A stretch of 64,000 nt of DNA from positions 1,116,001 to 1,180,000 of the forward strand of contig NZ_JAWJEJ010000001.1 in NCBI RefSeq assembly GCF_032911445.1. The letters run 5' to 3'. Position numbers and translations under genes: made by a program. Below the pieces are notes generated by a model that worked only from the letters and a program-made list of their open reading frames with translations, was not told where the DNA came from and did no database searches. Shown one piece after another: positions 1-64,000 of the stretch. This DNA is from Sphingomonas sp. HF-S4 (GTDB lineage Bacteria; Pseudomonadota; Alphaproteobacteria; Sphingomonadales; Sphingomonadaceae). Every line of letters begins with the position of its first letter. Position 1 is the stretch's first letter.

Positions 1-2
1 GC

Positions 3-467
3 AAGGAAGCCGCCAAGCTTCCCGTGGGCGGCCGCACCGAGGTCCGCCGGGACAGCCTGGGCTTCGTCTACCAGTTCCACCATTTGCTGCCCGATTTCAG
101 CGCGATCGAGAATGTCGTGCTGCCGCAGATGATCCACGGCGCTACCCGCGCCGACGCCGATGCCCGCGCCGCCGAGCTGCTCACTGCGCTCGGCCTCGCC
201 CAGCGGCTGACGCACCGCCCCAACCAGCTCTCGGGCGGCGAGCAGCAGCGCGTCGCGGTCGCCCGTGCGCTCGCCAACCGCCCCGCGTTGGTGCTCGCAG
301 ACGAGCCCACCGGCAACCTCGACGAGGCGACCGCCGACCGCGTCTTCGCCGAATTCCTCAACCTCGTCCGCGGCGAAGGCTCGGCCGCCCTGGTGGCGAC
401 GCACAATGAGCGCCTCGCCGAGCGGATGGACCGCGTGGTGCGGCTGCACGAAGGGAAGCTGGAATGA
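3..467 (+). CDS. lolD: LolD, lipoprotein-releasing ABC transporter ATPase (5' truncated)
   Basis: ATPase subunit of the LolCDE complex, which extracts outer-membrane lipoproteins from the inner membrane and passes them to LolA. The gene enters from the left edge in frame, so the start and the Walker A motif are missing. Visible are the Q-loop region ([13 protein letters not shown]), the ABC signature [19 protein letters not shown], Walker [13 protein letters not shown] and the switch histidine in VATHN. The PDFSAIENV segment after the Q-loop and the compact C-terminus are typical of LolD/MacB-type ATPases rather than importer ATPases. About 154 codons are present out of a usual 225-235. The stop overlaps the next gene by four bases (ATGA). 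LolC/E would be expected to the left. A related FtsE- or MacB-like ATPase cannot be fully excluded without the upstream neighbour. Confidence 0.85.
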
Positions 468-943
468 GCGCGATCACCGAAATCCCGGTCCGCAAACCCG
501 GCGGCGAGGAGACGACGCTCGCCGATCACGCCGGCGAAGTGCTGCTGATCGTCAACACCGCGTCCCAATGCGGCTTCACTCCGCAATATGCCGAGCTCGA
601 GAAGCTCCAGCGCGACTATAAGGACCGCGGCTTCTCGGTGCTGGGGTTCCCGTGCAACCAGTTCGGCGGGCAGGAGCCGGGCGACGCCGCGGAGATCGCG
701 AGCTTCTGCTCGCTCACCTATGACGTGACCTTCCCGCTCTACGCCAAGGTCGACGTCAACGGCGCCGATGCCGCGCCTTTGTTCGAGCATCTCAAGAAGC
801 AGGCGCCGGGGCTGCTCGGCCTGAAGGCGATCAAGTGGAACTTTACCAAGTTCCTCGTCGATCGCGCCGGCAAGGTGGTCGACCGCTACGCGCCGACCAC
901 GTCGCCCAGGGACATCGCCGGCGATATCGAAAAGTTGCTCTAA
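464..943 (+). CDS. Glutathione peroxidase family thiol peroxidase
   Basis: Reduces hydrogen peroxide and organic hydroperoxides. The 159-residue protein has the full family length. The peroxidatic cysteine is C36 in the [10 protein letters not shown] motif. The other catalytic-site residues are Q70 in [12 protein letters not shown], and W125 and N126 in KWNFTKF. A cysteine at C82 (SFCSLTYDV) sits where thioredoxin-dependent members carry their resolving cysteine. This is therefore probably a Cys-type, thioredoxin-linked enzyme (BtuE/Gpx-like) rather than a selenoprotein; no UGA codon is used. It starts inside the lolD stop, so the two are probably translationally coupled although functionally unrelated. 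No signal peptide, so cytoplasmic. Confidence 0.93.
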
Positions 944-945
944 AC

Positions 946-1083
946 TCCCCTCCCTGCAAGGGAGGGGCTGGGGGTGGGTGCGAGCGAAGCGAGCCCAACG
1001 AGCTGCATCGAATAAAAGAAAAGGCCGGGCATCGAGCCCGACCTTTTCTAACCCACCCCTAACCCCTCCCTTTCAGGGAGGGG
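946..1083. repeat. Family A palindromic repeat pair between convergent genes
   Basis: Two G/C-rich palindromic arms face each other: CTCCCCTCCCTGCAAGGGAGG begins at 946, and CCCCTCCCTTTCAGGGAGGGG ends at 1083. Each is flanked on the inside by GGGGGTGGGT or its complement, so the whole element is itself an inverted repeat with about 70 bases between. Similar elements recur in this window at 2708, 12161 and 34444, with partial copies at 40064 and 46300. It lies between the convergent gpx and the hypothetical gene at 1090, where it could also act at transcript ends. Confidence 0.85.
1014..1049. terminator. Bidirectional Rho-independent terminator
   Basis: A hairpin with stem AAAAGGCCGGGC / GCCCGACCTTTT and an ATCGA-centred loop is flanked by A-rich sequence on the left and TTTTCT on the right. 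It can terminate both gpx (rightward) and the hypothetical gene ending at 1090 (leftward). It sits within the spacer of the surrounding repeat pair. Confidence 0.75.
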
Positions 1084-1089
1084 AAAAGA

Positions 1090-1512
1090 TCAATGCATCC
1101 GCGGCCCGGGCAGGCAGATCACATACTGGCCGTTCTTGTCGATCATCGCCTTTTCGCCCTCGTCGCCGGCCACCAGCTTGCCGAGCTTGGTGAGCATCGC
1201 CGCCATCGAGATCGCGCCGGTGAGGGGGCGGCCGCGCGGGTCGCGGCGCGGGGCAGGGCGGGCGTTCCGCGGATCGCGGCGGCGCGGCGGCGGGGCCAGG
1301 CGGTGCATCCGCTGCGCGACGTCCGAGGCATCGCCGGGGCGGCCGAACTCGCGCCACACCACTTTGAAGCCCTGTGGCACCTGCGCCCATTCGCCTTCCT
1401 CGCTGCGGATCATGTCGCAGCCGCAGCGGTGGCACATGCTGAATTCCAGGCCCTGGTTGTGGTAACGCTTGGCCGCGGGCACATGGTTCATCACCGAGCA
1501 GAGGATGGTCAT
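1090..1512 (-). CDS. Hypothetical protein with a Cys-rich metal-binding-like motif
   Basis: A 140-residue protein of unknown function. An ATG at 1512 was chosen over an upstream in-frame start because the region before it reads as low-quality intergenic sequence and the cysteine motif follows soon after. C27, C30 and C32 (MCHRCGCDMI), preceded by a histidine-containing segment, could bind zinc. The middle (about residues 60-90) is rich in arginine and proline and looks disordered. The C-terminus (AAMLTKLGKLVAGDEGEKAMIDKNGQYV) is better ordered. No signal peptide or membrane segment. It converges on gpx across a terminator. I do not recognise the family. Confidence 0.6.
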   Translation of the reverse strand: MTILCSVMNHVPAAKRYHNQGLEFSMCHRCGCDMIRSEEGEWAQVPQGFKVVWREFGRPGDASDVAQRMHRLAPPPRRRDPRNARPAPRRDPRGRPLTGAISMAAMLTKLGKLVAGDEGEKAMIDKNGQYVICLPGPRMH

Positions 1513-1756
1513 CGCTAGGGCACTCCGATTACGCGAAGGCGGCACGAACTCCAGGACGGGTGCGCCGCGATCGGGAAGGTTGATCGCTGTTAACCGTGTT
1601 TTGTCGCAACGGCCGGTGAGTCGCCATTCAGGTCGGTTCCCATAAGCGACTCCCACAAAAGGGCTGCTACGGAAGCGCGAAGTTACTTTTTGGAAACCTG
1701 TGGAAAGCCGCGCCCGCGGAGTGGCAAAGCGACGCCCGCATCCCTAGGATAATCCG

Positions 1757-4700
1757 ATGGCGCATTCGGGATTCGTACCGCTTCGGGTTTTCTCGTCCTA
1801 CACGATGCTCGAAGGCGCGATCGAGCCCAAGCTAATTGCCAAGCGCGCGCGCGAACTCGGCTTCCCCGCCGTGGCGGTCAGCGACCGCAACGGCCTCTAC
1901 GCCGCGATGTCCTTCTCGGACGCGTGCAAGAAATCGGGCGTCCAGCCGGTCGTGGGCACGCTGCTCGCGGTCAAGCGCCCCGAGCTCGCCGAGGGCGCGC
2001 CGCCCGCGATCGACTGGCTGGCGCTCTACGCGCAGGACGAAACCGGCTATCTCAACCTCTGCCACCTCGTCTCCGCCGCGCATCTCGACCGCCCTATCGA
2101 AGAGGACGCGCACGTCACACTCGATGCTCTTGAAGGCCATACCGACGGGCTGATCTGCCTCACCGCGGGCGCCGAGGGCGCGCTCGCCCGGCTTTATGCC
2201 GAGGGACAGGACAGCGCCGCCGAAGCCTATGCCCGGCGGATCGAGGCGCTGTTCCCCGACCGGCTCTATGTCGAGATCGTCCGCCGGCTGAACGAAGTCG
2301 AAGGCCGCGCCGAGCCCAAGCTGCTCGACTATGCCTATGCCCGCGACCTGCCGATCGTCGGGACCAACCCGTGCTGCTTCGCCGAAGAAACCTTCCACCA
2401 GGCGCATGACGCGATGCTGTGCATCGCCAATTCCTCGTACATCGCCAGCGACGATCGCCCGCGCTCGTCGCCCGATGCGTGGATGAAGCCCGCGACCGAG
2501 ATGAAGTCGCTATTCGCCGACCTGCCCGAGGCGATCGCCAACACGATGGTGGTGGCGCAGCGCTGCGCCTATGCCGCTCCCAAGCGCAAGCCGATCCTCC
2601 CCAGCCTCGCCGGCGACCGCGAGGGCGAGGCCAGGATGCTGCGCGAGCTTTCGTACGAGGGGCTGCATGCCCGGCTGGTCAAGATCGCGCAGCTGGAGGG
2701 TAAGAAAGGCCCTCCCCTTCAGGGGAGGGGTTGGGGTGGGGCAGTGCCGCAAGCAGACGGCTCGGGGACAGGCCCCACCCCCAGCCCCTCCCCTGAAGGG
2801 GAGGGGCTTGAAGAAGCCGACTGGACCAAGCCCTATTACGATCGCCTCGATTTCGAGCTCGACGTCATCATCCAGATGGGGTTTCCGGGCTACTTCCTGA
2901 TCGTCGCGGACTTCATCCAATGGGCCAAGGCGCACGACATCCCCGTCGGCCCGGGCCGCGGCTCGGGCGCGGGCTCGGTGGTCGCCTGGGTGCTGACGAT
3001 TACGGATCTCGATCCGCTCAAGCTCGGCCTGCTGTTCGAACGCTTCCTCAATCCCGAGCGCGTGTCGATGCCCGACTTCGACATCGACTTCTGCGAAACC
3101 CGCCGCGGCGAAGTGATCCGCTACGTCCAGGAGAAATACGGCCGCGACACCGTCGCGCAGATTATCACCTTCGGGACGATGAAGGCGCGCGCGGTCTTGA
3201 AGGACGTCGGCCGCGTGCTCCAGATGAGCTACGGCCAGGTCGATCGCCTCGCCAAGCAGGTGCCCAACCTGCCCACCGATCCCTGGACCTTGAAGCGCAC
3301 GCTCGACGGGGTCAGCGAGTTCCACAGCGAGTACAAGAACCATAGCGAGGTCCGCTACCTGATCGACTTGTCGATGCAGCTAGAGGGCCTGCCGCGGCAC
3401 AGCTCGACTCATGCCGCGGGCGTGGTGATCGGCGATCGCCCGCTGGCGCAACTCGTTCCGCTCTATCGCGATCCGCGCTCCGACATGCCCGTCACCCAGT
3501 TCGACATGAAATATGTCGAGGGCGCGGGTCTGGTGAAGTTCGACTTTCTCGGCCTCAAGACGCTGTCGGTGCTCAAGAAAGCGGTCGAGCTGCTCGCCGA
3601 TCGCGGCCTCGAAATCGATCTCGATGCGCTCGGCTGGGACGATCCCGAAGTCTACGACCTGCTCCAGCGCGGCGACACCGTCGGCGTGTTCCAGCTCGAA
3701 TCCGAAGGCATGCGGCGCACGCTGACCGCGGTGCGCCCGACCAATTTCGGCGACATCATCGCGCTCGTCTCGCTCTACCGCCCGGGCCCGATGGACAATA
3801 TCCCGAGCTTCGGCCGCCGCAAGCAGGGCACCGAAGAGATCATCTACCCGCACGAGACGCTCAAACCGATCCTGAAGGAGACCTACGGGATCTTCGTCTA
3901 CCAGGAGCAGGTGATGCAGGCCGCGCAGATCCTCGCGGGCTACAGCCTGGGCGGCGCCGACATGCTCCGCCGCGCGATGGGCAAGAAGATCAAGGCCGAG
4001 ATGGACCAGCAGCGCGCGATCTTCGTCGAGGGCTGCGCCAAGGTCCACGGGATCAAGGCGGCCAAGGCCAACGAGCTGTTCGACTTGATCGACAAGTTCG
4101 CCGGCTACGGCTTCAACAAGTCGCATGCCGCGGCCTATGCGCTGCTCGCCTATCAGACCGCTTGGCTCAAGACGCACCATCCGCACGAATTCTTCGCCGC
4201 GTCGATGGCCTACGACATCCACCAGACCGACAAGCTGGCGATCTTCGCCGACGACATGCGCCGGCTCGACATTGCGTGCCTGCCGCCCGAGATCAACGTG
4301 AGCCTCGCCGATTTCCATGTCGAGAAGCATGGCGACGGCCTCGCGGTGCGTTACGCGCTCGGCGCGCTCAAGGGGGTGGGCGAGCGCGCGATGGAGCTGC
4401 TCGTCGAGGAGCGCGATTCCAAGGGCCGCTTCCAGTCGCTCGACGATTTCGCGAAGCGCGTCGATCCGCGGCTGCTCAACAAGCGCCAGCTCGAGACGCT
4501 CGCCGCGGCGGGCGCGTTCGACGCGATCGAGCCGAACCGCGCCGGGGTCCATGCCGCCGCCGAGACGATCCTCGCGGTCGCCCAGCGCACGCATGAGAGC
4601 CGGACGAGCGGGCAGGGCGGGTTGTTCGGCGAATCCGAGCCGAGCGGCGGTGCGATCAATCTGCCGCGCAGCGCGGCGTGGACGCTCGCCGACAAGATCA

Positions 4701-5353
4701 CGGCCGAGAAGGACGCGTTCGGCTATTATTTCTCGGCGCATCCGCTCGATCGCTACGCGCATCTCGTCCGCAGCCAGGGCGCACGCGACATCGCCACGCT
4801 CGGCGACATCCAGATCCCCGAAGGCGCCCGCGTCGGCGCCACGATCGCCGCGTTGATCGAGGACGCGCGCTGGCGCACTTCGGCGCGCGGCAATCGCTAC
4901 ATGATGGCGACGATCTCGGATACTAGCGGCCAGGTGCTCGCGAGCTGCTTCGACGAGTTCGCCGCCAAGGACATGGAAGACGCCGCGCGCGAAGGCGGCT
5001 GCGCGCTGCTCACCGTCGAGCTCGACAAGCGCCCCGGCGAGGACACCCCGCGCGTCTCGATCAAGCGCGTCCAGCCGTTCGAGAGCATCGCCAATGTCGC
5101 CCGCCTGCTGGTCGATCTGGTCGTCGATGACCCCGCGACCCTGCCGCGGCTTTCGGAAATGATCGGCGAGGCGCGCGGCGGCCGCTGCATCGTCCGCCTC
5201 TGGGCACCGCTCGGCCGCGAGGGCCAGGCCGAAGTCGTGCTCGGCCGAAACTTCCGCATCGACGAAGAGATGCTAGCAAAGATCGCTGTCCTGCCAGGCA
5301 TGCGCTCCGCGGAATTCGCCAGCACCTCGGCGATGCTCGCCGCGGCGGCCTGA
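1757..5353 (+). CDS. dnaE: DNA polymerase III subunit alpha (replicative polymerase)
   Basis: The catalytic subunit of the chromosomal replicase. Domain order reads PHP (about residues 5-260), palm/fingers (about 330-880), helix-hairpin-helix, OB fold and a tau-binding tail. Catalytic aspartates lie in PDFDIDFCE (near residue 440) and in VKFDFLGLKTL (near 595). The conserved GPGRGSGAGSVVAW and SLYRPGPMDNIP blocks are present. The start of the PHP domain reads FVPLRVFSSYTMLEGAI, with P and F where many homologues have histidines (FVHLRVHS), so the PHP metal site is probably degenerate and proofreading is likely left to DnaQ. At 1198 residues it is slightly long because residues about 315-351 are encoded by a palindromic repeat inserted in frame. 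ATG 1757 gives the expected N-terminus. Confidence 0.97.
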   Translation: MAHSGFVPLRVFSSYTMLEGAIEPKLIAKRARELGFPAVAVSDRNGLYAAMSFSDACKKSGVQPVVGTLLAVKRPELAEGAPPAIDWLALYAQDETGYLNLCHLVSAAHLDRPIEEDAHVTLDALEGHTDGLICLTAGAEGALARLYAEGQDSAAEAYARRIEALFPDRLYVEIVRRLNEVEGRAEPKLLDYAYARDLPIVGTNPCCFAEETFHQAHDAMLCIANSSYIASDDRPRSSPDAWMKPATEMKSLFADLPEAIANTMVVAQRCAYAAPKRKPILPSLAGDREGEARMLRELSYEGLHARLVKIAQLEGKKGPPLQGRGWGGAVPQADGSGTGPTPSPSPEGEGLEEADWTKPYYDRLDFELDVIIQMGFPGYFLIVADFIQWAKAHDIPVGPGRGSGAGSVVAWVLTITDLDPLKLGLLFERFLNPERVSMPDFDIDFCETRRGEVIRYVQEKYGRDTVAQIITFGTMKARAVLKDVGRVLQMSYGQVDRLAKQVPNLPTDPWTLKRTLDGVSEFHSEYKNHSEVRYLIDLSMQLEGLPRHSSTHAAGVVIGDRPLAQLVPLYRDPRSDMPVTQFDMKYVEGAGLVKFDFLGLKTLSVLKKAVELLADRGLEIDLDALGWDDPEVYDLLQRGDTVGVFQLESEGMRRTLTAVRPTNFGDIIALVSLYRPGPMDNIPSFGRRKQGTEEIIYPHETLKPILKETYGIFVYQEQVMQAAQILAGYSLGGADMLRRAMGKKIKAEMDQQRAIFVEGCAKVHGIKAAKANELFDLIDKFAGYGFNKSHAAAYALLAYQTAWLKTHHPHEFFAASMAYDIHQTDKLAIFADDMRRLDIACLPPEINVSLADFHVEKHGDGLAVRYALGALKGVGERAMELLVEERDSKGRFQSLDDFAKRVDPRLLNKRQLETLAAAGAFDAIEPNRAGVHAAAETILAVAQRTHESRTSGQGGLFGESEPSGGAINLPRSAAWTLADKITAEKDAFGYYFSAHPLDRYAHLVRSQGARDIATLGDIQIPEGARVGATIAALIEDARWRTSARGNRYMMATISDTSGQVLASCFDEFAAKDMEDAAREGGCALLTVELDKRPGEDTPRVSIKRVQPFESIANVARLLVDLVVDDPATLPRLSEMIGEARGGRCIVRLWAPLGREGQAEVVLGRNFRIDEEMLAKIAVLPGMRSAEFASTSAMLAAAA
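2708..2810. repeat. Family A palindromic repeat inserted in frame within dnaE
   Basis: Two copies of the CCTCCCCTTCAGGGGAGGGG-type palindrome in opposite orientation, each flanked by the G/C-rich TTGGGGTGGG or CCCCACCCCCAG extension, separated by about 35 bases. The element has the same architecture as the intergenic copies at 946 and 12161 but lies wholly inside the dnaE reading frame. It encodes a Gly/Pro-rich stretch (GPPLQGRGWGG, then [14 protein letters not shown]) between the segments LHARLVKIAQLEG and YYDRLDFELDVI, which adjoin closely in ordinary DnaE. Confidence 0.9.
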
Positions 5354-5361
5354 CCTTCAAA

Positions 5362-5382
5362 AGCCCCCGAAGGGAAGGGGCT
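5362..5382 (+). terminator. Hairpin after dnaE, possible terminator
   Basis: AGCCCC and GGGGCT form a six-base stem around CCGAAGGGAA just after the dnaE stop. There is no clear T-tract, so termination is uncertain; it may instead be a decayed repeat half. Confidence 0.35.
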
Positions 5383-5467
5383 AAGCATTACGAATCATTG
5401 CCGCCCCCTCGACACCTCCACCCCCCGGGCATACCCTCTCCTCAAAAAATAAGGCCTGGAGAGAGCG

Positions 5468-7051
5468 ATGCTGGGTGGAATGCAGGATTTCGAGCTGCGC
5501 GTGATGCGCCTGCTCGATCACGCCGCGCGCGAGCACGGCCCTCGCGAGATCGTCACGCGCTGGGCCGACGGCTCGGAGACACGCACCGACTGGGCCGGGA
5601 TCGCCCGTGATGCGCGAAAACTCGCCCAGGCGCTCGAACGGCTCGGCCTCAAACCCGGCGACCGCGTAGCGACGCTGGCGATGAACCACAGCCGCCACCT
5701 CGTCGCCTGGTATGGCGCGATCGGGATGGGCGGGGTGATCCACACGATCAACCCGCGGCTGTTCGAGGACCAGCTAGCCTTCATCGCCAACCATGCCGAG
5801 GACCAGGTGCTGCTTTACGACCGCGCCTTCGCGCCCGTGGTCGAGAAGATGAAGCCGCACTGGACCACGATCCGCCATTACATCTGCTTCGATGACGGCG
5901 CCTTCGAGGACCTGATCGGCGCCGAGACCGGCGACTACACCTGGGTCGAGGGCGACGAGCGCGAGCCGTGCATGCTTTGCTACACCAGCGGCACCACCGG
6001 CAATCCCAAGGGCGTTCTCTACACCCATCGCTCGACCGTGATCCACGCGATCACCGAGCTCCAGCCCGCCGAGTTCGACTTGTCGACCCAATCGGTGGCA
6101 ATGCCGATCGTGCCGATGTTCCACGCGGTGGGCTGGGGGCTGCCCTATGCCGCGGCGGCGGTGGGGCTTAAATTCGTGTTTTCCGCGATCAACGATCCTG
6201 CGGTGCTGTGCGAGCTGATGAACCGCGAAAAGGTCACTCACAGCGCCGGCGTCCCCACCGTATGGTTCGCAATGTTCCAGCACATGGACGCGACCGGCGC
6301 CGCGCCCGAGCATCTCAAGATCGTCACGATCGGGGGCTCGGCGGCACCCCGCGCGATGATCGAGCGCCTCATGAAGATGGGCGTCCGGGTCAACCATGCC
6401 TGGGGGATGACCGAGACCTCCCCGATCGGCACGATGGGCGCGCCATCCCCCGATTGGGATGACCTCAGCTTCGAGGCGCAGGTCGATCAGGTCTCGAAGC
6501 AGGGGAAGGTCCCGTTCGGCGTCGAACTGCGCACCGTCGACGACGACGGCGCCGTCCTACCCCGCGACAGCGCGAGCTCGGGCCGGCTCCAGGTTCGTGG
6601 CCCCTGGGTGATCAAGCAATATTATGGCGAGGAGCAGCTCGCGGTCGATCCCGACAATTGGTTCGACACCGGCGATGTCGCGGTCCTCCATCCGGACGGC
6701 ACGATGCAAATCACCGATCGCGCCAAGGACGTGATCAAGTCGGGCGGCGAATGGATCAGCTCGGTCGAGCTGGAGAATGCCGCGGTCGGCTGCGCCGGCG
6801 TCGCCGAGGCCGCGGCGATCGGGGTGTTCCACCCCAAATGGGACGAGCGCCCGATCCTGCTGGTGGTCCGGAAACCCGACAGTGGCGTAACGCCCGAGGA
6901 GATCGCGGCGCATCTGGAGCGCCACGTCGCCAAATGGTGGCTCCCCGACGAGATCCACTTCGTCGAAAGCCTGCCGCACACCGCGACGGGCAAGCTGCTC
7001 AAGACCGCGATACGCGCGCAATACAAGGACTTCAAGCTGGCGGCGGCGTAA
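5468..7051 (+). CDS. Fatty-acid--CoA ligase (AMP-binding, AlkK-like)
   Basis: Activates a carboxylic acid, probably a medium- or long-chain fatty acid, to its CoA thioester through an acyl-adenylate. The 527-residue protein has the ANL-family core motifs: the phosphate loop [13 protein letters not shown] (about residues 174-186), [12 protein letters not shown], and GWFDTGDV-like [10 protein letters not shown]. The C-terminal hinge and lysine region is [17 protein letters not shown], followed by the terminal catalytic lysine in TATGKLLK. The opening [24 protein letters not shown] resembles the AlkK group of fatty-acyl-CoA ligases. An AGAGAG ribosome site precedes ATG 5468. Monocistronic between dnaE and a convergent gene. 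Substrate chain length cannot be read from sequence. Confidence 0.9.
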
Positions 7052-7052
7052 A

Positions 7053-7153
7053 ACTCCCGCTCCGCTGGGAGCGGGAAGGGTGAGGGGAGGGTTCGATCCT
7101 CACCCTTCCGCCGCTTCGCGGCTCCCTCCCTCTCTTCCAAAGGGAGAGGGAAT
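7053..7153. repeat. Palindromic repeat cluster between convergent genes
   Basis: CTCCCGCTCCGCTGGGAGCGG forms a hairpin at 7054-7075. It is followed by GGTGAGGGGAGGGTTCGATC and CTCACCCTTCCGCC, a further inverted pair, then CCGCTTCGCGG and CCCTCTCTTCCAAAGGGAGAGGG. The block fills the space between the convergent acyl-CoA ligase and aminopeptidase stops and probably also forms the 3' hairpins of both mRNAs. Confidence 0.75.
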
Positions 7154-9775
7154 TTACCGCCCCATCACCGCCGCGCTCACCTCGGCCCCCTTGGCATCCT
7201 TGAACCGCGCGCAATTGCGGATCGCGTCCACTGCGCGGTCGAGCGACAGCGTGCTGTCGTTGACCAGCTGCGGGCGCAGCTTGGCGTCGACCGTATCCGC
7301 AGCCGCGTTGGTGCACAGCGTGTTGAAGCGCTGCGCCGCGCGCGCCGAGAAGATTCCGCCGCCGCCGCTCGCCTTGGAGAAGCGGTCGAAATTGGCGAGC
7401 ACATAGTCCGAGGCGATATCGCGGGTGCGCGGCGAGCTGAGGAAGCCGAGCACGGTATTCATCCGTCCGATGGGGGGCAGCCGCGAGTCGGTGAATTCGT
7501 TCAGGAACCAGCGTGCCACCTCCGGATTGCCCGATCCACCGATCGCCGCGAAGCCGGCCTGATGGAGCAGCGGATCCTGCCCGCTCATGCTCTTCTCGGC
7601 GACTGCCTTGGCCAGCGCCACGCCCTTGTCGTCGATCGCCAGCGACAGCGCGAGCTGGGCGAATTGCGGGTCGAGCGCCTTGGCATTGCCCGCCAGATAA
7701 GCCTCGGCCGCCGCAACCAGCTTGCCGCGGAGCGCCGGATCGCCCGCGCCCGCCACCAGCTCGACCATGTCCCCGCGCAGCTTCTGCTTGTCGGGGTCGT
7801 CAGCGGCATGCGCACCCACCGCCGGATCGAAGCCGAGCGCCGCAAGCTTGGGCCCATAGAGCTCGGCAATCAGCTTCCGGTAGCCCGGCAGCGCCGCCTC
7901 GCTCAAGATCCCCGAGCGTGACAGCTTCCGAAGCCGCTCGCCATTGTCGAGCGCCGCGTTCGACGCCGGATGCCCCGCCATCGAGCGTGCCAGCGCGGCG
8001 AGCTGCGCGAACTTCGCCTTGCCCGCATAGAACGATGCCCACAGGCTGTCGGTCACTGCCAGCGCCTCGCTCTCGGGCAGGCCCGGCGCCGCCGCGATCA
8101 GCGCCTGCCAGTCGGCCGGATCCATGTCGAAGCGGTAATAGCCCCAGCCGCCGGCATTGGGGACGACGACGCCGTCGCCCTTGGCCTCAATCGGCGCGCT
8201 GGGTTTGTCGAGCAAGGTGCAGCTCTTCACCGCAGCGCGCCGCACGCACACTGGAAGGGTCCACTGTGTCGCGGGCAGGTTCGCGCCGAAATAGGCGTAG
8301 CGCGACTGGCTTGCGGTCAGCCCGCTGGCATTTCGCGACAAAGTGACCACCGGCACGCCCTGCTGGTCGACGAAGCTGCGCAGCGATGCCAGCACCCGCG
8401 GATCGTGCGCCGCGCTGGCGAGCGAATCGAAGAACTGATCCGTGGTCGCGTTGCCGTGATGGTAGCGCTGCATGTGCAGCCGCACCCCGCCGCGGAACTT
8501 CTCCTCGCCCAGATAGGCGGCGATCATCGCCACCACCTGGCCGCCCTTGCCATAGGTGATCTGGTCGAACGCCGCGTCGATATTGGCGTCGTTGGTGATT
8601 GTCTCGTGGATCGGCCGGCCGGGAGTCAGTGCATCGAGCTGCATCGCGTCGAACGCCTCGTCGATCGCCGACACGCCGATATTGAGGTCGGGCCGCCATT
8701 CGTTGCCGATGCGATAGCCCATCCAGTTGGCGAAGCTCTCGTTGAGCCAGATATCGTCCCACCAGGCCGGGGTGACGACGTCGCCGAACCATTGGTGCGA
8801 CAGTTCGTGCGCGACGACCATGCCGAAGGTCTGCTTGTCCTCGGTCGGCGAGGCCTCGTCGACGAAAAGAATGCTATCGCCGTAAATGTCCGCCCCGGCA
8901 TTCTCCATCGCGCCGGGCATCACCGGCGAGCCGATCTGGTCGAGCTTGGGGTACGGGAAGGGCTGGTTGAAATAGCTCTCGAGCAGCGCGACGATCTTCT
9001 TCGAACCCTCGAGCGCAAAGGCCATCTGGCCTTCGTACGGCTTGGTTCCGACGATGCGCAGCGGCAGCGGCTTGTTGCGCTGCGCGGTCGCCGGCACGCT
9101 GCCTTCGAGCGTCACGAACGGCCCGGTGACGAAGGCGACGAGATAGGTCGGTAGCGGCTCGGTCGCGGCGAAGCGGTGCTTGACCAGCTTGCCCGCAGTC
9201 AGCGGCACACCCTGCTCGGCCGCGTTGCTCACCGCGACGAACCCCGGCTTGGTCGTTACGCTCACCGTGAACGGCGTCTTGTATCCCGGTTCGTCGAACG
9301 ACGGGAAGGCGGCGCGCGCATCGATCGACTGGAACTGGCTCCAGCTATACCAGTCGTCGCCCACCTTAATCCGGTACAGCCCCGAAGGCCCGTCGCCGAA
9401 CGCGGCGTCGTACTCGAACTTGAGCGTCAGCTTGCCCGGCTGCAGCGTCCGCCCGAAATCGAGCTGCGCCAGCCCCAGCGGGGTCTTCTGGGTAAAGGTC
9501 ACCGGCGTCTCGCGCTTGCCGATCTTCACCACTGCCTTGCTGACCTTGAGGTCGCGCCCGTGCATGAAGATCGAGGCTGCCGCCTGCTTCAATTCGACAT
9601 CGATCTCGGCATGGCCCGAGAAACGCGCCTGCTCGGGCACGATCGTCATATCGAGCCGATAGGCAATGGGTTTCACTGTATCGGGCAGCTTCCCGGTGGG
9701 CAGCGGCGGAGCGGACTGGGCAAGGGCGGAAGCGGGCAGAACGAAGGCGCAGAGCGCAAGCAGGAAGACGCGCAT
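7154..9775 (-). CDS. Secreted M1-family metallo-aminopeptidase
   Basis: A zinc aminopeptidase of the M1 (gluzincin) family removing N-terminal residues from peptides, probably in the periplasm. The chosen start at 9775 follows AAGGATTTTCG and begins a clear signal peptide ([20 protein letters not shown]). An upstream in-frame methionine at 9811 would add 12 polar residues before it. The exopeptidase motif GAMEN lies near residue 284, the zinc site [10 protein letters not shown] near 321, and the third zinc ligand in NESFANW about 20 residues on. The C-terminal third (from about residue 530) is the helical ERAP1-like domain. Length 873 residues is typical of PepN/ERAP-like M1 enzymes. It converges on the acyl-CoA ligase gene. 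Confidence 0.93.
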
Positions 9776-9850
9776 CGAAAATCCTTGGAAGCGATGCGGG
9801 TGCTTAAGCATGGCGGTGCTTCAGGGCAATGGTACACCTGGCTAAGAGGA

Positions 9851-10062
9851 TCACGCAAAGGTGCGAAGACGCGAAGAAGGTTTTTGCGCGCAGAGGCGCA
9901 GAGGACGCAGAGATTGCCTGGGCCGCCCCGTCTCGCGCCAGCGAGACGCCATATCTCGATCTAGCCGCATGAGAGCCGCTCCGCGGCATTCGGGGTCCGC
10001 GCCCTCTGCGTCCTCTTCGCCTCTGCGCGCACATTTCTTAGCGTCTTCGCGCCTTTGCGTGA
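9851..10062. repeat. Long imperfect inverted repeat with about 62-base arms
   Basis: The left arm (9851-9913) and the reverse complement of the right arm (10001-10062) match at nearly every position, starting TCACGCAAAGG(T/C)GCGAAGACG and ending GCAGAGGACGCAGAG. The arms are built of short periodic units (GCAAAGG, GCGAAGA, GCAGAGG). The 87-base centre holds a smaller perfect hairpin CGTCTCGC-GCCA-GCGAGACG at 9929-9948. It occupies the 309-base gap between the radical SAM gene stop and the aminopeptidase start, and nothing else is seen in the gap. Transcribed leftward, it would form a large stem-loop in the aminopeptidase leader region or the radical SAM 3' end. Confidence 0.9.
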
Positions 10063-10084
10063 ACAATTTCACTTTTCACAGAGC

Positions 10085-11155
10085 CTAGAACAACTCCCCC
10101 TGCGGCCCAGCCGGCGGCCGGAACAGGTCGGTCCGCAGCCGCATCCGTTCGCCATCCAGTCCGAAGCGCTTCGCCGCGATATGAAACCGCGTCCGCAGCA
10201 GCTCCGCCCACGGCCCTTGCCCCTTCATCCGCGTATGGAAATTGGGATCGTTGTCACGCCCGCCGCGGATCGACTGGATCACTGCCATCACCTTGCCCGC
10301 GCGATCGGGGAAATGCGTTTCCAGCCAGGCGCGGAACAGCGGTGCCACTTCGTGCGGCAGCCGCACCGGCAGGAAAAACGCCCCGCGCGCGCCGGCTTCC
10401 GCCGCTGCCTCCAGAATATGTTCGATCTCGTGGTCGGTCACCGCCGGGATCACCGGTGCCATCGAAACGAACACGGGCACCCCCGCATCGGCCAGCCTGC
10501 GCACCGCCGCGAGCCGCTTGGCCGGGGAGGGGGCACGCGGCTCGACCGTCATGGCCACGCGCGGCTCGAGCGAGGTGATCGACAGCATCACCGCCGCCAG
10601 CCCCTTCGTCGCCATCGGCGCGAGCAGGTCGAGATCGCGCGTCACCCGGTCGGACTTGGTGGTGATGGTGATCGGGTGATTGCACTCGGCGAGCACTTCG
10701 ATGCACCCCCGCGTGATCCGCCACTCGCGTTCGATCGGCTGATAGGGATCGGTGTTGGTCCCGAATGCGATGGGCTTGCAGACATAGCCGCGCTTGCCCA
10801 GTTCGGCACGCAGCAGCGCCGGCGCATCGGGCTTGGCGAACAGCCGCGTTTCGAAATCGAGCCCCGGCGACAGGTCGTGATAGGCGTGGCTCGGCCGCGC
10901 GAAGCAATAGATGCAGCCATGCTCGCACCCGCGATAGGGGTTCACCGATCGATCGAAGGCGATGTCGGGCGAATGGTTGCGCGTCAGGATCGTCCTGGGC
11001 TTTTCGATCGTCACCGTCGTGCGCAGCGGCGGCAATTCGCCGTCGACCGTGTTGCGATCGTCGAGCCAGTCGCCATCGGCCTCGCGTTCGGGCAGGTTGA
11101 AGCGCGCGCTTTCCCGGTTGAGCGTCGCGCCGCGAATGGCTCGAGTCTTTGCCAT
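10085..11155 (-). CDS. PA0069-family radical SAM protein
   Basis: A 356-residue radical SAM protein that resembles the SplB-related PA0069/Rv2578c group. The [4Fe-4S] cluster motif is C-x3-C-x2-C in YRGCEHGCIYCFARPSH near residue 80. Other group features are the N-terminal RGATLNRESARFNLPERE segment, the D-R-x-V-N-P-Y-R-G-C block, and a FGTNTDPYQPIER region in the TIM barrel. No spore-photoproduct role is implied; the function of this branch is not established. ATG 11155 is used; the gene diverges from a VOC-fold gene 53 bases away. Confidence 0.88.
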   Translation of the reverse strand: MAKTRAIRGATLNRESARFNLPEREADGDWLDDRNTVDGELPPLRTTVTIEKPRTILTRNHSPDIAFDRSVNPYRGCEHGCIYCFARPSHAYHDLSPGLDFETRLFAKPDAPALLRAELGKRGYVCKPIAFGTNTDPYQPIEREWRITRGCIEVLAECNHPITITTKSDRVTRDLDLLAPMATKGLAAVMLSITSLEPRVAMTVEPRAPSPAKRLAAVRRLADAGVPVFVSMAPVIPAVTDHEIEHILEAAAEAGARGAFFLPVRLPHEVAPLFRAWLETHFPDRAGKVMAVIQSIRGGRDNDPNFHTRMKGQGPWAELLRTRFHIAAKRFGLDGERMRLRTDLFRPPAGPQGELF

Positions 11156-11208
11156 TGCGCGATGCTAGGCGCAGCGCTAGAACATATCAAGAACAACCGG
11201 AGGATTTG

Positions 11209-11553
11209 ATGGCCAAGCTCAACTATGTCGAACTGCCCGTAGGCGCCGTGGCGCCGGTGCGCGATTTCTATGCCCAGGCATTCGGCTTGTCGTTCACCGA
11301 TTATGGTCCGTCTTATGCTGCGAACGAAGGCGGCGACGTGGCGCTGGGTCTCAACGGCAATGAGGGCGGCGATGCGATCCCCGCGATCCTGCCGCTGTTC
11401 GAAGTCGACGACCTCGAAGCTACGCTCGCCGGCGTCACCGCGGCGGGCGGCGAAATCACCGTCCCGATCTTCGCCTTCCCCGGCGGCCGGCGCTTCCACT
11501 TCCGCGATCCGGGCGGCAACGTGCTCGGCGCCTTCGTCAACGAACCCCAATAG
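11209..11553 (+). CDS. VOC-superfamily (glyoxalase-like) protein
   Basis: A 114-residue protein with two beta-alpha-beta-beta-beta units of the vicinal oxygen chelate fold. The start MAKLNYVELPV leads into the FYAQAFGLSF helix, and the C-terminus reads FHFRDPGGNVLGAF, the classic VOC ending with a metal-ligand-like position. A GGAGG ribosome site lies seven bases before ATG 11209. Substrate unknown: VOC proteins include glyoxalases, dioxygenases and resistance proteins, and nothing here is specific. Confidence 0.85.
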   Translation: MAKLNYVELPVGAVAPVRDFYAQAFGLSFTDYGPSYAANEGGDVALGLNGNEGGDAIPAILPLFEVDDLEATLAGVTAAGGEITVPIFAFPGGRRFHFRDPGGNVLGAFVNEPQ

Positions 11554-11614
11554 CCCGATTGCGGCGGCGCGGCGGGCTGGTAAGTTCGCCGCGCAACTCG
11601 GGGGAATCAAACCA

Positions 11615-12130
11615 ATGCGTTCGTACCTTCTCGCCGCCGCGGCGCTTTCCGCGTTCTGTCTCGCCGCGCCAGCTGCGGCTGAGGACAAGACCCCGTGCGG
11701 CGCGGGGCTGGTCTGCGCGAGCAACCCGCAGACCGTGATGGCCGCGATGGAGAAGGCCAAGCTCGCGCCCAAGCTCGACAAGGACACCGATGGCGATCCG
11801 ATGATCTCGAGCGAGGAATCGACCTACAATTTCGACGTCTTCTTTTATGGCTGCAAGGAGCACAAGAACTGCGATTCGCTTCGCTTGCAGTCGGATTTCG
11901 AGAAGGCGCCGGAGAACACGGCGGAGTTTGCCAACAAGTGGAACAAGAAGAAACGTTTTCTCCAGGCCTTTGTCCGCGACAATGGCGAATTCGGCGTCGC
12001 TTATGACGTCGCAACGATCGGCGGGCTCACCCCGGCTAACTTCGCCGACATACTCGACTGGTGGAACTCGCAGCTCGACGAGCTGGGGACGTTCTTCCAG
12101 GAGGAAATTCCGAGCATGAAGGCGAAGTAA
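11615..12130 (+). CDS. Exported YbjN-domain-like protein
   Basis: A 171-residue protein with a signal peptide (MRSYLLAAAALSAFCLAAPAAA, cut before EDK). The mature part carries a CxxGLVC pair (CGAGLVC) and a segment reading STYNFDVFFYGCKEHKNCDSL that resembles the YbjN sensory-domain fold, followed by NKWNKKKRFLQAFVRDNGEFGVAYDV. Four cysteines in the exported part could form disulfides. Such proteins are common in sphingomonads; the role is unknown. It lies 61 bases after the VOC gene and may share its transcript. Confidence 0.75.
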   Translation: MRSYLLAAAALSAFCLAAPAAAEDKTPCGAGLVCASNPQTVMAAMEKAKLAPKLDKDTDGDPMISSEESTYNFDVFFYGCKEHKNCDSLRLQSDFEKAPENTAEFANKWNKKKRFLQAFVRDNGEFGVAYDVATIGGLTPANFADILDWWNSQLDELGTFFQEEIPSMKAK

Positions 12131-12160
12131 GCGGCAAAGGAAGCATTGGCCGTCAAAATA

Positions 12161-12312
12161 TTCCCTTCCCTGAAAGGGAGGGGTTAGGGGTGGGTTTAGC
12201 GGCGGGCAGGGCTCGATGCCCTGGCCAGCGCTTGGATGCTGGGCGAAAGAGTCTTGATGGCGCGCAGACGCGCGCGCCCACCCCCGGCCCCTCCCTACTT
12301 TGCAGGGAGGGG
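12161..12312. repeat. Family A palindromic repeat pair
   Basis: TTCCCTGAAAGGGAGGGG with GTTAGGGGTGGG on the left, and CCCACCCCCGGCCCCTCCC...GCAGGGAGGGG on the right, in opposite orientation around about 80 bases that contain CGCGCAGACGCGCGC. It fills the gap between the convergent YbjN-like gene and moaB. Confidence 0.8.
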
Positions 12313-12326
12313 AATTGCCAGAGGCT

Positions 12327-12854
12327 CTACCGCTCCATCAACCGCGGCATCAGCTCGACGAAGTTGCACGGCTTGTGCCGGATATCGAGCTGGCTCGCGA
12401 GGATCCCGTCCCAGGCATCGGTGACCGCGCCGGTCGAGCCCGGCAGCGCGAAGATATAGGTGCCCCGCGCCACCCCCGCGGTCGCGCGCGACTGGATCGT
12501 CGAGGTGCCGATCGTCTGATAGCTCAGCCAGCGGAACAGCTCGCCGAAGCCGGGGATTTCCTTGTCCCACACCCGCGCCAGCGCCTCGGGGGTGATGTCG
12601 CGCCCGGTCACGCCGGTGCCGCCGGTGGTAAGGATCACATCGACCTCCGGATCGTCGATCCAGGCATGCAGCCGGCTGACGATCACCTCGACATCGTCGC
12701 GGACGATCCCGCGCTCGGCAAGCGCGTGCCCCGCGCTCGTCAGCCGCTCGACCAGCCGGTCGCCCGAACGGTCGTCGGCCAGGGTCCGCGTGTCGGAAAC
12801 CGTGAGCACCGCGATCCGGACCGGCCGGAACGCGATGGTCTCGTCAATTGCCAC
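12327..12854 (-). CDS. moaB: Molybdenum cofactor biosynthesis protein B (MoaB/MogA fold)
   Basis: A molybdopterin-binding MogA/MoaB-type protein acting in the adenylation or metal-insertion branch of molybdenum cofactor synthesis. Motifs are VLTVSDTR near the N-terminus, the molybdopterin site [11 protein letters not shown] near residue 80, and [11 protein letters not shown] near the C-terminus. The start is taken as GTG 12854, giving M(V)AIDETIAF; a TTG six bases upstream is also possible. The start overlaps the end of the lytic transglycosylase gene by 11 bases, so the glycosylase-like gene, transglycosylase and moaB are probably co-transcribed. No other Mo-cofactor gene is nearby. Confidence 0.9.
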
Positions 12855-14643
12855 CCGCAACCTGCGTCGTGGCGGGCAGGTGGCGCGGTGCGATCGACGC
12901 GGTCATCTTGACCGCCTTGGCGCCCGGCAGCCCGGGGAAGCGCGGCCACAGCCCCTGGGTCAGCGCCGAACGGCTCGCCGAGGCGCGGCCTTCCTGATTC
13001 TCGTACATCCAGTAGTTGCGCAGCACGGTCATCACATAGCCGCGCGTCTCCCAATAGGGGATGCTCTCGATATAGAGCAGCGGGTCGCCATTGTCCTTCG
13101 ACATGCTGTTCCACGCCGTCACCGGAGTCGGCCCGGCATTGTACGCGGCGATCACCTTGGGCAGCAGCCCGCCGGTAAAGGGCTGGTCGCGCAGCTGCTC
13201 GAGATAGGACTGGCCGATCTCCATGTTGACCGACGGCTTGGTCAGGTCGCTCGCGGCATAGGTCACGCCCTGGCGGCGGCCGACATCGATCGCCGCGCCG
13301 GTCTTGACCTGCATCAGCCCCATCGCGCCCGCGGCGCTGCGGACTTCGGCATTGAACCGCGACTCCTGCAGCGTATGTGCGAACACCAGCGCCTTGTCGA
13401 CGCGCCAGCCACCCGCGGGCGTCCAATTGGGCGAGGGATAGCGCGCCTGGATCAGCGGCTTGGCGCCGGCCGGGCCGTTGTGCGACAGCCAGAGCTGGGT
13501 CGCGGCAAGATTGAGCCGGCCGGCGAGGCGGCTGAGCGCGGCATGGTCACCGGGGGTGCAGAACCGGGCCTGGTGGCGCAGCACGTCGTTGGCGAGGCTG
13601 TCCTCGCCGATCTCGGTCAGCGCCGCGGCGACGCGGACGTTCGGCCGGCGTTCAAGCGCGCGCCAGTCCTCGGCGACGAAGCGGTCGCTCTTGCCCGGCT
13701 TTTCCTGGATGCCGAGCTGCGCCTTGGCGAGCAGCCCGTAATAGGTCTCGCCATATTGCGCCGCGGCCTTCAGCCGGGTGCTGACCTTTTCGGGCCGGCC
13801 GCACGCCATGTCGGCGCGCGATGCCCAATAGAAGCCCGCCGAGCGCAGCTCGGTATCGGTGGCGCGGGTAGCGACGCGCTCGAACGAATCCGCCGATGCG
13901 TGGCAGTCGCCCTGCCGCCAGGTCGCGAGCCCGGCGACCCAGTCGGCCTGGCCTACCCAGCTGCCGGTGCCCAGCTGCGCCTTCTCGGCCATGCGCCGCG
14001 CATTGGCGTCGTCGCCGGCCACATAATAAATCCACGCGACCTTCTGCTGCCATTCGGTCAGCGCGTCGGGGGTAAGGTCGGCGGCGAACTTGCCGACCAC
14101 CGCTTCGGCCGAGACGCCGTCATCGGCCTTGACGAAGGGCTGGATCTCGATCGCGACCGAGATCGCGGCATTGTCGCTCTTGATCGATCGTGCGCGCTGG
14201 CGGACCGGCGCGGCATCGAACCAGATCAGCCGCTGGGCGGCGGGGAGCGAGGGCGTGTTCATCGCGCCGCGCGCCTTGGCCATGCGGACGAGCTGCTCGG
14301 CCTGGGGCAGATCGGGCGCCTCGCTGAGCAGCGCAAGGATCGGCGCCAGATCGACCTTCGGGCTCTTGGCGGCGGTGTAGAGCTGGGCCTTGGCGATCGC
14401 GTGGAGCGGCCCCGGCTTCATCGAATCGAGCTGGAGCTGCGCGTCGGCCCATTGCTGGCTGCGGATCGCCGCGAACACCTTCCGGTATCCGGCGCGCTGC
14501 TCGGAATCGAGCTGGTCGGGAATGCCCGCGCCGCGCTCGGCCGCCGCGGAGGCGCCACGGTTACTGTCGGCAACGTCGTCGTCGGCATGGGCCGCGACGG
14601 GGAGCGCGAGCAGCGCCGCGGCAAGGATGGTACGCTTGATCAC
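12844..14643 (-). CDS. Soluble lytic murein transglycosylase (Slt70-like)
   Basis: Periplasmic enzyme cleaving the MurNAc-GlcNAc bond of peptidoglycan to anhydro-muropeptides. The signal peptide is [20 protein letters not shown]. Residues about 40-400 are an alpha-helical superhelix (U/L-domain-like), and the SLT catalytic domain occupies about 415-560. The catalytic glutamate is in HTLQESRFN (near 427), followed by [13 protein letters not shown] and [10 protein letters not shown]. At 599 residues it is close to E. coli Slt. It starts in the stop of the preceding glycosylase-like gene (ATGA). Confidence 0.92.
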
Positions 14644-15365
14644 TCGGTCGTTCCCCGGCTCAACAGCAGTAGGTGCTTCCAGGCTTCGCGCTTCACTGCC
14701 GGCCGCTCGAGGAGCCAGCGCGGGTGATAGCTCACGGCCGCCCGCGTCATCGCACCAAACTGGTTAATGTCGCGTAAACTATCGCTCGGCGGCCATCCGT
14801 CCGTCGTGTCCAGCACACGGCTCGCCGATTGCCCCAGCAAAAACAACGCCTTGGGCTGGAGCAGGCCAAGATGGTGCCGCGCCAGCTCGATCAGCCGCGG
14901 TTCGTCTTCGGGCGCGATCCGCCCGGTCAGCGGCCGCGCGAATGCGATCGGCACGACATGCACCGATTCGCGGCTCCGGCCCACCGCGGCGAGCATCTTG
15001 TCGAGCAGCCGCCCGGCTGGTCCGGAGAGCAGAACGTCCGAATCATCGGCCTCGGGAACGTCGGTCACCACCACCCATTCGGCGTCGACCGGCCCGGTCG
15101 GGGCGAAGAATCGCGTATGCCATCCTGCCTCGGGGGCGGAATCGCCTGACCGCCAGGCGAGGAAAGCGTCAATTGTTTCGGGGAGCGTTTCGACGACCGG
15201 TTCCGCTACGGCATCGGCGGCGAGGGCGGCCGGGGCGGGCGGCGGCGTCCGCGCCAGCCAGTCGCGCACCTCGTCCTCGACGAGCATGTCGACCCCGGCG
15301 TCACGCCACCATTCGAGTGCGCTCGCTGCCAGCTTCTGCCAGTCCTGAACCGGTTCCCCTCCCAT
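14640..15365 (-). CDS. Uracil-DNA glycosylase family-like protein lacking cysteines
   Basis: A 241-residue protein related to family 4 uracil-DNA glycosylases. Family signs are SGPAGRLLDKMLAAVG after the first beta-strand, VHVVPIAFARPLTGR in the place of the usual N-C-V-K-x-R-P block, KALFLLGQSASRVL, and the C-terminal SYHPRWLLERPAVKREAW motif with the conserved HP. Canonical family 4 enzymes bind [4Fe-4S] through four cysteines, yet this protein contains none. The acidic catalytic GE-x-P motif is also unclear. Activity is therefore uncertain. ATG 15365 is chosen; an in-frame ATG at 15419 would extend it. Heads a leftward group with slt and moaB. Confidence 0.75.
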   Translation of the reverse strand: MGGEPVQDWQKLAASALEWWRDAGVDMLVEDEVRDWLARTPPPAPAALAADAVAEPVVETLPETIDAFLAWRSGDSAPEAGWHTRFFAPTGPVDAEWVVVTDVPEADDSDVLLSGPAGRLLDKMLAAVGRSRESVHVVPIAFARPLTGRIAPEDEPRLIELARHHLGLLQPKALFLLGQSASRVLDTTDGWPPSDSLRDINQFGAMTRAAVSYHPRWLLERPAVKREAWKHLLLLSRGTTE

Positions 15366-15496
15366 ATCTGGTCTTTGAATCCTTGTTGACGCCGCGGTCA
15401 ATCTGCCGCCAATCGGCAAGCAGACGGGACGTTGCGGAACCGCGACGACAGGCGCTGCGCTTCGTCCCCTAGAGAAGATCGCAAGGGATTACGAGG

Positions 15497-17152
15497 ATGA
15501 GCGAACGAGAGTCGATGCCGTATGACGTCGTGATCGTCGGCGCGGGCCCATCGGGGCTCGCTGCGGCGATCCGGCTCAAGCAGCTGGCGGCGGAGGCCGG
15601 GAGCGAGCTGTCGGTGTGCATCCTCGAAAAGGGCTCCGAGGTCGGCGCGCACATCCTGTCGGGCGCGGTGGTCGATCCGCGCGCGCTCGACGAACTCCTC
15701 CCCGATTGGCGCGACCAGGATTGCCCGCTCGCGCGCACTCCGGTGACCGAAAACCACCACTGGATCCTCAGCGAAAAGGGCAAGTCGAGCTTCCCCGAAT
15801 TCCTCACGCCGCCCTTTCTCCACAACAAGGGCACCTATACCGGCTCGCTCGGCAACCTCTGCCGCTGGCTCGCCGCCAGGGCCGAGGAATTGGGCGTCGA
15901 GATCTTCCCCGGCTTCGCCGCTGCCGAGATCCTCTACAACGAAGATGGCAGCGTGAAGGGCGTCGCCACCGGCGACATGGGCGTCGCCCGTGACGGCACC
16001 CACAAGCCCGATTACCAGCCCGGGCTCGAGCTCCACGCCAAATACACCTTCTTCGGCGAAGGCGTTCGCGGCCACTTGACCAAGCAGCTCCAGCGCCAGT
16101 TCGGTCTGTGCGCCGACGCCCAGCCGCAGATCTACGGCATCGGCATCAAGGAGCTGTGGGACGTCGATCCTTCGCAGCACAAGCCCGGCAAGGTCATCCA
16201 CACCCAGGGCTGGCCGCTCAAGGAAGGCGAGTCCAACGGCGGCGGCTTCCTCTATCACCAGGCCGATGGCCAGGTCGCATTGGGCTTCGTCGTCTGGCTC
16301 AACTACAAGAACCCCTATCTCTCGCCCTTCCACGAGATGCAGCGCTGGAAGACCCATCCCGAGATCGCGAAGATCCTGAAAGGCGCCAAGCGCGTCTCCT
16401 ACGGCGCTCGCGCGATCAGCGACGGCGGCTGGCAGGCGGTCCCGAAGCTGGTGATGCCCGGCGCGGCGATCATCGGCGACAGCGCCGGCTTCCTCAACGT
16501 GCCCCGGATCAAGGGCACGCACACCTCGATGAAGTCGGGCATGATGGCCGCCGAAGCCGCCTTCGCCGCGGTTCAGGCCGGCCGCACCAGCGACGTGCTC
16601 GACGCCTATCCAGAGGCGTACGAGACCAGCTGGGTCGAGAAGGAACTGCGCGGTGTCCGCAACGTCGCGCCGCTGGTCAAGAAGTTCGGCGATACCTGGG
16701 GCACCTTGTTCGCCGGCGCGGCGATGTGGATGGAACTGGCCGGGTTGCGCTGGCCCTTCACGATGAAGCACAAGCCCGATCACGAGAGCCTGTGGCACGC
16801 CAGCCACGCCAAACCGATCGAATACCCCAAGCCCGACGGCGTGCTGACCTTCGATCGCTTGTCCTCGGTGTTCCTGTCGAACACCAATCACGAGGAGGAC
16901 CAGCCGGTCCATCTGACGCTCAAGGATCCCGATATCCCGATCGGCTACAATCTGCCCGTATACGCCGAGCCGGCCCAGCGTTACTGTCCCGCGGGTGTGT
17001 ACGAGGTCGTTGGAGAAGGCGATGGCCTGCGCTTCCAGATCAACGCGCAGAATTGCGTCCACTGCAAGACCTGCGACATCAAGGACCCCACCCAGAACAT
17101 CAACTGGGTGGTCCCCGAAGGCGGCGGCGGTCCCAATTATCCGAACATGTAG
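15497..17152 (+). CDS. Electron-transfer flavoprotein:ubiquinone oxidoreductase
   Basis: ETF-QO passes electrons from reduced ETF, fed by acyl-CoA dehydrogenases, to ubiquinone at the inner membrane. The FAD-binding GxGxxG is VVIVGAGPSGLAAAIRL (residues 10-26), followed by EKGSEVGAHILSGAV. The quinone-binding hydrophobic region lies mid-protein. The C-terminal [4Fe-4S] cluster ligands are in YCPAGVYE and NCVHCKTCDIKDPTQNINW. Length 551 matches the family. It diverges from the glycosylase-like gene. It would serve the fatty-acid and propionyl-CoA metabolism encoded elsewhere in the window. Confidence 0.96.
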   Translation: MSERESMPYDVVIVGAGPSGLAAAIRLKQLAAEAGSELSVCILEKGSEVGAHILSGAVVDPRALDELLPDWRDQDCPLARTPVTENHHWILSEKGKSSFPEFLTPPFLHNKGTYTGSLGNLCRWLAARAEELGVEIFPGFAAAEILYNEDGSVKGVATGDMGVARDGTHKPDYQPGLELHAKYTFFGEGVRGHLTKQLQRQFGLCADAQPQIYGIGIKELWDVDPSQHKPGKVIHTQGWPLKEGESNGGGFLYHQADGQVALGFVVWLNYKNPYLSPFHEMQRWKTHPEIAKILKGAKRVSYGARAISDGGWQAVPKLVMPGAAIIGDSAGFLNVPRIKGTHTSMKSGMMAAEAAFAAVQAGRTSDVLDAYPEAYETSWVEKELRGVRNVAPLVKKFGDTWGTLFAGAAMWMELAGLRWPFTMKHKPDHESLWHASHAKPIEYPKPDGVLTFDRLSSVFLSNTNHEEDQPVHLTLKDPDIPIGYNLPVYAEPAQRYCPAGVYEVVGEGDGLRFQINAQNCVHCKTCDIKDPTQNINWVVPEGGGGPNYPNM

Positions 17153-17179
17153 CTTGGATATCGATATTCAGCTTTATTT

Positions 17180-17371
17180 CCCTCGCCCCCTGCAAGGGGG
17201 AGAGGGTTGCGCAGACTTAGTCTTTGCGCAGCGAAGGCTTAGTCGGAGCTGGGTGAGGGGGGGCGGCTTCGAAGAAGCCGCGCGGCGCGTCGCGCCGCTC
17301 TACCCCTCTCCAAGCTCCGCTAGGCAGAAAGCTGCCAAGCTTCGCTATCCTCTCCCCTATCAAGGGGAGAG
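17180..17371. repeat. Family B palindromic repeat upstream of the TPR gene
   Basis: CCCTCGCCCCCTGCAAGGGG opens the element and CCTCTCCCCTATCAAGGGGA closes it. Between are GCGCAGACTTAGTC, AGCGAAGGCTTAGTCGGAGC, TGGGTGAGGG, GGCTTCGAAGAAGCC and GCGCGGCGCGTCGCGCCGC hairpins. A related copy lies at 19796. The element fills the ETF-QO/TPR gap and ends eight bases before the signal-peptide-like part of the TPR protein. Confidence 0.8.
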
Positions 17372-18980
17372 GAAGGTTTGGACTAAATTTCGATACGCCC
17401 TAGGCCTCGCGCTGCTGTTCGCGGCAGCCCCGGCAACTGCCCAGACGGCCTTCGATCCGAGCGGCTATGTCCGTGCCCGCGCCGCCGATGACGCGGGTGC
17501 CGCGCACGTCGCCGCGGCGGGCTATGCCGAGGCGCTCGCCGCCGCGCCCGACGACGCCACCGTCGCGCTGCGCGCCTATCGCCAGGCGCTCGCCGCGGGC
17601 GACTACACGCTCGCCAGCCGCGCCGGCGCGGTGCTGGTCCGGGCCGGCGGGGCGCCGCCCGACACTGCCTTGCTCGCGCTAGCAGTCGCGCTGCGCAGCG
17701 GCGACGCGGCGGGCGCGGGCCGCGCGGTCGAGGCGATCGCCCGGGGGCCCTTCGATTTCCTCGCCCCCTCGCTGCGCGCCTGGCTCGCCTTCGATCGCGG
17801 CGAGGACGGCGTCGCGCTGCTCGATGCCGCCCCCGGCGACGCGCTTGCACGCCGCTACACCCGCCGCCATCGCGCGCTGCTGCTGATCGCCGCGAAGCGC
17901 ACCGACGAGGCGATGGCCGCGCTTGCCGCCGACCTCGCCACCGCCGATCGCGACGACACGCGCATCGATGCGGCGCTGCTGCTCGCCCGCGTCGACAAGC
18001 GCGAGCCCGCCCGGCGACTGCTCGCCGCCGACCGCCCCGATTTCGAACGCCTTCGGAAAAAGCTCCCCAAGCGCACCCGGCCCGACGCCGCATTCGGCGC
18101 CTCGCGCATGTTCCTCGAACTCGCGGTCGAAGTCGCCGACGAAGAGATGGCGCAGCTCTCGATCCTGCTCACGCGCGCCGCGCTGCTGCTCGATCCGCGC
18201 GACGACCGCGCGCGCCTTTTCCTTGCCGAGGCGCTGTCGCAGGGTGGATCGCACGATCTCGCCCTCTCGATCCTCGCCGAGGTCGGCAGGCATAGCCCCT
18301 TCGTCCGCGGTGCCGCCTCAGGACGGATCGCGGTGCTGCGCCGCGCCGATCGCCTGCCCGAGGCGCTGCAACTCGCCCAGACGATGGCGCAGGGGAGCGA
18401 GGCCACCCGCGCCGATGCCGAGACGCTCGGCGACCTGCTTGCCGACCAGGGGCGCGACGATCTCGCCGCCGCGGCCTATGCCGCCGGACTCAAGGACGAA
18501 GGCGCGACCGACTGGCGGCTCCACTATCTCCACGGCCGCGCGCTCGATCGCGCCGGCCGCTGGGACGAAGCCTTGCCCGCGCTCCAGCGCGCAGTGACGC
18601 TCGGCCCCGAACAGGCGCCCGCGCTCAAATATCTCGGCACCGCCTGGATCGCCCGCGGCGAGAATCTCACCGCGGCCCAGACGCTGCTCGAACGGGCGCG
18701 ATCGCTCGCCCCCGACGATGCCGAGATCGCCGATTCGCTCGCCTGGGCCTATTACCAGCGCGGCGACGTCGCCCGCGCGCTGCCCATGCTCGAGCGCGCG
18801 GTGCGCGACGATCCCGCCGCCGCGCGCGCCAACGAGCATCTCGGCGACGCCTATTGGCGGCTCGGCCGCCACTATGAGGCGCGCTATGCGTGGCGCGCCG
18901 CCGCGCTCACTGCCGAGAACGACGCCCCCGCACGGCTCGAAGCCAAGCTCGCCAACGGATTGAAGCCGCAGCCCAATTGA
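17253..18980 (+). CDS. Exported tetratricopeptide-repeat protein (start uncertain)
   Basis: A helical TPR protein, probably periplasmic, acting as a protein-interaction scaffold. Repeats are recognisable from about 120 residues after the signal region to the end, for example LHYLHGRALDRAGRWDEAL, ADSLAWAYYQRGDVARAL and NEHLGDAYWRLGRHYEA. The hydrophobic signal-like stretch FRYALGLALLFAAAPATAQ begins at about 17388, but no ATG, GTG or TTG lies in frame just before it. The codon where one would expect ATG (17379) is TGG. The nearest in-frame starts are GTG 17253 and TTG 17154, both inside or before the repeat, so GTG 17253 is given provisionally. The stop overlaps ispE by one base (TGATG). Confidence 0.7.
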   Translation: MRGGGFEEAARRVAPLYPSPSSARQKAAKLRYPLPYQGERKVWTKFRYALGLALLFAAAPATAQTAFDPSGYVRARAADDAGAAHVAAAGYAEALAAAPDDATVALRAYRQALAAGDYTLASRAGAVLVRAGGAPPDTALLALAVALRSGDAAGAGRAVEAIARGPFDFLAPSLRAWLAFDRGEDGVALLDAAPGDALARRYTRRHRALLLIAAKRTDEAMAALAADLATADRDDTRIDAALLLARVDKREPARRLLAADRPDFERLRKKLPKRTRPDAAFGASRMFLELAVEVADEEMAQLSILLTRAALLLDPRDDRARLFLAEALSQGGSHDLALSILAEVGRHSPFVRGAASGRIAVLRRADRLPEALQLAQTMAQGSEATRADAETLGDLLADQGRDDLAAAAYAAGLKDEGATDWRLHYLHGRALDRAGRWDEALPALQRAVTLGPEQAPALKYLGTAWIARGENLTAAQTLLERARSLAPDDAEIADSLAWAYYQRGDVARALPMLERAVRDDPAAARANEHLGDAYWRLGRHYEARYAWRAAALTAENDAPARLEAKLANGLKPQPN

Positions 18981-19786
18981 TGATCACCGAAATCGCCCGC
19001 GCCAAGCTCAACCTGGCGCTCCACGTCCGCGCCCGCCGCCCCGATGGCTATCACGAGCTCGAAACCCTGTTCGCGTTCGTCGAGCATGGCGACGTGCTGC
19101 GCATCGTCCCGGCCGACGCCCCCAGCTTCCGCATCACCGGCCCCTTCTCCGGTGCGCTGGCCGGGGAGGGCGACAACCTCGTCACCCGCGCCGCCGCGCG
19201 CTTCGCCGCGATTTTCGGCGGGGGCGCCCACTCGATCGAACTGGAGAAGCATCTGCCCGTCGCCTCGGGCATCGGCGGCGGCTCGGCCGATGCCGCCGCG
19301 ACGCTCCGCGCGCTCGCCAGGCTTCACCATGTCGCGCTCGACGACCCGAAGCTGTTCGAGATCGCCGACGCCCTCGGCTCGGATGTCCCCGCCTGCCTGC
19401 TCGGCAGGACCGCGATCGGCAAGGGCAGGGGCGAGCAGCTCGAAACCGTCCCCGGCATGCCCGGCACCCCGGTGTTGCTGGTAAATCCCGGCGTCGCGGT
19501 CTCGACGGCGCAGGTCTTCGCCCGCTGGGACGGCCAGGACCGCGGCCCGCTGGGATCCGATCCGCTGGCGGGCCGCAACGACCTCGAATCCCCCGCCCGC
19601 GCGATTGCTCCGGTGATCGGCGACGTGCTGGAGACGCTCGCCGCCCAGCCCGGCGTCACCCTCACCCGCATGTCCGGCTCGGGCGCCACCTGCTTCGCGC
19701 TGTTCGAGAGTGAGGCGGCTCGTGGCAATGCTGCTGCCGCCATCGTACGGTCGGTTTGGTGGTGCGTACAGACCCGGCTGACCTGA
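18980..19786 (+). CDS. ispE: 4-diphosphocytidyl-2-C-methyl-D-erythritol kinase
   Basis: GHMP kinase of the MEP (non-mevalonate) isoprenoid pathway; phosphorylates CDP-ME at the 2-hydroxyl. The N-terminus ARAKLNLALHVRARRPDGYH is the diagnostic substrate-binding segment. The ATP-binding glycine-rich loop is LPVASGIGGGSADAAATLRA (near residue 95), and the C-terminal GHMP motif is TRMSGSGATCFALF. ATG 18980 shares its A with the TPR gene stop, giving translational coupling. Length 268 residues. The last residues (VRSVWWCVQTRLT) resemble the usual WW ending. Confidence 0.96.
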   Translation: MITEIARAKLNLALHVRARRPDGYHELETLFAFVEHGDVLRIVPADAPSFRITGPFSGALAGEGDNLVTRAAARFAAIFGGGAHSIELEKHLPVASGIGGGSADAAATLRALARLHHVALDDPKLFEIADALGSDVPACLLGRTAIGKGRGEQLETVPGMPGTPVLLVNPGVAVSTAQVFARWDGQDRGPLGSDPLAGRNDLESPARAIAPVIGDVLETLAAQPGVTLTRMSGSGATCFALFESEAARGNAAAAIVRSVWWCVQTRLT

Positions 19787-19795
19787 CCATTTCTT

Positions 19796-19965
19796 CCCTC
19801 GCCCCCGCAGGGAGAGAGGGTTGCGCAGACTTAGGCTCGCGTAGACTTAGGCTCGCGTAGACTTAGGCTCGCAGAGCCTTAGTCGGAGCTGGGTGAGGGG
19901 GTGCGGCCACGCAGTGGCCGCGGGGGGGGGGGGGGCCCGCGCGGCGCTTCGCGCCGCTCTGTCCG
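19796..19965. repeat. Family B repeat with tandem 16-mers and a G14 tract
   Basis: Starts CCCTCGCCCCCGCAGGGAGA and continues with three tandem 16-base units (G(T/C)AGACTTAGGCTCGC) at 19825-19872, then AGAGCCTTAGTCGGAGCTGG and GGTGAGGGGG. A GCGGCCACGCAGTGGCCGC hairpin follows, then a run of 14 G at 19922-19935 and a GCGCGGCGCTTCGCGCCGC hairpin. It is the same family as the 17180 copy but with the internal unit expanded. Confidence 0.85.
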
Positions 19966-20173
19966 CAAGCCTAGCTCGAACTGCGTCGAGCGATAACCCG
20001 CACTGCGGATCCTGCAGATAGGCATCATAGGCCGCCAAAGCGTCATTGCGGAGCCAGCCTTCGGCGGTGCGGCTGTGGCGCAGGCTATCGCAGATCACTT
20101 CTTCCTCGTTTGCGGACGCGGCTTCGGCCTGCGCCGCTTCGTCAGATAGTAACTCGTAAGCGGAGCATCGCAT
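19847..20173 (-). CDS. Antitoxin-like small protein, C-terminus overwritten by repeat
   Basis: From ATG 20173 a short protein of 108 residues reads MRCSAYELLSDEAAQAEAAS and continues EGWLRNDALAAYDAYLQDP and LSLDAVRARLADR. The second and third segments resemble the toxin-binding tail of ParD-like type II antitoxins (E-x-WL-R-x-x-x-x-x-x-YDA-x-x-x-DP, then a V-x-x-x-L helix). After ARLADRAARS the frame runs into the repeat and G14 tract (APPPPAATAWPHP), so the true C-terminus probably ended near 19960. No ParE/RelE-like toxin is visible beside it. It is likely an orphan or decaying antitoxin, with only modest certainty that it is expressed. Confidence 0.45.
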   Translation of the reverse strand: MRCSAYELLSDEAAQAEAASANEEEVICDSLRHSRTAEGWLRNDALAAYDAYLQDPQCGLSLDAVRARLADRAARSAARAPPPPAATAWPHPLTQLRLRLCEPKSTRA

Positions 20174-20259
20174 CGCTGTTCTTCTAGTCCCGGGACCCAA
20201 TGGGTTGGGGCATGGCGTCAATCATATCGCAGCCCTCAGGGGCCGAAAAATATGTAGAA

Positions 20260-20274
20260 GTTCCCCTCTTGTTC
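20260..20274 (+). promoter_or_regulatory. LexA (SOS) box of recA
   Basis: GTTCCCCTCTTGTTC matches the alphaproteobacterial LexA operator GTTC-N7-GTTC exactly. The second GTTC is also half of a palindrome GTTCCACGGGAAC (20271-20283). The site is about 80 bases before the recA start, where it would overlap the promoter. Confidence 0.85.
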
Positions 20275-20352
20275 CACGGGAACAAATCCGATACACCCTG
20301 CCACACACAAGTTGAACGCACGCGGCAAACCCTTTAGCGACGGGGATACGAA

Positions 20353-21423
20353 ATGGCAGCTACCCTCAAGGTGATCGACGGCAACATGGCAGTATCCACG
20401 GACAAGCAGAAGGCGCTCGACGCCGCATTGGCGCAGATCGATCGCGCCTTCGGCAAGGGCAGCGCGATGCGCCTGGGCTCGAAGGAGACGATGCAGGTCG
20501 AGGCGATCTCGACCGGCTCGCTCGGGCTCGATATCGCACTGGGCGTCGGCGGGCTGCCGCGCGGCCGCGTCATCGAAGTCTATGGGCCCGAAAGCTCGGG
20601 CAAGACCACGCTCGCGCTCCACGTCATCGCCGAGGCACAGAAGAACGGGGGCACTGCCGCGTTCGTCGATGCCGAGCACGCGCTCGACCCGGTCTATGCC
20701 AAGAAGCTCGGGGTCAATATCGACGAGCTGATTGTCTCTCAGCCCGATACCGGCGAACAGGCGCTCGAGATCGTCGATACGCTCGTCCGCTCGAATGCGA
20801 TCGACGTGCTCGTGGTCGATTCGGTCGCCGCGCTGGTGCCGCGTGCCGAAATCGAAGGCGAGATGGGCGACAGCCATGTCGGCCTCCAGGCGCGACTGAT
20901 GTCGCAGTCGCTGCGGAAGCTAACCGGTTCGATCAGCCGCTCGCGCTGCATGGTGATCTTCATCAACCAGCTGCGCATGAAGATTGGCGTGATGTACGGC
21001 AACCCCGAGACAACGACGGGCGGTAACGCCTTGAAATTCTATGCTTCTGTCCGTCTCGACATCCGTCGCACCGGCCAGATCAAGGACCGCGACGAGATCA
21101 TCGGCAACGCCACCCGCGTCAAGGTGGTCAAGAACAAGGTCGCGCCGCCGTTCAAGCAGGTCGAATTCGACATCATGTACGGCCAGGGCATCTCCAAGAT
21201 CGGCGAGATCCTCGATCTAGGGGTCAAGGCGGGGATCGTCGAAAAGTCGGGCGCGTGGTTCAGCTATGACAGCATCCGCATCGGCCAGGGCCGCGAAAAT
21301 TCGAAGACCTTCCTCAAGGAAAATCCCGAGCTCTGCACGCGGCTCGAAACCGCGATCCGCGCGCGCACCGATCAGGTTGCCGAGGGGCTGATGGCCGGCC
21401 CCGAGCCCGAGGACGATCTCTGA
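20353..21423 (+). CDS. recA: Recombinase RecA
   Basis: ATP-dependent strand-exchange protein and co-protease for LexA in the SOS response. Walker A is GPESSGKTT (near residue 80), and the Walker B region is [19 protein letters not shown]. Loop L1 follows in [18 protein letters not shown], and L2 in [20 protein letters not shown]. Length 356 residues is normal, and the acidic C-terminus (EPEDDL) is typical. Start ATG 20353 follows a GGGGATACGAA region. The LexA box upstream indicates DNA-damage induction. Monocistronic. Confidence 0.99.
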
Positions 21424-21515
21424 TCAAATGCGCGTTTGCCTAACCTTTTCTAACCTTTCGGCCGCGCCGGCATGATCTGGTGCCGATGCGGTCACGGGAG
21501 CCTCTCCCATCGGAA

Positions 21516-21550
21516 GACCCGGCGCATTGCCCTGCGCCGGGTCTTTCGGT
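21516..21550 (+). terminator. Strong Rho-independent terminator downstream of recA
   Basis: GACCCGGCGCA / TGCGCCGGGTC form a perfect 11-base stem around TTGCCC, followed by TTTCGGTTT. It lies 93 bases after recA and before the GST gene, so it separates the two. The intervening segment contains a second hairpin (GGGAGCCTCTCCC), so the region could also be a short 3'-derived RNA. Confidence 0.85.
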
Positions 21551-21622
21551 TTGTTGCGCGGTCGCGCAATTTTGGGAATGAATAAATGCGCAAAGTGCGA
21601 AGTTAAGCCGGGGAAGTCCAAC

Positions 21623-22246
21623 ATGATCATCGTCCATCACCTCGAAAATTCGCGCTCGCAGCGCGTCCTCTGGCTGCTCGAGGAGCTCGGCCTGCCGTAC
21701 GCGGTCAAGCGCTATGAGCGGAACAAGGCGACCATGCTCGCCCCGCCCGAGCTGCGCGCCATCCACCCGCTCGGCAAGTCGCCGGTGATCGAGGATGACG
21801 GCGTCGTGGTGGCCGAGACCGGGGCGATCGTCGAATATCTGGTCGAGAAGGCCGATGGCCGGCTCGGCGCCCCGGCGCACCGCGAGGATGCGCTGCGCTA
21901 TCGCCACTTCCTCCATTATGCCGAGGGCTCGCTGATGCCGCCCTTGTTCACCAAGCTGGTGCTCAGCCGCGTGCCGTTGCTCGGCAAGGTCGCGCAGAAG
22001 AAGTTCCAGCCGATGGTCGACGTCCATCTCGACTATGTCGAGTCCGAGCTCGCCGCGCGCCCGTGGTTCGCCGGCAAGGACATGACCGCTGCCGACGTGA
22101 TGATGAGCTTTCCGCTCGAAGCCGCGGTGTCCCGCGCCAACGCCACTGAGGGACGCCCCCATCTCGCCGCCTGGCTCCAGAAGGTCCACGCCCGCCCGGC
22201 CTACCAGGCCGCGCTCAAGGCCGGCGGCCCCTATGCCTATGCTTGA
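21623..22246 (+). CDS. Glutathione S-transferase
   Basis: A 208-residue cytosolic GST. The N-terminal thioredoxin-fold domain (residues 1-75) begins MIIVHHLENSRSQRVLWLLEELG, with the GSH-activating serine or asparagine around positions 9-10, and carries the cis-proline and glutathione site GKSPVIEDDG and AETGAIVEYL. The helical C-terminal domain contains the GKDMTAADVMMSFPLE N-capping motif. ATG 21623 was chosen because homologous proteins begin at this beta-strand and GGGGAAG precedes it by about nine bases. Substrate unknown. Confidence 0.92.
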   Translation: MIIVHHLENSRSQRVLWLLEELGLPYAVKRYERNKATMLAPPELRAIHPLGKSPVIEDDGVVVAETGAIVEYLVEKADGRLGAPAHREDALRYRHFLHYAEGSLMPPLFTKLVLSRVPLLGKVAQKKFQPMVDVHLDYVESELAARPWFAGKDMTAADVMMSFPLEAAVSRANATEGRPHLAAWLQKVHARPAYQAALKAGGPYAYA

Positions 22247-22324
22247 GGCCGGCAGGCCGCGACGCGCTCGGCCGGCAGAAGGATCGGCGCTGAAGTGGGT
22301 CGCAGGGCTCCCGGCCCAGAAACA

Positions 22325-22359
22325 CAAACCCCCGCCAAGTCATTGACTTTGGCGGGGGA
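22325..22359 (-). terminator. Terminator of the tRNA-Arg transcript
   Basis: Read leftward, CCCCGCCAAAGTCAATGACT and TTGGCGGGG form a long stem, followed by TTTGTGTTT. It lies immediately after the tRNA 3' end. Confidence 0.8.
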
Positions 22360-22362
22360 TGT

Positions 22363-22439
22363 TGGCGCGCCCGGAACGATTCGAACGTCCGACCCTCAGA
22401 TTCGTAGTCTGATGCTCTATCCAGCTGAGCTACGGGCGC
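22363..22439 (-). tRNA. tRNA-Arg (anticodon ACG)
   Basis: A 77-base tRNA including an encoded CCA end. The acceptor stem pairs GCGCCCG with CGGGCGC, with discriminator G. The D arm contains AGCTCAGCTGGATAGAGC. The anticodon stem-loop is CAGAC-TACGAAT-CTG with anticodon ACG, whose first base is normally edited to inosine to read CGU, CGC and CGA. The T arm contains GTTCGAATC. Common in bacteria as the main Arg isoacceptor. Confidence 0.97.
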
Positions 22440-22523
22440 GCATTGGAGTGGCGCTGATAGAGGCGAGTTTTGGAGAACGCAACCCCGTTGCGCGAGGTTT
22501 TCCACAAGCTTAAGCAACAGGCC

Positions 22524-23027
22524 ATGCGCAGCCCCCATTTCGCCGCCCTTACCGCCTGTGTCCTGGCCCTGGGCGGCTGCACCCAAGGCCATGACTCCTA
22601 TCCGTCGCTACTGCCGCGGCCGATCGAGACGCAGAGTCTCGCCGAACCCGAGCGCCCTGCGGTGCCGATACCGGCGGACCCGGCACTCGACGCGCGCATT
22701 GCCCGGGTCACTTCGACGCTCCACGCGAGCAACCAGCGCTTCGCCACTGCCGCGCAGCAAGCCGAGGCCAAGGTCGCGGTGGCACGGGGCGTCGCCGAGG
22801 GTTCGGAGGCATGGCTCGACGCCCAGACCGCGCTCAGCACGCTCGAATCGCTGCGCGCGCCGACGCTGGCGACGCTCGCCGAGCTCGAAGGTATGGCGAT
22901 CGAGCGCGGCCAATCGGGCAAGGGCTCCTATCCCGCACTCGATTCGGCTGTCGCCGCCGCCGATGCCATGGCCACCGCGCAAGGGGATCGCATCGGCGCA
23001 CTCGAAGCCGCGCTCGCCGGCGCTTAA
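22524..23027 (+). CDS. Putative lipoprotein, helical
   Basis: A 167-residue protein with a type II signal peptide: MRSPHFAALTACVLALGGC, where LGGC is the lipobox and C19 the lipidated residue; the next residue is T, so outer-membrane sorting is likely. The mature part has a proline-rich linker (about residues 20-55), then a long helix rich in alanine, glutamate and glutamine, coiled-coil-like. Family not recognised. The following gene starts 13 bases after its stop, so they are probably co-transcribed. Confidence 0.75.
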   Translation: MRSPHFAALTACVLALGGCTQGHDSYPSLLPRPIETQSLAEPERPAVPIPADPALDARIARVTSTLHASNQRFATAAQQAEAKVAVARGVAEGSEAWLDAQTALSTLESLRAPTLATLAELEGMAIERGQSGKGSYPALDSAVAAADAMATAQGDRIGALEAALAGA

Positions 23028-23039
23028 TTGGTGATCGGA

Positions 23040-23729
23040 ATGGCCATGCGGCATCTCGGCTTCGGATCAGCGCTGGCGGGCGCCGCAATGTTGCTCTCCC
23101 AACCGGGATATGCGCAGGAGGCTGGTCCGGCCGATCCCGCCGGTGCATCCTTGGCGGGCGACTATGTCCATTCGCAGATGGAGCTGGTCGCGGGGATCCG
23201 CCTCAATGCCGATGGGAGCTTCCTCTATGGTCTGACCGTCGGCTCGCTCGACGAGCGCGGGCAGGGCAAGTGGGAGGCGAACGGCAAGCGCATCACGCTG
23301 ACCAGCCTGCCGCGTCCCGTCGCCCCGACGATCACCCCGGGGCGGCTTGAGGCGGCGCCGGGCAAGCCCTTCGCGATCCGCGTGGTGGCGCCCAACGGGC
23401 GCGACGTGCCGGGGGTGGATTTCCTGCTCGAGTTCGACAGCGGCGAGCCGCTCGAATCCTATCTGCCCGGAGGGCCGTGGTCGCTGCCCGAGGAGGAGCG
23501 CCGCGTGCCGCGCTTCGTAACCTTCCGCATGCCGTCATACCGGCTGCACTCGGCGCGGCTCCCGCTCGACGCGCGCCCAGGGACCGTAGCCCTCTTCACC
23601 CTGACCCCGAATGATTTCGGCGTCGTCGACCTGAGCGATGCCCACGCCGAGATCGACGGCGACACGCTGACGCTGCATCGCGCGGAAGGCGTGATGGCGT
23701 TCAAGCGGACCAAGCCCGGGGCAGACTAG
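23040..23729 (+). CDS. Exported hypothetical protein, beta-rich
   Basis: A 229-residue protein with a signal peptide (MRHLGFGSALAGAAMLLSQPGYAQ) beginning at the second of two close ATG codons; 23040 or 23046 may be the start. The mature part reads as a two-part beta structure. An early block, GDYVHSQMELVAGIRLNADG, then FLYGLTVGSLDERGQGKWE, resembles small secreted lipocalin-like or META-like repeats. The function is unknown. The stop is five bases from the stop of the convergent lyase gene, with no room for a terminator between. Confidence 0.75.
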   Translation: MAMRHLGFGSALAGAAMLLSQPGYAQEAGPADPAGASLAGDYVHSQMELVAGIRLNADGSFLYGLTVGSLDERGQGKWEANGKRITLTSLPRPVAPTITPGRLEAAPGKPFAIRVVAPNGRDVPGVDFLLEFDSGEPLESYLPGGPWSLPEEERRVPRFVTFRMPSYRLHSARLPLDARPGTVALFTLTPNDFGVVDLSDAHAEIDGDTLTLHRAEGVMAFKRTKPGAD

Positions 23730-23734
23730 CCGTG

Positions 23735-25312
23735 CTATTGGCGTAGCGCGGCGATCAGCACCTTCATGTTCTCGATATAGGTGCCGGTCGAGATGCCGAT
23801 CACCGGGTTGTCGGTCTCGAAGGGCGAGGTGTCGGTCTTGTCGCCGACCTTGGTACGGCTGAAGTCGCCCGGTGCCGGCGTGCGGGCGCCATCGCCGGCA
23901 TAGGGATTGCTCGTCGCCTTGAGCTCGGTCGGCCACCAGCCCGCGGGGTTGAGCGACTTGACCAGCGCCTCGGGCGCGCGCTTGCCGCCGGCCGTGTTGA
24001 GATCGGAGGTCTCGACTTCCTCCACCAGGAAATAGCGCGGCAGCGGCTGCGAGGTGCGCAGCGGCGAGCCCTTGACGACCTCCGCGGGGTCCGCGGCGGC
24101 CAGCTTGTCATAAGCGCGCCGCAGCGCTGGCACGTCGATTGCACGGAACGAGCTGTAATGGGTGATCGTATTGGCCGGGTCGTAATCGGCATAATATTCG
24201 CCGTTGACCACGTTCGATCCGCGGCGGTGGACATAGAGCGGGCGATTGGTGCCGATCTCGATGAAGCTGGGATAGGCGCGGCCGTTCTTCACCTGGTCCG
24301 CCGGCAGCCGGACCGAGTCGAGCCAGGCGAGCGCCTCTGGCACGCGCGCGAGGAACTTCCGGTCGCCGGTCAGCTGATAGAAGCGCAGCAACTGCTTGAT
24401 GTTCGACGCGGTGGTGTGGGTGACCAGCGCGTCGGGCTCGTAGGTGCGCGCGCCTACGGGCTTGAGGTCGAGCGTGTATTGCAGTCCCCAGCCGGCCTGG
24501 GGTGCGGCCTGCTGCGTCACCAGGAAGACGTTCATCGCGCGGATCAGTGCGTCGTGGATGCGCGGATCGCTGCCCAGCGCCTGATAGGCATAGAGCAGGA
24601 ACTGGATGTTCTCACCCGCGACATCGTCGTTGAAGGTGATGAAGCCGGTATAGTCGGGCTTGCCGTGATGGCTGAAGTCGCTCTTGAGCGGGTAGCGCTG
24701 CGGCCAGCCGCCGATCGGGTACTGGCTGTCGAGGACGAAGTTCAGCGCCTTGTCGAGTGCGGGGCGGTATTTCGGATCGTGCTTCTCGACATAGAGGCGC
24801 AGCAGGAACTGCATCGATTCCGAGGTGCCGGCATCGTCGAAGGTGGCGTTGCCCCAATCGTGCTGGAATTCCTCGAGCCGCCAGGCGTTGCGGCCAATCG
24901 TATCGTACCAGCGCTTCCGCGAGGCCGCGCCGCCGAAATCGCCGAAATAATGCCAGCCGCCGCTGGGGTGCTGGATCGCGATCAGCGCGTTTGCGGCCTT
25001 CTCGGCCGCTTCGTAATAATAGGGGTCGCCGGTGGCGTGGTACGCGTCGAGATAGAGATGCCCCATCGTCGCGGTGCCGGGCGGCTGGACCCAGATCATC
25101 GTCGGGAAGGCCTCCATCTCCCCCCAGCGGCGTGACATGTCGGGAAGGTAGGACCAGACATAGCCGCCGTTGACGGCGACCTTCTCGACCATGAAGCGGG
25201 TGGCGCGCTTCATGGTGTCGGCGATCTGGCGCTTGTCCGGCGCGGCTGCGGCAGGGAGCGCGAGGCTCGCCGCAAGCATCAGTCCGAGTGCCTTCACCAG
25301 CAATCGCCGCAT
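23735..25312 (-). CDS. Secreted pectate lyase (PL10-like)
   Basis: Cleaves polygalacturonate by beta-elimination, in the periplasm or outside the cell. The signal peptide is MRRLLVKALGLMLAASLALPAAAA. The mature protein is an alpha/alpha-toroid-like fold. Marker segments are IQHPSGGWHYFGDFGG, a GNATFDDAGTSESMQFLL block with conserved acids, SQYPIGGWPQRYPL (the GGWPQRYP signature of the PL10 pectate lyase family), and FNDDVAGENIQFLL. ATG 25312 is used because GGGAGCGG precedes it; an in-frame ATG at 25333 is possible. At 525 residues it is longer than the catalytic domain alone (about 320). No transporter or regulator for pectin is next to it. Confidence 0.8.
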   Translation of the reverse strand: MRRLLVKALGLMLAASLALPAAAAPDKRQIADTMKRATRFMVEKVAVNGGYVWSYLPDMSRRWGEMEAFPTMIWVQPPGTATMGHLYLDAYHATGDPYYYEAAEKAANALIAIQHPSGGWHYFGDFGGAASRKRWYDTIGRNAWRLEEFQHDWGNATFDDAGTSESMQFLLRLYVEKHDPKYRPALDKALNFVLDSQYPIGGWPQRYPLKSDFSHHGKPDYTGFITFNDDVAGENIQFLLYAYQALGSDPRIHDALIRAMNVFLVTQQAAPQAGWGLQYTLDLKPVGARTYEPDALVTHTTASNIKQLLRFYQLTGDRKFLARVPEALAWLDSVRLPADQVKNGRAYPSFIEIGTNRPLYVHRRGSNVVNGEYYADYDPANTITHYSSFRAIDVPALRRAYDKLAAADPAEVVKGSPLRTSQPLPRYFLVEEVETSDLNTAGGKRAPEALVKSLNPAGWWPTELKATSNPYAGDGARTPAPGDFSRTKVGDKTDTSPFETDNPVIGISTGTYIENMKVLIAALRQ

Positions 25313-25377
25313 CCCATCCGCTCCCGATTCCATTCTTATTGGGAGAGTTTAGCGATAATGACACCGGTGGCAATGAG

Positions 25378-25590
25378 TCATTCCGGGACGTCGAACGTGT
25401 CGAGGATCTTGGCGCCGGCCATGAACACTGCGATCGGGCAGAGCAGGAACAGCGCCTTGCCGCCGTACCCCGGGAAGCGATCGAGATAGTGGAGGCCGCG
25501 CTCCACCGCGCCGGTGCCCAGGCCATAGATGACCAGATAGGCTTCGAACTTGGTCTTGATCGTGAACAGACGGCGGAAGCGGGCGAACAT
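25378..25590 (-). CDS. Small conserved membrane-associated protein
   Basis: A 70-residue protein starting MFARFRRLFTIKTKFEAYLV, with a hydrophobic segment KALFLLCPIAVFMAGAKIL near the C-terminus (about residues 45-63) that could span the membrane. The well-formed composition, and what looks like a sphingomonad-type short conserved gene, argue it is real. Function unknown. It lies between the lyase and astB in the same direction. Confidence 0.65.
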   Translation of the reverse strand: MFARFRRLFTIKTKFEAYLVIYGLGTGAVERGLHYLDRFPGYGGKALFLLCPIAVFMAGAKILDTFDVPE

Positions 25591-25656
25591 GGGCCCAATG
25601 TAAGCAAGCGCCGGGCCAAGCGCAGAAATCCGCCGTTTACAGTTGAGCGACTATGG

Positions 25657-26928
25657 TTACCTGTCAATTAATTCGACAGTGCCGAGCGTCTCGAACAGCG
25701 CGCGGCGCGCGGCCTCGACTCGCGCGACCAGGGCGGCATCGCCGATCGTGTGGGCCTCGATCGCCTCGGGCCAGTGCGCCTCGATCACGGCAGCGATCAG
25801 ATCGAGCCGGGCTTCGTCGACAAGGAAGCGCGGGTCGATCGTGGCGGGATCGGCGACGACGCGCAGCCGCAGGCAGGCGGGGCCGCCGCCATTGGCCATC
25901 GATTGGCGGACATCGACCACTTCGACGCGGCGGATCGGGCCATTGCCGGCGAGATGGTCCTGGAGCCACGCCCAGACGCTCGGCGTCTCACGGGCTTCCT
26001 CGGGGATGATCAGCGCGGTCTCGCCCGAGGGCAGCGTCACCAGTTGGGCGTTGAACAGATAGGACGCGATCGCGTCGGCAAGGCTGACCTGCGCAGCGGG
26101 GACTTCGACGATCTCGACTTCGGGCAGCGCAGCGCGGAGATCGGCATAAAAGCGCGCCTTGTCGGCAAAGGCGTGCTCGTGCGCGAACAGCACGCGGCCA
26201 TTGGCGACCGCGACGACATCGTTGTGGAACGCGCCGGCGGCGATCGCCTCTTCGGACTGCTGGACGAACAAGGTGCGCGCCGGATTGAGCCCGTGGCGAC
26301 GGGCGACGGCATAGCTGGCGTCAGGATGCTGGCGCGCGGGGAAGGGGCCGCCGCTGATCCCGTAGACGAAGACCTCGACGCCGGGCGCGTCGTGCGCGGC
26401 GGCGAGCCGCATATGGTTGGCCGCGCCCTCGTCGCCGAACGGGGCGGGGACGGGGGCGTGGACCGCGAAGCCGGGGTGGGCGAAGGCGATTCGGAGTTGG
26501 GCCAACGTCTCGGGCCATTCGTGGCTGCGATGCGGCATCGTCGCCAGGTTGGCGACGGTCAGGTGGCAGCGACCGTCGCCAGTGTCGAGCGCGGGCGACA
26601 CCGTGGCGGCGTTGGCGGCCCACATCGCCGAGGCGGACATCGCCTGGGCCTGGAGGTGCGGGGCGGCGTCGGCGTACTCCGTGGCGAGGCTGGCGAGCCA
26701 GGCGTGGTCGGGACGGGCGTGGGGGAGTAGGATGCCCTGGGTCAGCCCGAGGCGCAGGTTGGCCCGCATCTTGGCGATGCCCTGCAGCGCGGCGGCGCGC
26801 GGGTATGCGGTCAGCCCGCGATTGCGGGTCGCGGCGAGGTTGCCCGGGCTCAGGCCGGCATAGTTGTGGCTGGGGCCGATGATGCCGTCGAAGTTGATTT
26901 CCACGAACCGCGTGTCACCGCCCGACAT
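25657..26928 (-). CDS. astB: N-succinylarginine dihydrolase
   Basis: Second enzyme of the arginine succinyltransferase (AST) pathway; hydrolyses N2-succinylarginine to N2-succinylornithine, ammonia and carbon dioxide. The N-terminus EINFDGIIGPSHNYAGLSPGN is the conserved substrate loop. Further blocks are NAATVSP, AANHMRLAAAH, GAFHNDVVAVANGRVLFAHE (with the catalytic histidine) and SMANGGGPACLRLRV (with the nucleophile cysteine, in the beta-alpha-propeller amidinotransferase fold). ATG 26928 overlaps the end of astA by 14 bases, so the two are coupled. Length 423 residues, close to E. coli AstB (447). Confidence 0.95.
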   Translation of the reverse strand: MSGGDTRFVEINFDGIIGPSHNYAGLSPGNLAATRNRGLTAYPRAAALQGIAKMRANLRLGLTQGILLPHARPDHAWLASLATEYADAAPHLQAQAMSASAMWAANAATVSPALDTGDGRCHLTVANLATMPHRSHEWPETLAQLRIAFAHPGFAVHAPVPAPFGDEGAANHMRLAAAHDAPGVEVFVYGISGGPFPARQHPDASYAVARRHGLNPARTLFVQQSEEAIAAGAFHNDVVAVANGRVLFAHEHAFADKARFYADLRAALPEVEIVEVPAAQVSLADAIASYLFNAQLVTLPSGETALIIPEEARETPSVWAWLQDHLAGNGPIRRVEVVDVRQSMANGGGPACLRLRVVADPATIDPRFLVDEARLDLIAAVIEAHWPEAIEAHTIGDAALVARVEAARRALFETLGTVELIDR

Positions 26929-27925
26929 GCAGAACCTCGTCGCCGGCCGACACGCCGAGGATCTTCGCCGCGGCTGGATCGATCGCCACGCCGGCATCGG
27001 ACGCGGTGATCTTCCCGAAACACACCTGGAAGTCCGCCAGCCGCCCGCTGGCCAGCATCGCCGGCTCGCCGCCGCCGTCGATCGCGGTGACCGTCGCCGA
27101 CTTGGCCTCGCGCACGGTGCGGACCAAGTCGGTGCGCGCGGTCATCGTCGGGCCGCCGTCGAAGATGTCGATGTAATTCTCGAATGCGAAGCCCTCATTC
27201 TCGAGCATCCGCATCGCGGCGCGGCCCGAGGGGTGGGGCAGGCCGATCACCGAGCGCGCGCTCTCCTGGAGCATCGCGGTGTAGATCGGGTGCTTGGGCA
27301 TCAAATCGGCGATAAACTGGTTGCCATGGGTGGCGTTGAATTCGTCGGCCTGCTGGAAGTTCATCCCGAAGAAGCGTCCGGCGACGCCATCCCAGAAGGG
27401 CGAGCCCCCGGCCTCGTCGATCACCCCGCGCAGCTCGGCGAGGACACGCTCGGCGAAGCGCGCGCGGTGGCGGGCTATGAACAGGTACCGGCTACGGGCG
27501 AGCAGCATACCCAGCCCGCCGGCGCGCTCGCCGGGGTGGAGAAAAAGCCCGCCGACTTCGCTGGAGCCTTCGAGGTCGTTGACCAGGCTAAGGATCTCGG
27601 CGCGGAAGGTGCGGTTGAGCTCCTGGCTGTGCTTGGTCACCGTGCCCATGCGATAGCTGTAGAAAGGCCAGTGCTGGCCGACATGGGTGAAGATCTGGCA
27701 CGTGCCGCGGACCTCGCCGGTCTCGCTGTTCTCGAGCACCAGCACGAACAGGTCGTCGAACAGCCCGTCCTCGTCGCGCGCGAAGGCGGCATGGCTGCGG
27801 ACCAGCTTGGCGCGCAGCGCGTCCTTTTCTGGAGGGAGGTTGGTGAAGCCGCCGCCAGTCAGCTTGGCCATTTCGTAGAGCGGCTGGAGATCCTCGTCGC
27901 GCGCGGCGCGGATGCGGAAGGTCAT
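26915..27925 (-). CDS. astA: Arginine N-succinyltransferase
   Basis: First step of the AST pathway; transfers succinyl from succinyl-CoA to the alpha-amino group of arginine. The 336-residue protein has the family N-terminus FRIRAARDEDLQPLYEMA and KLTGGGFTNLPP. Core blocks are TQ-like SYRMGTVTKHSQELN, GGLFLHPGERAGGLGMLLARS, SPFWDGVAGRFFGMNF and FENYIDIFDGGPTM. It starts inside the stop of the M20 hydrolase gene (ATGA) and overlaps astB. Note the substrate succinyl-CoA, the product of the methylmalonyl-CoA route at 34-43 kb. Confidence 0.95.
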   Translation of the reverse strand: MTFRIRAARDEDLQPLYEMAKLTGGGFTNLPPEKDALRAKLVRSHAAFARDEDGLFDDLFVLVLENSETGEVRGTCQIFTHVGQHWPFYSYRMGTVTKHSQELNRTFRAEILSLVNDLEGSSEVGGLFLHPGERAGGLGMLLARSRYLFIARHRARFAERVLAELRGVIDEAGGSPFWDGVAGRFFGMNFQQADEFNATHGNQFIADLMPKHPIYTAMLQESARSVIGLPHPSGRAAMRMLENEGFAFENYIDIFDGGPTMTARTDLVRTVREAKSATVTAIDGGGEPAMLASGRLADFQVCFGKITASDAGVAIDPAAAKILGVSAGDEVLHVGR

Positions 27926-29130
27926 GCGAAGTCCCCATTGGCGATGCGGAGGATGGTCACGGCCGACAAAGCGGCGCGTTCGGGCAGGCTTTCGGGGATC
28001 AGGAATTCCTCCGTGGAGTGGATTGCGCCGCCGCGCGCGCCCATCGTGTCAACGACGGGAACGCCGCACGCGGCGATGTTGTTGCCGTCGCAGACCCCGC
28101 CGGTGGCCTTCCACGCGACGGGAATGCCGAGATCGGTGCCGACGCTCTGGACGAGCCCGAACAGCTTCTCGGCGCCCGGATCGAGCGGCTTGGGGGGGCG
28201 ATTGAAGCTGCCGTGAACATCGATGTGAACTTCGTGCGAGGCCATGACGTCGCTTGCGGCGCGCTCGATCGCGGCCTTGGCGATGGCGATGCTCCATTCG
28301 TCGCGCGGACGGAAGTTGACGCGCAGGATGGCGAGATCGGGGACGACGTTGTTGGGCCCGCCGCCGTCGATCCGCGCGGGATTGACCGCGAGCCCGGGGG
28401 CCTTGGCATCGGCGAGGCGCACCGCGAGCGCGGCGGCGGCGACGAGCGCGTTGCGGCCCTCCTCGGGATTGCGCCCGGCATGCGCGCTGCGGCCGCGGAC
28501 GACCAGCGAGAAATTGCCGGTCCCGCCGCGCGCGCCGGCGAGCGTGCCGTCGGGGAGCGCGGGCTCGTAGGTGAGTGCCGCGACCTTGCCGCGTGCGGCG
28601 CCCTCGATCAGCGCGCGCGACGAGAAGGAGCCGGTCTCCTCGTCCGAATTGATCAGCACTTCATAGCCGAGCTGCGATGCGAGCGGGCTGGCCTCGAGCG
28701 CTTCGAGCGCGGCGAGCATCAGCGCGAGGCCCCCCTTCATGTCGGCGGCGCCGGGGGCGTTGAACCGGCCGTCGTCGAGCCATCGGCCCGTCTGGAAGGG
28801 ATGATCGGCGCCGTACACCGTGTCCATGTGCCCGGTGAGCAGCATCTGGATCGGCGCCTCGGGGCGCACCGCGAGATGGAGGTGGCGGCCATGCGCGATG
28901 CTCTCGACGCGGCCATCGGGCGTGACGCTCTCGGCGGGCGCCGGATCGACCAGCGCGAGATGTCCGGGCAGGACGGAGAAGGCGTTCGCCAGTTCCTGCG
29001 CGACCTGCGCCAGCCCGGTCAGGTTGCGCGTGCCGCTGTTGATCGCCACCCAGGCCTGCGTCCGCGCGAGCATCGGCGCGCCCGCGACATGCTCGATCGC
29101 CGCCTGTTCGATGCTGCAAAGCCCGTTCAT
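27922..29130 (-). CDS. M20-family amidohydrolase in the ast operon
   Basis: A 402-residue zinc-dependent amidohydrolase of the M20/ArgE/CPG2 family. The first zinc ligand block is LTGHMDTVYG (near residue 99), followed by FNAPGAADMKGGLALML with the bridging aspartate, and the catalytic glutamate pair INSDEETGSFSSR. The dimerisation domain contains VVRGRSAHAGRNPEEGRNA. The last ligand is in the C-terminal GAIHSTEEFL. It heads an overlapping group with astA and astB, and no astE (M14 desuccinylase), astC or astD is visible. It may remove the succinyl group at the end of the pathway, or act on another acyl amino acid; this is inferred from position only. Confidence 0.8.
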   Translation of the reverse strand: MNGLCSIEQAAIEHVAGAPMLARTQAWVAINSGTRNLTGLAQVAQELANAFSVLPGHLALVDPAPAESVTPDGRVESIAHGRHLHLAVRPEAPIQMLLTGHMDTVYGADHPFQTGRWLDDGRFNAPGAADMKGGLALMLAALEALEASPLASQLGYEVLINSDEETGSFSSRALIEGAARGKVAALTYEPALPDGTLAGARGGTGNFSLVVRGRSAHAGRNPEEGRNALVAAAALAVRLADAKAPGLAVNPARIDGGGPNNVVPDLAILRVNFRPRDEWSIAIAKAAIERAASDVMASHEVHIDVHGSFNRPPKPLDPGAEKLFGLVQSVGTDLGIPVAWKATGGVCDGNNIAACGVPVVDTMGARGGAIHSTEEFLIPESLPERAALSAVTILRIANGDFA

Positions 29131-29211
29131 CCGGGGGTGGTAGCGCGTCAGGCGTCCAGGGTGAACACCTTGTCGACGAAGCGGGCCATAGCTTGCGGCT
29201 CTGGCCCTGCG

Positions 29212-30114
29212 TCAGAAATCGACGACGAGCGCGGCCCGGCTGGTGGTGTCCTTGGTCTCGCGGCCGATCGGCGGCATGCTTTCGTACTGGAGCGTGTACG
29301 AGAATTGCGCCGAAAGCGGGCCGAACAGCTTGGCGAGCAGCGCCGAGCGGCTCGACACCGTGCTGTTGGCGTCCTGCAGATAGGCCGACGCATTTTGCGT
29401 CAGCGAGATCTTGGGCGAGAGCTTCCAGCCGAAATCCAGGCTGCCGCGCGCGGCGATGTTGCTCTCGGTCTTGTCGTCGATGAAGCGTGTGAGGCGATAT
29501 GCCGGCCCGAGTTCGAGATCGAGCTTGACCTTGGGCGACTTGACCGCGCTGTAGCCCGCGCCGCTAGACAGCGAGACGCGGTCGTAAAAGCCCGAGAAGC
29601 GATCGCTTTCATATTGCGCGGCGCCATACATGTAGGCGCGATCGTCGAACTTCCAGTTCGGCTCATAGGCGGCGAGATAGCGCTCGCGCGTGACGATGCC
29701 GAGGCTCTCCTGGTAATCCGCCTGCAGGCGCAGCTTGTGGCGCCATTCGAGCGCCTCGCGCTTGACCTCGACCACGGCAGTGAGCCCGATATTCTCGCTG
29801 TTGCCGGTCTGCACATAGCCGCCCAGCTCGGCACGGCCCTTCACCAGATCGAAGAAGTCGGCCTCGCGGATGCGGCGATTGGCCTTCGCGACGCGATCGT
29901 TGCGCCAGTCGCTGGCTATCTTGACGACCAGGTCGGCGCTCGCGGGGTCGGCGGTCCTAGCGTATTTGACGATCACCGAGACATCGCCCTCGCTGCCCGC
30001 CGCCATTGCCGAATCGAGCATCGACTTGATCGTCGGCGGGATCACCGGGTCTTCGGCCGCGAAAGCCGCGGTATTGGCCAACAGCAGCGGCAGGGCGAAG
30101 AGCAGGGCGCGCAT
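29212..30114 (-). CDS. DUF481 (YdiY-like) outer-membrane beta-barrel protein
   Basis: A 300-residue protein with signal peptide MRALLFALPLLLANTAAFAA. The mature N-terminus is an alpha-helical segment (about 60 residues), followed by repeated amphipathic beta-strands such as AELGGYVQTGNSENIGLTAVVEV, YLAAYEPNWKFDDRAYMYGA and SLSSGAGYSAV. It ends in a C-terminal aromatic-type strand terminating in F, as expected for BAM-inserted barrels. An in-frame ATG at 30132 lacks a ribosome site. Role unknown; DUF481 proteins are salt- or alkali-linked in some bacteria. Confidence 0.8.
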   Translation of the reverse strand: MRALLFALPLLLANTAAFAAEDPVIPPTIKSMLDSAMAAGSEGDVSVIVKYARTADPASADLVVKIASDWRNDRVAKANRRIREADFFDLVKGRAELGGYVQTGNSENIGLTAVVEVKREALEWRHKLRLQADYQESLGIVTRERYLAAYEPNWKFDDRAYMYGAAQYESDRFSGFYDRVSLSSGAGYSAVKSPKVKLDLELGPAYRLTRFIDDKTESNIAARGSLDFGWKLSPKISLTQNASAYLQDANSTVSSRSALLAKLFGPLSAQFSYTLQYESMPPIGRETKDTTSRAALVVDF

Positions 30115-30174
30115 GCCCAACGCCCTAGTCATATTAATAGGGCGCTAAAAGGGCAGTGCGCGACGGACCGATCG

Positions 30175-30669
30175 TTACGCCCGACGAAGCGTTTCGAGTT
30201 CTTCGGCGAATATTTCCAGGAGTTGGCGGTAGAGGTGGCGCTTGAACGGGACGATAATGTCGGGAAGGTCGGCGGGCGCCGCCCATCGCCATGCGCGGAA
30301 CTCGGGCTCGGCAGTGGCGATGTTCACATCCGCGTCTTCGCCGCTGAACCGGAACAGGAACCAGCGTTGCCGCTGGCCGCGCCACTTGCCCTTCCAAACC
30401 TTGCCGATCAGGTCATCGGGCAGGTCATAGGTCAGCTCGTCGGGCGCGGTGGCGACCAGCTCGGCATGCTCGCGCGCGACGCCGGTCTCTTCCCACAGTT
30501 CGCGCCAGGCGGCATCGAGCGGATCCTCGCCCGGATCGATCCCGCCCTGCGGCATCTGCCAGGCCTCGAGCACCGAATCGAGCCGCTGACCGACGAACAC
30601 CAAGCCATCGCGATTGACCAGCATGACGCCCGCGCAGGGACGATAGGGAAGCGACTGGATATCGGTCAT
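30175..30669 (-). CDS. rppH: RNA pyrophosphohydrolase (RppH/NudH)
   Basis: Nudix hydrolase converting 5'-triphosphate RNA ends to monophosphate, which triggers RNase E decay. The N-terminus YRPCAGVMLVNRDGLVFVGQR is the RppH type. The Nudix box is GGIDPGEDPLDAAWRELWEETGV (GX5EX7REUXEEXGU), and the tail has the WFLFRFSGEDADVNI and EPEFRAWRWAAP blocks found in RppH. 164 residues. No clear operon partner. Confidence 0.93.
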   Translation of the reverse strand: MTDIQSLPYRPCAGVMLVNRDGLVFVGQRLDSVLEAWQMPQGGIDPGEDPLDAAWRELWEETGVAREHAELVATAPDELTYDLPDDLIGKVWKGKWRGQRQRWFLFRFSGEDADVNIATAEPEFRAWRWAAPADLPDIIVPFKRHLYRQLLEIFAEELETLRRA

Positions 30670-30700
30670 GCGGGGCGCCTATCACATCGCGGCAGATTCG

Positions 30701-31459
30701 CTAGTCGCGCCAGCTCTTGTCGGTGCGATCGACCAGCCGGACCATCGCGGCGAAGTCGGCGGCGCCGGGGCCGCCGGGCACCTGCGCCATGTGGAGGTCG
30801 CGCTGGTGGACCGCGACGACCTCGTCGGAAACCACCAGGGGCGTGCCCATGCTTGCAGTGGCGACCTGGATCTCGCAGGCGCGCTGGAGCGCCCAGTGCA
30901 TGATGAACGCTTCCGGCACGGTGCGGCCCATCACCAATATGCCGTGGTTGCGCAGCAGCATCACGCGCTTTTCGCCGAGGTTTGCGAGGAGGCGCTCGCC
31001 TTCCTCGTCGCGGACGGTGACGCCCTCGAAGTCGTGATAGGCGATCTGGCCGGCGAAGTTGCAGGCATAGAAATTGACCGGCTGCAGCCCGCCCTCGACG
31101 CTGCTCACTGCCATGCCCGCGGTGGTGTGGGTATGCGCGATGCAATGCGCGTCGGGCAGGTGGCGGTGGAACAGCGCATGCTGGACGAAGCCGGCGCGGT
31201 TGACCGGATAGGGCGAGTCGTCGAGCTTGTTGCCGTCGATGTCGATCTTGACGAGGTTCGATGCCTTCACTTCGCTGAAATGCAGCCCGAACGGATTTAT
31301 CAGGAACGCGCCTTCCTCGTCCGGCACCTTGAGCGTGATATGGTTGTAGATCATCTCCGACCAGCCGAGATGATCGAACACGCGATAGCAGGCGGCAAGC
31401 TGCTGACGTGCTTCCCATTCGGCTTCGGTCATCTGCGACGCGCGCAAAGCGGTGGCCAT
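30701..31459 (-). CDS. Class II aldolase/adducin family protein
   Basis: A 252-residue protein of the AraD/FucA/adducin fold. ATG 31459 follows GGGAGAGG. The zinc ligands are in HTHTTAGMAVSS (two histidines) and in the later LLRNHGILVMGR. WSEMIYNHITLKVP and GAFLINPFGLHFSEV mark the substrate and phosphate-loop region. In families such as L-fuculose-phosphate aldolase or ribulose-phosphate epimerase the acid/base residues differ. The adducin-like spacing here suggests a dehydratase or decarboxylase role, but the substrate cannot be assigned. Confidence 0.85.
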   Translation of the reverse strand: MATALRASQMTEAEWEARQQLAACYRVFDHLGWSEMIYNHITLKVPDEEGAFLINPFGLHFSEVKASNLVKIDIDGNKLDDSPYPVNRAGFVQHALFHRHLPDAHCIAHTHTTAGMAVSSVEGGLQPVNFYACNFAGQIAYHDFEGVTVRDEEGERLLANLGEKRVMLLRNHGILVMGRTVPEAFIMHWALQRACEIQVATASMGTPLVVSDEVVAVHQRDLHMAQVPGGPGAADFAAMVRLVDRTDKSWRD

Positions 31460-31590
31460 TGTACCTCTCCCAAGGCGATTTTCGGCCACTATGCCATGCC
31501 CGGGAGGGGAGCGGCAACTGCGGGGTCGTGCAGGGATCGAAATCCGCGAAGATGCGTTGCGCTGTCGCAACGATCGAGGGGAAGTCCGAT

Positions 31591-32517
31591 ATGCGCGTGC
31601 TCAGTTTGGGTCAGGGTGTCGCCCTGGCGGGGTTGGTCCTGCTGACGGCGTGCGGCGGGGGTGCCGGAGGCGGCGGCAACGACGCGGTCGCAGTCGCGGC
31701 GTCGCCCGATGCGGCCGCCAAGGTCAGCGCCTATACCGAGGCGTACAACGCGCTGATCGACACGTTCGGTCTGCCGCGGACCGCCGACGAATATAAGGAG
31801 GAGCGGATCGCCACGCGCTCGCCATCGGACAATATCTCGATCAGCAAGGGCTGGATCGATACCGCGCAGGGCAAGCTCAAGGCAGCGCGGGCGCTTCCGG
31901 GCTCGGTGGGAGTGCTCGACACGAAGGCGGAGGCGCTCGACACTGCGCTGACCAAGCTGATGGCGCGGCTCGGGCCGCTGCACGATTACTACAACACCAA
32001 GGCGTATCGCGAGGACGCACTCAAGCGCGGCAAGGCCGAGGATGCGCAGATGACCGCCGAGTTCGATGCGGCCCTGAAGGCGATGGAGGATTTCGACGCC
32101 ACGCTGGTCCAGCAGCGCCGCGCCGGAGCAGAGGCCGAGCTGGCCAAGCTCAAGGCCGACGGGAACATGGTCGACTATTACAACAAGGCGATGCTGGTGC
32201 AGGCCGAGGATCTGGTCCAGCTGTTCGGAAAGCCCGAGGACCTCAAGGATCCCGCGGTATTCGCCAAGGGCGACACGATCCTGGCCTCGCTCGAGAAGTC
32301 GCTCGCCGAGCAGAAAAAGGCCGTGACCGAAGGCAAGGCCAAGGCGACCGAGCCCCTCGAGAAGAGTCGGCTCGGCGTTTCGGAGATCGTCGCCGACATG
32401 CTCGGCTCGATGATCGGCCATTATCGTCAGCTCAAGCAGTCGCATTCGGCGAGCGACGCGCAATCGATGGTCGATTCCTACAACCGTGCGGTGGGTTCGG
32501 CGAACCGCAACATCTGA
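31591..32517 (+). CDS. YiiG-like (DUF3829) lipoprotein
   Basis: A 308-residue lipoprotein. The signal peptide ends in a lipobox LLTAC at residue 20, followed by a glycine-rich linker (GGGAGGGGN). The mature part is all helical, with a DUF3829-like core including SAYTEAYNALIDTFG, ARLGPLHDYYNTKAYREDAL and a final SHSASDAQSMVDSYNRAVG. Lysine- and glutamate-rich helices suggest a coiled-coil. GAGGGGAAG precedes ATG 31591. Function unknown; located at the envelope. Confidence 0.8.
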   Translation: MRVLSLGQGVALAGLVLLTACGGGAGGGGNDAVAVAASPDAAAKVSAYTEAYNALIDTFGLPRTADEYKEERIATRSPSDNISISKGWIDTAQGKLKAARALPGSVGVLDTKAEALDTALTKLMARLGPLHDYYNTKAYREDALKRGKAEDAQMTAEFDAALKAMEDFDATLVQQRRAGAEAELAKLKADGNMVDYYNKAMLVQAEDLVQLFGKPEDLKDPAVFAKGDTILASLEKSLAEQKKAVTEGKAKATEPLEKSRLGVSEIVADMLGSMIGHYRQLKQSHSASDAQSMVDSYNRAVGSANRNI

Positions 32518-32547
32518 TGGTGCACCTCCTCTTCGCCGAGTCTCGGG

Positions 32548-32982
32548 TCAGCGCTGGCGCGGCGTGATGGGCGCGCCGGCGCCCGGGCGGGGAGGGGCGA
32601 AGTCCATCGCCAGATGCGCGGGCGTTGGGTTGCGGACCTTTGAGGGCCGGCCTTCACGCCGCATGCGTGCATCGGCCTCGGGCCAGCTTGGCATCGTCAG
32701 GTCGGGCTGCTCCCAATGGACGATGCTCGCCTCGTCGCACCAGTGGATCAGCTTTGGCATCGCCTTCTTGTGCGAGCCTGCCTTGATATAGGCGCGCATG
32801 TCGGCGGCTTGGTCCCAGATGGTCAGCGTCCAGAAGGTCCAGCGGCGATCGGGCAGCAGCGCTCCGGCACGGAACCCCGACGCGGCCGAGGCCTGGCGGC
32901 TGGTTCGATAGGCATGGAGGAAGAAGGCAGGCAGAAAGCGCCACGACCGGACGCGCAGGCGAGTGACACTGACGAAGGGCAT
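32548..32982 (-). CDS. ABM/DUF3291-like small protein
   Basis: A 144-residue protein starting MPFVSVTRLRVRSWRFLP after a GGGAGAA ribosome site. A dimeric alpha/beta-barrel-like pattern is seen: a beta start, RFLPAFFLHAYRTSRQASAASG, WTFWTLTIWDQAADMRAYIKAG and HKKAMPKLIHWCDEASIVHW. This resembles antibiotic-biosynthesis-monooxygenase-fold and DUF3291 proteins, some of which oxidise carotenoids or quinones. The C-terminal 35 residues are proline- and arginine-rich. Function not assignable. It overlaps nothing and is followed by the PccR-like regulator in the same direction. Confidence 0.7.
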   Translation of the reverse strand: MPFVSVTRLRVRSWRFLPAFFLHAYRTSRQASAASGFRAGALLPDRRWTFWTLTIWDQAADMRAYIKAGSHKKAMPKLIHWCDEASIVHWEQPDLTMPSWPEADARMRREGRPSKVRNPTPAHLAMDFAPPRPGAGAPITPRQR

Positions 32983-33035
32983 CGATTTCTCCCGGTAGCG
33001 TGGCCGTGGCCTGTAGGCCGGATGCAACCGAAGCC

Positions 33036-34442
33036 CTAGCGAAACGCGTAGGGCACCACGCTACGGCGGTCGGCGTCGATCTCGATGACGGATCCCGCGG
33101 GCGGGAAGGCGCGCTGGTCGCAATCGGTGCGCGGGCAGATACGGCAGCTGGCACCGATCGGCGTGGCCGCGCCGCCGGGGCGGAGGTCGTCGGCATAGAC
33201 GAAGTCGGCGGCATGGGCCTCCTCGCAGCCCAAGGCGACCGCGTAGCGCCGCGGCGGGCGGGCATAGCTGCCCGACGGCTTGACCAGTCCCTTGGCCATC
33301 GAGACGTAGCGCGTGCCGTCGGGCATCTCGGCCAATTGGACCAGGATGCGGTCGGGGATCGCCACGGCCTCGTGGACGATCCACAGCGGGCAGGCGCCTC
33401 CCAATGCCGCAAACTGGAGCCGGGTGGCCGAGTGGCGCTTGGTGATGTTGCCCGCCATATCGACGCGACAGAAGAAGAAGGGCAGGCCGGCCGCGCCGGG
33501 GCGCTGGAGCGTCGAGAGGCGGTGGCACGCCTGTTCGAAGCTCACCCCGAAGCGCTGCCGCAGCCGATCGATGTCGTGGCGGACCTCGCGAGCGCGGGTG
33601 CGGAAGGCGTTGTACGGCATCAGCAGCGCGCCGGCGGCGTAATTGGCGAGGCCGACGCTGAGCAGTTCGCGCGACGCCTGGCCGGCGAGCCCGGCCTCGG
33701 CGACGACATGATGCATCTCGTTGGCGAACTCGTAGCGCACCAGCCGATGCGCGAGCAGGAACGCGCGGCTTTCGAGCGGGAGCCCGGCGTTGAGCGCGAG
33801 CGTGCGTGTCGCTTCGTCGAAGCGGCTGAGCTGGCTGCCGTCGGAATCCTCGCCGGTCACGCGGACCCCGTGCCAGCGGCGCAGCCGGTCTTCGAGCGCC
33901 TGGGTGACCGGACCCTCGTCGAGCGCGTCGGCGAGCGCTTCGGCCGAGCGGTCGATCACGTCGATGTAATTGCCCTCGGCCTGGAACCAGTCGCGCACTT
34001 CCTCCCAGGGGAGGGGGGCTGCGTCGCTCGATCCCGTATCGAAGCGGTCGTCGAGGACGCGGAGCTGCTCCTGGCTGCGGCGCCATGCCTCGTGGACCGC
34101 GACGAGGCGGCGGGCGAGGAGGGGCTGCTGCTCGAGCCCGCGGCGGACATCGGGCTCGCTCAGCGCGTGCGCGGGGATGCTGGTGTCGGTCGCGGCGTCG
34201 ATCGTGCGAAGCAGCGCGGAGGTCTCGGCCTCGGTGCCGATGTCGGCCGCCTCCATCGGGAACTCGCGAGCGAGCGCGAGCAGGACGACGTCGGTTATCG
34301 GGCGGCCGTTATTCTCGATCTGCGAGAGATAGGGGACCGAAATGCCGAGTTGCGTCGCCATCGCCGCCTGGCTGAGGCCGAGGCGGCGGCGCAGCTCACG
34401 CAGGCGGAAGCCTTCGAACAGCCGGCGGCGGGGGGATCTCAA
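33036..34442 (-). CDS. XRE/ScfR-type short-chain acyl-CoA responsive regulator (PccR-like)
   Basis: A 468-residue regulator. The N-terminal helix-turn-helix (about residues 5-60) reads RLRELRRRLGLSQAAMATQL, then SVPYLSQIENNGRPI. A long helical middle contains an IrrE-like stretch with RAFLLAHRLVRYEFANEMHHVV, and the C-terminal domain is short-chain fatty acyl regulator-like, ending CRICPRTDCDQRAFPP with conserved cysteines. This is the architecture of RamB, MccR and PccR, which control propionate and glyoxylate pathways. It diverges from pccB, so it is probably the local activator or repressor of the propionyl-CoA operon. The ligand is inferred, not seen. Confidence 0.88.
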   Translation of the reverse strand: MRSPRRRLFEGFRLRELRRRLGLSQAAMATQLGISVPYLSQIENNGRPITDVVLLALAREFPMEAADIGTEAETSALLRTIDAATDTSIPAHALSEPDVRRGLEQQPLLARRLVAVHEAWRRSQEQLRVLDDRFDTGSSDAAPLPWEEVRDWFQAEGNYIDVIDRSAEALADALDEGPVTQALEDRLRRWHGVRVTGEDSDGSQLSRFDEATRTLALNAGLPLESRAFLLAHRLVRYEFANEMHHVVAEAGLAGQASRELLSVGLANYAAGALLMPYNAFRTRAREVRHDIDRLRQRFGVSFEQACHRLSTLQRPGAAGLPFFFCRVDMAGNITKRHSATRLQFAALGGACPLWIVHEAVAIPDRILVQLAEMPDGTRYVSMAKGLVKPSGSYARPPRRYAVALGCEEAHAADFVYADDLRPGGAATPIGASCRICPRTDCDQRAFPPAGSVIEIDADRRSVVPYAFR

Positions 34443-34443
34443 A

Positions 34444-34558
34444 CTCCCCTCCCTGCAAGGTAGGGGTGGGGGGTGGGTGCACGGCCTGCAGGGTCGCGCT
34501 CCTCACGAGGGCTCGCTTCGCTCGCACCCACCCCCATCCCCTCCCTTTCAGGGAGGGG
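34444..34558. repeat. Family A palindromic repeat pair in the pccR-pccB gap
   Basis: CTCCCCTCCCTGCAAGGTAGG with GGTGGGGGGTGGGTGC on the left, and GCACCCACCCCCATCCCCTC ending CAGGGAGGGG on the right. The centre contains GAGGGCTCGCTTCGCTCGC. The divergent promoters of the regulator and pccB must share the rest of this interval. Confidence 0.8.
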
Positions 34559-34603
34559 CGTGTTGTTGGGCAGGCGGCACGCGCTTCTCATAGTTGGATC
34601 ATA

Positions 34604-34646
34604 TTCTGCAAACCTCTCCGCCGCAACTTTACAACATTGCATTTGC
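34604..34646. promoter_or_regulatory. Candidate regulator-binding region between pccR-like gene and pccB
   Basis: The AT-richer stretch between the repeat and pccB contains TTCTGCAAA (34604-34612) and ATTGCATTTGC (34636-34646). Both resemble TTTGCAAA half-sites reported for the PccR family. The spacing (about 24 bases between) is unlike a tandem site, so this is only a candidate. No clear -35/-10 pair is seen. Confidence 0.4.
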
Positions 34647-34694
34647 GCGGCCGTGCGTCCCCTGTGCAGAAGGCGCCACCTGCTGGAGACCTGC

Positions 34695-36221
34695 ATGTCG
34701 TCGACGATCGAGGAACTGGAGCGCCGCCGCGCCGCGGCCCGGCTGGGCGGCGGGCAGAAGCGCATCGACGCGCAGCACGCCAAGGGCAAGCTCACGGCGC
34801 GCGAACGCGTGGAAGTGCTGCTCGACCAGGGATCGTTCGAGGAGCTCGATATGTATGTCGAGCATAACTGCGTCGATTTCGGCATGGCCGAGCAGATCAT
34901 TCCCGGCGACGGCGTCGTCACCGGCAGCGGCACGATCAATGGCCGGCTCGTCTTCGTGTTCAGCCAGGATTTCACGGTGTTCGGCGGCTCGCTCAGCGAG
35001 CGCCACGCGCAGAAGATCTGCAAGGTGATGGACATGGCGATGAAGGTCGGCGCGCCCGTCATCGGCCTCAACGACAGCGGCGGCGCGCGCATCCAGGAGG
35101 GCGTCGCGTCGCTCGGCGGCTATGCCGAGGTGTTCCAGCGCAACGTGCTTGCGAGCGGCGTCGTGCCGCAGCTCAGCCTGATCATGGGGCCCTGCGCAGG
35201 CGGGGCCGTCTATTCTCCCGCGATGACCGACTTCATCTTCATGGTGAAGGATTCATCGTATATGTTCGTCACCGGCCCAGATGTAGTGAAGACCGTTACC
35301 AACGAGATCGTCACGCAGGAGGAACTGGGTGGTGCGGTGACGCATACCACGAAGTCGGGGGTCGCAGACGTGGCCTTCGATAACGATATCGAGGCGCTGC
35401 TCGCGGCCCGCGACTTCGTGGACTTCTTGCCGGGGTCGAACCGCGAGGCCGTGCCCGAGCGGCCGTGCGACGATCCCTGGGATCGCATCGAGGACAGCCT
35501 CGACACGCTGATCCCACCCAGCGCCAACCAGCCCTATGACATGCACGAGTGCGTGCGGAAGGTGCTCGACGAAGGCGAGTTCTTCGAACTGCAGCCGACG
35601 CATGCGGGCAATATCCTGATCGGCTTCGGCCGGATCGAGGGGCGCACGGTGGGTGTGGTCGCCAACCAGCCGATGGTGCTCGCCGGGGTGCTCGACATCA
35701 ATTCGAGCAAGAAGGCGGCGCGGTTCGTGCGCTTCTGCGATGCGTTCGACATCCCGATCGTGACCTTCGTCGACGTTCCCGGCTTCCTGCCGGGCGTCGG
35801 GCAGGAGCATTCGGGGATCATCAAGCATGGCGCCAAACTGCTGTTCGCTTATGCCGAGGCGACCGTCCCTAAGATCACCGTGATCACTCGGAAAGCCTAT
35901 GGCGGCGCGTACGACGTGATGGCCTCGAAGCACCTCCGCGGCGACTTGAACTACGCCTGGCCCACCGCGGAGATCGCGGTGATGGGGGCGAAGGGCGCGG
36001 TGGAGATCATCTTCCGCGGCAAGACCTCCGAGGAGATCGCCGAGCGCACCGCCGAGTACGAGGCGCGCTTCGCCAATCCGTTCGTGGCGGCGAGCAAGGG
36101 GTTCATCGACGAAGTAATCCTGCCGCATTCCACGCGGCGTCGGGTGGCGCTGGGGCTACGGAAGCTGCGGGGCAAGCAGCTCGAGAACCCGTGGAAGAAG
36201 CATGACAATATTCCGCTTTGA
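34695..36221 (+). CDS. pccB: Propionyl-CoA carboxylase beta subunit (carboxyltransferase)
   Basis: Transfers the carboxyl group from biotin to propionyl-CoA, giving (S)-methylmalonyl-CoA; partner of the biotin-carrying PccA at 41448. The 508-residue protein has the PccB layout: an N-terminal helical part ([15 protein letters not shown]), [14 protein letters not shown] and [16 protein letters not shown] for the CoA site, then [21 protein letters not shown] and [14 protein letters not shown]. The C-terminal half contains [22 protein letters not shown] and [21 protein letters not shown] 34695 follows GGAG. First gene of the operon, divergent from a PccR-like regulator. It is followed by a 20-base overlap with the next gene. 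Confidence 0.96.
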
Positions 36222-36633
36222 GCTGGCGTTACTCGTCCTTGCTGCAATCCCGTCTTCGGGAGCCGCGGCGCGACAATCGATTGGTGCGTCGTGCGACAAT
36301 GTCGATCCGTTCGTGGAGCGCGAATGTGTCGACAGGCGTATAGAAGCGAAGAAGCGGCGGCTCGCTTCGCTCTATACTGAGGCGTTGACTGCGGTTCGCG
36401 GCAACTTCGCTCGCTATGGCAGTCAGGACAATCGGAGCAATCCCGACTACCTCATGCGGTCTCAGATGTCGTGGACGCAGTTCGTGGACAATGATTGCAA
36501 GGTGCAGGCAGCGTTCGGTGGCGGCTCCAATTCGTCGATCAGCGAGCGCGAGACAGGCTGCTACGAGGATGCCCTCGACCGTCGGATCGAGTTTCTCGAG
36601 CAGCTTGCTGACGGGAGCTTCGGAACCGGATGA
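36202..36633 (+). CDS. Exported DUF1311 (LprI-like) protein 1
   Basis: A 143-residue exported protein with signal peptide ([23 protein letters not shown]). The mature part has five cysteines ([23 protein letters not shown] among them) and a helix-rich pattern with a W-Q/R-F-x-x-x-x-C core ([10 protein letters not shown]) typical of the DUF1311/LprI N-terminal fold, a small helical domain linked to lysozyme inhibition. It overlaps pccB by 20 bases and mce by four, so is embedded in the propionyl-CoA operon. The base composition is slightly lower in GC than its neighbours. Confidence 0.8.
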
Positions 36634-37049
36634 AACTCGGCCGTCTCAATCATGTCGGCGTCGCGACGCCTTCGATCGCGAACGCCATCGCCTTCTATCG
36701 CGACACGATGGGGGCGGAAGTGATCCGCGCGCCCTTCGATCTGCCCGCACAGGGGGTGAAGGTGTGCTTCGTCGATACGCCCAATACCCAGATCGAGCTG
36801 ATCGAGCCGCTGGGCGAAGGCTCGCCGATCCACGGCTTTCTCGCCAAGAACCCGGCGGGGGGGCAGCATCATCTCTGCTACGAGGTGCCCGATATCGACG
36901 AAGCCAAGGCGTGGTTCGAGGCCAAGGGCGCGCGGGTGCTCGGCGAACCGCGGATCGGGGCGCACGGGACGATGATCTTCTTCGTGCATCCGCGCGACAT
37001 GGGGGGCGTTCTCACCGAGATCATGGAGACGCCGAAGGGCGAGCATTGA
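36630..37049 (+). CDS. mce: Methylmalonyl-CoA epimerase
   Basis: Interconverts (S)- and (R)-methylmalonyl-CoA, a step between the carboxylase and the mutase. The 139-residue VOC-fold protein starts [20 protein letters not shown], with a metal-binding histidine in NHVG. Further features are GVKVCFVDTPNTQIELIEPL, GGQHHLCYEVPDI with the second histidine ligand, and the C-terminal FFVHPRDMGGVLTEIME. ATGA overlap upstream and TGATG overlap downstream show tight coupling. Confidence 0.95.
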   Translation: MKLGRLNHVGVATPSIANAIAFYRDTMGAEVIRAPFDLPAQGVKVCFVDTPNTQIELIEPLGEGSPIHGFLAKNPAGGQHHLCYEVPDIDEAKAWFEAKGARVLGEPRIGAHGTMIFFVHPRDMGGVLTEIMETPKGEH

Positions 37050-37828
37050 TGGCCTACGAACACATCCTCACCGAGCGGCGCGGCGACGTGCTGGCGATCA
37101 CGCTCAACCGGCCCGAGCGGCTCAATGCCGCGCCGACTGCGATGTTCGACGAGATCAAGGCGGCGATCGGCGACCTCGATGGCGCGCGCGCGGTGCTGCT
37201 GCTCGGCGCCGGCCGCGCATTCTGCTCGGGGGCCGATGTCGCGGGTGGCCTGTCGGCAGGCGATCCCGGCGAGACGAGCCATGCGGCGCTGACCGAGCAT
37301 TACAATCCGGCGCTACTTGCGATCGCCGAGCTTGACGTGCCGGTGGTGAGCGGGGTGCGCGGGCCTGCGGCGGGGATCGGGTGCAGCCTGGCACTCGCCG
37401 CCGATTTCTGCATCGCGGCGAGCAATGCCTATTTCCTCCAGGCGTTCGTCAATATCGGGCTCGTGCCCGATGGCGGGGCGAGCTGGATGCTGCCGCGGAT
37501 CGTCGGGCGGGCGCGTGCGCTCGAGATGATGCTGCTCGGCGAAAAGGTCCACGCCGAGAAGGCGCGCGACTGGGGCATGGTGTACGAAGTCGTCCACGAA
37601 GACGTAGTCGACAGCGAGGCATGGCGGCTCGCCGAGCGGCTCGCGGCGGGGCCGACGGTGGCGCTCGGGCTGATCCGGCGCCAGCTCCACGCGGCGCTCG
37701 ACGGAGGCTATGCCGAGGCGATGGCGCGCGAGGCCGACAACCAGCGCACCGCGCGCGGGACGGCGGATTCGATCGAGGGCGGGATGGCGTTCCTCCAGAA
37801 GCGCAAGCCGGAGTTCAAGGGACGGTGA
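37049..37828 (+). CDS. Enoyl-CoA hydratase/isomerase family protein
   Basis: A 259-residue crotonase-fold protein. The oxyanion-hole segments are GRAFCSGADVAGG (near residue 60) and GPAAGIGCSLALAADF (near 110), each with a backbone NH-donating glycine. FLQAFVNIGLVPDGGASWMLPR carries the usual catalytic region; the position of the second catalytic acid is aspartate (PDGG), as in isomerase- and hydratase-like members. The role in this operon is not evident from sequence, though it could feed propionyl-CoA from branched or odd-chain acyl-CoA. It may be an isomerase rather than a hydratase. Starts on the mce stop. Confidence 0.9.
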   Translation: MAYEHILTERRGDVLAITLNRPERLNAAPTAMFDEIKAAIGDLDGARAVLLLGAGRAFCSGADVAGGLSAGDPGETSHAALTEHYNPALLAIAELDVPVVSGVRGPAAGIGCSLALAADFCIAASNAYFLQAFVNIGLVPDGGASWMLPRIVGRARALEMMLLGEKVHAEKARDWGMVYEVVHEDVVDSEAWRLAERLAAGPTVALGLIRRQLHAALDGGYAEAMAREADNQRTARGTADSIEGGMAFLQKRKPEFKGR

Positions 37829-37843
37829 GTATGTGCGTTCGTC

Positions 37844-37921
37844 GTGCTCCTGCGAAAGCAGGAACCCAGGGTAACAATGGGCATCACTCGCGGCCCTCGG
37901 CTCCTGCTTTCGCAGGAGCAC
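37844..37921. repeat. Family C inverted repeat upstream of the mutase
   Basis: GTGCTCCTGCGAAAGCAGGA (37844-37863) pairs with TCCTGCTTTCGCAGGAGCAC (37902-37921), a 20-base perfect arm around 38 bases of centre. The right arm ends five bases before the mutase start and contains the ribosome-binding sequence. It is distinct in sequence from families A and B. Confidence 0.9.
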
Positions 37922-37925
37922 CAAA

Positions 37926-40049
37926 GTGAGCGATCTCGACGCCTGGGCGAAGCTTGCTGCGAAGGAAGTCAAGGACGCCGATCTCACCTGGCACACGCCC
38001 GAGGGGATCGCGGTCAAGCCGCTCTACACCGCCGCCGATGCACCCGATCCGGGCCTCCCCGGCTTCGCGCCGTTTACGAGGGGCGTGAAGGCGACGATGT
38101 ATGCCGGGCGGCCCTGGACGATCCGCCAATATGCCGGCTTCTCGACCGCCGAGGAATCGAACGCCTTCTATCGCCGCAACCTCGCCGCCGGGCAGAAGGG
38201 GCTGAGCATCGCGTTCGATCTCGCCACGCACCGGGGCTATGACAGCGACCATCCGCGCGTCACCGGCGATGTCGGCAAGGCCGGAGTGGCGATCGATACG
38301 CTCGCCGACATGCAGATCCTGTTCGACGGCATCCCGCTCGACGAGATGTCGGTAAGCATGACGATGAACGGCGCGGTGCTGCCGTGTCTGGCCTTCTACA
38401 TCGTCGCTGCGGAAGAGCAGGGCGTCCGCCAGGACCAGCTCACCGGGACCATCCAGAACGACATCCTCAAGGAGTTCATGGTCCGCAACACCTACATCTA
38501 TCCGCCCGAACCCTCGATGCGGATCATCGCGGACATCATCGCCTATACCGCGCAGCACATGCCGCGGTTCAACTCGATCTCGATCTCGGGCTATCACATG
38601 CACGAGGCGGGGGCGACCGCGGTGCAGGAACTCGCCTTCACGCTCGCCGACGGCATGGCCTATGTCCGCGCGGCGCAGGCGCGCGGGCTCGATATCGACG
38701 CGTTCGCGGGGCGGCTGTCGTTCTTCTTCGGCATCGGCATGAACTTCTTCATGGAAGTCGCCAAGCTGCGCGCCGCGCGGATGCTGTGGAGCCGGATCAT
38801 TGCCGGGTTCGGCGGCAGCGCGCGCTCGCAGACACTGCGTACCCATTGCCAGACCTCGGGCGTGTCGCTCACCGAACAGGATCCGTACAACAACGTCATC
38901 CGCACCACGATCGAGGCGATGGCCGCGACCTTCGGCGGTACCCAGTCGCTCCACACCAACAGCCTCGACGAGGCAGTGGCGCTGCCGACCGACTTCTCCG
39001 CCCGGATCGCGCGCAACACCCAGCTTATCCTCCAGGAAGAGACCGGGATGACGCATGTCGTCGATCCGCTGGGCGGGAGCTTCTATGTCGAGGCGCTGAC
39101 CAACGAGCTCGCCGCCAAGGCCTGGGCGCTGATTGAGCAGGTCGAGGCGCTGGGGGGCATGACCCATGCCGTCGAGAGCGGGATGCCCAAGGAGCATATC
39201 GAGCGCGCCGCCGCCGCCCGCCAGGCGCGCGTCGATCGCGGCGAGGACGTGATCGTCGGGGTCAACAAGTATCGCCTCGCCGAAGAGACGCCGATCGACA
39301 TCCTCGAGATCGACAACACCCGGGTCCGCGCCGACCAGATCAAGCGTATCGCCCAGACCCGCGCGGAACGCGATGCCGACGCAGCCGAGGCGGCGCTGGG
39401 CAACCTCCGCCGCGGCGCGCAGGGCAACGAGAACCTGCTCGCTTTGTGTGTCGAGGCGGCCCGCGCCCGCTGCACGCTCGGCGAGATGTCGGCGGCGATG
39501 GAAGTCGCGTTTGGGCGCCACGCGGTGGGAGTGACGCCGATCAAGGGAGTCTATGGCCCCGCGCATGCCGAGGACAAGGGCTGGCTGCGCGCCGAGGAAG
39601 GCGTCGCCGCGTTCGAGCGCCGCGCCGGGCGCAAGCCGCGCGTGCTCGTCGCCAAGATGGGGCAGGACGGGCATGATCGCGGCGCCAATGTCGTCGCCAG
39701 CGCCTTTGCCGATCTCGGCTTCGACGTCGTCTCGGGGCCGTTGTTCCAGACGCCGGCGGAAACCTGCGCGCTGGCGATCGACAAGGACGTCGACGTCGTC
39801 GGCGCGTCGAGCCTCGCCGCCGGGCACAAGACGCTGATTCCCGAACTGGTGACGGCCCTCAAGGAGGCCGGACGGGCGGACATCAAGGTCGTCGCGGGCG
39901 GGGTGATCCCCCCGCAGGACTATGAGTTCCTGCGCGCGCACGGCGTGCAGGCGATCTTCGGACCGGGGACCAATCTGGTCAACGCGGCGGCCGAAGTGCT
40001 CAAGCTGCTGGGGCATAATCTGCCGCCGATCGACGAGGCTGCCGAATGA
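37926..40049 (+). CDS. Methylmalonyl-CoA mutase, single-chain
   Basis: Adenosylcobalamin enzyme rearranging (R)-methylmalonyl-CoA to succinyl-CoA. The 707-residue protein has the catalytic domain ([33 protein letters not shown] near residue 100, and [17 protein letters not shown]) and the C-terminal B12-binding domain with [13 protein letters not shown]; the His (about residue 583) ligates cobalt. It then reads [20 protein letters not shown]. The start is GTG 37926, with AGGAG supplied by the upstream repeat arm. It overlaps bioB by four bases (ATGA). No separate small subunit or MeaB/ArgK chaperone gene is visible in the operon. Confidence 0.97.
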
Positions 40050-41077
40050 ACGAGATACTTCTTAGCCCCTCCCCTGAAGGGGAGGGGCTCAGGAACGACT
40101 GGACCCGCGACGAGATCGCCGAGCTGTTCGACTTGCCCTTCACCGAGTTGCTGTTCCGCGCGGCCGAGAAGCATCGCGCGCACCACGCGCCCGACCAGGT
40201 CCAGCTCTCGACCCTGTTGTCGATCAAGACGGGCGGCTGTCCGGAGGATTGCGGCTATTGCAACCAGTCGGTGCACGCCGAGACCGGGCTCAAGGCGACC
40301 AAGCTGATGGACGTCCGCGCGGTGCTCCAGGCGGCGGCGCAGGCCAAGGACAATGGCTCGAGCCGCTTCTGCATGGGCGCGGCGTGGCGCAACCCCAAGG
40401 ATCGCGACATGCCCGCGATCGTCGAGATGGTGCAGGGCGTCCGCCAGATGGGGATGGAGACGTGCATGACGCTGGGCATGCTGACGCCGGCCCAGGCGGC
40501 GATGCTCGGCGATGCCGGGCTCGATTACTACAACCACAATATCGATACCTCGCCCGAGCGCTATGGCGAGGTCATCACCACGCGCAGCTTCGAGGAGCGG
40601 CTCGACACGCTCGAGCATGTCCGTCAGGCGGGGATCAACGTGTGCTGCGGTGGTATCGTCGGGATGGGCGAGACGCGCGAGGATCGCGTCGGCTTTATCC
40701 ATGAGCTGGCGACGCTGCCGCGGCATCCCGAGAGCGTGCCGGTCAATGCGCTGGTGCCGGTCAAGGGCACCGTGCTCGGCGACATGCTTGCCGATACGCC
40801 GCTCGCCAAGATCGACGATATCGAGTTCGTGCGCACCGTTGCGGTGGCGCGGATCACCATGCCCGAGAGCATGGTCCGGCTCTCGGCCGGGCGCGAGAGC
40901 ATGAGCGATGCCACTCAGGCCTTGTGCTTCCTGGCCGGCGCCAACTCGATCTTCACCGGCGACAAATTGCTCACCACCGGCAATGCCGGCGACGACAAGG
41001 ACGCGGCGCTGTTCGAGCGGCTGGGGCTTGTGGCGATGCCCGCGCAGGTCAAGGCCGAACTGGAGGCAGCCGAATGA
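40046..41077 (+). CDS. bioB: Biotin synthase
   Basis: Radical SAM enzyme inserting sulfur into dethiobiotin. Ligands for the SAM [4Fe-4S] cluster are C65, C69 and C72 ([10 protein letters not shown]). Further conserved blocks are [28 protein letters not shown] and [16 protein letters not shown], and an Arg ligand to the auxiliary [2Fe-2S] cluster in [14 protein letters not shown]. The N-terminus [11 protein letters not shown] is encoded by part of a palindromic repeat and is not expected in BioB. Start overlaps the mutase stop. Placing bioB within the propionyl-CoA operon is functional sense, because PccA is biotinylated. Confidence 0.96.
40064..40092. repeat. Partial family A palindromic repeat inside bioB
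   Basis: TAGCCCCTCCCCTGAAGGGG and AGGGGCT form a hairpin inside the first codons of bioB, the same sequence as one arm of the dnaE copy. It encodes SPSPEGEGL in frame at about residues 7-15. Confidence 0.8.
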
Positions 41078-41447
41078 TGTTCCTCGCCCTATTGTTCGTC
41101 AGCGCTCATGCGCCGAACTGCACCGATCCGGTCACGCAGTCGGACATGAACCGCTGTGAGACACTGCGTTTCGAAGCGGCGGATCGCGCGATGAACGGGC
41201 AGTGGAAGCTCACGCTGGCGGCGGAGCGCACTGCCGATCGATCGCCTTCGGGCGACGGCCGCCCCGGCTATGCCGACCAGCTGCTCAAGGCGCAGCGGGC
41301 GTGGCTCGCCTATCGCGACGAGCATTGCCGCAGCGACGGCTATCGCATGCGCGGCGGCAGCGCCGAACCGATGCTGATCGCGGGCTGCCGCGCCGAACTT
41401 ACCGAGCAGCGCACCAAGCAGCTTGCCGCCCTTGTCGAGGACCATTG

Positions 41448-41448
<1 letters not shown>
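41074..41448 (+). CDS. Exported DUF1311 (LprI-like) protein 2
   Basis: A 124-residue protein. The first 14 residues ([14 protein letters not shown]) are a short signal-like region, followed by [23 protein letters not shown], the classic DUF1311 opening. Then come [21 protein letters not shown] and a C-terminal [18 protein letters not shown], with four cysteines. It sits between bioB and pccA with a bioB overlap of four bases and a stop-start shared with pccA (TGATG). This is a second member of the family in one metabolic operon; a lysozyme-inhibitor or envelope role is the family suggestion only. Confidence 0.85.
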
Positions 41449-43454
<2,006 letters not shown>

Positions 43455-43473
43455 GCGCGAGTAGCGGCAACCT

Positions 43474-43504
43474 CCTTCCCTCTCCCCGGAGGAGAGAGGG
43501 CTTT
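43474..43504. terminator. Hairpin between convergent pccA and fucosidase
   Basis: CCCTCTCC and GGAGAGAGGG around CCGGA, with CTTTG following on the right. It is a shortened repeat-like palindrome and probably terminates one or both convergent transcripts. Confidence 0.5.
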
Positions 43505-43507
43505 GAG

Positions 43508-45124
43508 TCACACCAACCCTCGTCCCTCGATCCGCAGGACGGGCACGAAATCCTCCGACCCGCCGCGCGGCAGCGCCACCGTCAGCCCCGCCTCGCCGCG
43601 CTCGAATGTCACTCGCCCGCCGCCGACCAGCGATACCCGCTCGATCGCCGCCTGCGGAAGCGCCGCCTTGCCGAGCGCGACGATCGTCACCGGTTTGTCG
43701 GGCCATTCGAGCAGCGCGGCGTAGAGCGTTCCTTTGCGCGTAGTGAAGCGCACGTCCTCGGCAGTGAACGTCACCTTGCCTTCGCCGAACATGCCGCCGC
43801 CGACCTTGGTCGGGCCCTCGCCATAGATCCGCCACGGCCGCGAGCCGAAGATCGCCGCGTCGCCGTTGCGCCGCATCCAGCGTGTGATTCCGGCGAGGAT
43901 CTTCTCCTCTTCGCTGTCGATGCTGCCGTCGCCGCGCATCGGGATCGAGAGCAGCAGGTTGCCGTTCTTGGAGACAACGTCGCACAGTCGCTGGATCACC
44001 TTGGCGGCGGGCACATAGGATTTCTGCTCGTAGCGGGCGCGGTTGTAGTGCCAGTCGCCGATGCACGTGCATGTCTGCCAAGGCTCGGCGCGCAGCCCGT
44101 CGGCGAAACCGCGCTCGACATCGTCGACCAGAGCGGTGCGTTGATAGGGTGTAAGCTGCTTGGCGGTGGCGACGACCTCGACCTTTCCGTCGCGCGCGAT
44201 GCTCTGCCGATAGTAATGCGCCAGCGCTTCGAGGCCTACCGTGCCGAAGGGCAGGGCATAATTGTCGAAATAGACCATGTCGGGCCGGTATTTCTCGACC
44301 AGGTCCTGCTGGCGGAGCAGCCATTTGGCGACGTGATGGGGATTCTCTGGCGGGGCGAATTCCATCCAGCGGCGGCTGTGCACCTCGTGCCAGTCGCGCA
44401 TCGCCTGCGCGGTCTCGATCCCGTCGGGCGGGACCATCGAGGGGCCGGTATAGAGTTCCTGCGGGTCGAGCCCGTCCCACCATTTGCCCGCGCCGTCGGC
44501 CTTGGTCAGCCTGAAGGCATCGTAGCGCTCGCCGGCGCGCGGCCCCTCGGCGTCATAGCCATAGGCGGTCTGCCACCAATGCCAGGCATGCGAGCTATGA
44601 TTGCTGACCGCGAAGCGCAGCCCGTGCCTGCGCGCGATCTTCTCCCAGATGCCGACGATGTCGCGCTTCGGCCCCACGCGCAGCGTGTTCCAGGCGTGGT
44701 ACGTGCTGTCGTACGCATCGAGATTGTCGTGGTGGTTGGCAAGCGCCATGAAGTAGCGCGCGCCCGCGGCCTTGTAGAGCGCGACGAGATGCTCGGGGTC
44801 CCATCGCTCGGCCTTCCACTGGTTCTCGATCTCGAGGAAGCCGCGGTCGGCCGGATGGCCATAGGTGCTGAGATGGTGATCGTAGAACGGGTCGCCCTGG
44901 ACGTACATCTTCCGCCCGTACCAGTCGCCGAATTCGGGGACGCATTGTGCGCTCCAATGCGCCCAGATCCCGAACTTGGCATCGCGGAACCAGTCGGGCA
45001 CGCGGAAGGCGGCGACGAGGCTCGACCAGTTCGGCGCGACCTCGCCCTGCGCCCGGCCGGCCAGACTGGCGGTAGCTGCCGAGCCTGCAAGCCCCCCAAG
45101 CGCCTGTCTGCGCGTAACTCCCAT
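43508..45124 (-). CDS. Secreted GH29 alpha-L-fucosidase
   Basis: Retaining exo-fucosidase removing terminal L-fucose. The N-terminus carries a Tat-type signal (RRQALGGLAGSAATA), so it is exported folded. The GH29 catalytic barrel begins with WFRDAKFGIWAHWS. Family blocks are ARYFMALANHHDNLDAYDST, FAVSNHSSHAWHWW and a nucleophile-type segment PDMVYFDNYALPFG, whose Asp is the likely nucleophile. A beta-sandwich C-terminal domain ends the 538-residue protein. It diverges from the AraC-type regulator gene, which may control it; no fucose permease is seen nearby. Specificity among alpha-1,2/3/4-linkages is not predictable. Confidence 0.9.
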   Translation of the reverse strand: MGVTRRQALGGLAGSAATASLAGRAQGEVAPNWSSLVAAFRVPDWFRDAKFGIWAHWSAQCVPEFGDWYGRKMYVQGDPFYDHHLSTYGHPADRGFLEIENQWKAERWDPEHLVALYKAAGARYFMALANHHDNLDAYDSTYHAWNTLRVGPKRDIVGIWEKIARRHGLRFAVSNHSSHAWHWWQTAYGYDAEGPRAGERYDAFRLTKADGAGKWWDGLDPQELYTGPSMVPPDGIETAQAMRDWHEVHSRRWMEFAPPENPHHVAKWLLRQQDLVEKYRPDMVYFDNYALPFGTVGLEALAHYYRQSIARDGKVEVVATAKQLTPYQRTALVDDVERGFADGLRAEPWQTCTCIGDWHYNRARYEQKSYVPAAKVIQRLCDVVSKNGNLLLSIPMRGDGSIDSEEEKILAGITRWMRRNGDAAIFGSRPWRIYGEGPTKVGGGMFGEGKVTFTAEDVRFTTRKGTLYAALLEWPDKPVTIVALGKAALPQAAIERVSLVGGGRVTFERGEAGLTVALPRGGSEDFVPVLRIEGRGLV

Positions 45125-45325
45125 CCTCGTGCCTTTTATAAGTAAATATTATTTTCACGAATGCTACTGCGCTCGCGGCCAGGTGGCAAGCCGGACACAC
45201 CACCGACATAATCGACCGCAAGCCGGGCGCGCCCTTCTCTGAATCATTTATTTATATAAAAAGCTTGTTAACTAACCGGAATTGCTTGCGTCCTGCGGCA
45301 TTCGTGTAAGATTCGGAGCATCTCT
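45125..45325. promoter_or_regulatory. AT-rich divergent promoter region
   Basis: The only strongly AT-rich interval in the right half, with TTTATAAGTAAATATTATTT near the fucosidase start and ATTTATTTATATAAAAAGC then TTGTTAACTAAC near 45249-45275. The GTTAAC core is palindromic. The region must hold promoters for both the fucosidase and the AraC-type gene, but I cannot assign -10 and -35 boxes. Confidence 0.55.
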
Positions 45326-46276
45326 ATGGGGGAACGGCGAGGCATCGAGCCCGTCCGCTACTCTACCGCGGAAATCGCGCCGGCAGAGCGCCATCAGATC
45401 TGGTCGGACCGCGGCTGGCCGAGCATCGCCGCGTTGTTCGAGTCCACTCCGATCGGTCCGTTCTCGACCTCGGCCGAGAATATCCTGCTCGACGGTATCG
45501 CGGTCTCCTATTCGACCGGCACCGCGCGGCTGCTCGAGCGCACGCCGGAGCGGATTGCGGCCGACCGGATCGACATCCTCGGCGTCGGCGTGCTGCTGGA
45601 AGGCGAGATGCACGGGCTGGCGCGGTCGCGCGAGTTCGAGGCGCGGACCGGCGAGATGCTGCTGTTCGACATCGCCCAGCCGATCACGATGACGATGTCG
45701 ATCACGCGATCGATCCAGCTCGGCATCCCGCGCGCGATGGCCGAGGCAGAGCTGGGGCCTGTCGCCGAGCTGCACGGGCGCGTGATCCGCCGCGACGAAG
45801 CGGCGCTGTTTCACGCGCATCTGGTCAAGCTCAGCGAGACGATGCTGCGGATCCCGGCGGACACCGCGCCGCGGCTGGCGCGGACGCTGCTCGATCTGCT
45901 GGCGGTGGCGGTGCAGACCTCCGAGGGCGTCGAGCGGCAGGCGCCTGGGCCGGTGCCCGGCATGGCGGCGCGTGCGCGCGCGGAGATCCGTGCAAATCTC
46001 GAATCGCCCTCGCTCTCGGTCACCAGCCTGTGTCGGCGGCTCCAGATCTCGCGCAGCACGCTTCACCGGCTGTTCGAGAAGGAAGGCGGGGTGCAGACCT
46101 ATATCCGCGCCAGCCGCCTCGCCGCGGCACGGATCGCGCTGCTCGATCCCGAGAACCAGGAGCGGATCGGCGCGATCGCCGAGCGGCTGGGCTTCAGCGA
46201 TGCCGCGCATTTCAGCCGCCTGTTCCGCGCGCGCTTCGGCGAGACGCCGAGCCAATGCCGCGCGGGACGCAAGTAG
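45326..46276 (+). CDS. AraC-family transcriptional regulator
   Basis: A 316-residue regulator. The N-terminal sensory half (residues 1-200) resembles the AraC-binding-like domain found in sugar-responsive members. The C-terminal HTH pair carries ITR-like SVTSLCRRLQISRSTLHRLF for the first helix-turn-helix and LLDPENQERIGAIAERLGFSDAAHFSRLFRARFG for the second, then the P-S-Q-C-R end. It is divergent from the fucosidase over an AT-rich promoter gap. Target and effector are not known; regulation of fucosidase is an inference. Confidence 0.9.
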   Translation: MGERRGIEPVRYSTAEIAPAERHQIWSDRGWPSIAALFESTPIGPFSTSAENILLDGIAVSYSTGTARLLERTPERIAADRIDILGVGVLLEGEMHGLARSREFEARTGEMLLFDIAQPITMTMSITRSIQLGIPRAMAEAELGPVAELHGRVIRRDEAALFHAHLVKLSETMLRIPADTAPRLARTLLDLLAVAVQTSEGVERQAPGPVPGMAARARAEIRANLESPSLSVTSLCRRLQISRSTLHRLFEKEGGVQTYIRASRLAAARIALLDPENQERIGAIAERLGFSDAAHFSRLFRARFGETPSQCRAGRK

Positions 46277-46299
46277 GCTGAGGTCGTATCGATGATAGG

Positions 46300-46324
46300 C
46301 TCCCCTCCCTGAAAGGGAGGGGAG
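46300..46324. terminator. Family A palindrome acting as hairpin between convergent genes
   Basis: CTCCCCTCCCT / AGGGAGGGGAG around GAA forms a perfect 11-base stem between the AraC-type gene and pit. There is no strong T-tract, so it may be a repeat half that serves as a transcript end. Confidence 0.6.
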
Positions 46325-46330
46325 TGGCGG

Positions 46331-47344
46331 CTAGAACAGCAAGGTCACTGCGTAAAAGGCCGCGCCGACCAGCGCCGAGGCCGGAATGGTGATGATCCAC
46401 GCCATCACCACGCTCTGTGCGACGCCCCAGCGCACCGCCGAGGCGCGGCGCGCGGTGCCCGCGCCGATGATCGAGCCGGTGATCGTGTGCGTGGTGGACA
46501 CCGGTATGCCGAGCGCCGAGGCCGTGAACAGGACGATCGATCCCGCGAACGAAGCGCTGAACCCCTGGTGCTGCGACAGCTTGGTAATCCGCGAGCCCAT
46601 CGTTTCGATGATCTTCCAGCCGCCGGTCATCGTGCCCAGCGCGATCGCGACATAGCAACTGATCGCCACCCAGTGCGGCACTTCGAAATCGCCGCTCAGC
46701 CGCCCGGTCGAATAGAGCAGCACGGTGATGATCCCCATCGTCTTCTGCGCGTCGTTGAGCCCGTGGCTCAGCGAATAGGCGGCGGAAGAAACGAGGTGCA
46801 GTCCGCGAAAGCTGCGCTCGGCGGTCCGCGCAGTGGCACGGCGTAGCAGCCACGAGCTGACCAGCATCACCAGCATCGCGAGGAACATGCCGAGCGTCGG
46901 CGACAGCACGATCGCGAACAGGGTCTTGTTGAGCCCACCCCAATGGATGCCGGTCAGCCCGGCATGCGCCACGCCCGCGCCGATCAGCCCGCCGACCAGC
47001 GCATGGCTGCTCGACGAAGGAATGCCCTTCATCCAGGTCAGCACGTTCCAGAACATTGCCCCGCCGAGCGCGCCGAAAATCACCGCGGGGGTGACGACGT
47101 CCTTGTCGACCAGCCCCTTGCCGATCGTCTCGGCGACGGCATGGAGCGAAGGGATCGCGATCGTCAGGAAATAGGCTGCGAAGTTGAACACCGCGGCGAA
47201 GAGTACTGCCTGCACTGGCGATAGCAGCCGCGTCGCCACCACCGTCGCGATCGAATTGGCCGCATCATGCAGCCCGTTCAGGAAGTCGAACGCCAGCGCG
47301 ACGGCGATCAGGCCGATGAGCAGCGGAAGGGCAAGTTCGTGCAT
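46331..47344 (-). CDS. pit: Low-affinity inorganic phosphate transporter (Pit family)
   Basis: Proton- or metal-phosphate symporter of the PiT family. Length 337 is at the short end, with about nine to ten hydrophobic helices. The two PiT duplicated signatures appear as FDFLNGLHDAANSIATVVATRLLSP at the N-terminus and SYSLSHGLNDAQKTMGIITVLL in the second half (G-x-N-D-A/x core). The C-terminal VSTTHTITGSIIGAGTARR is also typical. It follows the DUF47 gene by nine bases, the usual PitA-DUF47 pair. Confidence 0.93.
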   Translation of the reverse strand: MHELALPLLIGLIAVALAFDFLNGLHDAANSIATVVATRLLSPVQAVLFAAVFNFAAYFLTIAIPSLHAVAETIGKGLVDKDVVTPAVIFGALGGAMFWNVLTWMKGIPSSSSHALVGGLIGAGVAHAGLTGIHWGGLNKTLFAIVLSPTLGMFLAMLVMLVSSWLLRRATARTAERSFRGLHLVSSAAYSLSHGLNDAQKTMGIITVLLYSTGRLSGDFEVPHWVAISCYVAIALGTMTGGWKIIETMGSRITKLSQHQGFSASFAGSIVLFTASALGIPVSTTHTITGSIIGAGTARRASAVRWGVAQSVVMAWIITIPASALVGAAFYAVTLLF

Positions 47345-47353
47345 GTCGCGCGA

Positions 47354-47998
47354 TCAGGCGTGGTCGATGACGATGCCGTCGATCTCGTTCGCGACATCCT
47401 CGAACGAGTCGACGATCCGCTCGAGATGCTTGAAGATCTCGCGCTCGACGACGAAGCGCAGCGTGTCGCCGTCGCCATATTCCTTGAAGATGCGCTTGAG
47501 GCCTGCGGCATGGATCTCGTCGGCATGCCCTTCCATGCGGACCAGGCGCTCGGTCAGTTCGTGGAGGCGCGCGCTGTTCTGCGCGACGTTGCGCAGCAGC
47601 GGCATCGCTTCGGCAGTAAGCCGCGCGGCGTCGACGACGATCCCCGCCATGTCCTTCATCTCGGGAGCGAAGCTCTCGACTTCGTATAGCGAGATTGCGT
47701 TCACGGTTGCCTGCATCTCGTCGATCGAATCGTCGAGCGCGCCGATCAGGCTGGTGATCGCGCCGCGGTCGAACGGGGTCAGGAAGGTCTTCCGCACGGT
47801 CTGGAGCACTTCGCGGATGATGTTGTCGGCATCATGCTCGCGCTCGATCACTTCGCGGATATGCTCTTCGCGCGCCGGGCCACCTTCGAGCACGCGGGCG
47901 AGCGCGTCGGCGCCCGCCATCACCGTCGTCGAATGCGCCTCGAACAGCTCGAAGAAATTTCCGGTGCGCGGCAGCAGCCGCTGAAACCAGGCAAACAT
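47354..47998 (-). CDS. DUF47 (PhoU-like) Pit accessory protein
   Basis: A 214-residue all-helical protein of the DUF47 family, structurally PhoU-like. ATG 47998, preceded by GAGGTTAGGA, starts MFAWFQRLLPRTGNFFELFE. Helical blocks follow: AREEHIREVIEREHDADNIIREVL (with E-x-x-D/H-D metal-type motif), PFDRGAITSLIGALDDSIDEMQ, and VVEREIFKHLERIVDSFEDVANEIDG. It partners the Pit transporter gene 9 bases downstream. The upstream frame is open through a NUDIX domain, so it may also be made as a fusion. Confidence 0.9.
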   Translation of the reverse strand: MFAWFQRLLPRTGNFFELFEAHSTTVMAGADALARVLEGGPAREEHIREVIEREHDADNIIREVLQTVRKTFLTPFDRGAITSLIGALDDSIDEMQATVNAISLYEVESFAPEMKDMAGIVVDAARLTAEAMPLLRNVAQNSARLHELTERLVRMEGHADEIHAAGLKRIFKEYGDGDTLRFVVEREIFKHLERIVDSFEDVANEIDGIVIDHA

Positions 47999-48550
47999 GG
48001 GTCCTAACCTCGATTTTTCCGCGACGGCGCCGAACATGCCCGTCCGCTGGGTTGCGGCCTTGAATTCCGATGCGCCGAACGAGCGGATGAGGTCGCGCAG
48101 GTCCGGCTCTTCCACGGCGTCCGCCGCCTCCGCCAACGTGAACCAGCGGCGCTCGCGCTGCGACTGCTCCTTCCAACTGTCGAGCTCGCGCGTCACCGCC
48201 AGCGGGAAGACGTCGACGTCCATCATCAGCGACGCGCCGCTGCCGCGCCGCTTGCGGTAGCGATACGAGCCGAGCGGGGTGGGGCATACCGGACCCTGGA
48301 CGCCGGCTTCCTCCTCGGCCTCCTGCGACGCGGCGAGGTGCGGCGCGACGCCCGACATCGCATTGCCCTTCGGGATCACCCAACGGCCGGTGCCGCGCGA
48401 CGTGACCAGCAGGATGCGGACCGAGGTATCGGCCGCGGAATCATCGGTGCGATAGGGAAGGGCGGCGATCTGGCGAATGGCGAGTGTCCGGCGCGCACCG
48501 GCGTGGATCGCCGGGCGCGCCGCAATGGCTCCAAATGCAGCGCATTTCAA
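47354..48550 (-). CDS. In-frame NUDIX-DUF47 fusion ORF
   Basis: The frame before the DUF47 start is open back to about 48550 and encodes a NUDIX hydrolase. After RQIAALPYRTDD it reads ILLVTSRGTGRWVIPKGN, then the Nudix-type stretch AASQEAEEEAGVQGPV (an R-less, shortened E-x-x-E-E-x-G box), a KWEQ-like WKEQSQRERRWFTLAEAADAV, and ends AVAEKSRLGP before MFAWF. No stop codon separates it from DUF47. The only in-frame canonical start is TTG 48550, with no evident ribosome site. It may be a true fusion, or two genes joined by a small indel (GGAAAAATCG at the junction; one A fewer would bring TAG into frame just before the DUF47 ATG). Confidence 0.6.
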   Translation of the reverse strand: MKCAAFGAIAARPAIHAGARRTLAIRQIAALPYRTDDSAADTSVRILLVTSRGTGRWVIPKGNAMSGVAPHLAASQEAEEEAGVQGPVCPTPLGSYRYRKRRGSGASLMMDVDVFPLAVTRELDSWKEQSQRERRWFTLAEAADAVEEPDLRDLIRSFGASEFKAATQRTGMFGAVAEKSRLGPMFAWFQRLLPRTGNFFELFEAHSTTVMAGADALARVLEGGPAREEHIREVIEREHDADNIIREVLQTVRKTFLTPFDRGAITSLIGALDDSIDEMQATVNAISLYEVESFAPEMKDMAGIVVDAARLTAEAMPLLRNVAQNSARLHELTERLVRMEGHADEIHAAGLKRIFKEYGDGDTLRFVVEREIFKHLERIVDSFEDVANEIDGIVIDHA

Positions 48551-48563
48551 GCCGGATGGGGAT

Positions 48564-49304
48564 TCAGCAGGCGGCGAAAGCACGGTCCGCCGCCGCGCGA
48601 CGGGCAGCGGGAAGGTCGTCGTCGATCGTCGGCATTGCCGTAGCCGAGCGCATGCGGAAATGGGTACCGATCGCGCCCCGGCGGCGGATCTGGAGCTTCT
48701 CCAGGATATTGTGGATGTGGTTCTTGACCGTCGCCGGGCCAATCCGCAGCTCGATCGCGATCTCTTTGTTGGACAGACCCTCGGAGGCGAGCGCGGCGAT
48801 CTCGCGCTCGCGCCGGGTGAGCGCGGCCACGGGCGGGGGGGTGGCAACGGTGCCCGAGAGGGCGGCGACGCGGCGGCAGAGCATCGCGACCAGCTGAGGC
48901 GGGCAGCCGACCTCGCCGGCGATCGCCTGCTCGATCGCCCGTTCGAGCTCGGCGAGCGTGCCGTCGCGCCCGACAAAGCCGATGAGCCCCGCCTCTGCGC
49001 AGGCGACGCTTGTCTGCGCGCTGCCGATCCCGAAACCGACGATCGGCAGCGGTGGGCGGATCGCGTGGAGCCGCCGTGCGACCACCAGCGATTCAGGCGC
49101 CGACGCGTCGAGCAGCACCGCATCGACGCCGAGCGTCGGCAGCTGCGCCACGGCCTCGATCCCGCTCAGCGCAGCGGCGATCGTCATCCGTTCCGATTGC
49201 GCGAGACCGCGCGCGACGCCCTCGCGATACAGCAGCACGTCGCTGACCACGAGAACGCGGATCGTGCGGCGGCCATTCGCGGCCCGGGCCTGACTCGTCA
49301 TCAT
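48564..49304 (-). CDS. LuxR/NarL-type response regulator
   Basis: A 246-residue regulator. The N-terminal receiver domain opens RVLVVSDVLLYREGVARGLAQ, and has a phosphoacceptor-type aspartate in VDAVLLDASAPESL. The usual acidic pair after the first strand is replaced (VVSDV), so phosphorylation is doubtful. The C-terminal LuxR HTH is LTRREREIAALASEGLSNKEI, then IELRIGPATVKNHIHNILEKL, with RRRGAIGTHF continuing. It diverges from the contractile-injection operon 480 bases away and could control it. It overlaps nothing, and no histidine kinase is nearby. Confidence 0.85.
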   Translation of the reverse strand: MMTSQARAANGRRTIRVLVVSDVLLYREGVARGLAQSERMTIAAALSGIEAVAQLPTLGVDAVLLDASAPESLVVARRLHAIRPPLPIVGFGIGSAQTSVACAEAGLIGFVGRDGTLAELERAIEQAIAGEVGCPPQLVAMLCRRVAALSGTVATPPPVAALTRREREIAALASEGLSNKEIAIELRIGPATVKNHIHNILEKLQIRRRGAIGTHFRMRSATAMPTIDDDLPAARRAAADRAFAAC

Positions 49305-49784
49305 CGTTCACAACTCCGAACGCGTGAGAACGCCAGTTGCAGGCTGTCGGGAAACAAGAATCTCCAGTCTCCCCGCCCGCAAATAACGAACTGGTAAACG
49401 TCAAATTGTCTGGCCCGAGGTCCGCCTTGTCGCGAATTGCATCCAGTGCAGGGCGCGGCGGTGCAGGGAACCTATCACGGCTCCGGGTTTTGCGTAAAGG
49501 GCGTAACGACCGATTTCCGGGGAGCTGGCCTGATCCTGCCCACTCGGCGGGGAGTTTGCCGTACCGAAGGATCTAGACCTTCTGGTCTATCCGCATTGAA
49601 ATCGCAGGACTGTTCCTTTGGCGGTCCGCATTTCTACGCCTCGTATGTTTCCGCAAATGGTCCGGCCCGCTGCATGGGCCGTTTGCCGTCCGTCCGGTCG
49701 ATTGGCCCGAATCCCTCGCGCTCTAAGCTGCAGCCGTTCGCTTCGGAGGAGGGGAAGATTGCGACTCGCATTCAGCTCGGCCCG
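49305..49784. promoter_or_regulatory. Intergenic control region upstream of the CIS operon
   Basis: 480 bases with no convincing gene. A perfect palindrome TAGACC-TTCT-GGTCTA lies at 49574-49589. A strong ribosome-binding-like run GGAGGAGGGG lies at 49745-49754, 27-40 bases before the first ATG of the operon. AT-poor, without obvious -10 and -35 elements. The region separates the divergent LuxR-type gene from the CIS operon and should hold promoters for both. Confidence 0.5.
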
Positions 49785-50093
49785 ATGCCCACGATGCTCA
49801 GCGAGATCGTGGGGCAGATGCTAGACGGTCGCGACATCGTGATCGCCGGCCCCAGCGCGCCGGGCACCGATGCGCTCGCCGCCGCACGCGCGCTGGGTGC
49901 GCAGCTGCTCGTCGTCCAGTCCGAGGCGGACGATCGGACGATCGAGCAGATCTTCGCGCTCCCCGAGCTGACCATCCTGATGATCTCGAGCGACGGGCGC
50001 CAGGGCCGGATCGTCAGCTTCGCCCAGCAACCGGTGTCGCTCGATCGCGCGTCGATGGCGGTGCTGGTCGCGCCCAGCGCGGGACACGCCTGA
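49785..50093 (+). CDS. Small receiver-like protein heading the CIS operon
   Basis: A 102-residue protein from ATG 49785: MPTMLSEIVGQMLDGRDIVI, then AGPSAPGTDALAAARALGAQ and LLVVQSEADDRTIEQIFALP, ending SLDRASMAVLVAPSAGHA. The beta-alpha pattern and the first strand (DIVIAGPSA) resemble a CheY-like receiver, but the phosphoacceptor is not evident. The strongest ribosome-binding site (GGAGGAGGGG) is placed for an in-frame ATT at 49758, which would add nine residues; the start is therefore uncertain. TGATG overlap with the cap gene puts it in the operon. Function unknown; it could regulate assembly. Confidence 0.6.
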   Translation: MPTMLSEIVGQMLDGRDIVIAGPSAPGTDALAAARALGAQLLVVQSEADDRTIEQIFALPELTILMISSDGRQGRIVSFAQQPVSLDRASMAVLVAPSAGHA

Positions 50094-50677
50094 TGGCGAA
50101 CTATCGCGCCATCGCCGCCGCCAGCACCACCATCCTGGGGCTGCTGCGCGATCGCTTCCCCAATGGCGATTTCGGCGGGCCGCTGACGATCGAGCTGTAC
50201 CAGGCCAAGGACTTCGCCACGCCGATGAAGGAGGGGATCGCGATCTGCCTGTGGCGCGTCGCCCCCAACATCTCGCGCCGGGCGCTCGGCCCGCGTACCG
50301 ACATCCACGGCCGGCGCTTCAAGCCTTCGCTGCCGATCGACCTCTTCTACCTGCTCGTGCCCTATGCCGACGATGCCGAGCGCCAGCAGCGGCTGCTCGG
50401 CTGGATGCTGCGCGCGATGCACGAGCTGGGCCCGCTGGTCGCCAGCGAGCTCAACCATTTCCTCGCCGAGAGCGACATCTTCGCGGAGGCCGAGACGCTC
50501 GACATGGTCAACGATCCGCTGGCGATCGCCGACCAGCTGACGCTGTGGGACCGGATCAAGCACATGCCCCCCGCAGCGACCTATGCGATGCGGATGCTGC
50601 TGCTCGACAGCGACGAGACGCTCGACGAATATCCCATCGTCACCGAGCGCGCGATCGACCTGGGCGTGCTCGCATGA
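50093..50677 (+). CDS. CIS cap protein, DUF4255 (Pvc16/Afp16-like)
   Basis: A 194-residue protein of the DUF4255 family, which in phage-tail-like systems caps the distal end of the tube and sheath. Family features are the N-terminal YRAIAAASTTILGLLRDRFP helix and the middle ICLWRVAPNISRRALGPR. A lower block reads KPSLPIDLFYLLVPYADDAERQQRLLGWMLRAM and the C-terminal region DRIKHMPPAATYAMRML. It is flanked by the receiver-like gene and an accessory gene with one- to four-base overlaps. The cap role follows from the family; it is not proven here. Confidence 0.85.
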   Translation: MANYRAIAAASTTILGLLRDRFPNGDFGGPLTIELYQAKDFATPMKEGIAICLWRVAPNISRRALGPRTDIHGRRFKPSLPIDLFYLLVPYADDAERQQRLLGWMLRAMHELGPLVASELNHFLAESDIFAEAETLDMVNDPLAIADQLTLWDRIKHMPPAATYAMRMLLLDSDETLDEYPIVTERAIDLGVLA

Positions 50678-51552
50678 TCGCGGTGCGCGTCCTCGACCGG
50701 ATCTCGCGGCCCGCGCCGATCGGCATCCGCTTCCGCGATGTCGCGACCGGCGGGTTCGTCGGCGACGGGCTGCGCGTGACGGTCACCTCGGTGCGCAATC
50801 CCGCGCGCCGCGCGCTGCTCGAGGCCAATGCCAAGGCGGTGTGGTACGCGAACCGCTTCCCCGGATTCTCGGACGCAGCGTTGGGCGGCCCCGATTGGGA
50901 AGCACTCCAGCAGCCCTGCCTGGTCGAAGTCGACGACGCGTATGGCCGCTTCCTGCCGCTGCGCATCGTGCTCGATTTGCCCCAGCGCGGGCTGGTCGAC
51001 TGGCCGGGCTGGGGCGATCTGCCGCCTGATCCGCTATTGCCGCTCGCCAATGACGACAGCCCGCCGGCGATCTCGCCCGAGACGCTGCCGCTCTTCTCGG
51101 CGCCCGGGCGAAGCCTGCCCGCGCCGCTCGCCGAGATACGCTGCCAGCTCGAGCGCGACGATGGCGGTCCCGCAGCCTGGGCGCTGCTCACCGCGTCGCA
51201 TGGCGGCACCGTCCGCGCGATCGGCCAGGCCGATGCGCAGGGCAGGGCAGTCCTTTTCTTCGCCTATCCCGAGCGTCCGCGACCCTCGCTCGCCACCTCG
51301 CCGCCGGCGATTACCGACTTCCGCTGGTCGATCGAGCTCGCCGCTTATTGGGACGGTCTCGATCCCGCCGAGCCGCCCGAATTCGCCGCGCTGATGGCGC
51401 AGCTCGATCATCCGCGCACGCTGTTCGCATCCACCGCTTCGCCGCCCGAGCCGCTGCCCTCGCAACTGCTCAGCTTCGGGCGCGGCCTCGTGCTGCGCAC
51501 CGAATCCACTCCCGATGGCCCGTCCTCCTCTCTCCTCATGGCGGCGTCATGA
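50674..51552 (+). CDS. CIS-associated beta-rich accessory protein
   Basis: A 292-residue protein directly after the cap gene (ATGA overlap). The first part reads IGIRFRDVATGGFVGDGLRV and WYANRFPGFSDAALGGPDWE, suggesting a carboxypeptidase-regulatory-like or FN-like beta domain. Then come a YGRFLPLRIVLDLPQRGLVDWPGW segment and a second beta-rich half (about residues 165-245). The C-terminus is low-complexity (SSSLLMAAS). I do not recognise a named family. Similar proteins next to DUF4255 genes would suggest a cap-associated role. It is followed by 19 bases with its own ribosome site for sheath 1. Confidence 0.6.
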   Translation: MIAVRVLDRISRPAPIGIRFRDVATGGFVGDGLRVTVTSVRNPARRALLEANAKAVWYANRFPGFSDAALGGPDWEALQQPCLVEVDDAYGRFLPLRIVLDLPQRGLVDWPGWGDLPPDPLLPLANDDSPPAISPETLPLFSAPGRSLPAPLAEIRCQLERDDGGPAAWALLTASHGGTVRAIGQADAQGRAVLFFAYPERPRPSLATSPPAITDFRWSIELAAYWDGLDPAEPPEFAALMAQLDHPRTLFASTASPPEPLPSQLLSFGRGLVLRTESTPDGPSSSLLMAAS

Positions 51553-51571
51553 AACACCAAGGAGAAAACTG

Positions 51572-53482
51572 ATGCCCGAATATCTCGCGCCTGGCGTGTT
51601 CGTGGAGGAAGTCTCCTTCCGCGCGAAATCGATCGAAGGCGTTTCCACCACCACCACCGGCTTCGTCGGCGCGACGCGCTATGGCCCGATCGACATCGAG
51701 CCCGAGATCGTCACCAGCCTGGTCGAGTTCGAACGCGCCTATGGCGGCAAGTCCAAGCTCACCTTCTCCGACGGCGGCGAGACCGACAACTACACCTGGA
51801 ACGCCGTCCGCGCGTTCTTCGAAGAGGGCGGCAAGCGCTGCTATGTCGCCCGCGCCTACACCCCCTCGGCAGACACGCCGTGGGATGGCTATGCCATCGC
51901 CGACACCGCCACGATCGAGGACGGCTCGCCCCCCGACCAGCTCGACTTCGCGGTGCGTGCGCGCTTCCCCGGCCAGGCCGGCAATGGCCGCGTCACCTTC
52001 ACCCTCGCGCTCGGGCAGAACCGGCTCGCGCGCAATCCCGACGACACCGTATCGCTGAAGGGCACTGCCGACCGCGACGTGGTCTGGGTCGGCGCGCCGG
52101 TCAACGGCTTCCGCCTGCTGCTGTGGGACCAGCTCAACCGCGTCTGGAAGCTCGGCGAGGCCGACGACACGCTCGACAGCGCCGACGAGGTCGGACCGCT
52201 GTTCCCGGCGCCGGCGGATCCCGACGACGACGATCTCGATATCCGCGTGGTCACCGTCACGGTCACGGTCGAGCCGCTGACCAACGACCTGCCGACCTTC
52301 GTCGCCACCGAGCTGCCGCTCGATCCGCTCCACGAGCGGGGCGGCGCGCCGGATTCGCTGTTCGCCTATTTCGCCGAAACCCCGGCGAGCCTGTCGCGGG
52401 CGCGGACGATCCCGATCGTGATCGGCGCCTATGCCAATAACGGTCTCGATGTGCTCGACGATCTGCGCGACCTGCACGATCTAAACGTGCTGACCTCGCC
52501 GCCCGAGCAGCTCGACACGCTGCTGCGCGATCCCGAAAGCAGCAACGCCGCGCGCAGCGTCGTCGTGCGGCTCACCGGCGGCCATGACGGCGCGACGCCG
52601 CTCCCCATCGCCTATGCCGGCGAGACCAATGCGACGACCAATCGCTCCAGCGGGCTCGTCGCGTTCGAGGCGCTGGAGGACATCTCGATCGTCGCCGCGC
52701 CGGGCGGGATGGTGACCGAGACGCCGCGCTCGCGGGCGATCATCGCCAATTTGATCGGGCATGCCGAGCGGATGAAATACCGGATCGCGGTGATCGACAG
52801 CGCCAAGGGCCAGACGATCTCCGAGGTGCGCGCGCTGCGGGCGCTCTACGACAGCAGCCACGCGGCATTCTATTATCCCTGGGTGCGGATCCTCGATCCG
52901 CTGACGGGGCAGGAGAACCATTACCCGCCCTGCGGCTTCGTCGCCGGCATCTATGCCCGCAACGACACCAATCGCGCAGTCTACAAGGCGCCGGCCAACG
53001 AAGTCGTGACCCTCGCGATCGGCTTCGAGACCCTGCTCAACAAGGCGCATCAGGAGGTGCTGAACCCGGAAGGGATCAACTGCTTCCGCTTCTTCGAGGG
53101 CCGCGGCATGCGGCTCTGGGGCGCGCGGACGATGTCGAGCGATCCCGAGTGGAAATACGTCAATCTGCGGCGCTATTTCGCCTATCTCGAACGCTCGATC
53201 GACAAGGGCACCCAATGGGCGGTGTTCGAGCCCAATGGCGAGCGGCTCTGGGCGAACGTCCGCTCGACGATCCAGGATTTCCTGCTCAACGAGTGGCAGA
53301 ACGGCGCGCTGCTGGGCGACAAGCCCGACAAGGCCTTCTTCGTGAAGTGCGACCGCTCGACCATGTCGCAGAACGATCTCGATAACGGCCGGCTGGTCTG
53401 CCTGGTCGGAGTCGCGCCGCTGCGTCCCGCCGAATTCGTCATCTTCCGCATCGGCCAGTGGACGGCCGACCGCAAGATCTGA
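51572..53482 (+). CDS. CIS contractile sheath protein 1
   Basis: The main sheath subunit, contracting to drive the tube. The 636-residue protein has the N-terminal tail-sheath opening YLAPGVFVEEVSFRAKSIEGV, then STTTTGFVGATRYGPI. A variable middle domain (about residues 100-340) includes DPDDDDLDIRVVTVTVTVEP. The C-terminal sheath core is APGGMVTETPRSRAIIANLIGH, YYPWVRILDPLTGQENHYPP, CGFVAGIYARNDTNRAVYKA, WKYVNLRRYFAYLERSIDKG and WAVFEPNGERLWANVRSTI. A strong AAGGAG lies eight bases before ATG 51572. It is larger than minimal sheaths (about 480 residues) because of the middle insertion. Followed by tube 1. Confidence 0.95.
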   Translation: MPEYLAPGVFVEEVSFRAKSIEGVSTTTTGFVGATRYGPIDIEPEIVTSLVEFERAYGGKSKLTFSDGGETDNYTWNAVRAFFEEGGKRCYVARAYTPSADTPWDGYAIADTATIEDGSPPDQLDFAVRARFPGQAGNGRVTFTLALGQNRLARNPDDTVSLKGTADRDVVWVGAPVNGFRLLLWDQLNRVWKLGEADDTLDSADEVGPLFPAPADPDDDDLDIRVVTVTVTVEPLTNDLPTFVATELPLDPLHERGGAPDSLFAYFAETPASLSRARTIPIVIGAYANNGLDVLDDLRDLHDLNVLTSPPEQLDTLLRDPESSNAARSVVVRLTGGHDGATPLPIAYAGETNATTNRSSGLVAFEALEDISIVAAPGGMVTETPRSRAIIANLIGHAERMKYRIAVIDSAKGQTISEVRALRALYDSSHAAFYYPWVRILDPLTGQENHYPPCGFVAGIYARNDTNRAVYKAPANEVVTLAIGFETLLNKAHQEVLNPEGINCFRFFEGRGMRLWGARTMSSDPEWKYVNLRRYFAYLERSIDKGTQWAVFEPNGERLWANVRSTIQDFLLNEWQNGALLGDKPDKAFFVKCDRSTMSQNDLDNGRLVCLVGVAPLRPAEFVIFRIGQWTADRKI

Positions 53483-53493
53483 GGAGAGCCAGC

Positions 53494-53946
53494 ATGGCCG
53501 TCTTTCGCGATCGTCCGTACGTCCAGTTCAACTTCCTCGTCGATATCGGCGACGGCAACACCGAGGGGCCGGCCGCCGGCTTCCAGGAGTTGTCGGGCAT
53601 CGGCATGGAAGTGACCGTCTCGGAGTACCGGACCGGGAACTCCCGCGAGAATTCGGTGATGAAGATCACCGGGATGAACAAGTCGACCGACGTCACGATG
53701 AAGCGCGGCGTGATCGGGTCGCTCAATCTCTACCAGTGGCTCGACGATATCCGGAACGGCAACCAGAACGCCTTCCGCACGGTCAAGGTCACGCTGCAGA
53801 ACGAGGACCACAGCGCCGCGGTGGTGACGTGGAAGCTGCTCCGCGCGCGGATCATCAAGTCGACGATGGGGCCCTTCAACGCCAAGGGCACCGACGTGGC
53901 GATGGAGGAGATGGTCCTCGCCTACGAACGGCTTGAGATGGAGTGA
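53494..53946 (+). CDS. CIS inner tube protein 1 (gp19-like)
   Basis: Small hexamer-forming subunit of the inner tube. The 150-residue protein has the T4 gp19/Hcp-like fold: MAVFRDRPYVQFNFLVDIGD, GAGFQELSG-like AAGFQELSGIGMEVTVSEYR, the long ENSVMKITGMNKSTDVTMKRG and FNAKGTDVAMEEMVLAYERLE. A GAGGAG-type ribosome site precedes ATG 53494. Paired with sheath 1 (12 bases apart), it is likely the major tube. A second tube gene follows sheath 2. Confidence 0.94.
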   Translation: MAVFRDRPYVQFNFLVDIGDGNTEGPAAGFQELSGIGMEVTVSEYRTGNSRENSVMKITGMNKSTDVTMKRGVIGSLNLYQWLDDIRNGNQNAFRTVKVTLQNEDHSAAVVTWKLLRARIIKSTMGPFNAKGTDVAMEEMVLAYERLEME

Positions 53947-53950
53947 CGCC

Positions 53951-56134
53951 GTGTACCCGCATCGCCTCCTTCCCGGCATCGCCATAGCCGTTCCGCCGCC
54001 CGCGTTTCCCGACGCGCTGCCGCGGATGGACGTGGCGCTGTTCGTCGGCTTCGCCGAGCGCGGCCCGACGCACCGGCCCGTCGCGGTCGAGAGCGTCGCG
54101 GCCTATGCGGCGGTGTTCGGCGGCGACGTCGTGCTGGCGCATGGCGAGAAACCGGTGACCGCGGCGCTGGCGCCGTCGGTGCGCAGCTTCTTCTCGAACG
54201 GGGGGACGCGCGCCTGGGTGATCCGGGTGGCGCGGACCGCCGCGCTCGAGCGGCGGTGGCGCGGCAAGGAGGCCACTGCCGATGTGGCGGTGGCGCGTAC
54301 CTTTACCTTGCCGTTTGCGCCGGGCGTCAAGGTGCGGGCGAGCAGCGTGGGGAGCTGGGCGGACGATGTCCGGGTTTCCGCGAGAGTGGAGCGGAGCGGC
54401 GGGCGTGTTCGGGTTCTGATTCGGGGTGAGAAGGGCGAAATGGGGGTGGTGAGCGGGCCCTTCGGGGTCTCGCCCGACGATCCCGATAGCTGGTGGAAAG
54501 AGCCCGATGACGATGGGTTCTATGCCGATCCCAGGGCGGTGGCGGGGCCGCGGGGGTGGCTGGCGCCGATGGGCACGCCTGCGGACTGGAATCTGTCCAA
54601 TTTGGGCGACTTCTGGTCGGAATCGGTCGGTCCTGACCCCGAAATGCGCACTCCCCTGGAGCGTGACGGGCTGTCGCGGTTCGATGCGGAGCTGTTCCTC
54701 GATCCGGCGCTGGCCACCTCGACGATCGCGGCGCTGGGCGACGATGCGGCGCGGATGCGCGATATCGACGGGGTGTCGCTGCTGGGCATCCACGGCGCGT
54801 TCGCGGTGCCGGGAGGCGGCGACTTCGCCGAGCCCAGCATGATCGCGGTGCCCGATGCGGTCCAGCCGGGCTGGGCGCCGCGGGTGCCCGAAAAGCTGGT
54901 GACGCCGGTCCATGTGCAGGGCGAGATCCCGGCGCGGTGGCGCGATCATCTGGGGTCGTGCGCGGTGCCCGAGCCCGTGCCGGGCACCGGTCGCCCCGAT
55001 CCGACGCGCTTCCTCGACTGCGACACGCGGTTGCTCGCGATGCCGGTGTTCGTCGCGGTGGACAGCCCGCAGGCCGCGGGGCTCGTGCACCTCGAATGGT
55101 CGGCGTCCGAGCCGGGCGCGACCTATGTGCTCGAGGAATCGGGCCGCGCCGACTTTGCCGGCGCCGAGGAGATCTGGCGCGGCGAGGCGCTGGAATACGA
55201 GGTCCAGGTTTCGCGCGAGGGCTCCTATTACTACCGCGTCCGCGCCGAGCTCGACGGCAATGTCAGCAAGGCCTCGGTCATCGGCTTCCTCGTCCAGGAC
55301 AGCGCCTGGGAAGCGGTGCCCGATGCGAAATACGATCCCGAGCCGCTGCTCAGGGTGCGGACCGCGCTGCTGCGCACCTGCGCGGCGATCGGCGACCAGT
55401 TCGCCTTGCTCTCGCTGCCACGCCATTACCGCGCCCGCGACGCCGCCGAGCATGTCGCGACGCTCGCCGAGCGGCTGCCCGACAACGAGCTTCGCGCGCT
55501 GAGCTATGCGGCGCTCTATCATCCCTGGATCGCCTCGCCGATCGGCAGCGCGACCGACCCCGACTGGCTCGTCGTCCCGCCCGAAGGCGCAGTCGCCGGC
55601 ACCTTCGCACGGCGGGCGCGGCAGCGCGGGGCGTGGCTCGCCCCGGCCAACATGCCGATGGAGGACCTGGTCGCGCTGTCGCCGACAGTCGGGGACCGCG
55701 ACCGCGAGGACTTTGCCCGGGCGCGCGTCAATCTGGTGCGCCGCCTGCCGATCGGGTTCGTCGCGACCGACGCGATGACCCTGTCCGGCGAGTATGACTG
55801 GGGCGAAGTCAACGTCCGCCGGCTAATGAGCCTGCTCCGCCGCGTATGCGTCCGCCGCGGCGCCCCCTTCGTGTTCGAGCCCAATGGCGACACCACGCGC
55901 CGCGCGATCGAGCGCAGCTTCGGCCATATGCTCGACGACATGGTCCGTCGCGGCGCCTTTGCCGGGAAAGGCAAGGAGGACAGCTACCGGCTGAGCGTCG
56001 ACGCGAGCGAGAGCGACCGGATGAACGGCCGGCTGGTGATCGAGATCGGCGTCGCCCCCGCGCAGCCGCTGCGCTTCCTGACGCTGGTGCTGGCGCAGGC
56101 CGGCGAGCGCTTCACCATCGCCGAGGAGCGCTGA
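53951..56134 (+). CDS. CIS sheath protein 2 with inserted FN3-like domain
   Basis: A second sheath paralogue of 727 residues with start GTG 53951 (VYPHRLLPGIAIAV); an in-frame TTG at 53933 is possible. Sheath elements are the N-terminal LFVGFAERGPTHRPV and the C-terminal core: ALSYAALYHPWIASPIGSAT, AVAGTFARRARQRGAWLAPAN, WGEVNVRRLMSLLRRVCVRRG, FVFEPNGDTTRRAIERSFGH. Between them, about residues 362-447 form an independent-looking domain (VFVAVDSPQAAGLVHLEWS, TYVLEESGRADF, EYEVQVSREGSYYYRVRAEL), an FN3-like beta-sandwich pattern. The first middle insertion lies at about residues 120-310. Probably a minor sheath or baseplate-proximal ring component. The stop is two bases from tube 2. Confidence 0.88.
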   Translation: MYPHRLLPGIAIAVPPPAFPDALPRMDVALFVGFAERGPTHRPVAVESVAAYAAVFGGDVVLAHGEKPVTAALAPSVRSFFSNGGTRAWVIRVARTAALERRWRGKEATADVAVARTFTLPFAPGVKVRASSVGSWADDVRVSARVERSGGRVRVLIRGEKGEMGVVSGPFGVSPDDPDSWWKEPDDDGFYADPRAVAGPRGWLAPMGTPADWNLSNLGDFWSESVGPDPEMRTPLERDGLSRFDAELFLDPALATSTIAALGDDAARMRDIDGVSLLGIHGAFAVPGGGDFAEPSMIAVPDAVQPGWAPRVPEKLVTPVHVQGEIPARWRDHLGSCAVPEPVPGTGRPDPTRFLDCDTRLLAMPVFVAVDSPQAAGLVHLEWSASEPGATYVLEESGRADFAGAEEIWRGEALEYEVQVSREGSYYYRVRAELDGNVSKASVIGFLVQDSAWEAVPDAKYDPEPLLRVRTALLRTCAAIGDQFALLSLPRHYRARDAAEHVATLAERLPDNELRALSYAALYHPWIASPIGSATDPDWLVVPPEGAVAGTFARRARQRGAWLAPANMPMEDLVALSPTVGDRDREDFARARVNLVRRLPIGFVATDAMTLSGEYDWGEVNVRRLMSLLRRVCVRRGAPFVFEPNGDTTRRAIERSFGHMLDDMVRRGAFAGKGKEDSYRLSVDASESDRMNGRLVIEIGVAPAQPLRFLTLVLAQAGERFTIAEER

Positions 56135-56135
56135 C

Positions 56136-56609
56136 ATGGCCGACGAACCGCCGCGCCCCTATCCGTTCATGGCGTTCAACTTCGCGGTGGAGATCATGCG
56201 CGCAGGCGAGGGCAAACCGCTGGTCGAGGCTGCCTTTTCGGACTGCGACGGGCTCGAGATGACGATGGACGTCAAGACCATCAAGGAAGGCGGCGCCAAC
56301 GATCGCTCGATCCGCGTCAACGGTACGGTGGCCTATGCCAATCTCTCGCTCAAGCGCGGGATGACCGACAATTTCGAGCTGTGGCAATGGTTCGAGGATT
56401 CGGTCGCCGATCCGCGGCTGCGCGCCGATGCCGAAGTGGTGATCCTCGGACCGGACGGCAGCGAGCGTGCGCGATTCCAGCTTTCGCGCTGCGTGCCGAT
56501 CAAGATGAAGGCGCCGACGCTGAGCTCGACCGGCGCGGCGGTGGCGATCGAGGAACTCCAGATCGCGTACGAGACGCTAAAGTTCGTGCCCGGAAAGGCC
56601 GCGGCATGA
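56136..56609 (+). CDS. CIS inner tube protein 2 (gp19-like)
   Basis: A 157-residue tube paralogue beginning MADEPPRPYPFMAFNFAVEI. It carries FSDCDGLEMTMDVKTIKEGG, YANLSLKRGMTDNFELWQWF and APTLSSTGAAVAIEELQIAYE. It diverges clearly from tube 1 and is more similar to baseplate-end tube initiators in T4-like systems. The gene order tube 1, sheath 2, tube 2 is conserved-looking in CIS clusters; tube 2 then overlaps the LysM-type gene by four bases. It likely starts the tube at the baseplate. Confidence 0.9.
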   Translation: MADEPPRPYPFMAFNFAVEIMRAGEGKPLVEAAFSDCDGLEMTMDVKTIKEGGANDRSIRVNGTVAYANLSLKRGMTDNFELWQWFEDSVADPRLRADAEVVILGPDGSERARFQLSRCVPIKMKAPTLSSTGAAVAIEELQIAYETLKFVPGKAAA

Positions 56610-57427
56610 CCGAACTCGCCAAGGCCCAGCTGATCCAGCTCGACGACGACTTCAAGAAGGAGAAGCCGGGCGGGCAGAGCGTCAAGGTCCAGTTCAATCC
56701 CGAGAGCCTGAAGGTGACCTTCGCCAACCAGCTCGTCCAGCCGCAGGGCGGCGACCAGGCGGCGGGGAATACCGGGCGGCAGTTCGTCGGCGCGGGGACG
56801 ACCAAGCTCGCGCTCACTTTGTGGTTCGACGTCACTGCGATGACCGAGGATCCGGTCGACGACGTACGCCGGCTCACCCAGAAAGTGATCTTCTTCATGA
56901 CGCCGACCCCCGACAAGGCCGATGCCAAGAAGATGGTGCCGCCGGCGACGCGCTTCGTCTGGGGATCGTTCCTGTTCGACGGGATCGTCGAGGGGCTCGA
57001 GGAGAGCCTGGAATTCTTCGGCCCCGACGGCAAGCCGCTGCGCGCGCAGATCAGCCTGACGATCGGCCAGCAGAAGATCCTTACCTCCGAGTTCAAGGGC
57101 GACGGCAAGGTGCCGTCGTCGCCGGGGCAAAAGCCGATGTCGCAGGCCAAGGAAGGCGACACCGCGCAGAGCGTGGCGGCGAAGAACGGCAAGTCCGACT
57201 GGAAGGGCATGGCCGCCGCCAACGGGATCGAGGACCCGCTGCGCCTGTCGCCGGGCCAGCTGATCGACGTCAATGCCGGCGTGAGCCTGGGCGGCAGCGC
57301 GGGCGTGGGCATCGCTGGTGGAGCGGGCATCAGCGGCGGGATCGGCTTCTCGGCGGGCGCCAACATCCAGCCGCCATCGATCACGCCGCCGAAATTCTCG
57401 GCGAGCGCGTCGGTGCGGATCAATTGA
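56606..57427 (+). CDS. CIS tube-adaptor protein with LysM-like segment (Pvc7/Afp7-like)
   Basis: A 273-residue protein with an N-terminal tube-binding domain (KAQLIQLDDDFKKEKPGGQS, VKVQFNPESLKVTFANQLVQ, LALTLWFDVTAMTEDPVDDV and PPATRFVWGSFLFDGIVEGL). It carries a LysM-type motif near residues 185-225 (EGDTAQSVAAKNG, WKGMAAANGIEDPLRLSPGQLI). The C-terminus is a glycine-alanine-rich tail (about residues 230-273). It resembles the gp53-like or peptidoglycan-binding baseplate protein of CIS, connecting tube and hub. Starts in the tube 2 stop. Confidence 0.88.
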   Translation: MTELAKAQLIQLDDDFKKEKPGGQSVKVQFNPESLKVTFANQLVQPQGGDQAAGNTGRQFVGAGTTKLALTLWFDVTAMTEDPVDDVRRLTQKVIFFMTPTPDKADAKKMVPPATRFVWGSFLFDGIVEGLEESLEFFGPDGKPLRAQISLTIGQQKILTSEFKGDGKVPSSPGQKPMSQAKEGDTAQSVAAKNGKSDWKGMAAANGIEDPLRLSPGQLIDVNAGVSLGGSAGVGIAGGAGISGGIGFSAGANIQPPSITPPKFSASASVRIN

Positions 57428-57437
57428 GGAGGGGCGC

Positions 57438-57602
57438 GTGGCAGTCGTCATCAACGAATTCGAAGCGATCTCCGCGCCCGGCCAGGAGAAGCCGGAAGAG
57501 AAGAAGGGGGGCGACGGCGCGCCGCAGAGGATCGAGCCCGCGCAGCTCCGGCCGCCGCTGCGCCGCATCGCGCAGCGGCATGCACGGCTGAGGGCGCACT
57601 GA
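57438..57602 (+). CDS. Very small baseplate protein (DUF5908-like)
   Basis: A 54-residue protein from GTG 57438 (MAVVINEFEAISAPGQEKPE), preceded by GAGGAGGGGCG. Positions of the small conserved Pvc6/DUF5908 gene in CIS clusters match: between the LysM protein and the gpD-type hub. Its C-terminus PPLRRIAQRHARLRAH is basic. It ends TGATG over the hub start. The assignment rests mainly on position and size. Confidence 0.7.
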   Translation: MAVVINEFEAISAPGQEKPEEKKGGDGAPQRIEPAQLRPPLRRIAQRHARLRAH

Positions 57603-58675
57603 TGCCCGCCGCTGCTTCCAACGTGACGCCGCTGCCGATGCGGCCGGCGCGCCCGACGATCGAGATCGGCGGGACGCGGGCCGACAAGCTCGAGTCCGCG
57701 CTGATCACGATGGAGCTTGCCGACAGCGTCGAGGGCATGGCCCGCGCCGAATTGGTGTTCGGCAATTGGGGCGGCGGCGACACCCCGGGCTTCCAGCATT
57801 TTGACCGCAAGACCATCGAGTTCGGCAAGCCGGTGAAGGTCAAGCTGGGCGACGATTTGCTGTTCGAAGGCAGGATCAGCGCGATCACTGCCGATTTCGC
57901 CGATGGCGCGCCGCCGACGATCGGGGTGCTGGTCGAGGACCGGTTGCAGGACCTGCGGATGACCCGGCGCTCGCGGACCTTCGAGCGGGCGACGATCGCC
58001 GATGTCGCGAAGAAGATCGCGTCCGAGCATGGCCTCACCCCCAAGGTCGACGTGCAGGGCGCGAGCCAGCTCTGCATCGCGCAGGTCAACCAGAGCGATC
58101 TGGCGCTGCTCCATGATCTCGCGCGGCGCGAGGATGCGCTGGTCTGGGTGCAGGACAAGGAACTGCATGTCGCCAAGCTGCGCCCGGCCGAGAAGGTTGC
58201 GCTGCGCTGGGCGGGATCGCTGCGCGAATTCCATGTCGAGGCCGATCTCGCCAGCCAGCGCACTGCGATGGTCGCGAGCGGGTGGAACGTCGCCGACAAG
58301 AAGGTCGCTACCAACAAGGCTACCGATGCCGCGATCTCGGGGGAGACGGGTTCGACCGACAGCGGCGCCAAGATCCTCAAGTCCGCGTTCGGCGAGCGTG
58401 TCGACACGATCGCACATGCGCTGCCGCGCGACGATGCCGAGGCGCGCGCGATCGCCGAGGCGAGCTTCCGCCACATGGCGCGGCGCTTCGTCACCGGCGA
58501 AGGCGTCGCCGAGAGCAAGGCGGCGATCAAGGTGGGGGCGACGCTGGCGCTAACCGGGCTCGGCAAGCTGTTCGACGGCGACTACCGCGCCACTGCGGTC
58601 ACCCACCGCTTCGATCAGGCGATGGGCATGCGCAGCGAATTCCGCTGCGAGCGCGCCGGGCTGGGGAAAGCGTGA
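57602..58675 (+). CDS. CIS spike hub protein (phage late control gpD-like)
   Basis: A 357-residue hub protein of the gpD/VgrG N-terminal family, forming the trimer between tube and spike. Features: RPTIEIGGTRADKLESALIT, FVDRLQDLRMTRR-like VEDRLQDLRMTRRSRTFER, TIADVAKKIASEHGLTPKVD, CIAQVNQSDLALLHDLARRE, WVQDKELHVAKLRPAEKVAL and a C-terminal GDYRATAVTHRFDQAMGMRS. The stop overlaps the spike start by one base. Together with the separate spike gene this is the split VgrG layout seen in CIS rather than a T6SS VgrG. Confidence 0.93.
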   Translation: MPAAASNVTPLPMRPARPTIEIGGTRADKLESALITMELADSVEGMARAELVFGNWGGGDTPGFQHFDRKTIEFGKPVKVKLGDDLLFEGRISAITADFADGAPPTIGVLVEDRLQDLRMTRRSRTFERATIADVAKKIASEHGLTPKVDVQGASQLCIAQVNQSDLALLHDLARREDALVWVQDKELHVAKLRPAEKVALRWAGSLREFHVEADLASQRTAMVASGWNVADKKVATNKATDAAISGETGSTDSGAKILKSAFGERVDTIAHALPRDDAEARAIAEASFRHMARRFVTGEGVAESKAAIKVGATLALTGLGKLFDGDYRATAVTHRFDQAMGMRSEFRCERAGLGKA

Positions 58676-59391
58676 TGCTGCTCGATCTCGATCGCGGCGA
58701 AGCGCAGTTCCACGAGCGCGGGAGCGAGGGCTGGGGCGGGCGCTGGTATGGCGTCGTCCCGGCCACCGTCACCGATATCCAGGATCCCGACGGGCAAGGG
58801 CGCGTGAAGATCAAGCTCGACTGGTCGCCCGATGCCGGGGGCGGGCAGGGCTATGCGGCCTGGGCGCGGATGGCGACCTTGTTCGCGGGCAACAATCGCG
58901 GCAGCTGGTTCATCCCCGATGTCGGCGACGAAGTGCTCGTCGCGTTCGAGCACGGCGATCCGCGGCGGCCCTATGTGCTCGGCGGGCTGTGGAACGGCAA
59001 GGACAAGCCGCCGCAATCGATGGCGAGCGGCAACAACCTCAAGGTTATCCGCAGCCGCAACGGGGTGAAGGTCACGCTCGACGATTCGAGCGGCAAGGAG
59101 ACGCTCAAGCTCGAGACCCCCGGCGGGCAGAAATTGACGATGAAGGACGGCCCCGGCGCGGTGACGATCGAGGATTCGAACGGCAATTCGGTCAAGCTCG
59201 AGACGTCGGGGATCACGATCACCGCGGCGGCCAAGGTGACGGTCAATGCCAGCCAGGTCGCGGTCTCCGCCGGGATGGTCAAGGTCGATGCCGGGATGTC
59301 GACCTTTTCGGGCATCGTGAAGTGCGACACGCTGATCTCGAACACAGTGATCTCGACGACCTACACGCCGGGCGCGGGGAACATCTGGTGA
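58675..59391 (+). CDS. CIS spike protein (baseplate assembly protein V-like)
   Basis: A 238-residue spike with an OB-fold (YGVVPATVTDIQDPDGQGRVKIKLDW, FIPDVGDEVLVAFEHGDPRR, YVLGGLWNGKDKPP) and a C-terminal triple-stranded beta-helix formed by repeating short units (GVKVTLDDSSGKETLKLETPG, KLTMKDGPGAVTIEDSNG, ITITAAAKVTVNASQVAVSAG). Both the fold order and the length match gpV/gp5-type spikes. No PAAR repeat protein follows. ATG 58675 is used; GTG 58672 is an alternative. Overlaps the unknown 684-residue gene by four bases (GTGA). Confidence 0.93.
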   Translation: MLLDLDRGEAQFHERGSEGWGGRWYGVVPATVTDIQDPDGQGRVKIKLDWSPDAGGGQGYAAWARMATLFAGNNRGSWFIPDVGDEVLVAFEHGDPRRPYVLGGLWNGKDKPPQSMASGNNLKVIRSRNGVKVTLDDSSGKETLKLETPGGQKLTMKDGPGAVTIEDSNGNSVKLETSGITITAAAKVTVNASQVAVSAGMVKVDAGMSTFSGIVKCDTLISNTVISTTYTPGAGNIW

Positions 59392-61442
59392 CCGCGCTGG
59401 CACACAAGGTCACGTGGCAGGCGCCGCGGCCGCTGTGGCGGGGAACGACGCCGTTCCAGGCGCGTCCGCAATTGCTGCGCTTCGCCAGCGACGACTTCAT
59501 GGAGCAGTTGCTCGCGACCCTGGCCGAGGAGCCGGCGCGGATTTCCGACCGGATCGCGCGGCCCGAGACGTGGCGCGATCCGCCGATGCCGGCCGACCTG
59601 CTCGACGCCGTAGTCCGCGTGCCGATCCCGGCGCCGATGCAGGAAGCCAAGCGCAGGCGCTTCTGGCGCGCCGCGCCCTCGGCACCGCCGCCCGCACCGC
59701 CGGCGAACAAGCAGCTCAAGCTCTACCAGCCGGCGCACCAGCGTTACTATCTCGTCGCGGGGACGCTCGCCTGTCAGATCCCCGGATTGCCCGAGCGCGC
59801 CGTCGAGGGCGGGCACGAGACCGTGGGGTTCGTGATGCGGCGGCTGCTGCCGGCGAGCGGGCGCGCCGACGGGACGCTGCCGCTGGTCGAATACGCTTAT
59901 GTGATGGGCAGCGATGGCCCGGAGTGGCAGCGCGTCGAGGCCGATGCGGGGCTCGCGCCGGGCGAGGAGCAGCTTCCGCTGTTTCCGCTCCAGCACCGCG
60001 ACGAGGAAGGCGCGCGGCGGACGATCTGGGCGGGGATGATCCCGGTCGCGCGGCGCGAGGAGTATCTCGGCAAGTCGGTGGTCACCACGCCGGTGTCGCT
60101 CGCCGCGGGGCAGATGGCAGCGCTCAAGCCCGGCGCGCCGGCGGCGCGGCCGGTGACCAAGGTGGCGCGCACCGCGCAACTGCGCATCGAAGTGATCGAG
60201 CCGTGGAAGGCGCTGGTCCGCGCGGCGATCAAGGCGGCGGACGAGTTCCGAACCAACACGCCGGATTCGCAGGAAAGCAATGCCGAGCGCGCCGAGCGGG
60301 TGCGCGACTATAATTATCAATACCAGCACCAGTCGTGGCTGTTGCTGCTCGACCTGCGCAAATGGCTCGACCTGCATCTGCCGCGCGTGGCGGCGCGGCT
60401 GAGCGACACCACTCAGCCGCCCGACAGCGTGCTCAACATCTCCGAGCAGGCGGCATGGCGGGCGATGCACAACCTCGTCTCGGGCGGGCCGATCCCGCCG
60501 GCGGGCAAGACCAAGGCGCCGTCGATGCGCGACGCGGTGCGCCGTATCCTCGCCTGGGAGCCCAAGCTCGATGCGGTCACCACGCATTATGCCGACGGCA
60601 CCAAGGCCAATGCCGACTGGCCCGACTTTCACTTCCAGCTGGTCGGGATGGTCGCCCCGCCGAACAAGCAGGCGGCCGCGACGCTGGACGGGCCCTACAA
60701 GACCGTGCTCGCCGGGGGCGATCCGTTCAGCACGACGCTCGATCCGCCCGCCAATGACGAGACGGTGATCCTCGATCCGGTGGACAGCCCGGACGTTAAC
60801 GTCGATGTCGAGAAGCTCGACCGCTTCCTCGCGCTGCTGGCGCGCGCGCTGCCCGACAGCGACGAGGCGACGGTCCAGCCGATCCCGCACGCGATGAAGC
60901 TGCGCGACGTGATGATCAAGACCGCGGGCGACCAGGGGCTGTTCGTCGCGCGGATGGTCCATATGAACGCGGATTGCGGACCGCTGCATCCGCCGACGCT
61001 CTCGAAGGGCAGCGAGCAGTTCAGGCTCGCCAGCTTCTTCGATCCCGATGCGCCGGTGCGGCCGATCACGATCACCCTGCCGACCGACACCAGCCCGGCT
61101 GGCCTGCGCAAGCACGGGCGCGGGACGGCGTTCGTGATGTCCGACCTGCTCTGCGGGCAGGTACAGCGCGCCAAGGGGTTCGGCTTCATCGACCTGGTGC
61201 TCCAGGTGCTGCCCTGGCCGTTCCACAAGAGCATCAAGATGAAGAAGGGCGCCGAGGGGGGCGGCTGCAAGGGCGGCAGCAATGTCGACATCGGCATGAT
61301 CTGCTCGCTGTCGATCCCGATCATCACGATCTGCGCGCTGATCCTGCTGATCTGCATCGTGCTGCTGCTCGACTTCATCTTCCGCTGGGTGCCGTGGTTC
61401 ATCGCGTGCTTCCCGCTGCCGCGGTTCAAGGGGAAGGCATGA
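59388..61442 (+). CDS. Unknown CIS-operon protein with hydrophobic C-terminus
   Basis: A 684-residue protein between the spike and gp25 genes. The start is GTG 59388 (GTGA overlap); stop overlaps gp25. Two blocks appear ordered: about residues 115-290 (YYLVAGTLACQIPGLPERAV, GHETVGFVMRRLLPASGR) and about 300-560 (helical, NAERAERVRDYNYQYQHQSW, DLRKWLDLHLPRVAARLSD). The C-terminal 80 residues contain an amphipathic KGFGFIDLVLQVLPWPF, a cysteine- and glycine-rich stretch, then the hydrophobic segment SIPIITICALILLICIVLLL (about residues 638-665) and RWVPWFIACF. No family recognised, and no signal peptide. A membrane anchor or a pore-forming tip element are possibilities, not established. Confidence 0.7.
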   Translation: MTALAHKVTWQAPRPLWRGTTPFQARPQLLRFASDDFMEQLLATLAEEPARISDRIARPETWRDPPMPADLLDAVVRVPIPAPMQEAKRRRFWRAAPSAPPPAPPANKQLKLYQPAHQRYYLVAGTLACQIPGLPERAVEGGHETVGFVMRRLLPASGRADGTLPLVEYAYVMGSDGPEWQRVEADAGLAPGEEQLPLFPLQHRDEEGARRTIWAGMIPVARREEYLGKSVVTTPVSLAAGQMAALKPGAPAARPVTKVARTAQLRIEVIEPWKALVRAAIKAADEFRTNTPDSQESNAERAERVRDYNYQYQHQSWLLLLDLRKWLDLHLPRVAARLSDTTQPPDSVLNISEQAAWRAMHNLVSGGPIPPAGKTKAPSMRDAVRRILAWEPKLDAVTTHYADGTKANADWPDFHFQLVGMVAPPNKQAAATLDGPYKTVLAGGDPFSTTLDPPANDETVILDPVDSPDVNVDVEKLDRFLALLARALPDSDEATVQPIPHAMKLRDVMIKTAGDQGLFVARMVHMNADCGPLHPPTLSKGSEQFRLASFFDPDAPVRPITITLPTDTSPAGLRKHGRGTAFVMSDLLCGQVQRAKGFGFIDLVLQVLPWPFHKSIKMKKGAEGGGCKGGSNVDIGMICSLSIPIITICALILLICIVLLLDFIFRWVPWFIACFPLPRFKGKA

Positions 61443-61828
61443 TGAGCCCGTTCGGCAAGAGCCTCGGCTTTCCCCCGCGCGTCGGCGCCGACGGGCGGAT
61501 GCGCTGGTCGCAGGGGGAGGCGAACGTGCGCGAATCGATCGCGATCATCCTCAAGACCGAGGCGGGCGAGCGGATCCAGCTGCCCGGTTTCGGGGCGGGG
61601 CTGGGGCGCTATCTGTTCGAGCCCAACAATCCCGCGACGCATGTCCGCATCGCCGCCTCGATCGAGGATGCGCTCAAGGCCTGGGAGCCGCGCATATCGC
61701 TCGACGGGGTGGACGTGGCGCCCGATCCCACCGACGCCACCGCCGCGCTCGCCACCATCGCCTATCGCCTCGTCGCGACCGGCGCGGCCGAGCGGACGAG
61801 CGTCTCGATCCCGCTGGGGAGAAGCTGA
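61439..61828 (+). CDS. CIS baseplate wedge protein (gp25/GPW-like)
   Basis: A 129-residue gp25 family protein. ATG 61439 (MMSPFGKSLGFPPR) lies on the stop of the preceding gene. Core segments are MRWSQGEANVRESIAIILKTEAGERI, LPGFGAGLGRYLFEPNNPATHVRIAASIEDALKAWEPR and DATAALATIAYRLVATG. Initiates sheath polymerisation at the baseplate in related systems. Overlaps the J-like gene by one base (TGATG). Confidence 0.93.
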   Translation: MMSPFGKSLGFPPRVGADGRMRWSQGEANVRESIAIILKTEAGERIQLPGFGAGLGRYLFEPNNPATHVRIAASIEDALKAWEPRISLDGVDVAPDPTDATAALATIAYRLVATGAAERTSVSIPLGRS

Positions 61829-64000
61829 TGCCGCTGCCTGCCCCCCGCATCGACGATCGCGACTATCGCGCGCTGGTCGAGGAGACGCTCGCCCGCGTTC
61901 CCGTCCACACGCCCGAATGGACCAATTTCAATCCGTCCGATCCGGGGGTGACGATCGTCCAGCTGTTCGCGTTCCTGACCGAGAATCTGATCTATCGCGC
62001 GAACCTGATCCCCGAGCGCAACCGGGCGAAGTTCCTGCAATTGCTCGGCATCCCGCTGCGTACTGCGAGCGAGGCGCGCGGGCTGGTGGCGTTCGCGAAC
62101 GAGAAGGGTGCGCTCGCGACCCAGACGATCCAGCGCGACTTCGAGCTGCTCGCAGGCGCAATGCCGTTCCGCACGGTGACCGGGCTCGACGTGCTGCCGG
62201 TCGAGGCCAAGCTGTTCGTCAAGCGGCCGGTGGCGAACCCGGCGCCCGAGCTACGGAAATATTACGAGCTGCTCTACGCCTCGTACGGCGCGACGCTGCC
62301 GGCGCAGCTCACGCTCTACCAGAGCGCGCCGTTCGATCCGGCGCAGGGGCCGCTCGACTTGGCCGAGACGATCGATCGGACGCTGTGGATCGCGCTGGTC
62401 GCGCGGAAGGACGACCTTGCCGCGACCGACGACCCGACCAAGCTGGTGCGCGAGGCGATTGCGGGGCGGAACCTTTCGCTCGGGCTGGCGCCGGCCGAGG
62501 ATGTCGAGCAGCTGGCTATCCCCGTGGGCGGGGCGACGACGGCGCCGGCGGACCTGCTGCGCTACGACATCGCCCGGCCGGCGGCGAACGGCGAGCTGCT
62601 GTTCGTCAATGGGCGGCCGGCGCCCGACTGGCGGGCGCTCGATGCGCGGGCGGACTTCGATCCGTCGCGCGAGGTGGGGGTGGTCGAGATCGGGCTGCCC
62701 GAGGCCGATGCGCTCCGGTTGTGGAACAACCTCGATCCGTTCGAGGCGGGGGTGGGCGAATTGCCCCCGGCGATCGACGACAGCGCGATCGCCGAGACGC
62801 TGGTCACCTGGATCCGCGTGCGCGCCTCGTCGGCGGCGGAGGTGCGGCTGCGCTGGGCGGGGATCAATGCGGTCGGCGTGCGCCAGTTCGAGACGATCCG
62901 CGCCGAGCGCCTAGCCGACGGCGACGGCAGCCCCGACCAGGTCCGCCAGCTCGCCAAGGCGCCGGTGCTCGAGAACAGCGTCGCGATCGTCAGCGTGTCG
63001 CCCGAAGGGACCGAGACCGAATGGAGCGCGATCGACGATCTGCTCGCCGCCGCGCCCGAGGTGCCCATACCGGGCGCGAGCCAGCAGCTCGGCCCGGCGA
63101 CGTCGTTCCGCGTCGATGCCGAGGCCGGGGTGGTCAGCTTCGGCGACGGGCTGGCGGGGCGGCGGCCCGGCGCCGACGAGCGGCTCTATGCGCGATACGA
63201 GTATAGCGAGGGGCAGGAAGGCAATGTCGGCCCCCATGCGCTCAAGGCCGGTCCGCTGGCACCCGGCGGCTTCACCGCGACCAATCCGATCGCGACCTGG
63301 GGCGGCACCGACGCCGAGAGCGTGCGATCGGGCGAGAAGCAGGTGCAGCGGATGCTCCAGCACCGCGACCGGCTGGTCACCGAGGCCGATTTCCGCAGCA
63401 TCGCCTGGCGCACGCCGGGCGTGTCGATCGGACGGATCGACGTGCTCCCGGCCTGGCATCCCGACCTCGCCCCTGGCGCGATCGGCACCGTGCCCGGCGT
63501 GGTGACGCTGCTCGTCGCCCCGCGCAACGATCCCGAGCACCCCGCCGCGCCGCGCCCCGACGCACCGTTTCTCGACGCGCTGTGCGCCTATCTCGATCCG
63601 CGCCGGCTGGTGACCACCGAGTTGGTGCTGCGCGGGCCGGCGTACAAAAGGATCTGGGTGTCGGTGGGGATCGAAGTCGGCGGCGGCTATACGATCGCCG
63701 AGGTGGCCGACGCCGTTAAGGCGCGGCTGCGCGCCTATCTGAGCCCGCTGCCTCCCGAGGACAGCGACTTCTCGACCACCGAGGGCCCGCTCTACGGCCC
63801 CGCGACCGATCCGGCGCTGCGCGGCTGGCCGCTCGGTCGCCCGGTCCATGCCCGCGCACTGATGGCCGAGGCGGCGCGCGTGCCCGGCGTGGTCGAAGTC
63901 GCCGACATCCAGCTCGCGCTCGACACCGGCGGCAAGATGGACGCGGTGCCCATCACCGGGATCGAGCTTCCCGAGCTGGCCGGCATCTCGGTGGTCGGCG
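61828..64000 (+). CDS. CIS baseplate protein J-like (gp6/Pvc11-like), truncated by window end
   Basis: An open frame from ATG 61828 to the window end (at least 724 codons; no stop seen). It begins MPLPAPRIDDRDYRALVEET and has WTNFNPSDPGVTIVQLFAFL, LTENLIYRANLIPERNRAKF and LLGIPLRTASEARGLVAFAN, all strong gpJ/gp6 baseplate features. A later block reads VSFGDGLAGRRPGADERLYARYEYSEGQEGNVGP, then ADFRSIAWRTPGVSIGRIDV and, near the end, a PVHARALMAEAARVPGVVEVADI element. The reading continues to the right, where further baseplate, ATPase and tape-measure genes are expected. Confidence 0.92.
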   Translation, partial: MPLPAPRIDDRDYRALVEETLARVPVHTPEWTNFNPSDPGVTIVQLFAFLTENLIYRANLIPERNRAKFLQLLGIPLRTASEARGLVAFANEKGALATQTIQRDFELLAGAMPFRTVTGLDVLPVEAKLFVKRPVANPAPELRKYYELLYASYGATLPAQLTLYQSAPFDPAQGPLDLAETIDRTLWIALVARKDDLAATDDPTKLVREAIAGRNLSLGLAPAEDVEQLAIPVGGATTAPADLLRYDIARPAANGELLFVNGRPAPDWRALDARADFDPSREVGVVEIGLPEADALRLWNNLDPFEAGVGELPPAIDDSAIAETLVTWIRVRASSAAEVRLRWAGINAVGVRQFETIRAERLADGDGSPDQVRQLAKAPVLENSVAIVSVSPEGTETEWSAIDDLLAAAPEVPIPGASQQLGPATSFRVDAEAGVVSFGDGLAGRRPGADERLYARYEYSEGQEGNVGPHALKAGPLAPGGFTATNPIATWGGTDAESVRSGEKQVQRMLQHRDRLVTEADFRSIAWRTPGVSIGRIDVLPAWHPDLAPGAIGTVPGVVTLLVAPRNDPEHPAAPRPDAPFLDALCAYLDPRRLVTTELVLRGPAYKRIWVSVGIEVGGGYTIAEVADAVKARLRAYLSPLPPEDSDFSTTEGPLYGPATDPALRGWPLGRPVHARALMAEAARVPGVVEVADIQLALDTGGKMDAVPITGIELPELAGISVVG

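Follow-up and report, generated by a model that had tools for sequence, protein, structure and literature searches.

A contractile injection system of a likely sphingomonad encodes a conserved membrane-tailed protein and a predicted exchangeable toxin

At the right end of the window (the whole stretch of DNA analysed, 64,000 nucleotides) begins an operon of 24 genes on the + strand (49785-81276), the final 17 kb of which lie past the window edge (Table 1). All 24 open reading frames are intact. The genes encode a cap, two sheaths, two tubes, an Afp7-like adaptor, a split hub/spike, gp25, gpJ, a Tail_P2_I protein, collagen-like and CIS13-like fibres, an AAA ATPase and an eCIS_core (DUF4157) protein. 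Judged by the co-encoding of sheath, gp19-type tube, Afp7-type CIS_tube, hub/spike, gp25, gpJ, Pvc16 cap, AAA ATPase and DUF4157, the operon is a contractile injection system (CIS) of the eCIS/PVC-like kind. The sequence-only reading had named the two sheaths, two tubes, DUF4255 cap, split hub and spike, gp25 and gpJ, all of which were found on the + strand, and it had proposed a search to the right for an AAA ATPase and fibre genes, which are indeed present downstream. Its description of nearly all genes as overlapping by one to four bases was overstated: 8 of the 13 junctions within the window overlap, and 13 of 23 across the whole operon. The host is likely a sphingomonad, as had been supposed, which fits an identity of 86% between the 684-aa protein and its counterpart in Sphingomonas sp. 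LM7, and of 97-98% between the tube protein and those of S. naasensis and Sphingomonas MAG-45.

Table 1. Features of the operon within or reaching into the window, and the divergent regulator gene. Percentages are amino acid identities to related loci.
Feature	Coordinates	Strand	Evidence
LuxR/GerE response regulator	48564..49304	-	GerE 1.4e-15; divergent from CIS operon
First CIS gene, 102 aa	49785..50093	+	73-75% in L069 and L073 only
Pvc16_N/DUF4255 tube cap	50093..50677	+	PF14065 1.3e-21
292-aa protein	50674..51552	+	24-83% in many of 80 loci
Sheath 1	51572..53482	+	PF04984 2.3e-18, PF17482
Inner tube 1	53494..53946	+	PF06841 2.4e-32
Sheath 2	about 53951..56134	+	PF17482 1.8e-7, sheath C-domain only
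Tube 2	56136..56609	+	PF06841 7.9e-34
Afp7-like tube-spike adaptor, LysM-like C-part	56606..57427	+	CIS_tube PF19266 1.6e-28
54-aa mini-protein	57438..57602	+	63-81% in L069, L070, L073
Spike hub, gpD part of split VgrG	57602..58675	+	PF05954 (GPD) 1.4e-14
Spike needle, base_V part of split VgrG	58675..59391	+	PF04717 2.9e-27
684-aa membrane-tailed protein, predicted membrane-docking component	59388..61442	+	C-terminal hydrophobic segment
gp25 baseplate wedge	61439..61828	+	PF04965 4.9e-21
gpJ/Afp11 baseplate protein	61828..64116 (crosses window edge at 64000)	+	PF04865 9.1e-8, TIGR02243 1.4e-65

Neither the first gene nor the 292-aa protein has a Pfam or NCBIfam match; the latter, to guess from its place, may be another cap or collar protein. 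Among PDB sheaths, sheath 1 is closest to 9ezm (1.3e-108), followed by 8bky (3.5e-107), with 8bl4 also near the top; 8bky and 8bl4 we take to be Streptomyces CIS structures. Sheath 2 may start at GTG 53951 or ATG 54026, and tube 2 is likely the tube initiator. For the adaptor, earlier called LysM-like, there is the CIS_tube match together with a LysM match that lies just below the cut-off (20.4 against 20.9 bits). The mini-protein had been called DUF5908-like, yet Pfam returns nothing for it up to E 10; its reading frame is kept in three related loci, and from size and place it is possibly an Afp6-like plug. The spike hub also matches the NCBIfam model VgrG_rel at 5.8e-27, below that model's cut-off. 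Beyond gpJ follow ten more genes, the operon ending in a glycosyltransferase cassette with GT/methyltransferase genes.

A canonical type VI secretion system (T6SS) can be rejected, since the membrane complex of TssL/DotU and TssM/IcmF is lacking genome-wide: PF09850 and PF14331 gave no match in the whole genome, while each matched one of 14 control genomes, that of E. coli. This agrees with the earlier distinction from T6SS.

The gene lying between those for spike and gp25, which the sequence-only reading did not mention, encodes the 684-aa protein. Searches of Pfam, NCBIfam and PDB sequences gave no match for it. Close to its C-terminus it carries a strongly hydrophobic segment (hydropathy 3.32, residues 643-661) that falls within a helix of the AF2 model (636-674) and stops about 20 residues short of the end. 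Every one of the 80 related loci, spread over many phyla, has this tail, which is among the best-conserved stretches of the protein across phyla and makes up nearly all that can be aligned in a few divergent CIS. The homologue sits between spike and gp25 in each of the 77 loci that have both, and most other CIS are without it. The protein is likely a membrane-docking part that would hold the syringe at a membrane, presumably that of the producer.

The second peculiarity of the operon, the eCIS_core protein of 1153 aa, is encoded beyond the window edge. Its stalk of 583 aa is of nearly fixed length (578-598 aa in 12 of 12 proteins and 578-627 aa in nine further ones), residues 210-770 are helical in the structure model at low pLDDT, and the stalk may act as a tape measure setting tube length. 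Compared with 11 relatives, the identity is 46-81% at residues 105-765 and 9-19% at residues 846-1153, and the C-terminus is exchanged between relatives together with the next gene. By these alignments the protein is a conserved delivery part with an exchangeable C-terminus, the pattern by which polymorphic toxins are recognised. The PD-(D/E)XK signature consists of an alpha-beta-beta-beta-alpha-beta core with E, D and ExK residues. The structure model of the toxin end has the element order of this core, and E1014, D1044, E1053 and K1055 are invariant in 10 of 10 sequences, so that the C-terminus looks like a PD-(D/E)XK nuclease, predicted to cut DNA. The adjoining gene (348 aa) is a likely immunity gene on genetic signs, because it changes with the toxin end and because in two relatives the eCIS_core protein ends in Ntox15 and is followed by a Tdi1-family immunity gene. 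Toxins of the Ntox15/Tdi1 and CdiA-CT types are known from fights between bacteria, and the toxin end here resembles CdiA-CT. The target had been left as unknown; the toxin and neighbour-gene module past the window edge now narrows it, and both the swapping of this module and the Ntox15/Tdi1 pairs of the relatives point to bacteria as the probable target. A predicted DNA-cutting toxin beside a likely immunity gene likewise suggests that the system probably fires at rivals.

Our favoured reading, to which we give an even chance, is that the 684-aa protein ties the baseplate to the inner membrane of the producer and that the system fires a predicted DNA-cutting toxin at neighbouring bacteria, the producer being guarded by the toxin-adjacent gene. 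The AAA ATPase would probably load the eCIS_core protein into the tube, where the helical stalk of about 583 residues would likely lie along the lumen as the ruler, with the predicted nuclease domain as payload. Taking the role that the TssJLM complex has in T6SS, the 684-aa protein would attach the baseplate to the cytoplasmic membrane by its C-terminal helix. The toxin-laden tube would be fired into neighbouring bacteria, and the adjoining gene probably protects the producer against the toxin. The collagen-like and CIS13-like fibres may serve as baseplate braces or as sensors of the envelope, and the products of the terminal GT/methyltransferase genes likely put methylated glycans on the fibres. 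Gene content and order, the conservation of the hydrophobic tail and the joint change of toxin end and neighbour gene can be read directly from the sequences, whereas docking in the producer, the ruler function, the nuclease activity, the immunity, the bacterial target and the glycosylation are inferred.

Alternatively, the syringe might be released as an Afp/PVC-like extracellular particle that contains the 684-aa protein, the tail entering the target membrane and the fibres binding the target. We regard this as rather unlikely, although the combination of collagen-like and CIS13-like fibres with a Tail_P2_I adaptor is a set described for eBAP3 eCIS in the available text of PMC12923769, and in its charge pattern the tail differs from a plain tail anchor. 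No PAAR tip protein, which can be divergent or absent, was matched at E 0.01 in the 24 operon genes, and the tailed protein could therefore act at the tip. Against release, none of the Pfam/NCBIfam matches in the operon is to a lysis family, and conservation of the tail across phyla is expected for a constant own membrane and not for diverse targets. On release as free particles, the membrane-tailed protein speaks against and the fibres speak in favour.

It is improbable that the CIS, like that reported from Streptomyces, is turned on the producing cell itself, docking to the inner membrane from inside and freeing a nuclease to bring about regulated cell death or the release of DNA. The architecture is that of Tme of S. 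davawensis as far as described in PMC11126660 (DUF4157, a tape-measure-like region and a C-terminal endonuclease), and 8bky and 8bl4 stand next to the best sheath match, but the genes next to the toxin change along with its end, and two of them carry a T6SS immunity domain, which is best understood if the attack is on kin and the producer has to survive. Very improbable is an anti-eukaryotic system directed at amoebae, nematodes or plant surfaces: fibre genes are present, and eCIS with such targets are known (e.g. in the parts of PMC10598620 available), yet the payload end is CdiA-CT-like and relatives carry Ntox15 with Tdi1 immunity. That the tail parts, homologous as they are, belong to a prophage or R-tailocin is scarcely credible, given that neither capsid, terminase, portal nor integrase was matched in the 24 operon and eight flanking genes scanned (capsid, terminase or integrase genes downstream being what the sequence-only reading, which also saw no complete prophage, had named as the contrary sign), that a search of 50,697 phage records at E 1e-5 matched neither tube nor tailed protein, and that in S. 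naasensis the operon is succeeded by the same genes, judged from N-terminal sequences.

Several known systems share parts of this design. The Tail_P2_I/eBAP3-type eCIS have in common with it the Tail_P2_I baseplate adaptor, several fibres, collagen-like shafts and the eCIS core genes; unlike here, no membrane-tailed protein appears to be described for them, because the word 'transmembrane' is absent from the main text of PMC12923769. According to the available text of PMC11566945, the T6SS-like CIS of Halogeometricum borinquense likewise combines DUF4157 cargo and toxin-immunity pairs with a putative membrane anchor that is conserved, but that anchor (Hbor_38620) is reported to have six TM helices and is encoded upstream of the core cluster, whereas here a 684-aa protein with a single C-terminal segment has its gene between those for spike and gp25. 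In Streptomyces, a single-pass membrane protein, CisA, is also encoded with the CIS, downstream of the baseplate genes; it is described in the portion available of PMC12237407 as having a disordered N-terminus, a TM and a periplasmic C-terminal domain, whereas the 684-aa protein has a folded N-terminal part and its TM near the very end. Having no periplasmic domain after the TM, it is set apart from CisA by that description. The thylakoid-anchored CIS of Anabaena is also fixed in its own membrane, through a TM helix in the fibre Cis13 and an extension of Cis12 (PMC8894136, as far as available). Anchoring through a Cis13 TM does not apply here: the CIS13-like proteins (66765-68357 and 68361-69590) have no TM segment, with no hydropathy of at least 1.6. 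The available parts of PMC11126660 and PMC13277306 describe Streptomyces Tme/Sle1 effectors that are likewise DUF4157-linked and tape-measure-like with diverse C-terminal domains, including a nuclease end and, in one case, an immunity partner. Tme, from other bacteria, carries an EndA-like nuclease in place of the predicted PD-(D/E)XK fold, and Sle1, by the account available, is itself without DUF4157, unlike the eCIS_core protein here.

We tentatively put forward, as a possibility that is still somewhat doubtful, that these loci represent a multi-phylum T6SS-like class of CIS built from eCIS parts, docked at the inner membrane by a previously undescribed baseplate-side protein (C-terminal tail motif SIPI-T..A...W....P), without TssJLM, and with a tape measure that ends in an antibacterial toxin which can be exchanged and is matched by an immunity gene. 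CIS are classed by their mode of membrane contact, which is not known for most genomic loci, and a short, highly conserved tail that can be read from the sequence would make many 'extracellular' loci testable as cell-bound weapons. Most antibacterial eCIS toxins in PMC8213781 are without visible immunity genes, a puzzle stated there, on which a toxin end co-changing with its neighbour, and probably aimed at bacteria, has a bearing. Should tube length be set by the stalk, a single molecule would be both toxin and ruler, a point open to direct test by altering the length of the stalk.

The LuxR/GerE response regulator is likely the regulator of the operon; its relatives, with 46-48% identity, occupy the same divergent position in two other genomes (G155 and G208).

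Our data place the contractile injection system (CIS) at the right window edge in one plus-strand operon at 49785-81276, which comprises 24 genes with every frame open and overlaps at 13 of its 23 junctions. The window is C1:1116001-1180000 of the 4.44 Mb genome G000 (three contigs); 40 kb to its right were added, and genes were called with a codon-based script; beyond the edge the window numbering is continued, and coordinates in the stretch L005 are lower by 64000. Matches to Pfam and NCBIfam include a cap, two sheaths, two tubes, a CIS_tube adaptor, a split hub and spike, gp25, gpJ and Tail_P2_I. They also include two CIS13-like proteins, the first of which is a collagen-like fibre that resembles CIS13 at its start, as well as an AAA ATPase and a DUF4157 (eCIS_core) protein; both CIS identity and operon content are certain. 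The AAA+ ATPase and fibre genes, which the sequence-only reading proposed to seek to the right of the window, are indeed present (see table). After the eCIS_core gene come a 348-aa gene and then two methyltransferase genes, in the first of which a GT2 domain is joined to the methyltransferase; a SulP gene lies after the operon on the opposite strand. A LuxR/GerE regulator is divergent from the operon and keeps this position in two further genomes (G155 and G208); GerE next to eCIS loci is described in excerpts of PMC8213781.

Operon genes beyond the window edge, in continued window coordinates
Feature	Coordinates	Strand	Evidence
Afp12-like adaptor	64110-66731	+	Tail_P2_I 3.5e-9; CIS12_fam 7.1e-29, partial, below model cut-off
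Collagen-like fibre, CIS13-like N-terminus	66765-68357	+	Collagen 2.4e-13; CIS13_fam 5.7e-7, below cut-off; 18+9 G-X-Y triplets
Second CIS13-like protein	68361-69590	+	CIS13 match 6e-6, below cut-off
Pro/Thr-rich, possible fibre part	69604-70347	+	
562-aa protein	70344-72032	+	no Pfam match at E 10; 28-66% in 11 relatives
AAA+ ATPase	72029-74002	+	PF00004 4e-24
eCIS_core protein	74004-77465	+	PF13699 3.5e-29
348-aa predicted immunity gene	77472-78518	+	among 7998 scored candidates, a single homologue apart from itself
GT2 + Methyltransf_24	78515-80674	+	GT2 4.3e-18; Methyltransf_24 1.4e-15
Methyltransf_24, final operon gene	80671-81276	+	4.3e-23

The product of 59388-61442 is a 684-aa protein that matches no Pfam or NCBIfam family and no PDB sequence. 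It alone in the operon has a clear transmembrane-strength segment (residues 643-661, hydropathy 3.32, against 1.89 for the runner-up). It is matched by 606 proteins, itself included (7995 candidates scored). A scan with one genome per species confirmed 109 loci, the best 80 of which belong, by their titles, to Sphingomonas, Caulobacter, Erythrobacter, Lysobacter, Burkholderiales, Acidobacteria, Nitrospirae, Bacteroidetes, Verrucomicrobia and others. All of these best 80 possess the C-terminal segment, and the gene lies between spike and gp25 on the same strand in 77 of the 77 in which both were matched; in three, one of these neighbours is missing. In our family survey the profile matched 9 of 298 genomes: 8 of 15 with CIS_tube versus 1 of 283 without (Fisher 4e-11), this single exception being an assembly in 370 contigs. 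That the conserved membrane tail is a fixed part of this CIS lineage is well supported.

In four of the nine carriers (G191, G096, G002 and G158) the profile alignment is limited to approximately residues 627-689. The tail ends a 549-, 520- or 513-aa protein directly adjoining gp25 in the three of these that were inspected, and for G096 a blastp alignment covers residues 531-684 as well (32% identity). A tail-only profile matched 3 of 398 phylum genomes, each of which belongs to the 16 that carry CIS_tube; the remaining CIS_tube genomes (7 of 15 in the family, 13 of 16 in the phylum) showed no tail. Judged from these alignments and profile matches, the tail is the most constant part of the protein and marks a minority of CIS. 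The AlphaFold model, which resembles no known fold convincingly, is for the most part confident in the N-terminal region and shows one helix at 636-674 (pLDDT 83.7 overall, 48-87 along the helix). In all 81 sequences the C-terminal flank of the tail carries the more positive charge, and no signal-like N-terminus was found, which argues against a simple tail anchor.

A T6SS is rejected, as the whole genome lacks DotU and IcmF (N-terminal domain). A prophage, for which the sequence-only reading had named capsid, terminase or integrase genes downstream as the sign, is likewise rejected: neither these nor a portal gene were matched in the 24 operon and eight flanking genes scanned, and a search of 50,697 phage records at E 1e-5 gave no match to either the tube or the 684-aa protein. 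SulP also lies 3' of the operon in S. naasensis, as do a carbonic anhydrase, a kinase and a response regulator (judged by N-terminal sequences), and on account of these shared genes the operon looks like a settled chromosomal locus. A separate stretch some 10 kb beyond the operon's 3' end (L006, extended coordinates 92000-104000), with GC down to 0.638 and a weaker coding signal, is possibly an island.

We take this system as a membrane-docked, antibacterial CIS on eCIS parts in a Gram-negative bacterium, with moderate support for bacteria as its target. According to excerpts of the respective sources, membrane attachment is solved differently in each known relative: by a TM in Cis13 in tCIS (PMC8894136), by the six-TM Hbor_38620 in haloarchaea (PMC11566945) and by CisA in Streptomyces (PMC12237407), all of which differ from the tail of the 684-aa protein.

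The toxin end of the eCIS_core protein is exchangeable, which is well supported, whereas its predicted nuclease fold and the predicted immunity role of the 348-aa gene are moderately supported. The eCIS_core protein may also act as a tape measure. Among 14 loci with the 3' end read (G000, L068, L159-L161 and L163-L171), the toxin is followed by a small gene without housekeeping look in five (this genome, S. naasensis, Sphingomonas MAG-45, G306 and Caulobacter), a count that leaves out same-strand genes of Solimonas (164 aa, YbjN/CesT-like), Erythrobacter (343 aa) and Albimonas (337 aa), the latter two judged by eye. In the remaining six, no small gene was called between the toxin and the next unrelated or GT gene. 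At the 3' end, nine loci carry a large gene of glycosyltransferase type (GT2+MT in five, other GT genes in Solimonas, Ramlibacter and Variovorax, and an MptE-like match below cut-off in Albimonas), and the other five carry none. The occurrence of different enzymes at the same place suggests that some glycan modification may belong to the system, and the fibres would be the obvious substrate. In Solimonas soli (L166:8084-15149) two tandem eCIS_core-related proteins precede the 164-aa gene, possibly a loading chaperone. The PD-(D/E)XK-like end predicted for the toxin here is also found on P0125, a different protein of 1123 aa that lacks eCIS_core and perhaps represents another delivery system.

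The same genome has a second CIS on the minus strand (C1:33346-54130, L057/L058), in which hub and spike are fused and three tube genes occur. It provides a natural comparison inside one cell: it contains no protein of tail-like hydropathy and no membrane-tailed protein. The eCIS_core protein next to it ends in Ntox4. Eight eCIS_core places are found in this genome, while others of the 298 family genomes show at most two (18 first-look candidates scored for many). Two of the eight are CIS-linked, and the rest are orphans whose ends are Polysacc_deac_1, OmpA or unrecognised. The orphans fused to a polysaccharide deacetylase (L060:10288-12165) and an OmpA domain (L061:7700-10399), both far from any CIS, are possibly cell-wall-directed cargo. 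Another orphan (L059:10113-11945; C1:3306290) directly adjoins terminase and portal genes, possibly of a gene transfer agent or prophage. For haloarchaea (PMC11566945) and Moorena (PMC11297309), excerpts describe genomes with several DUF4157 proteins each, in some cases with scattered locus tags. In a Nitrosomonas MAG (G307, behind L082), eCIS_core occurs at seven places, and four of these form a tandem cargo array on a single contig.
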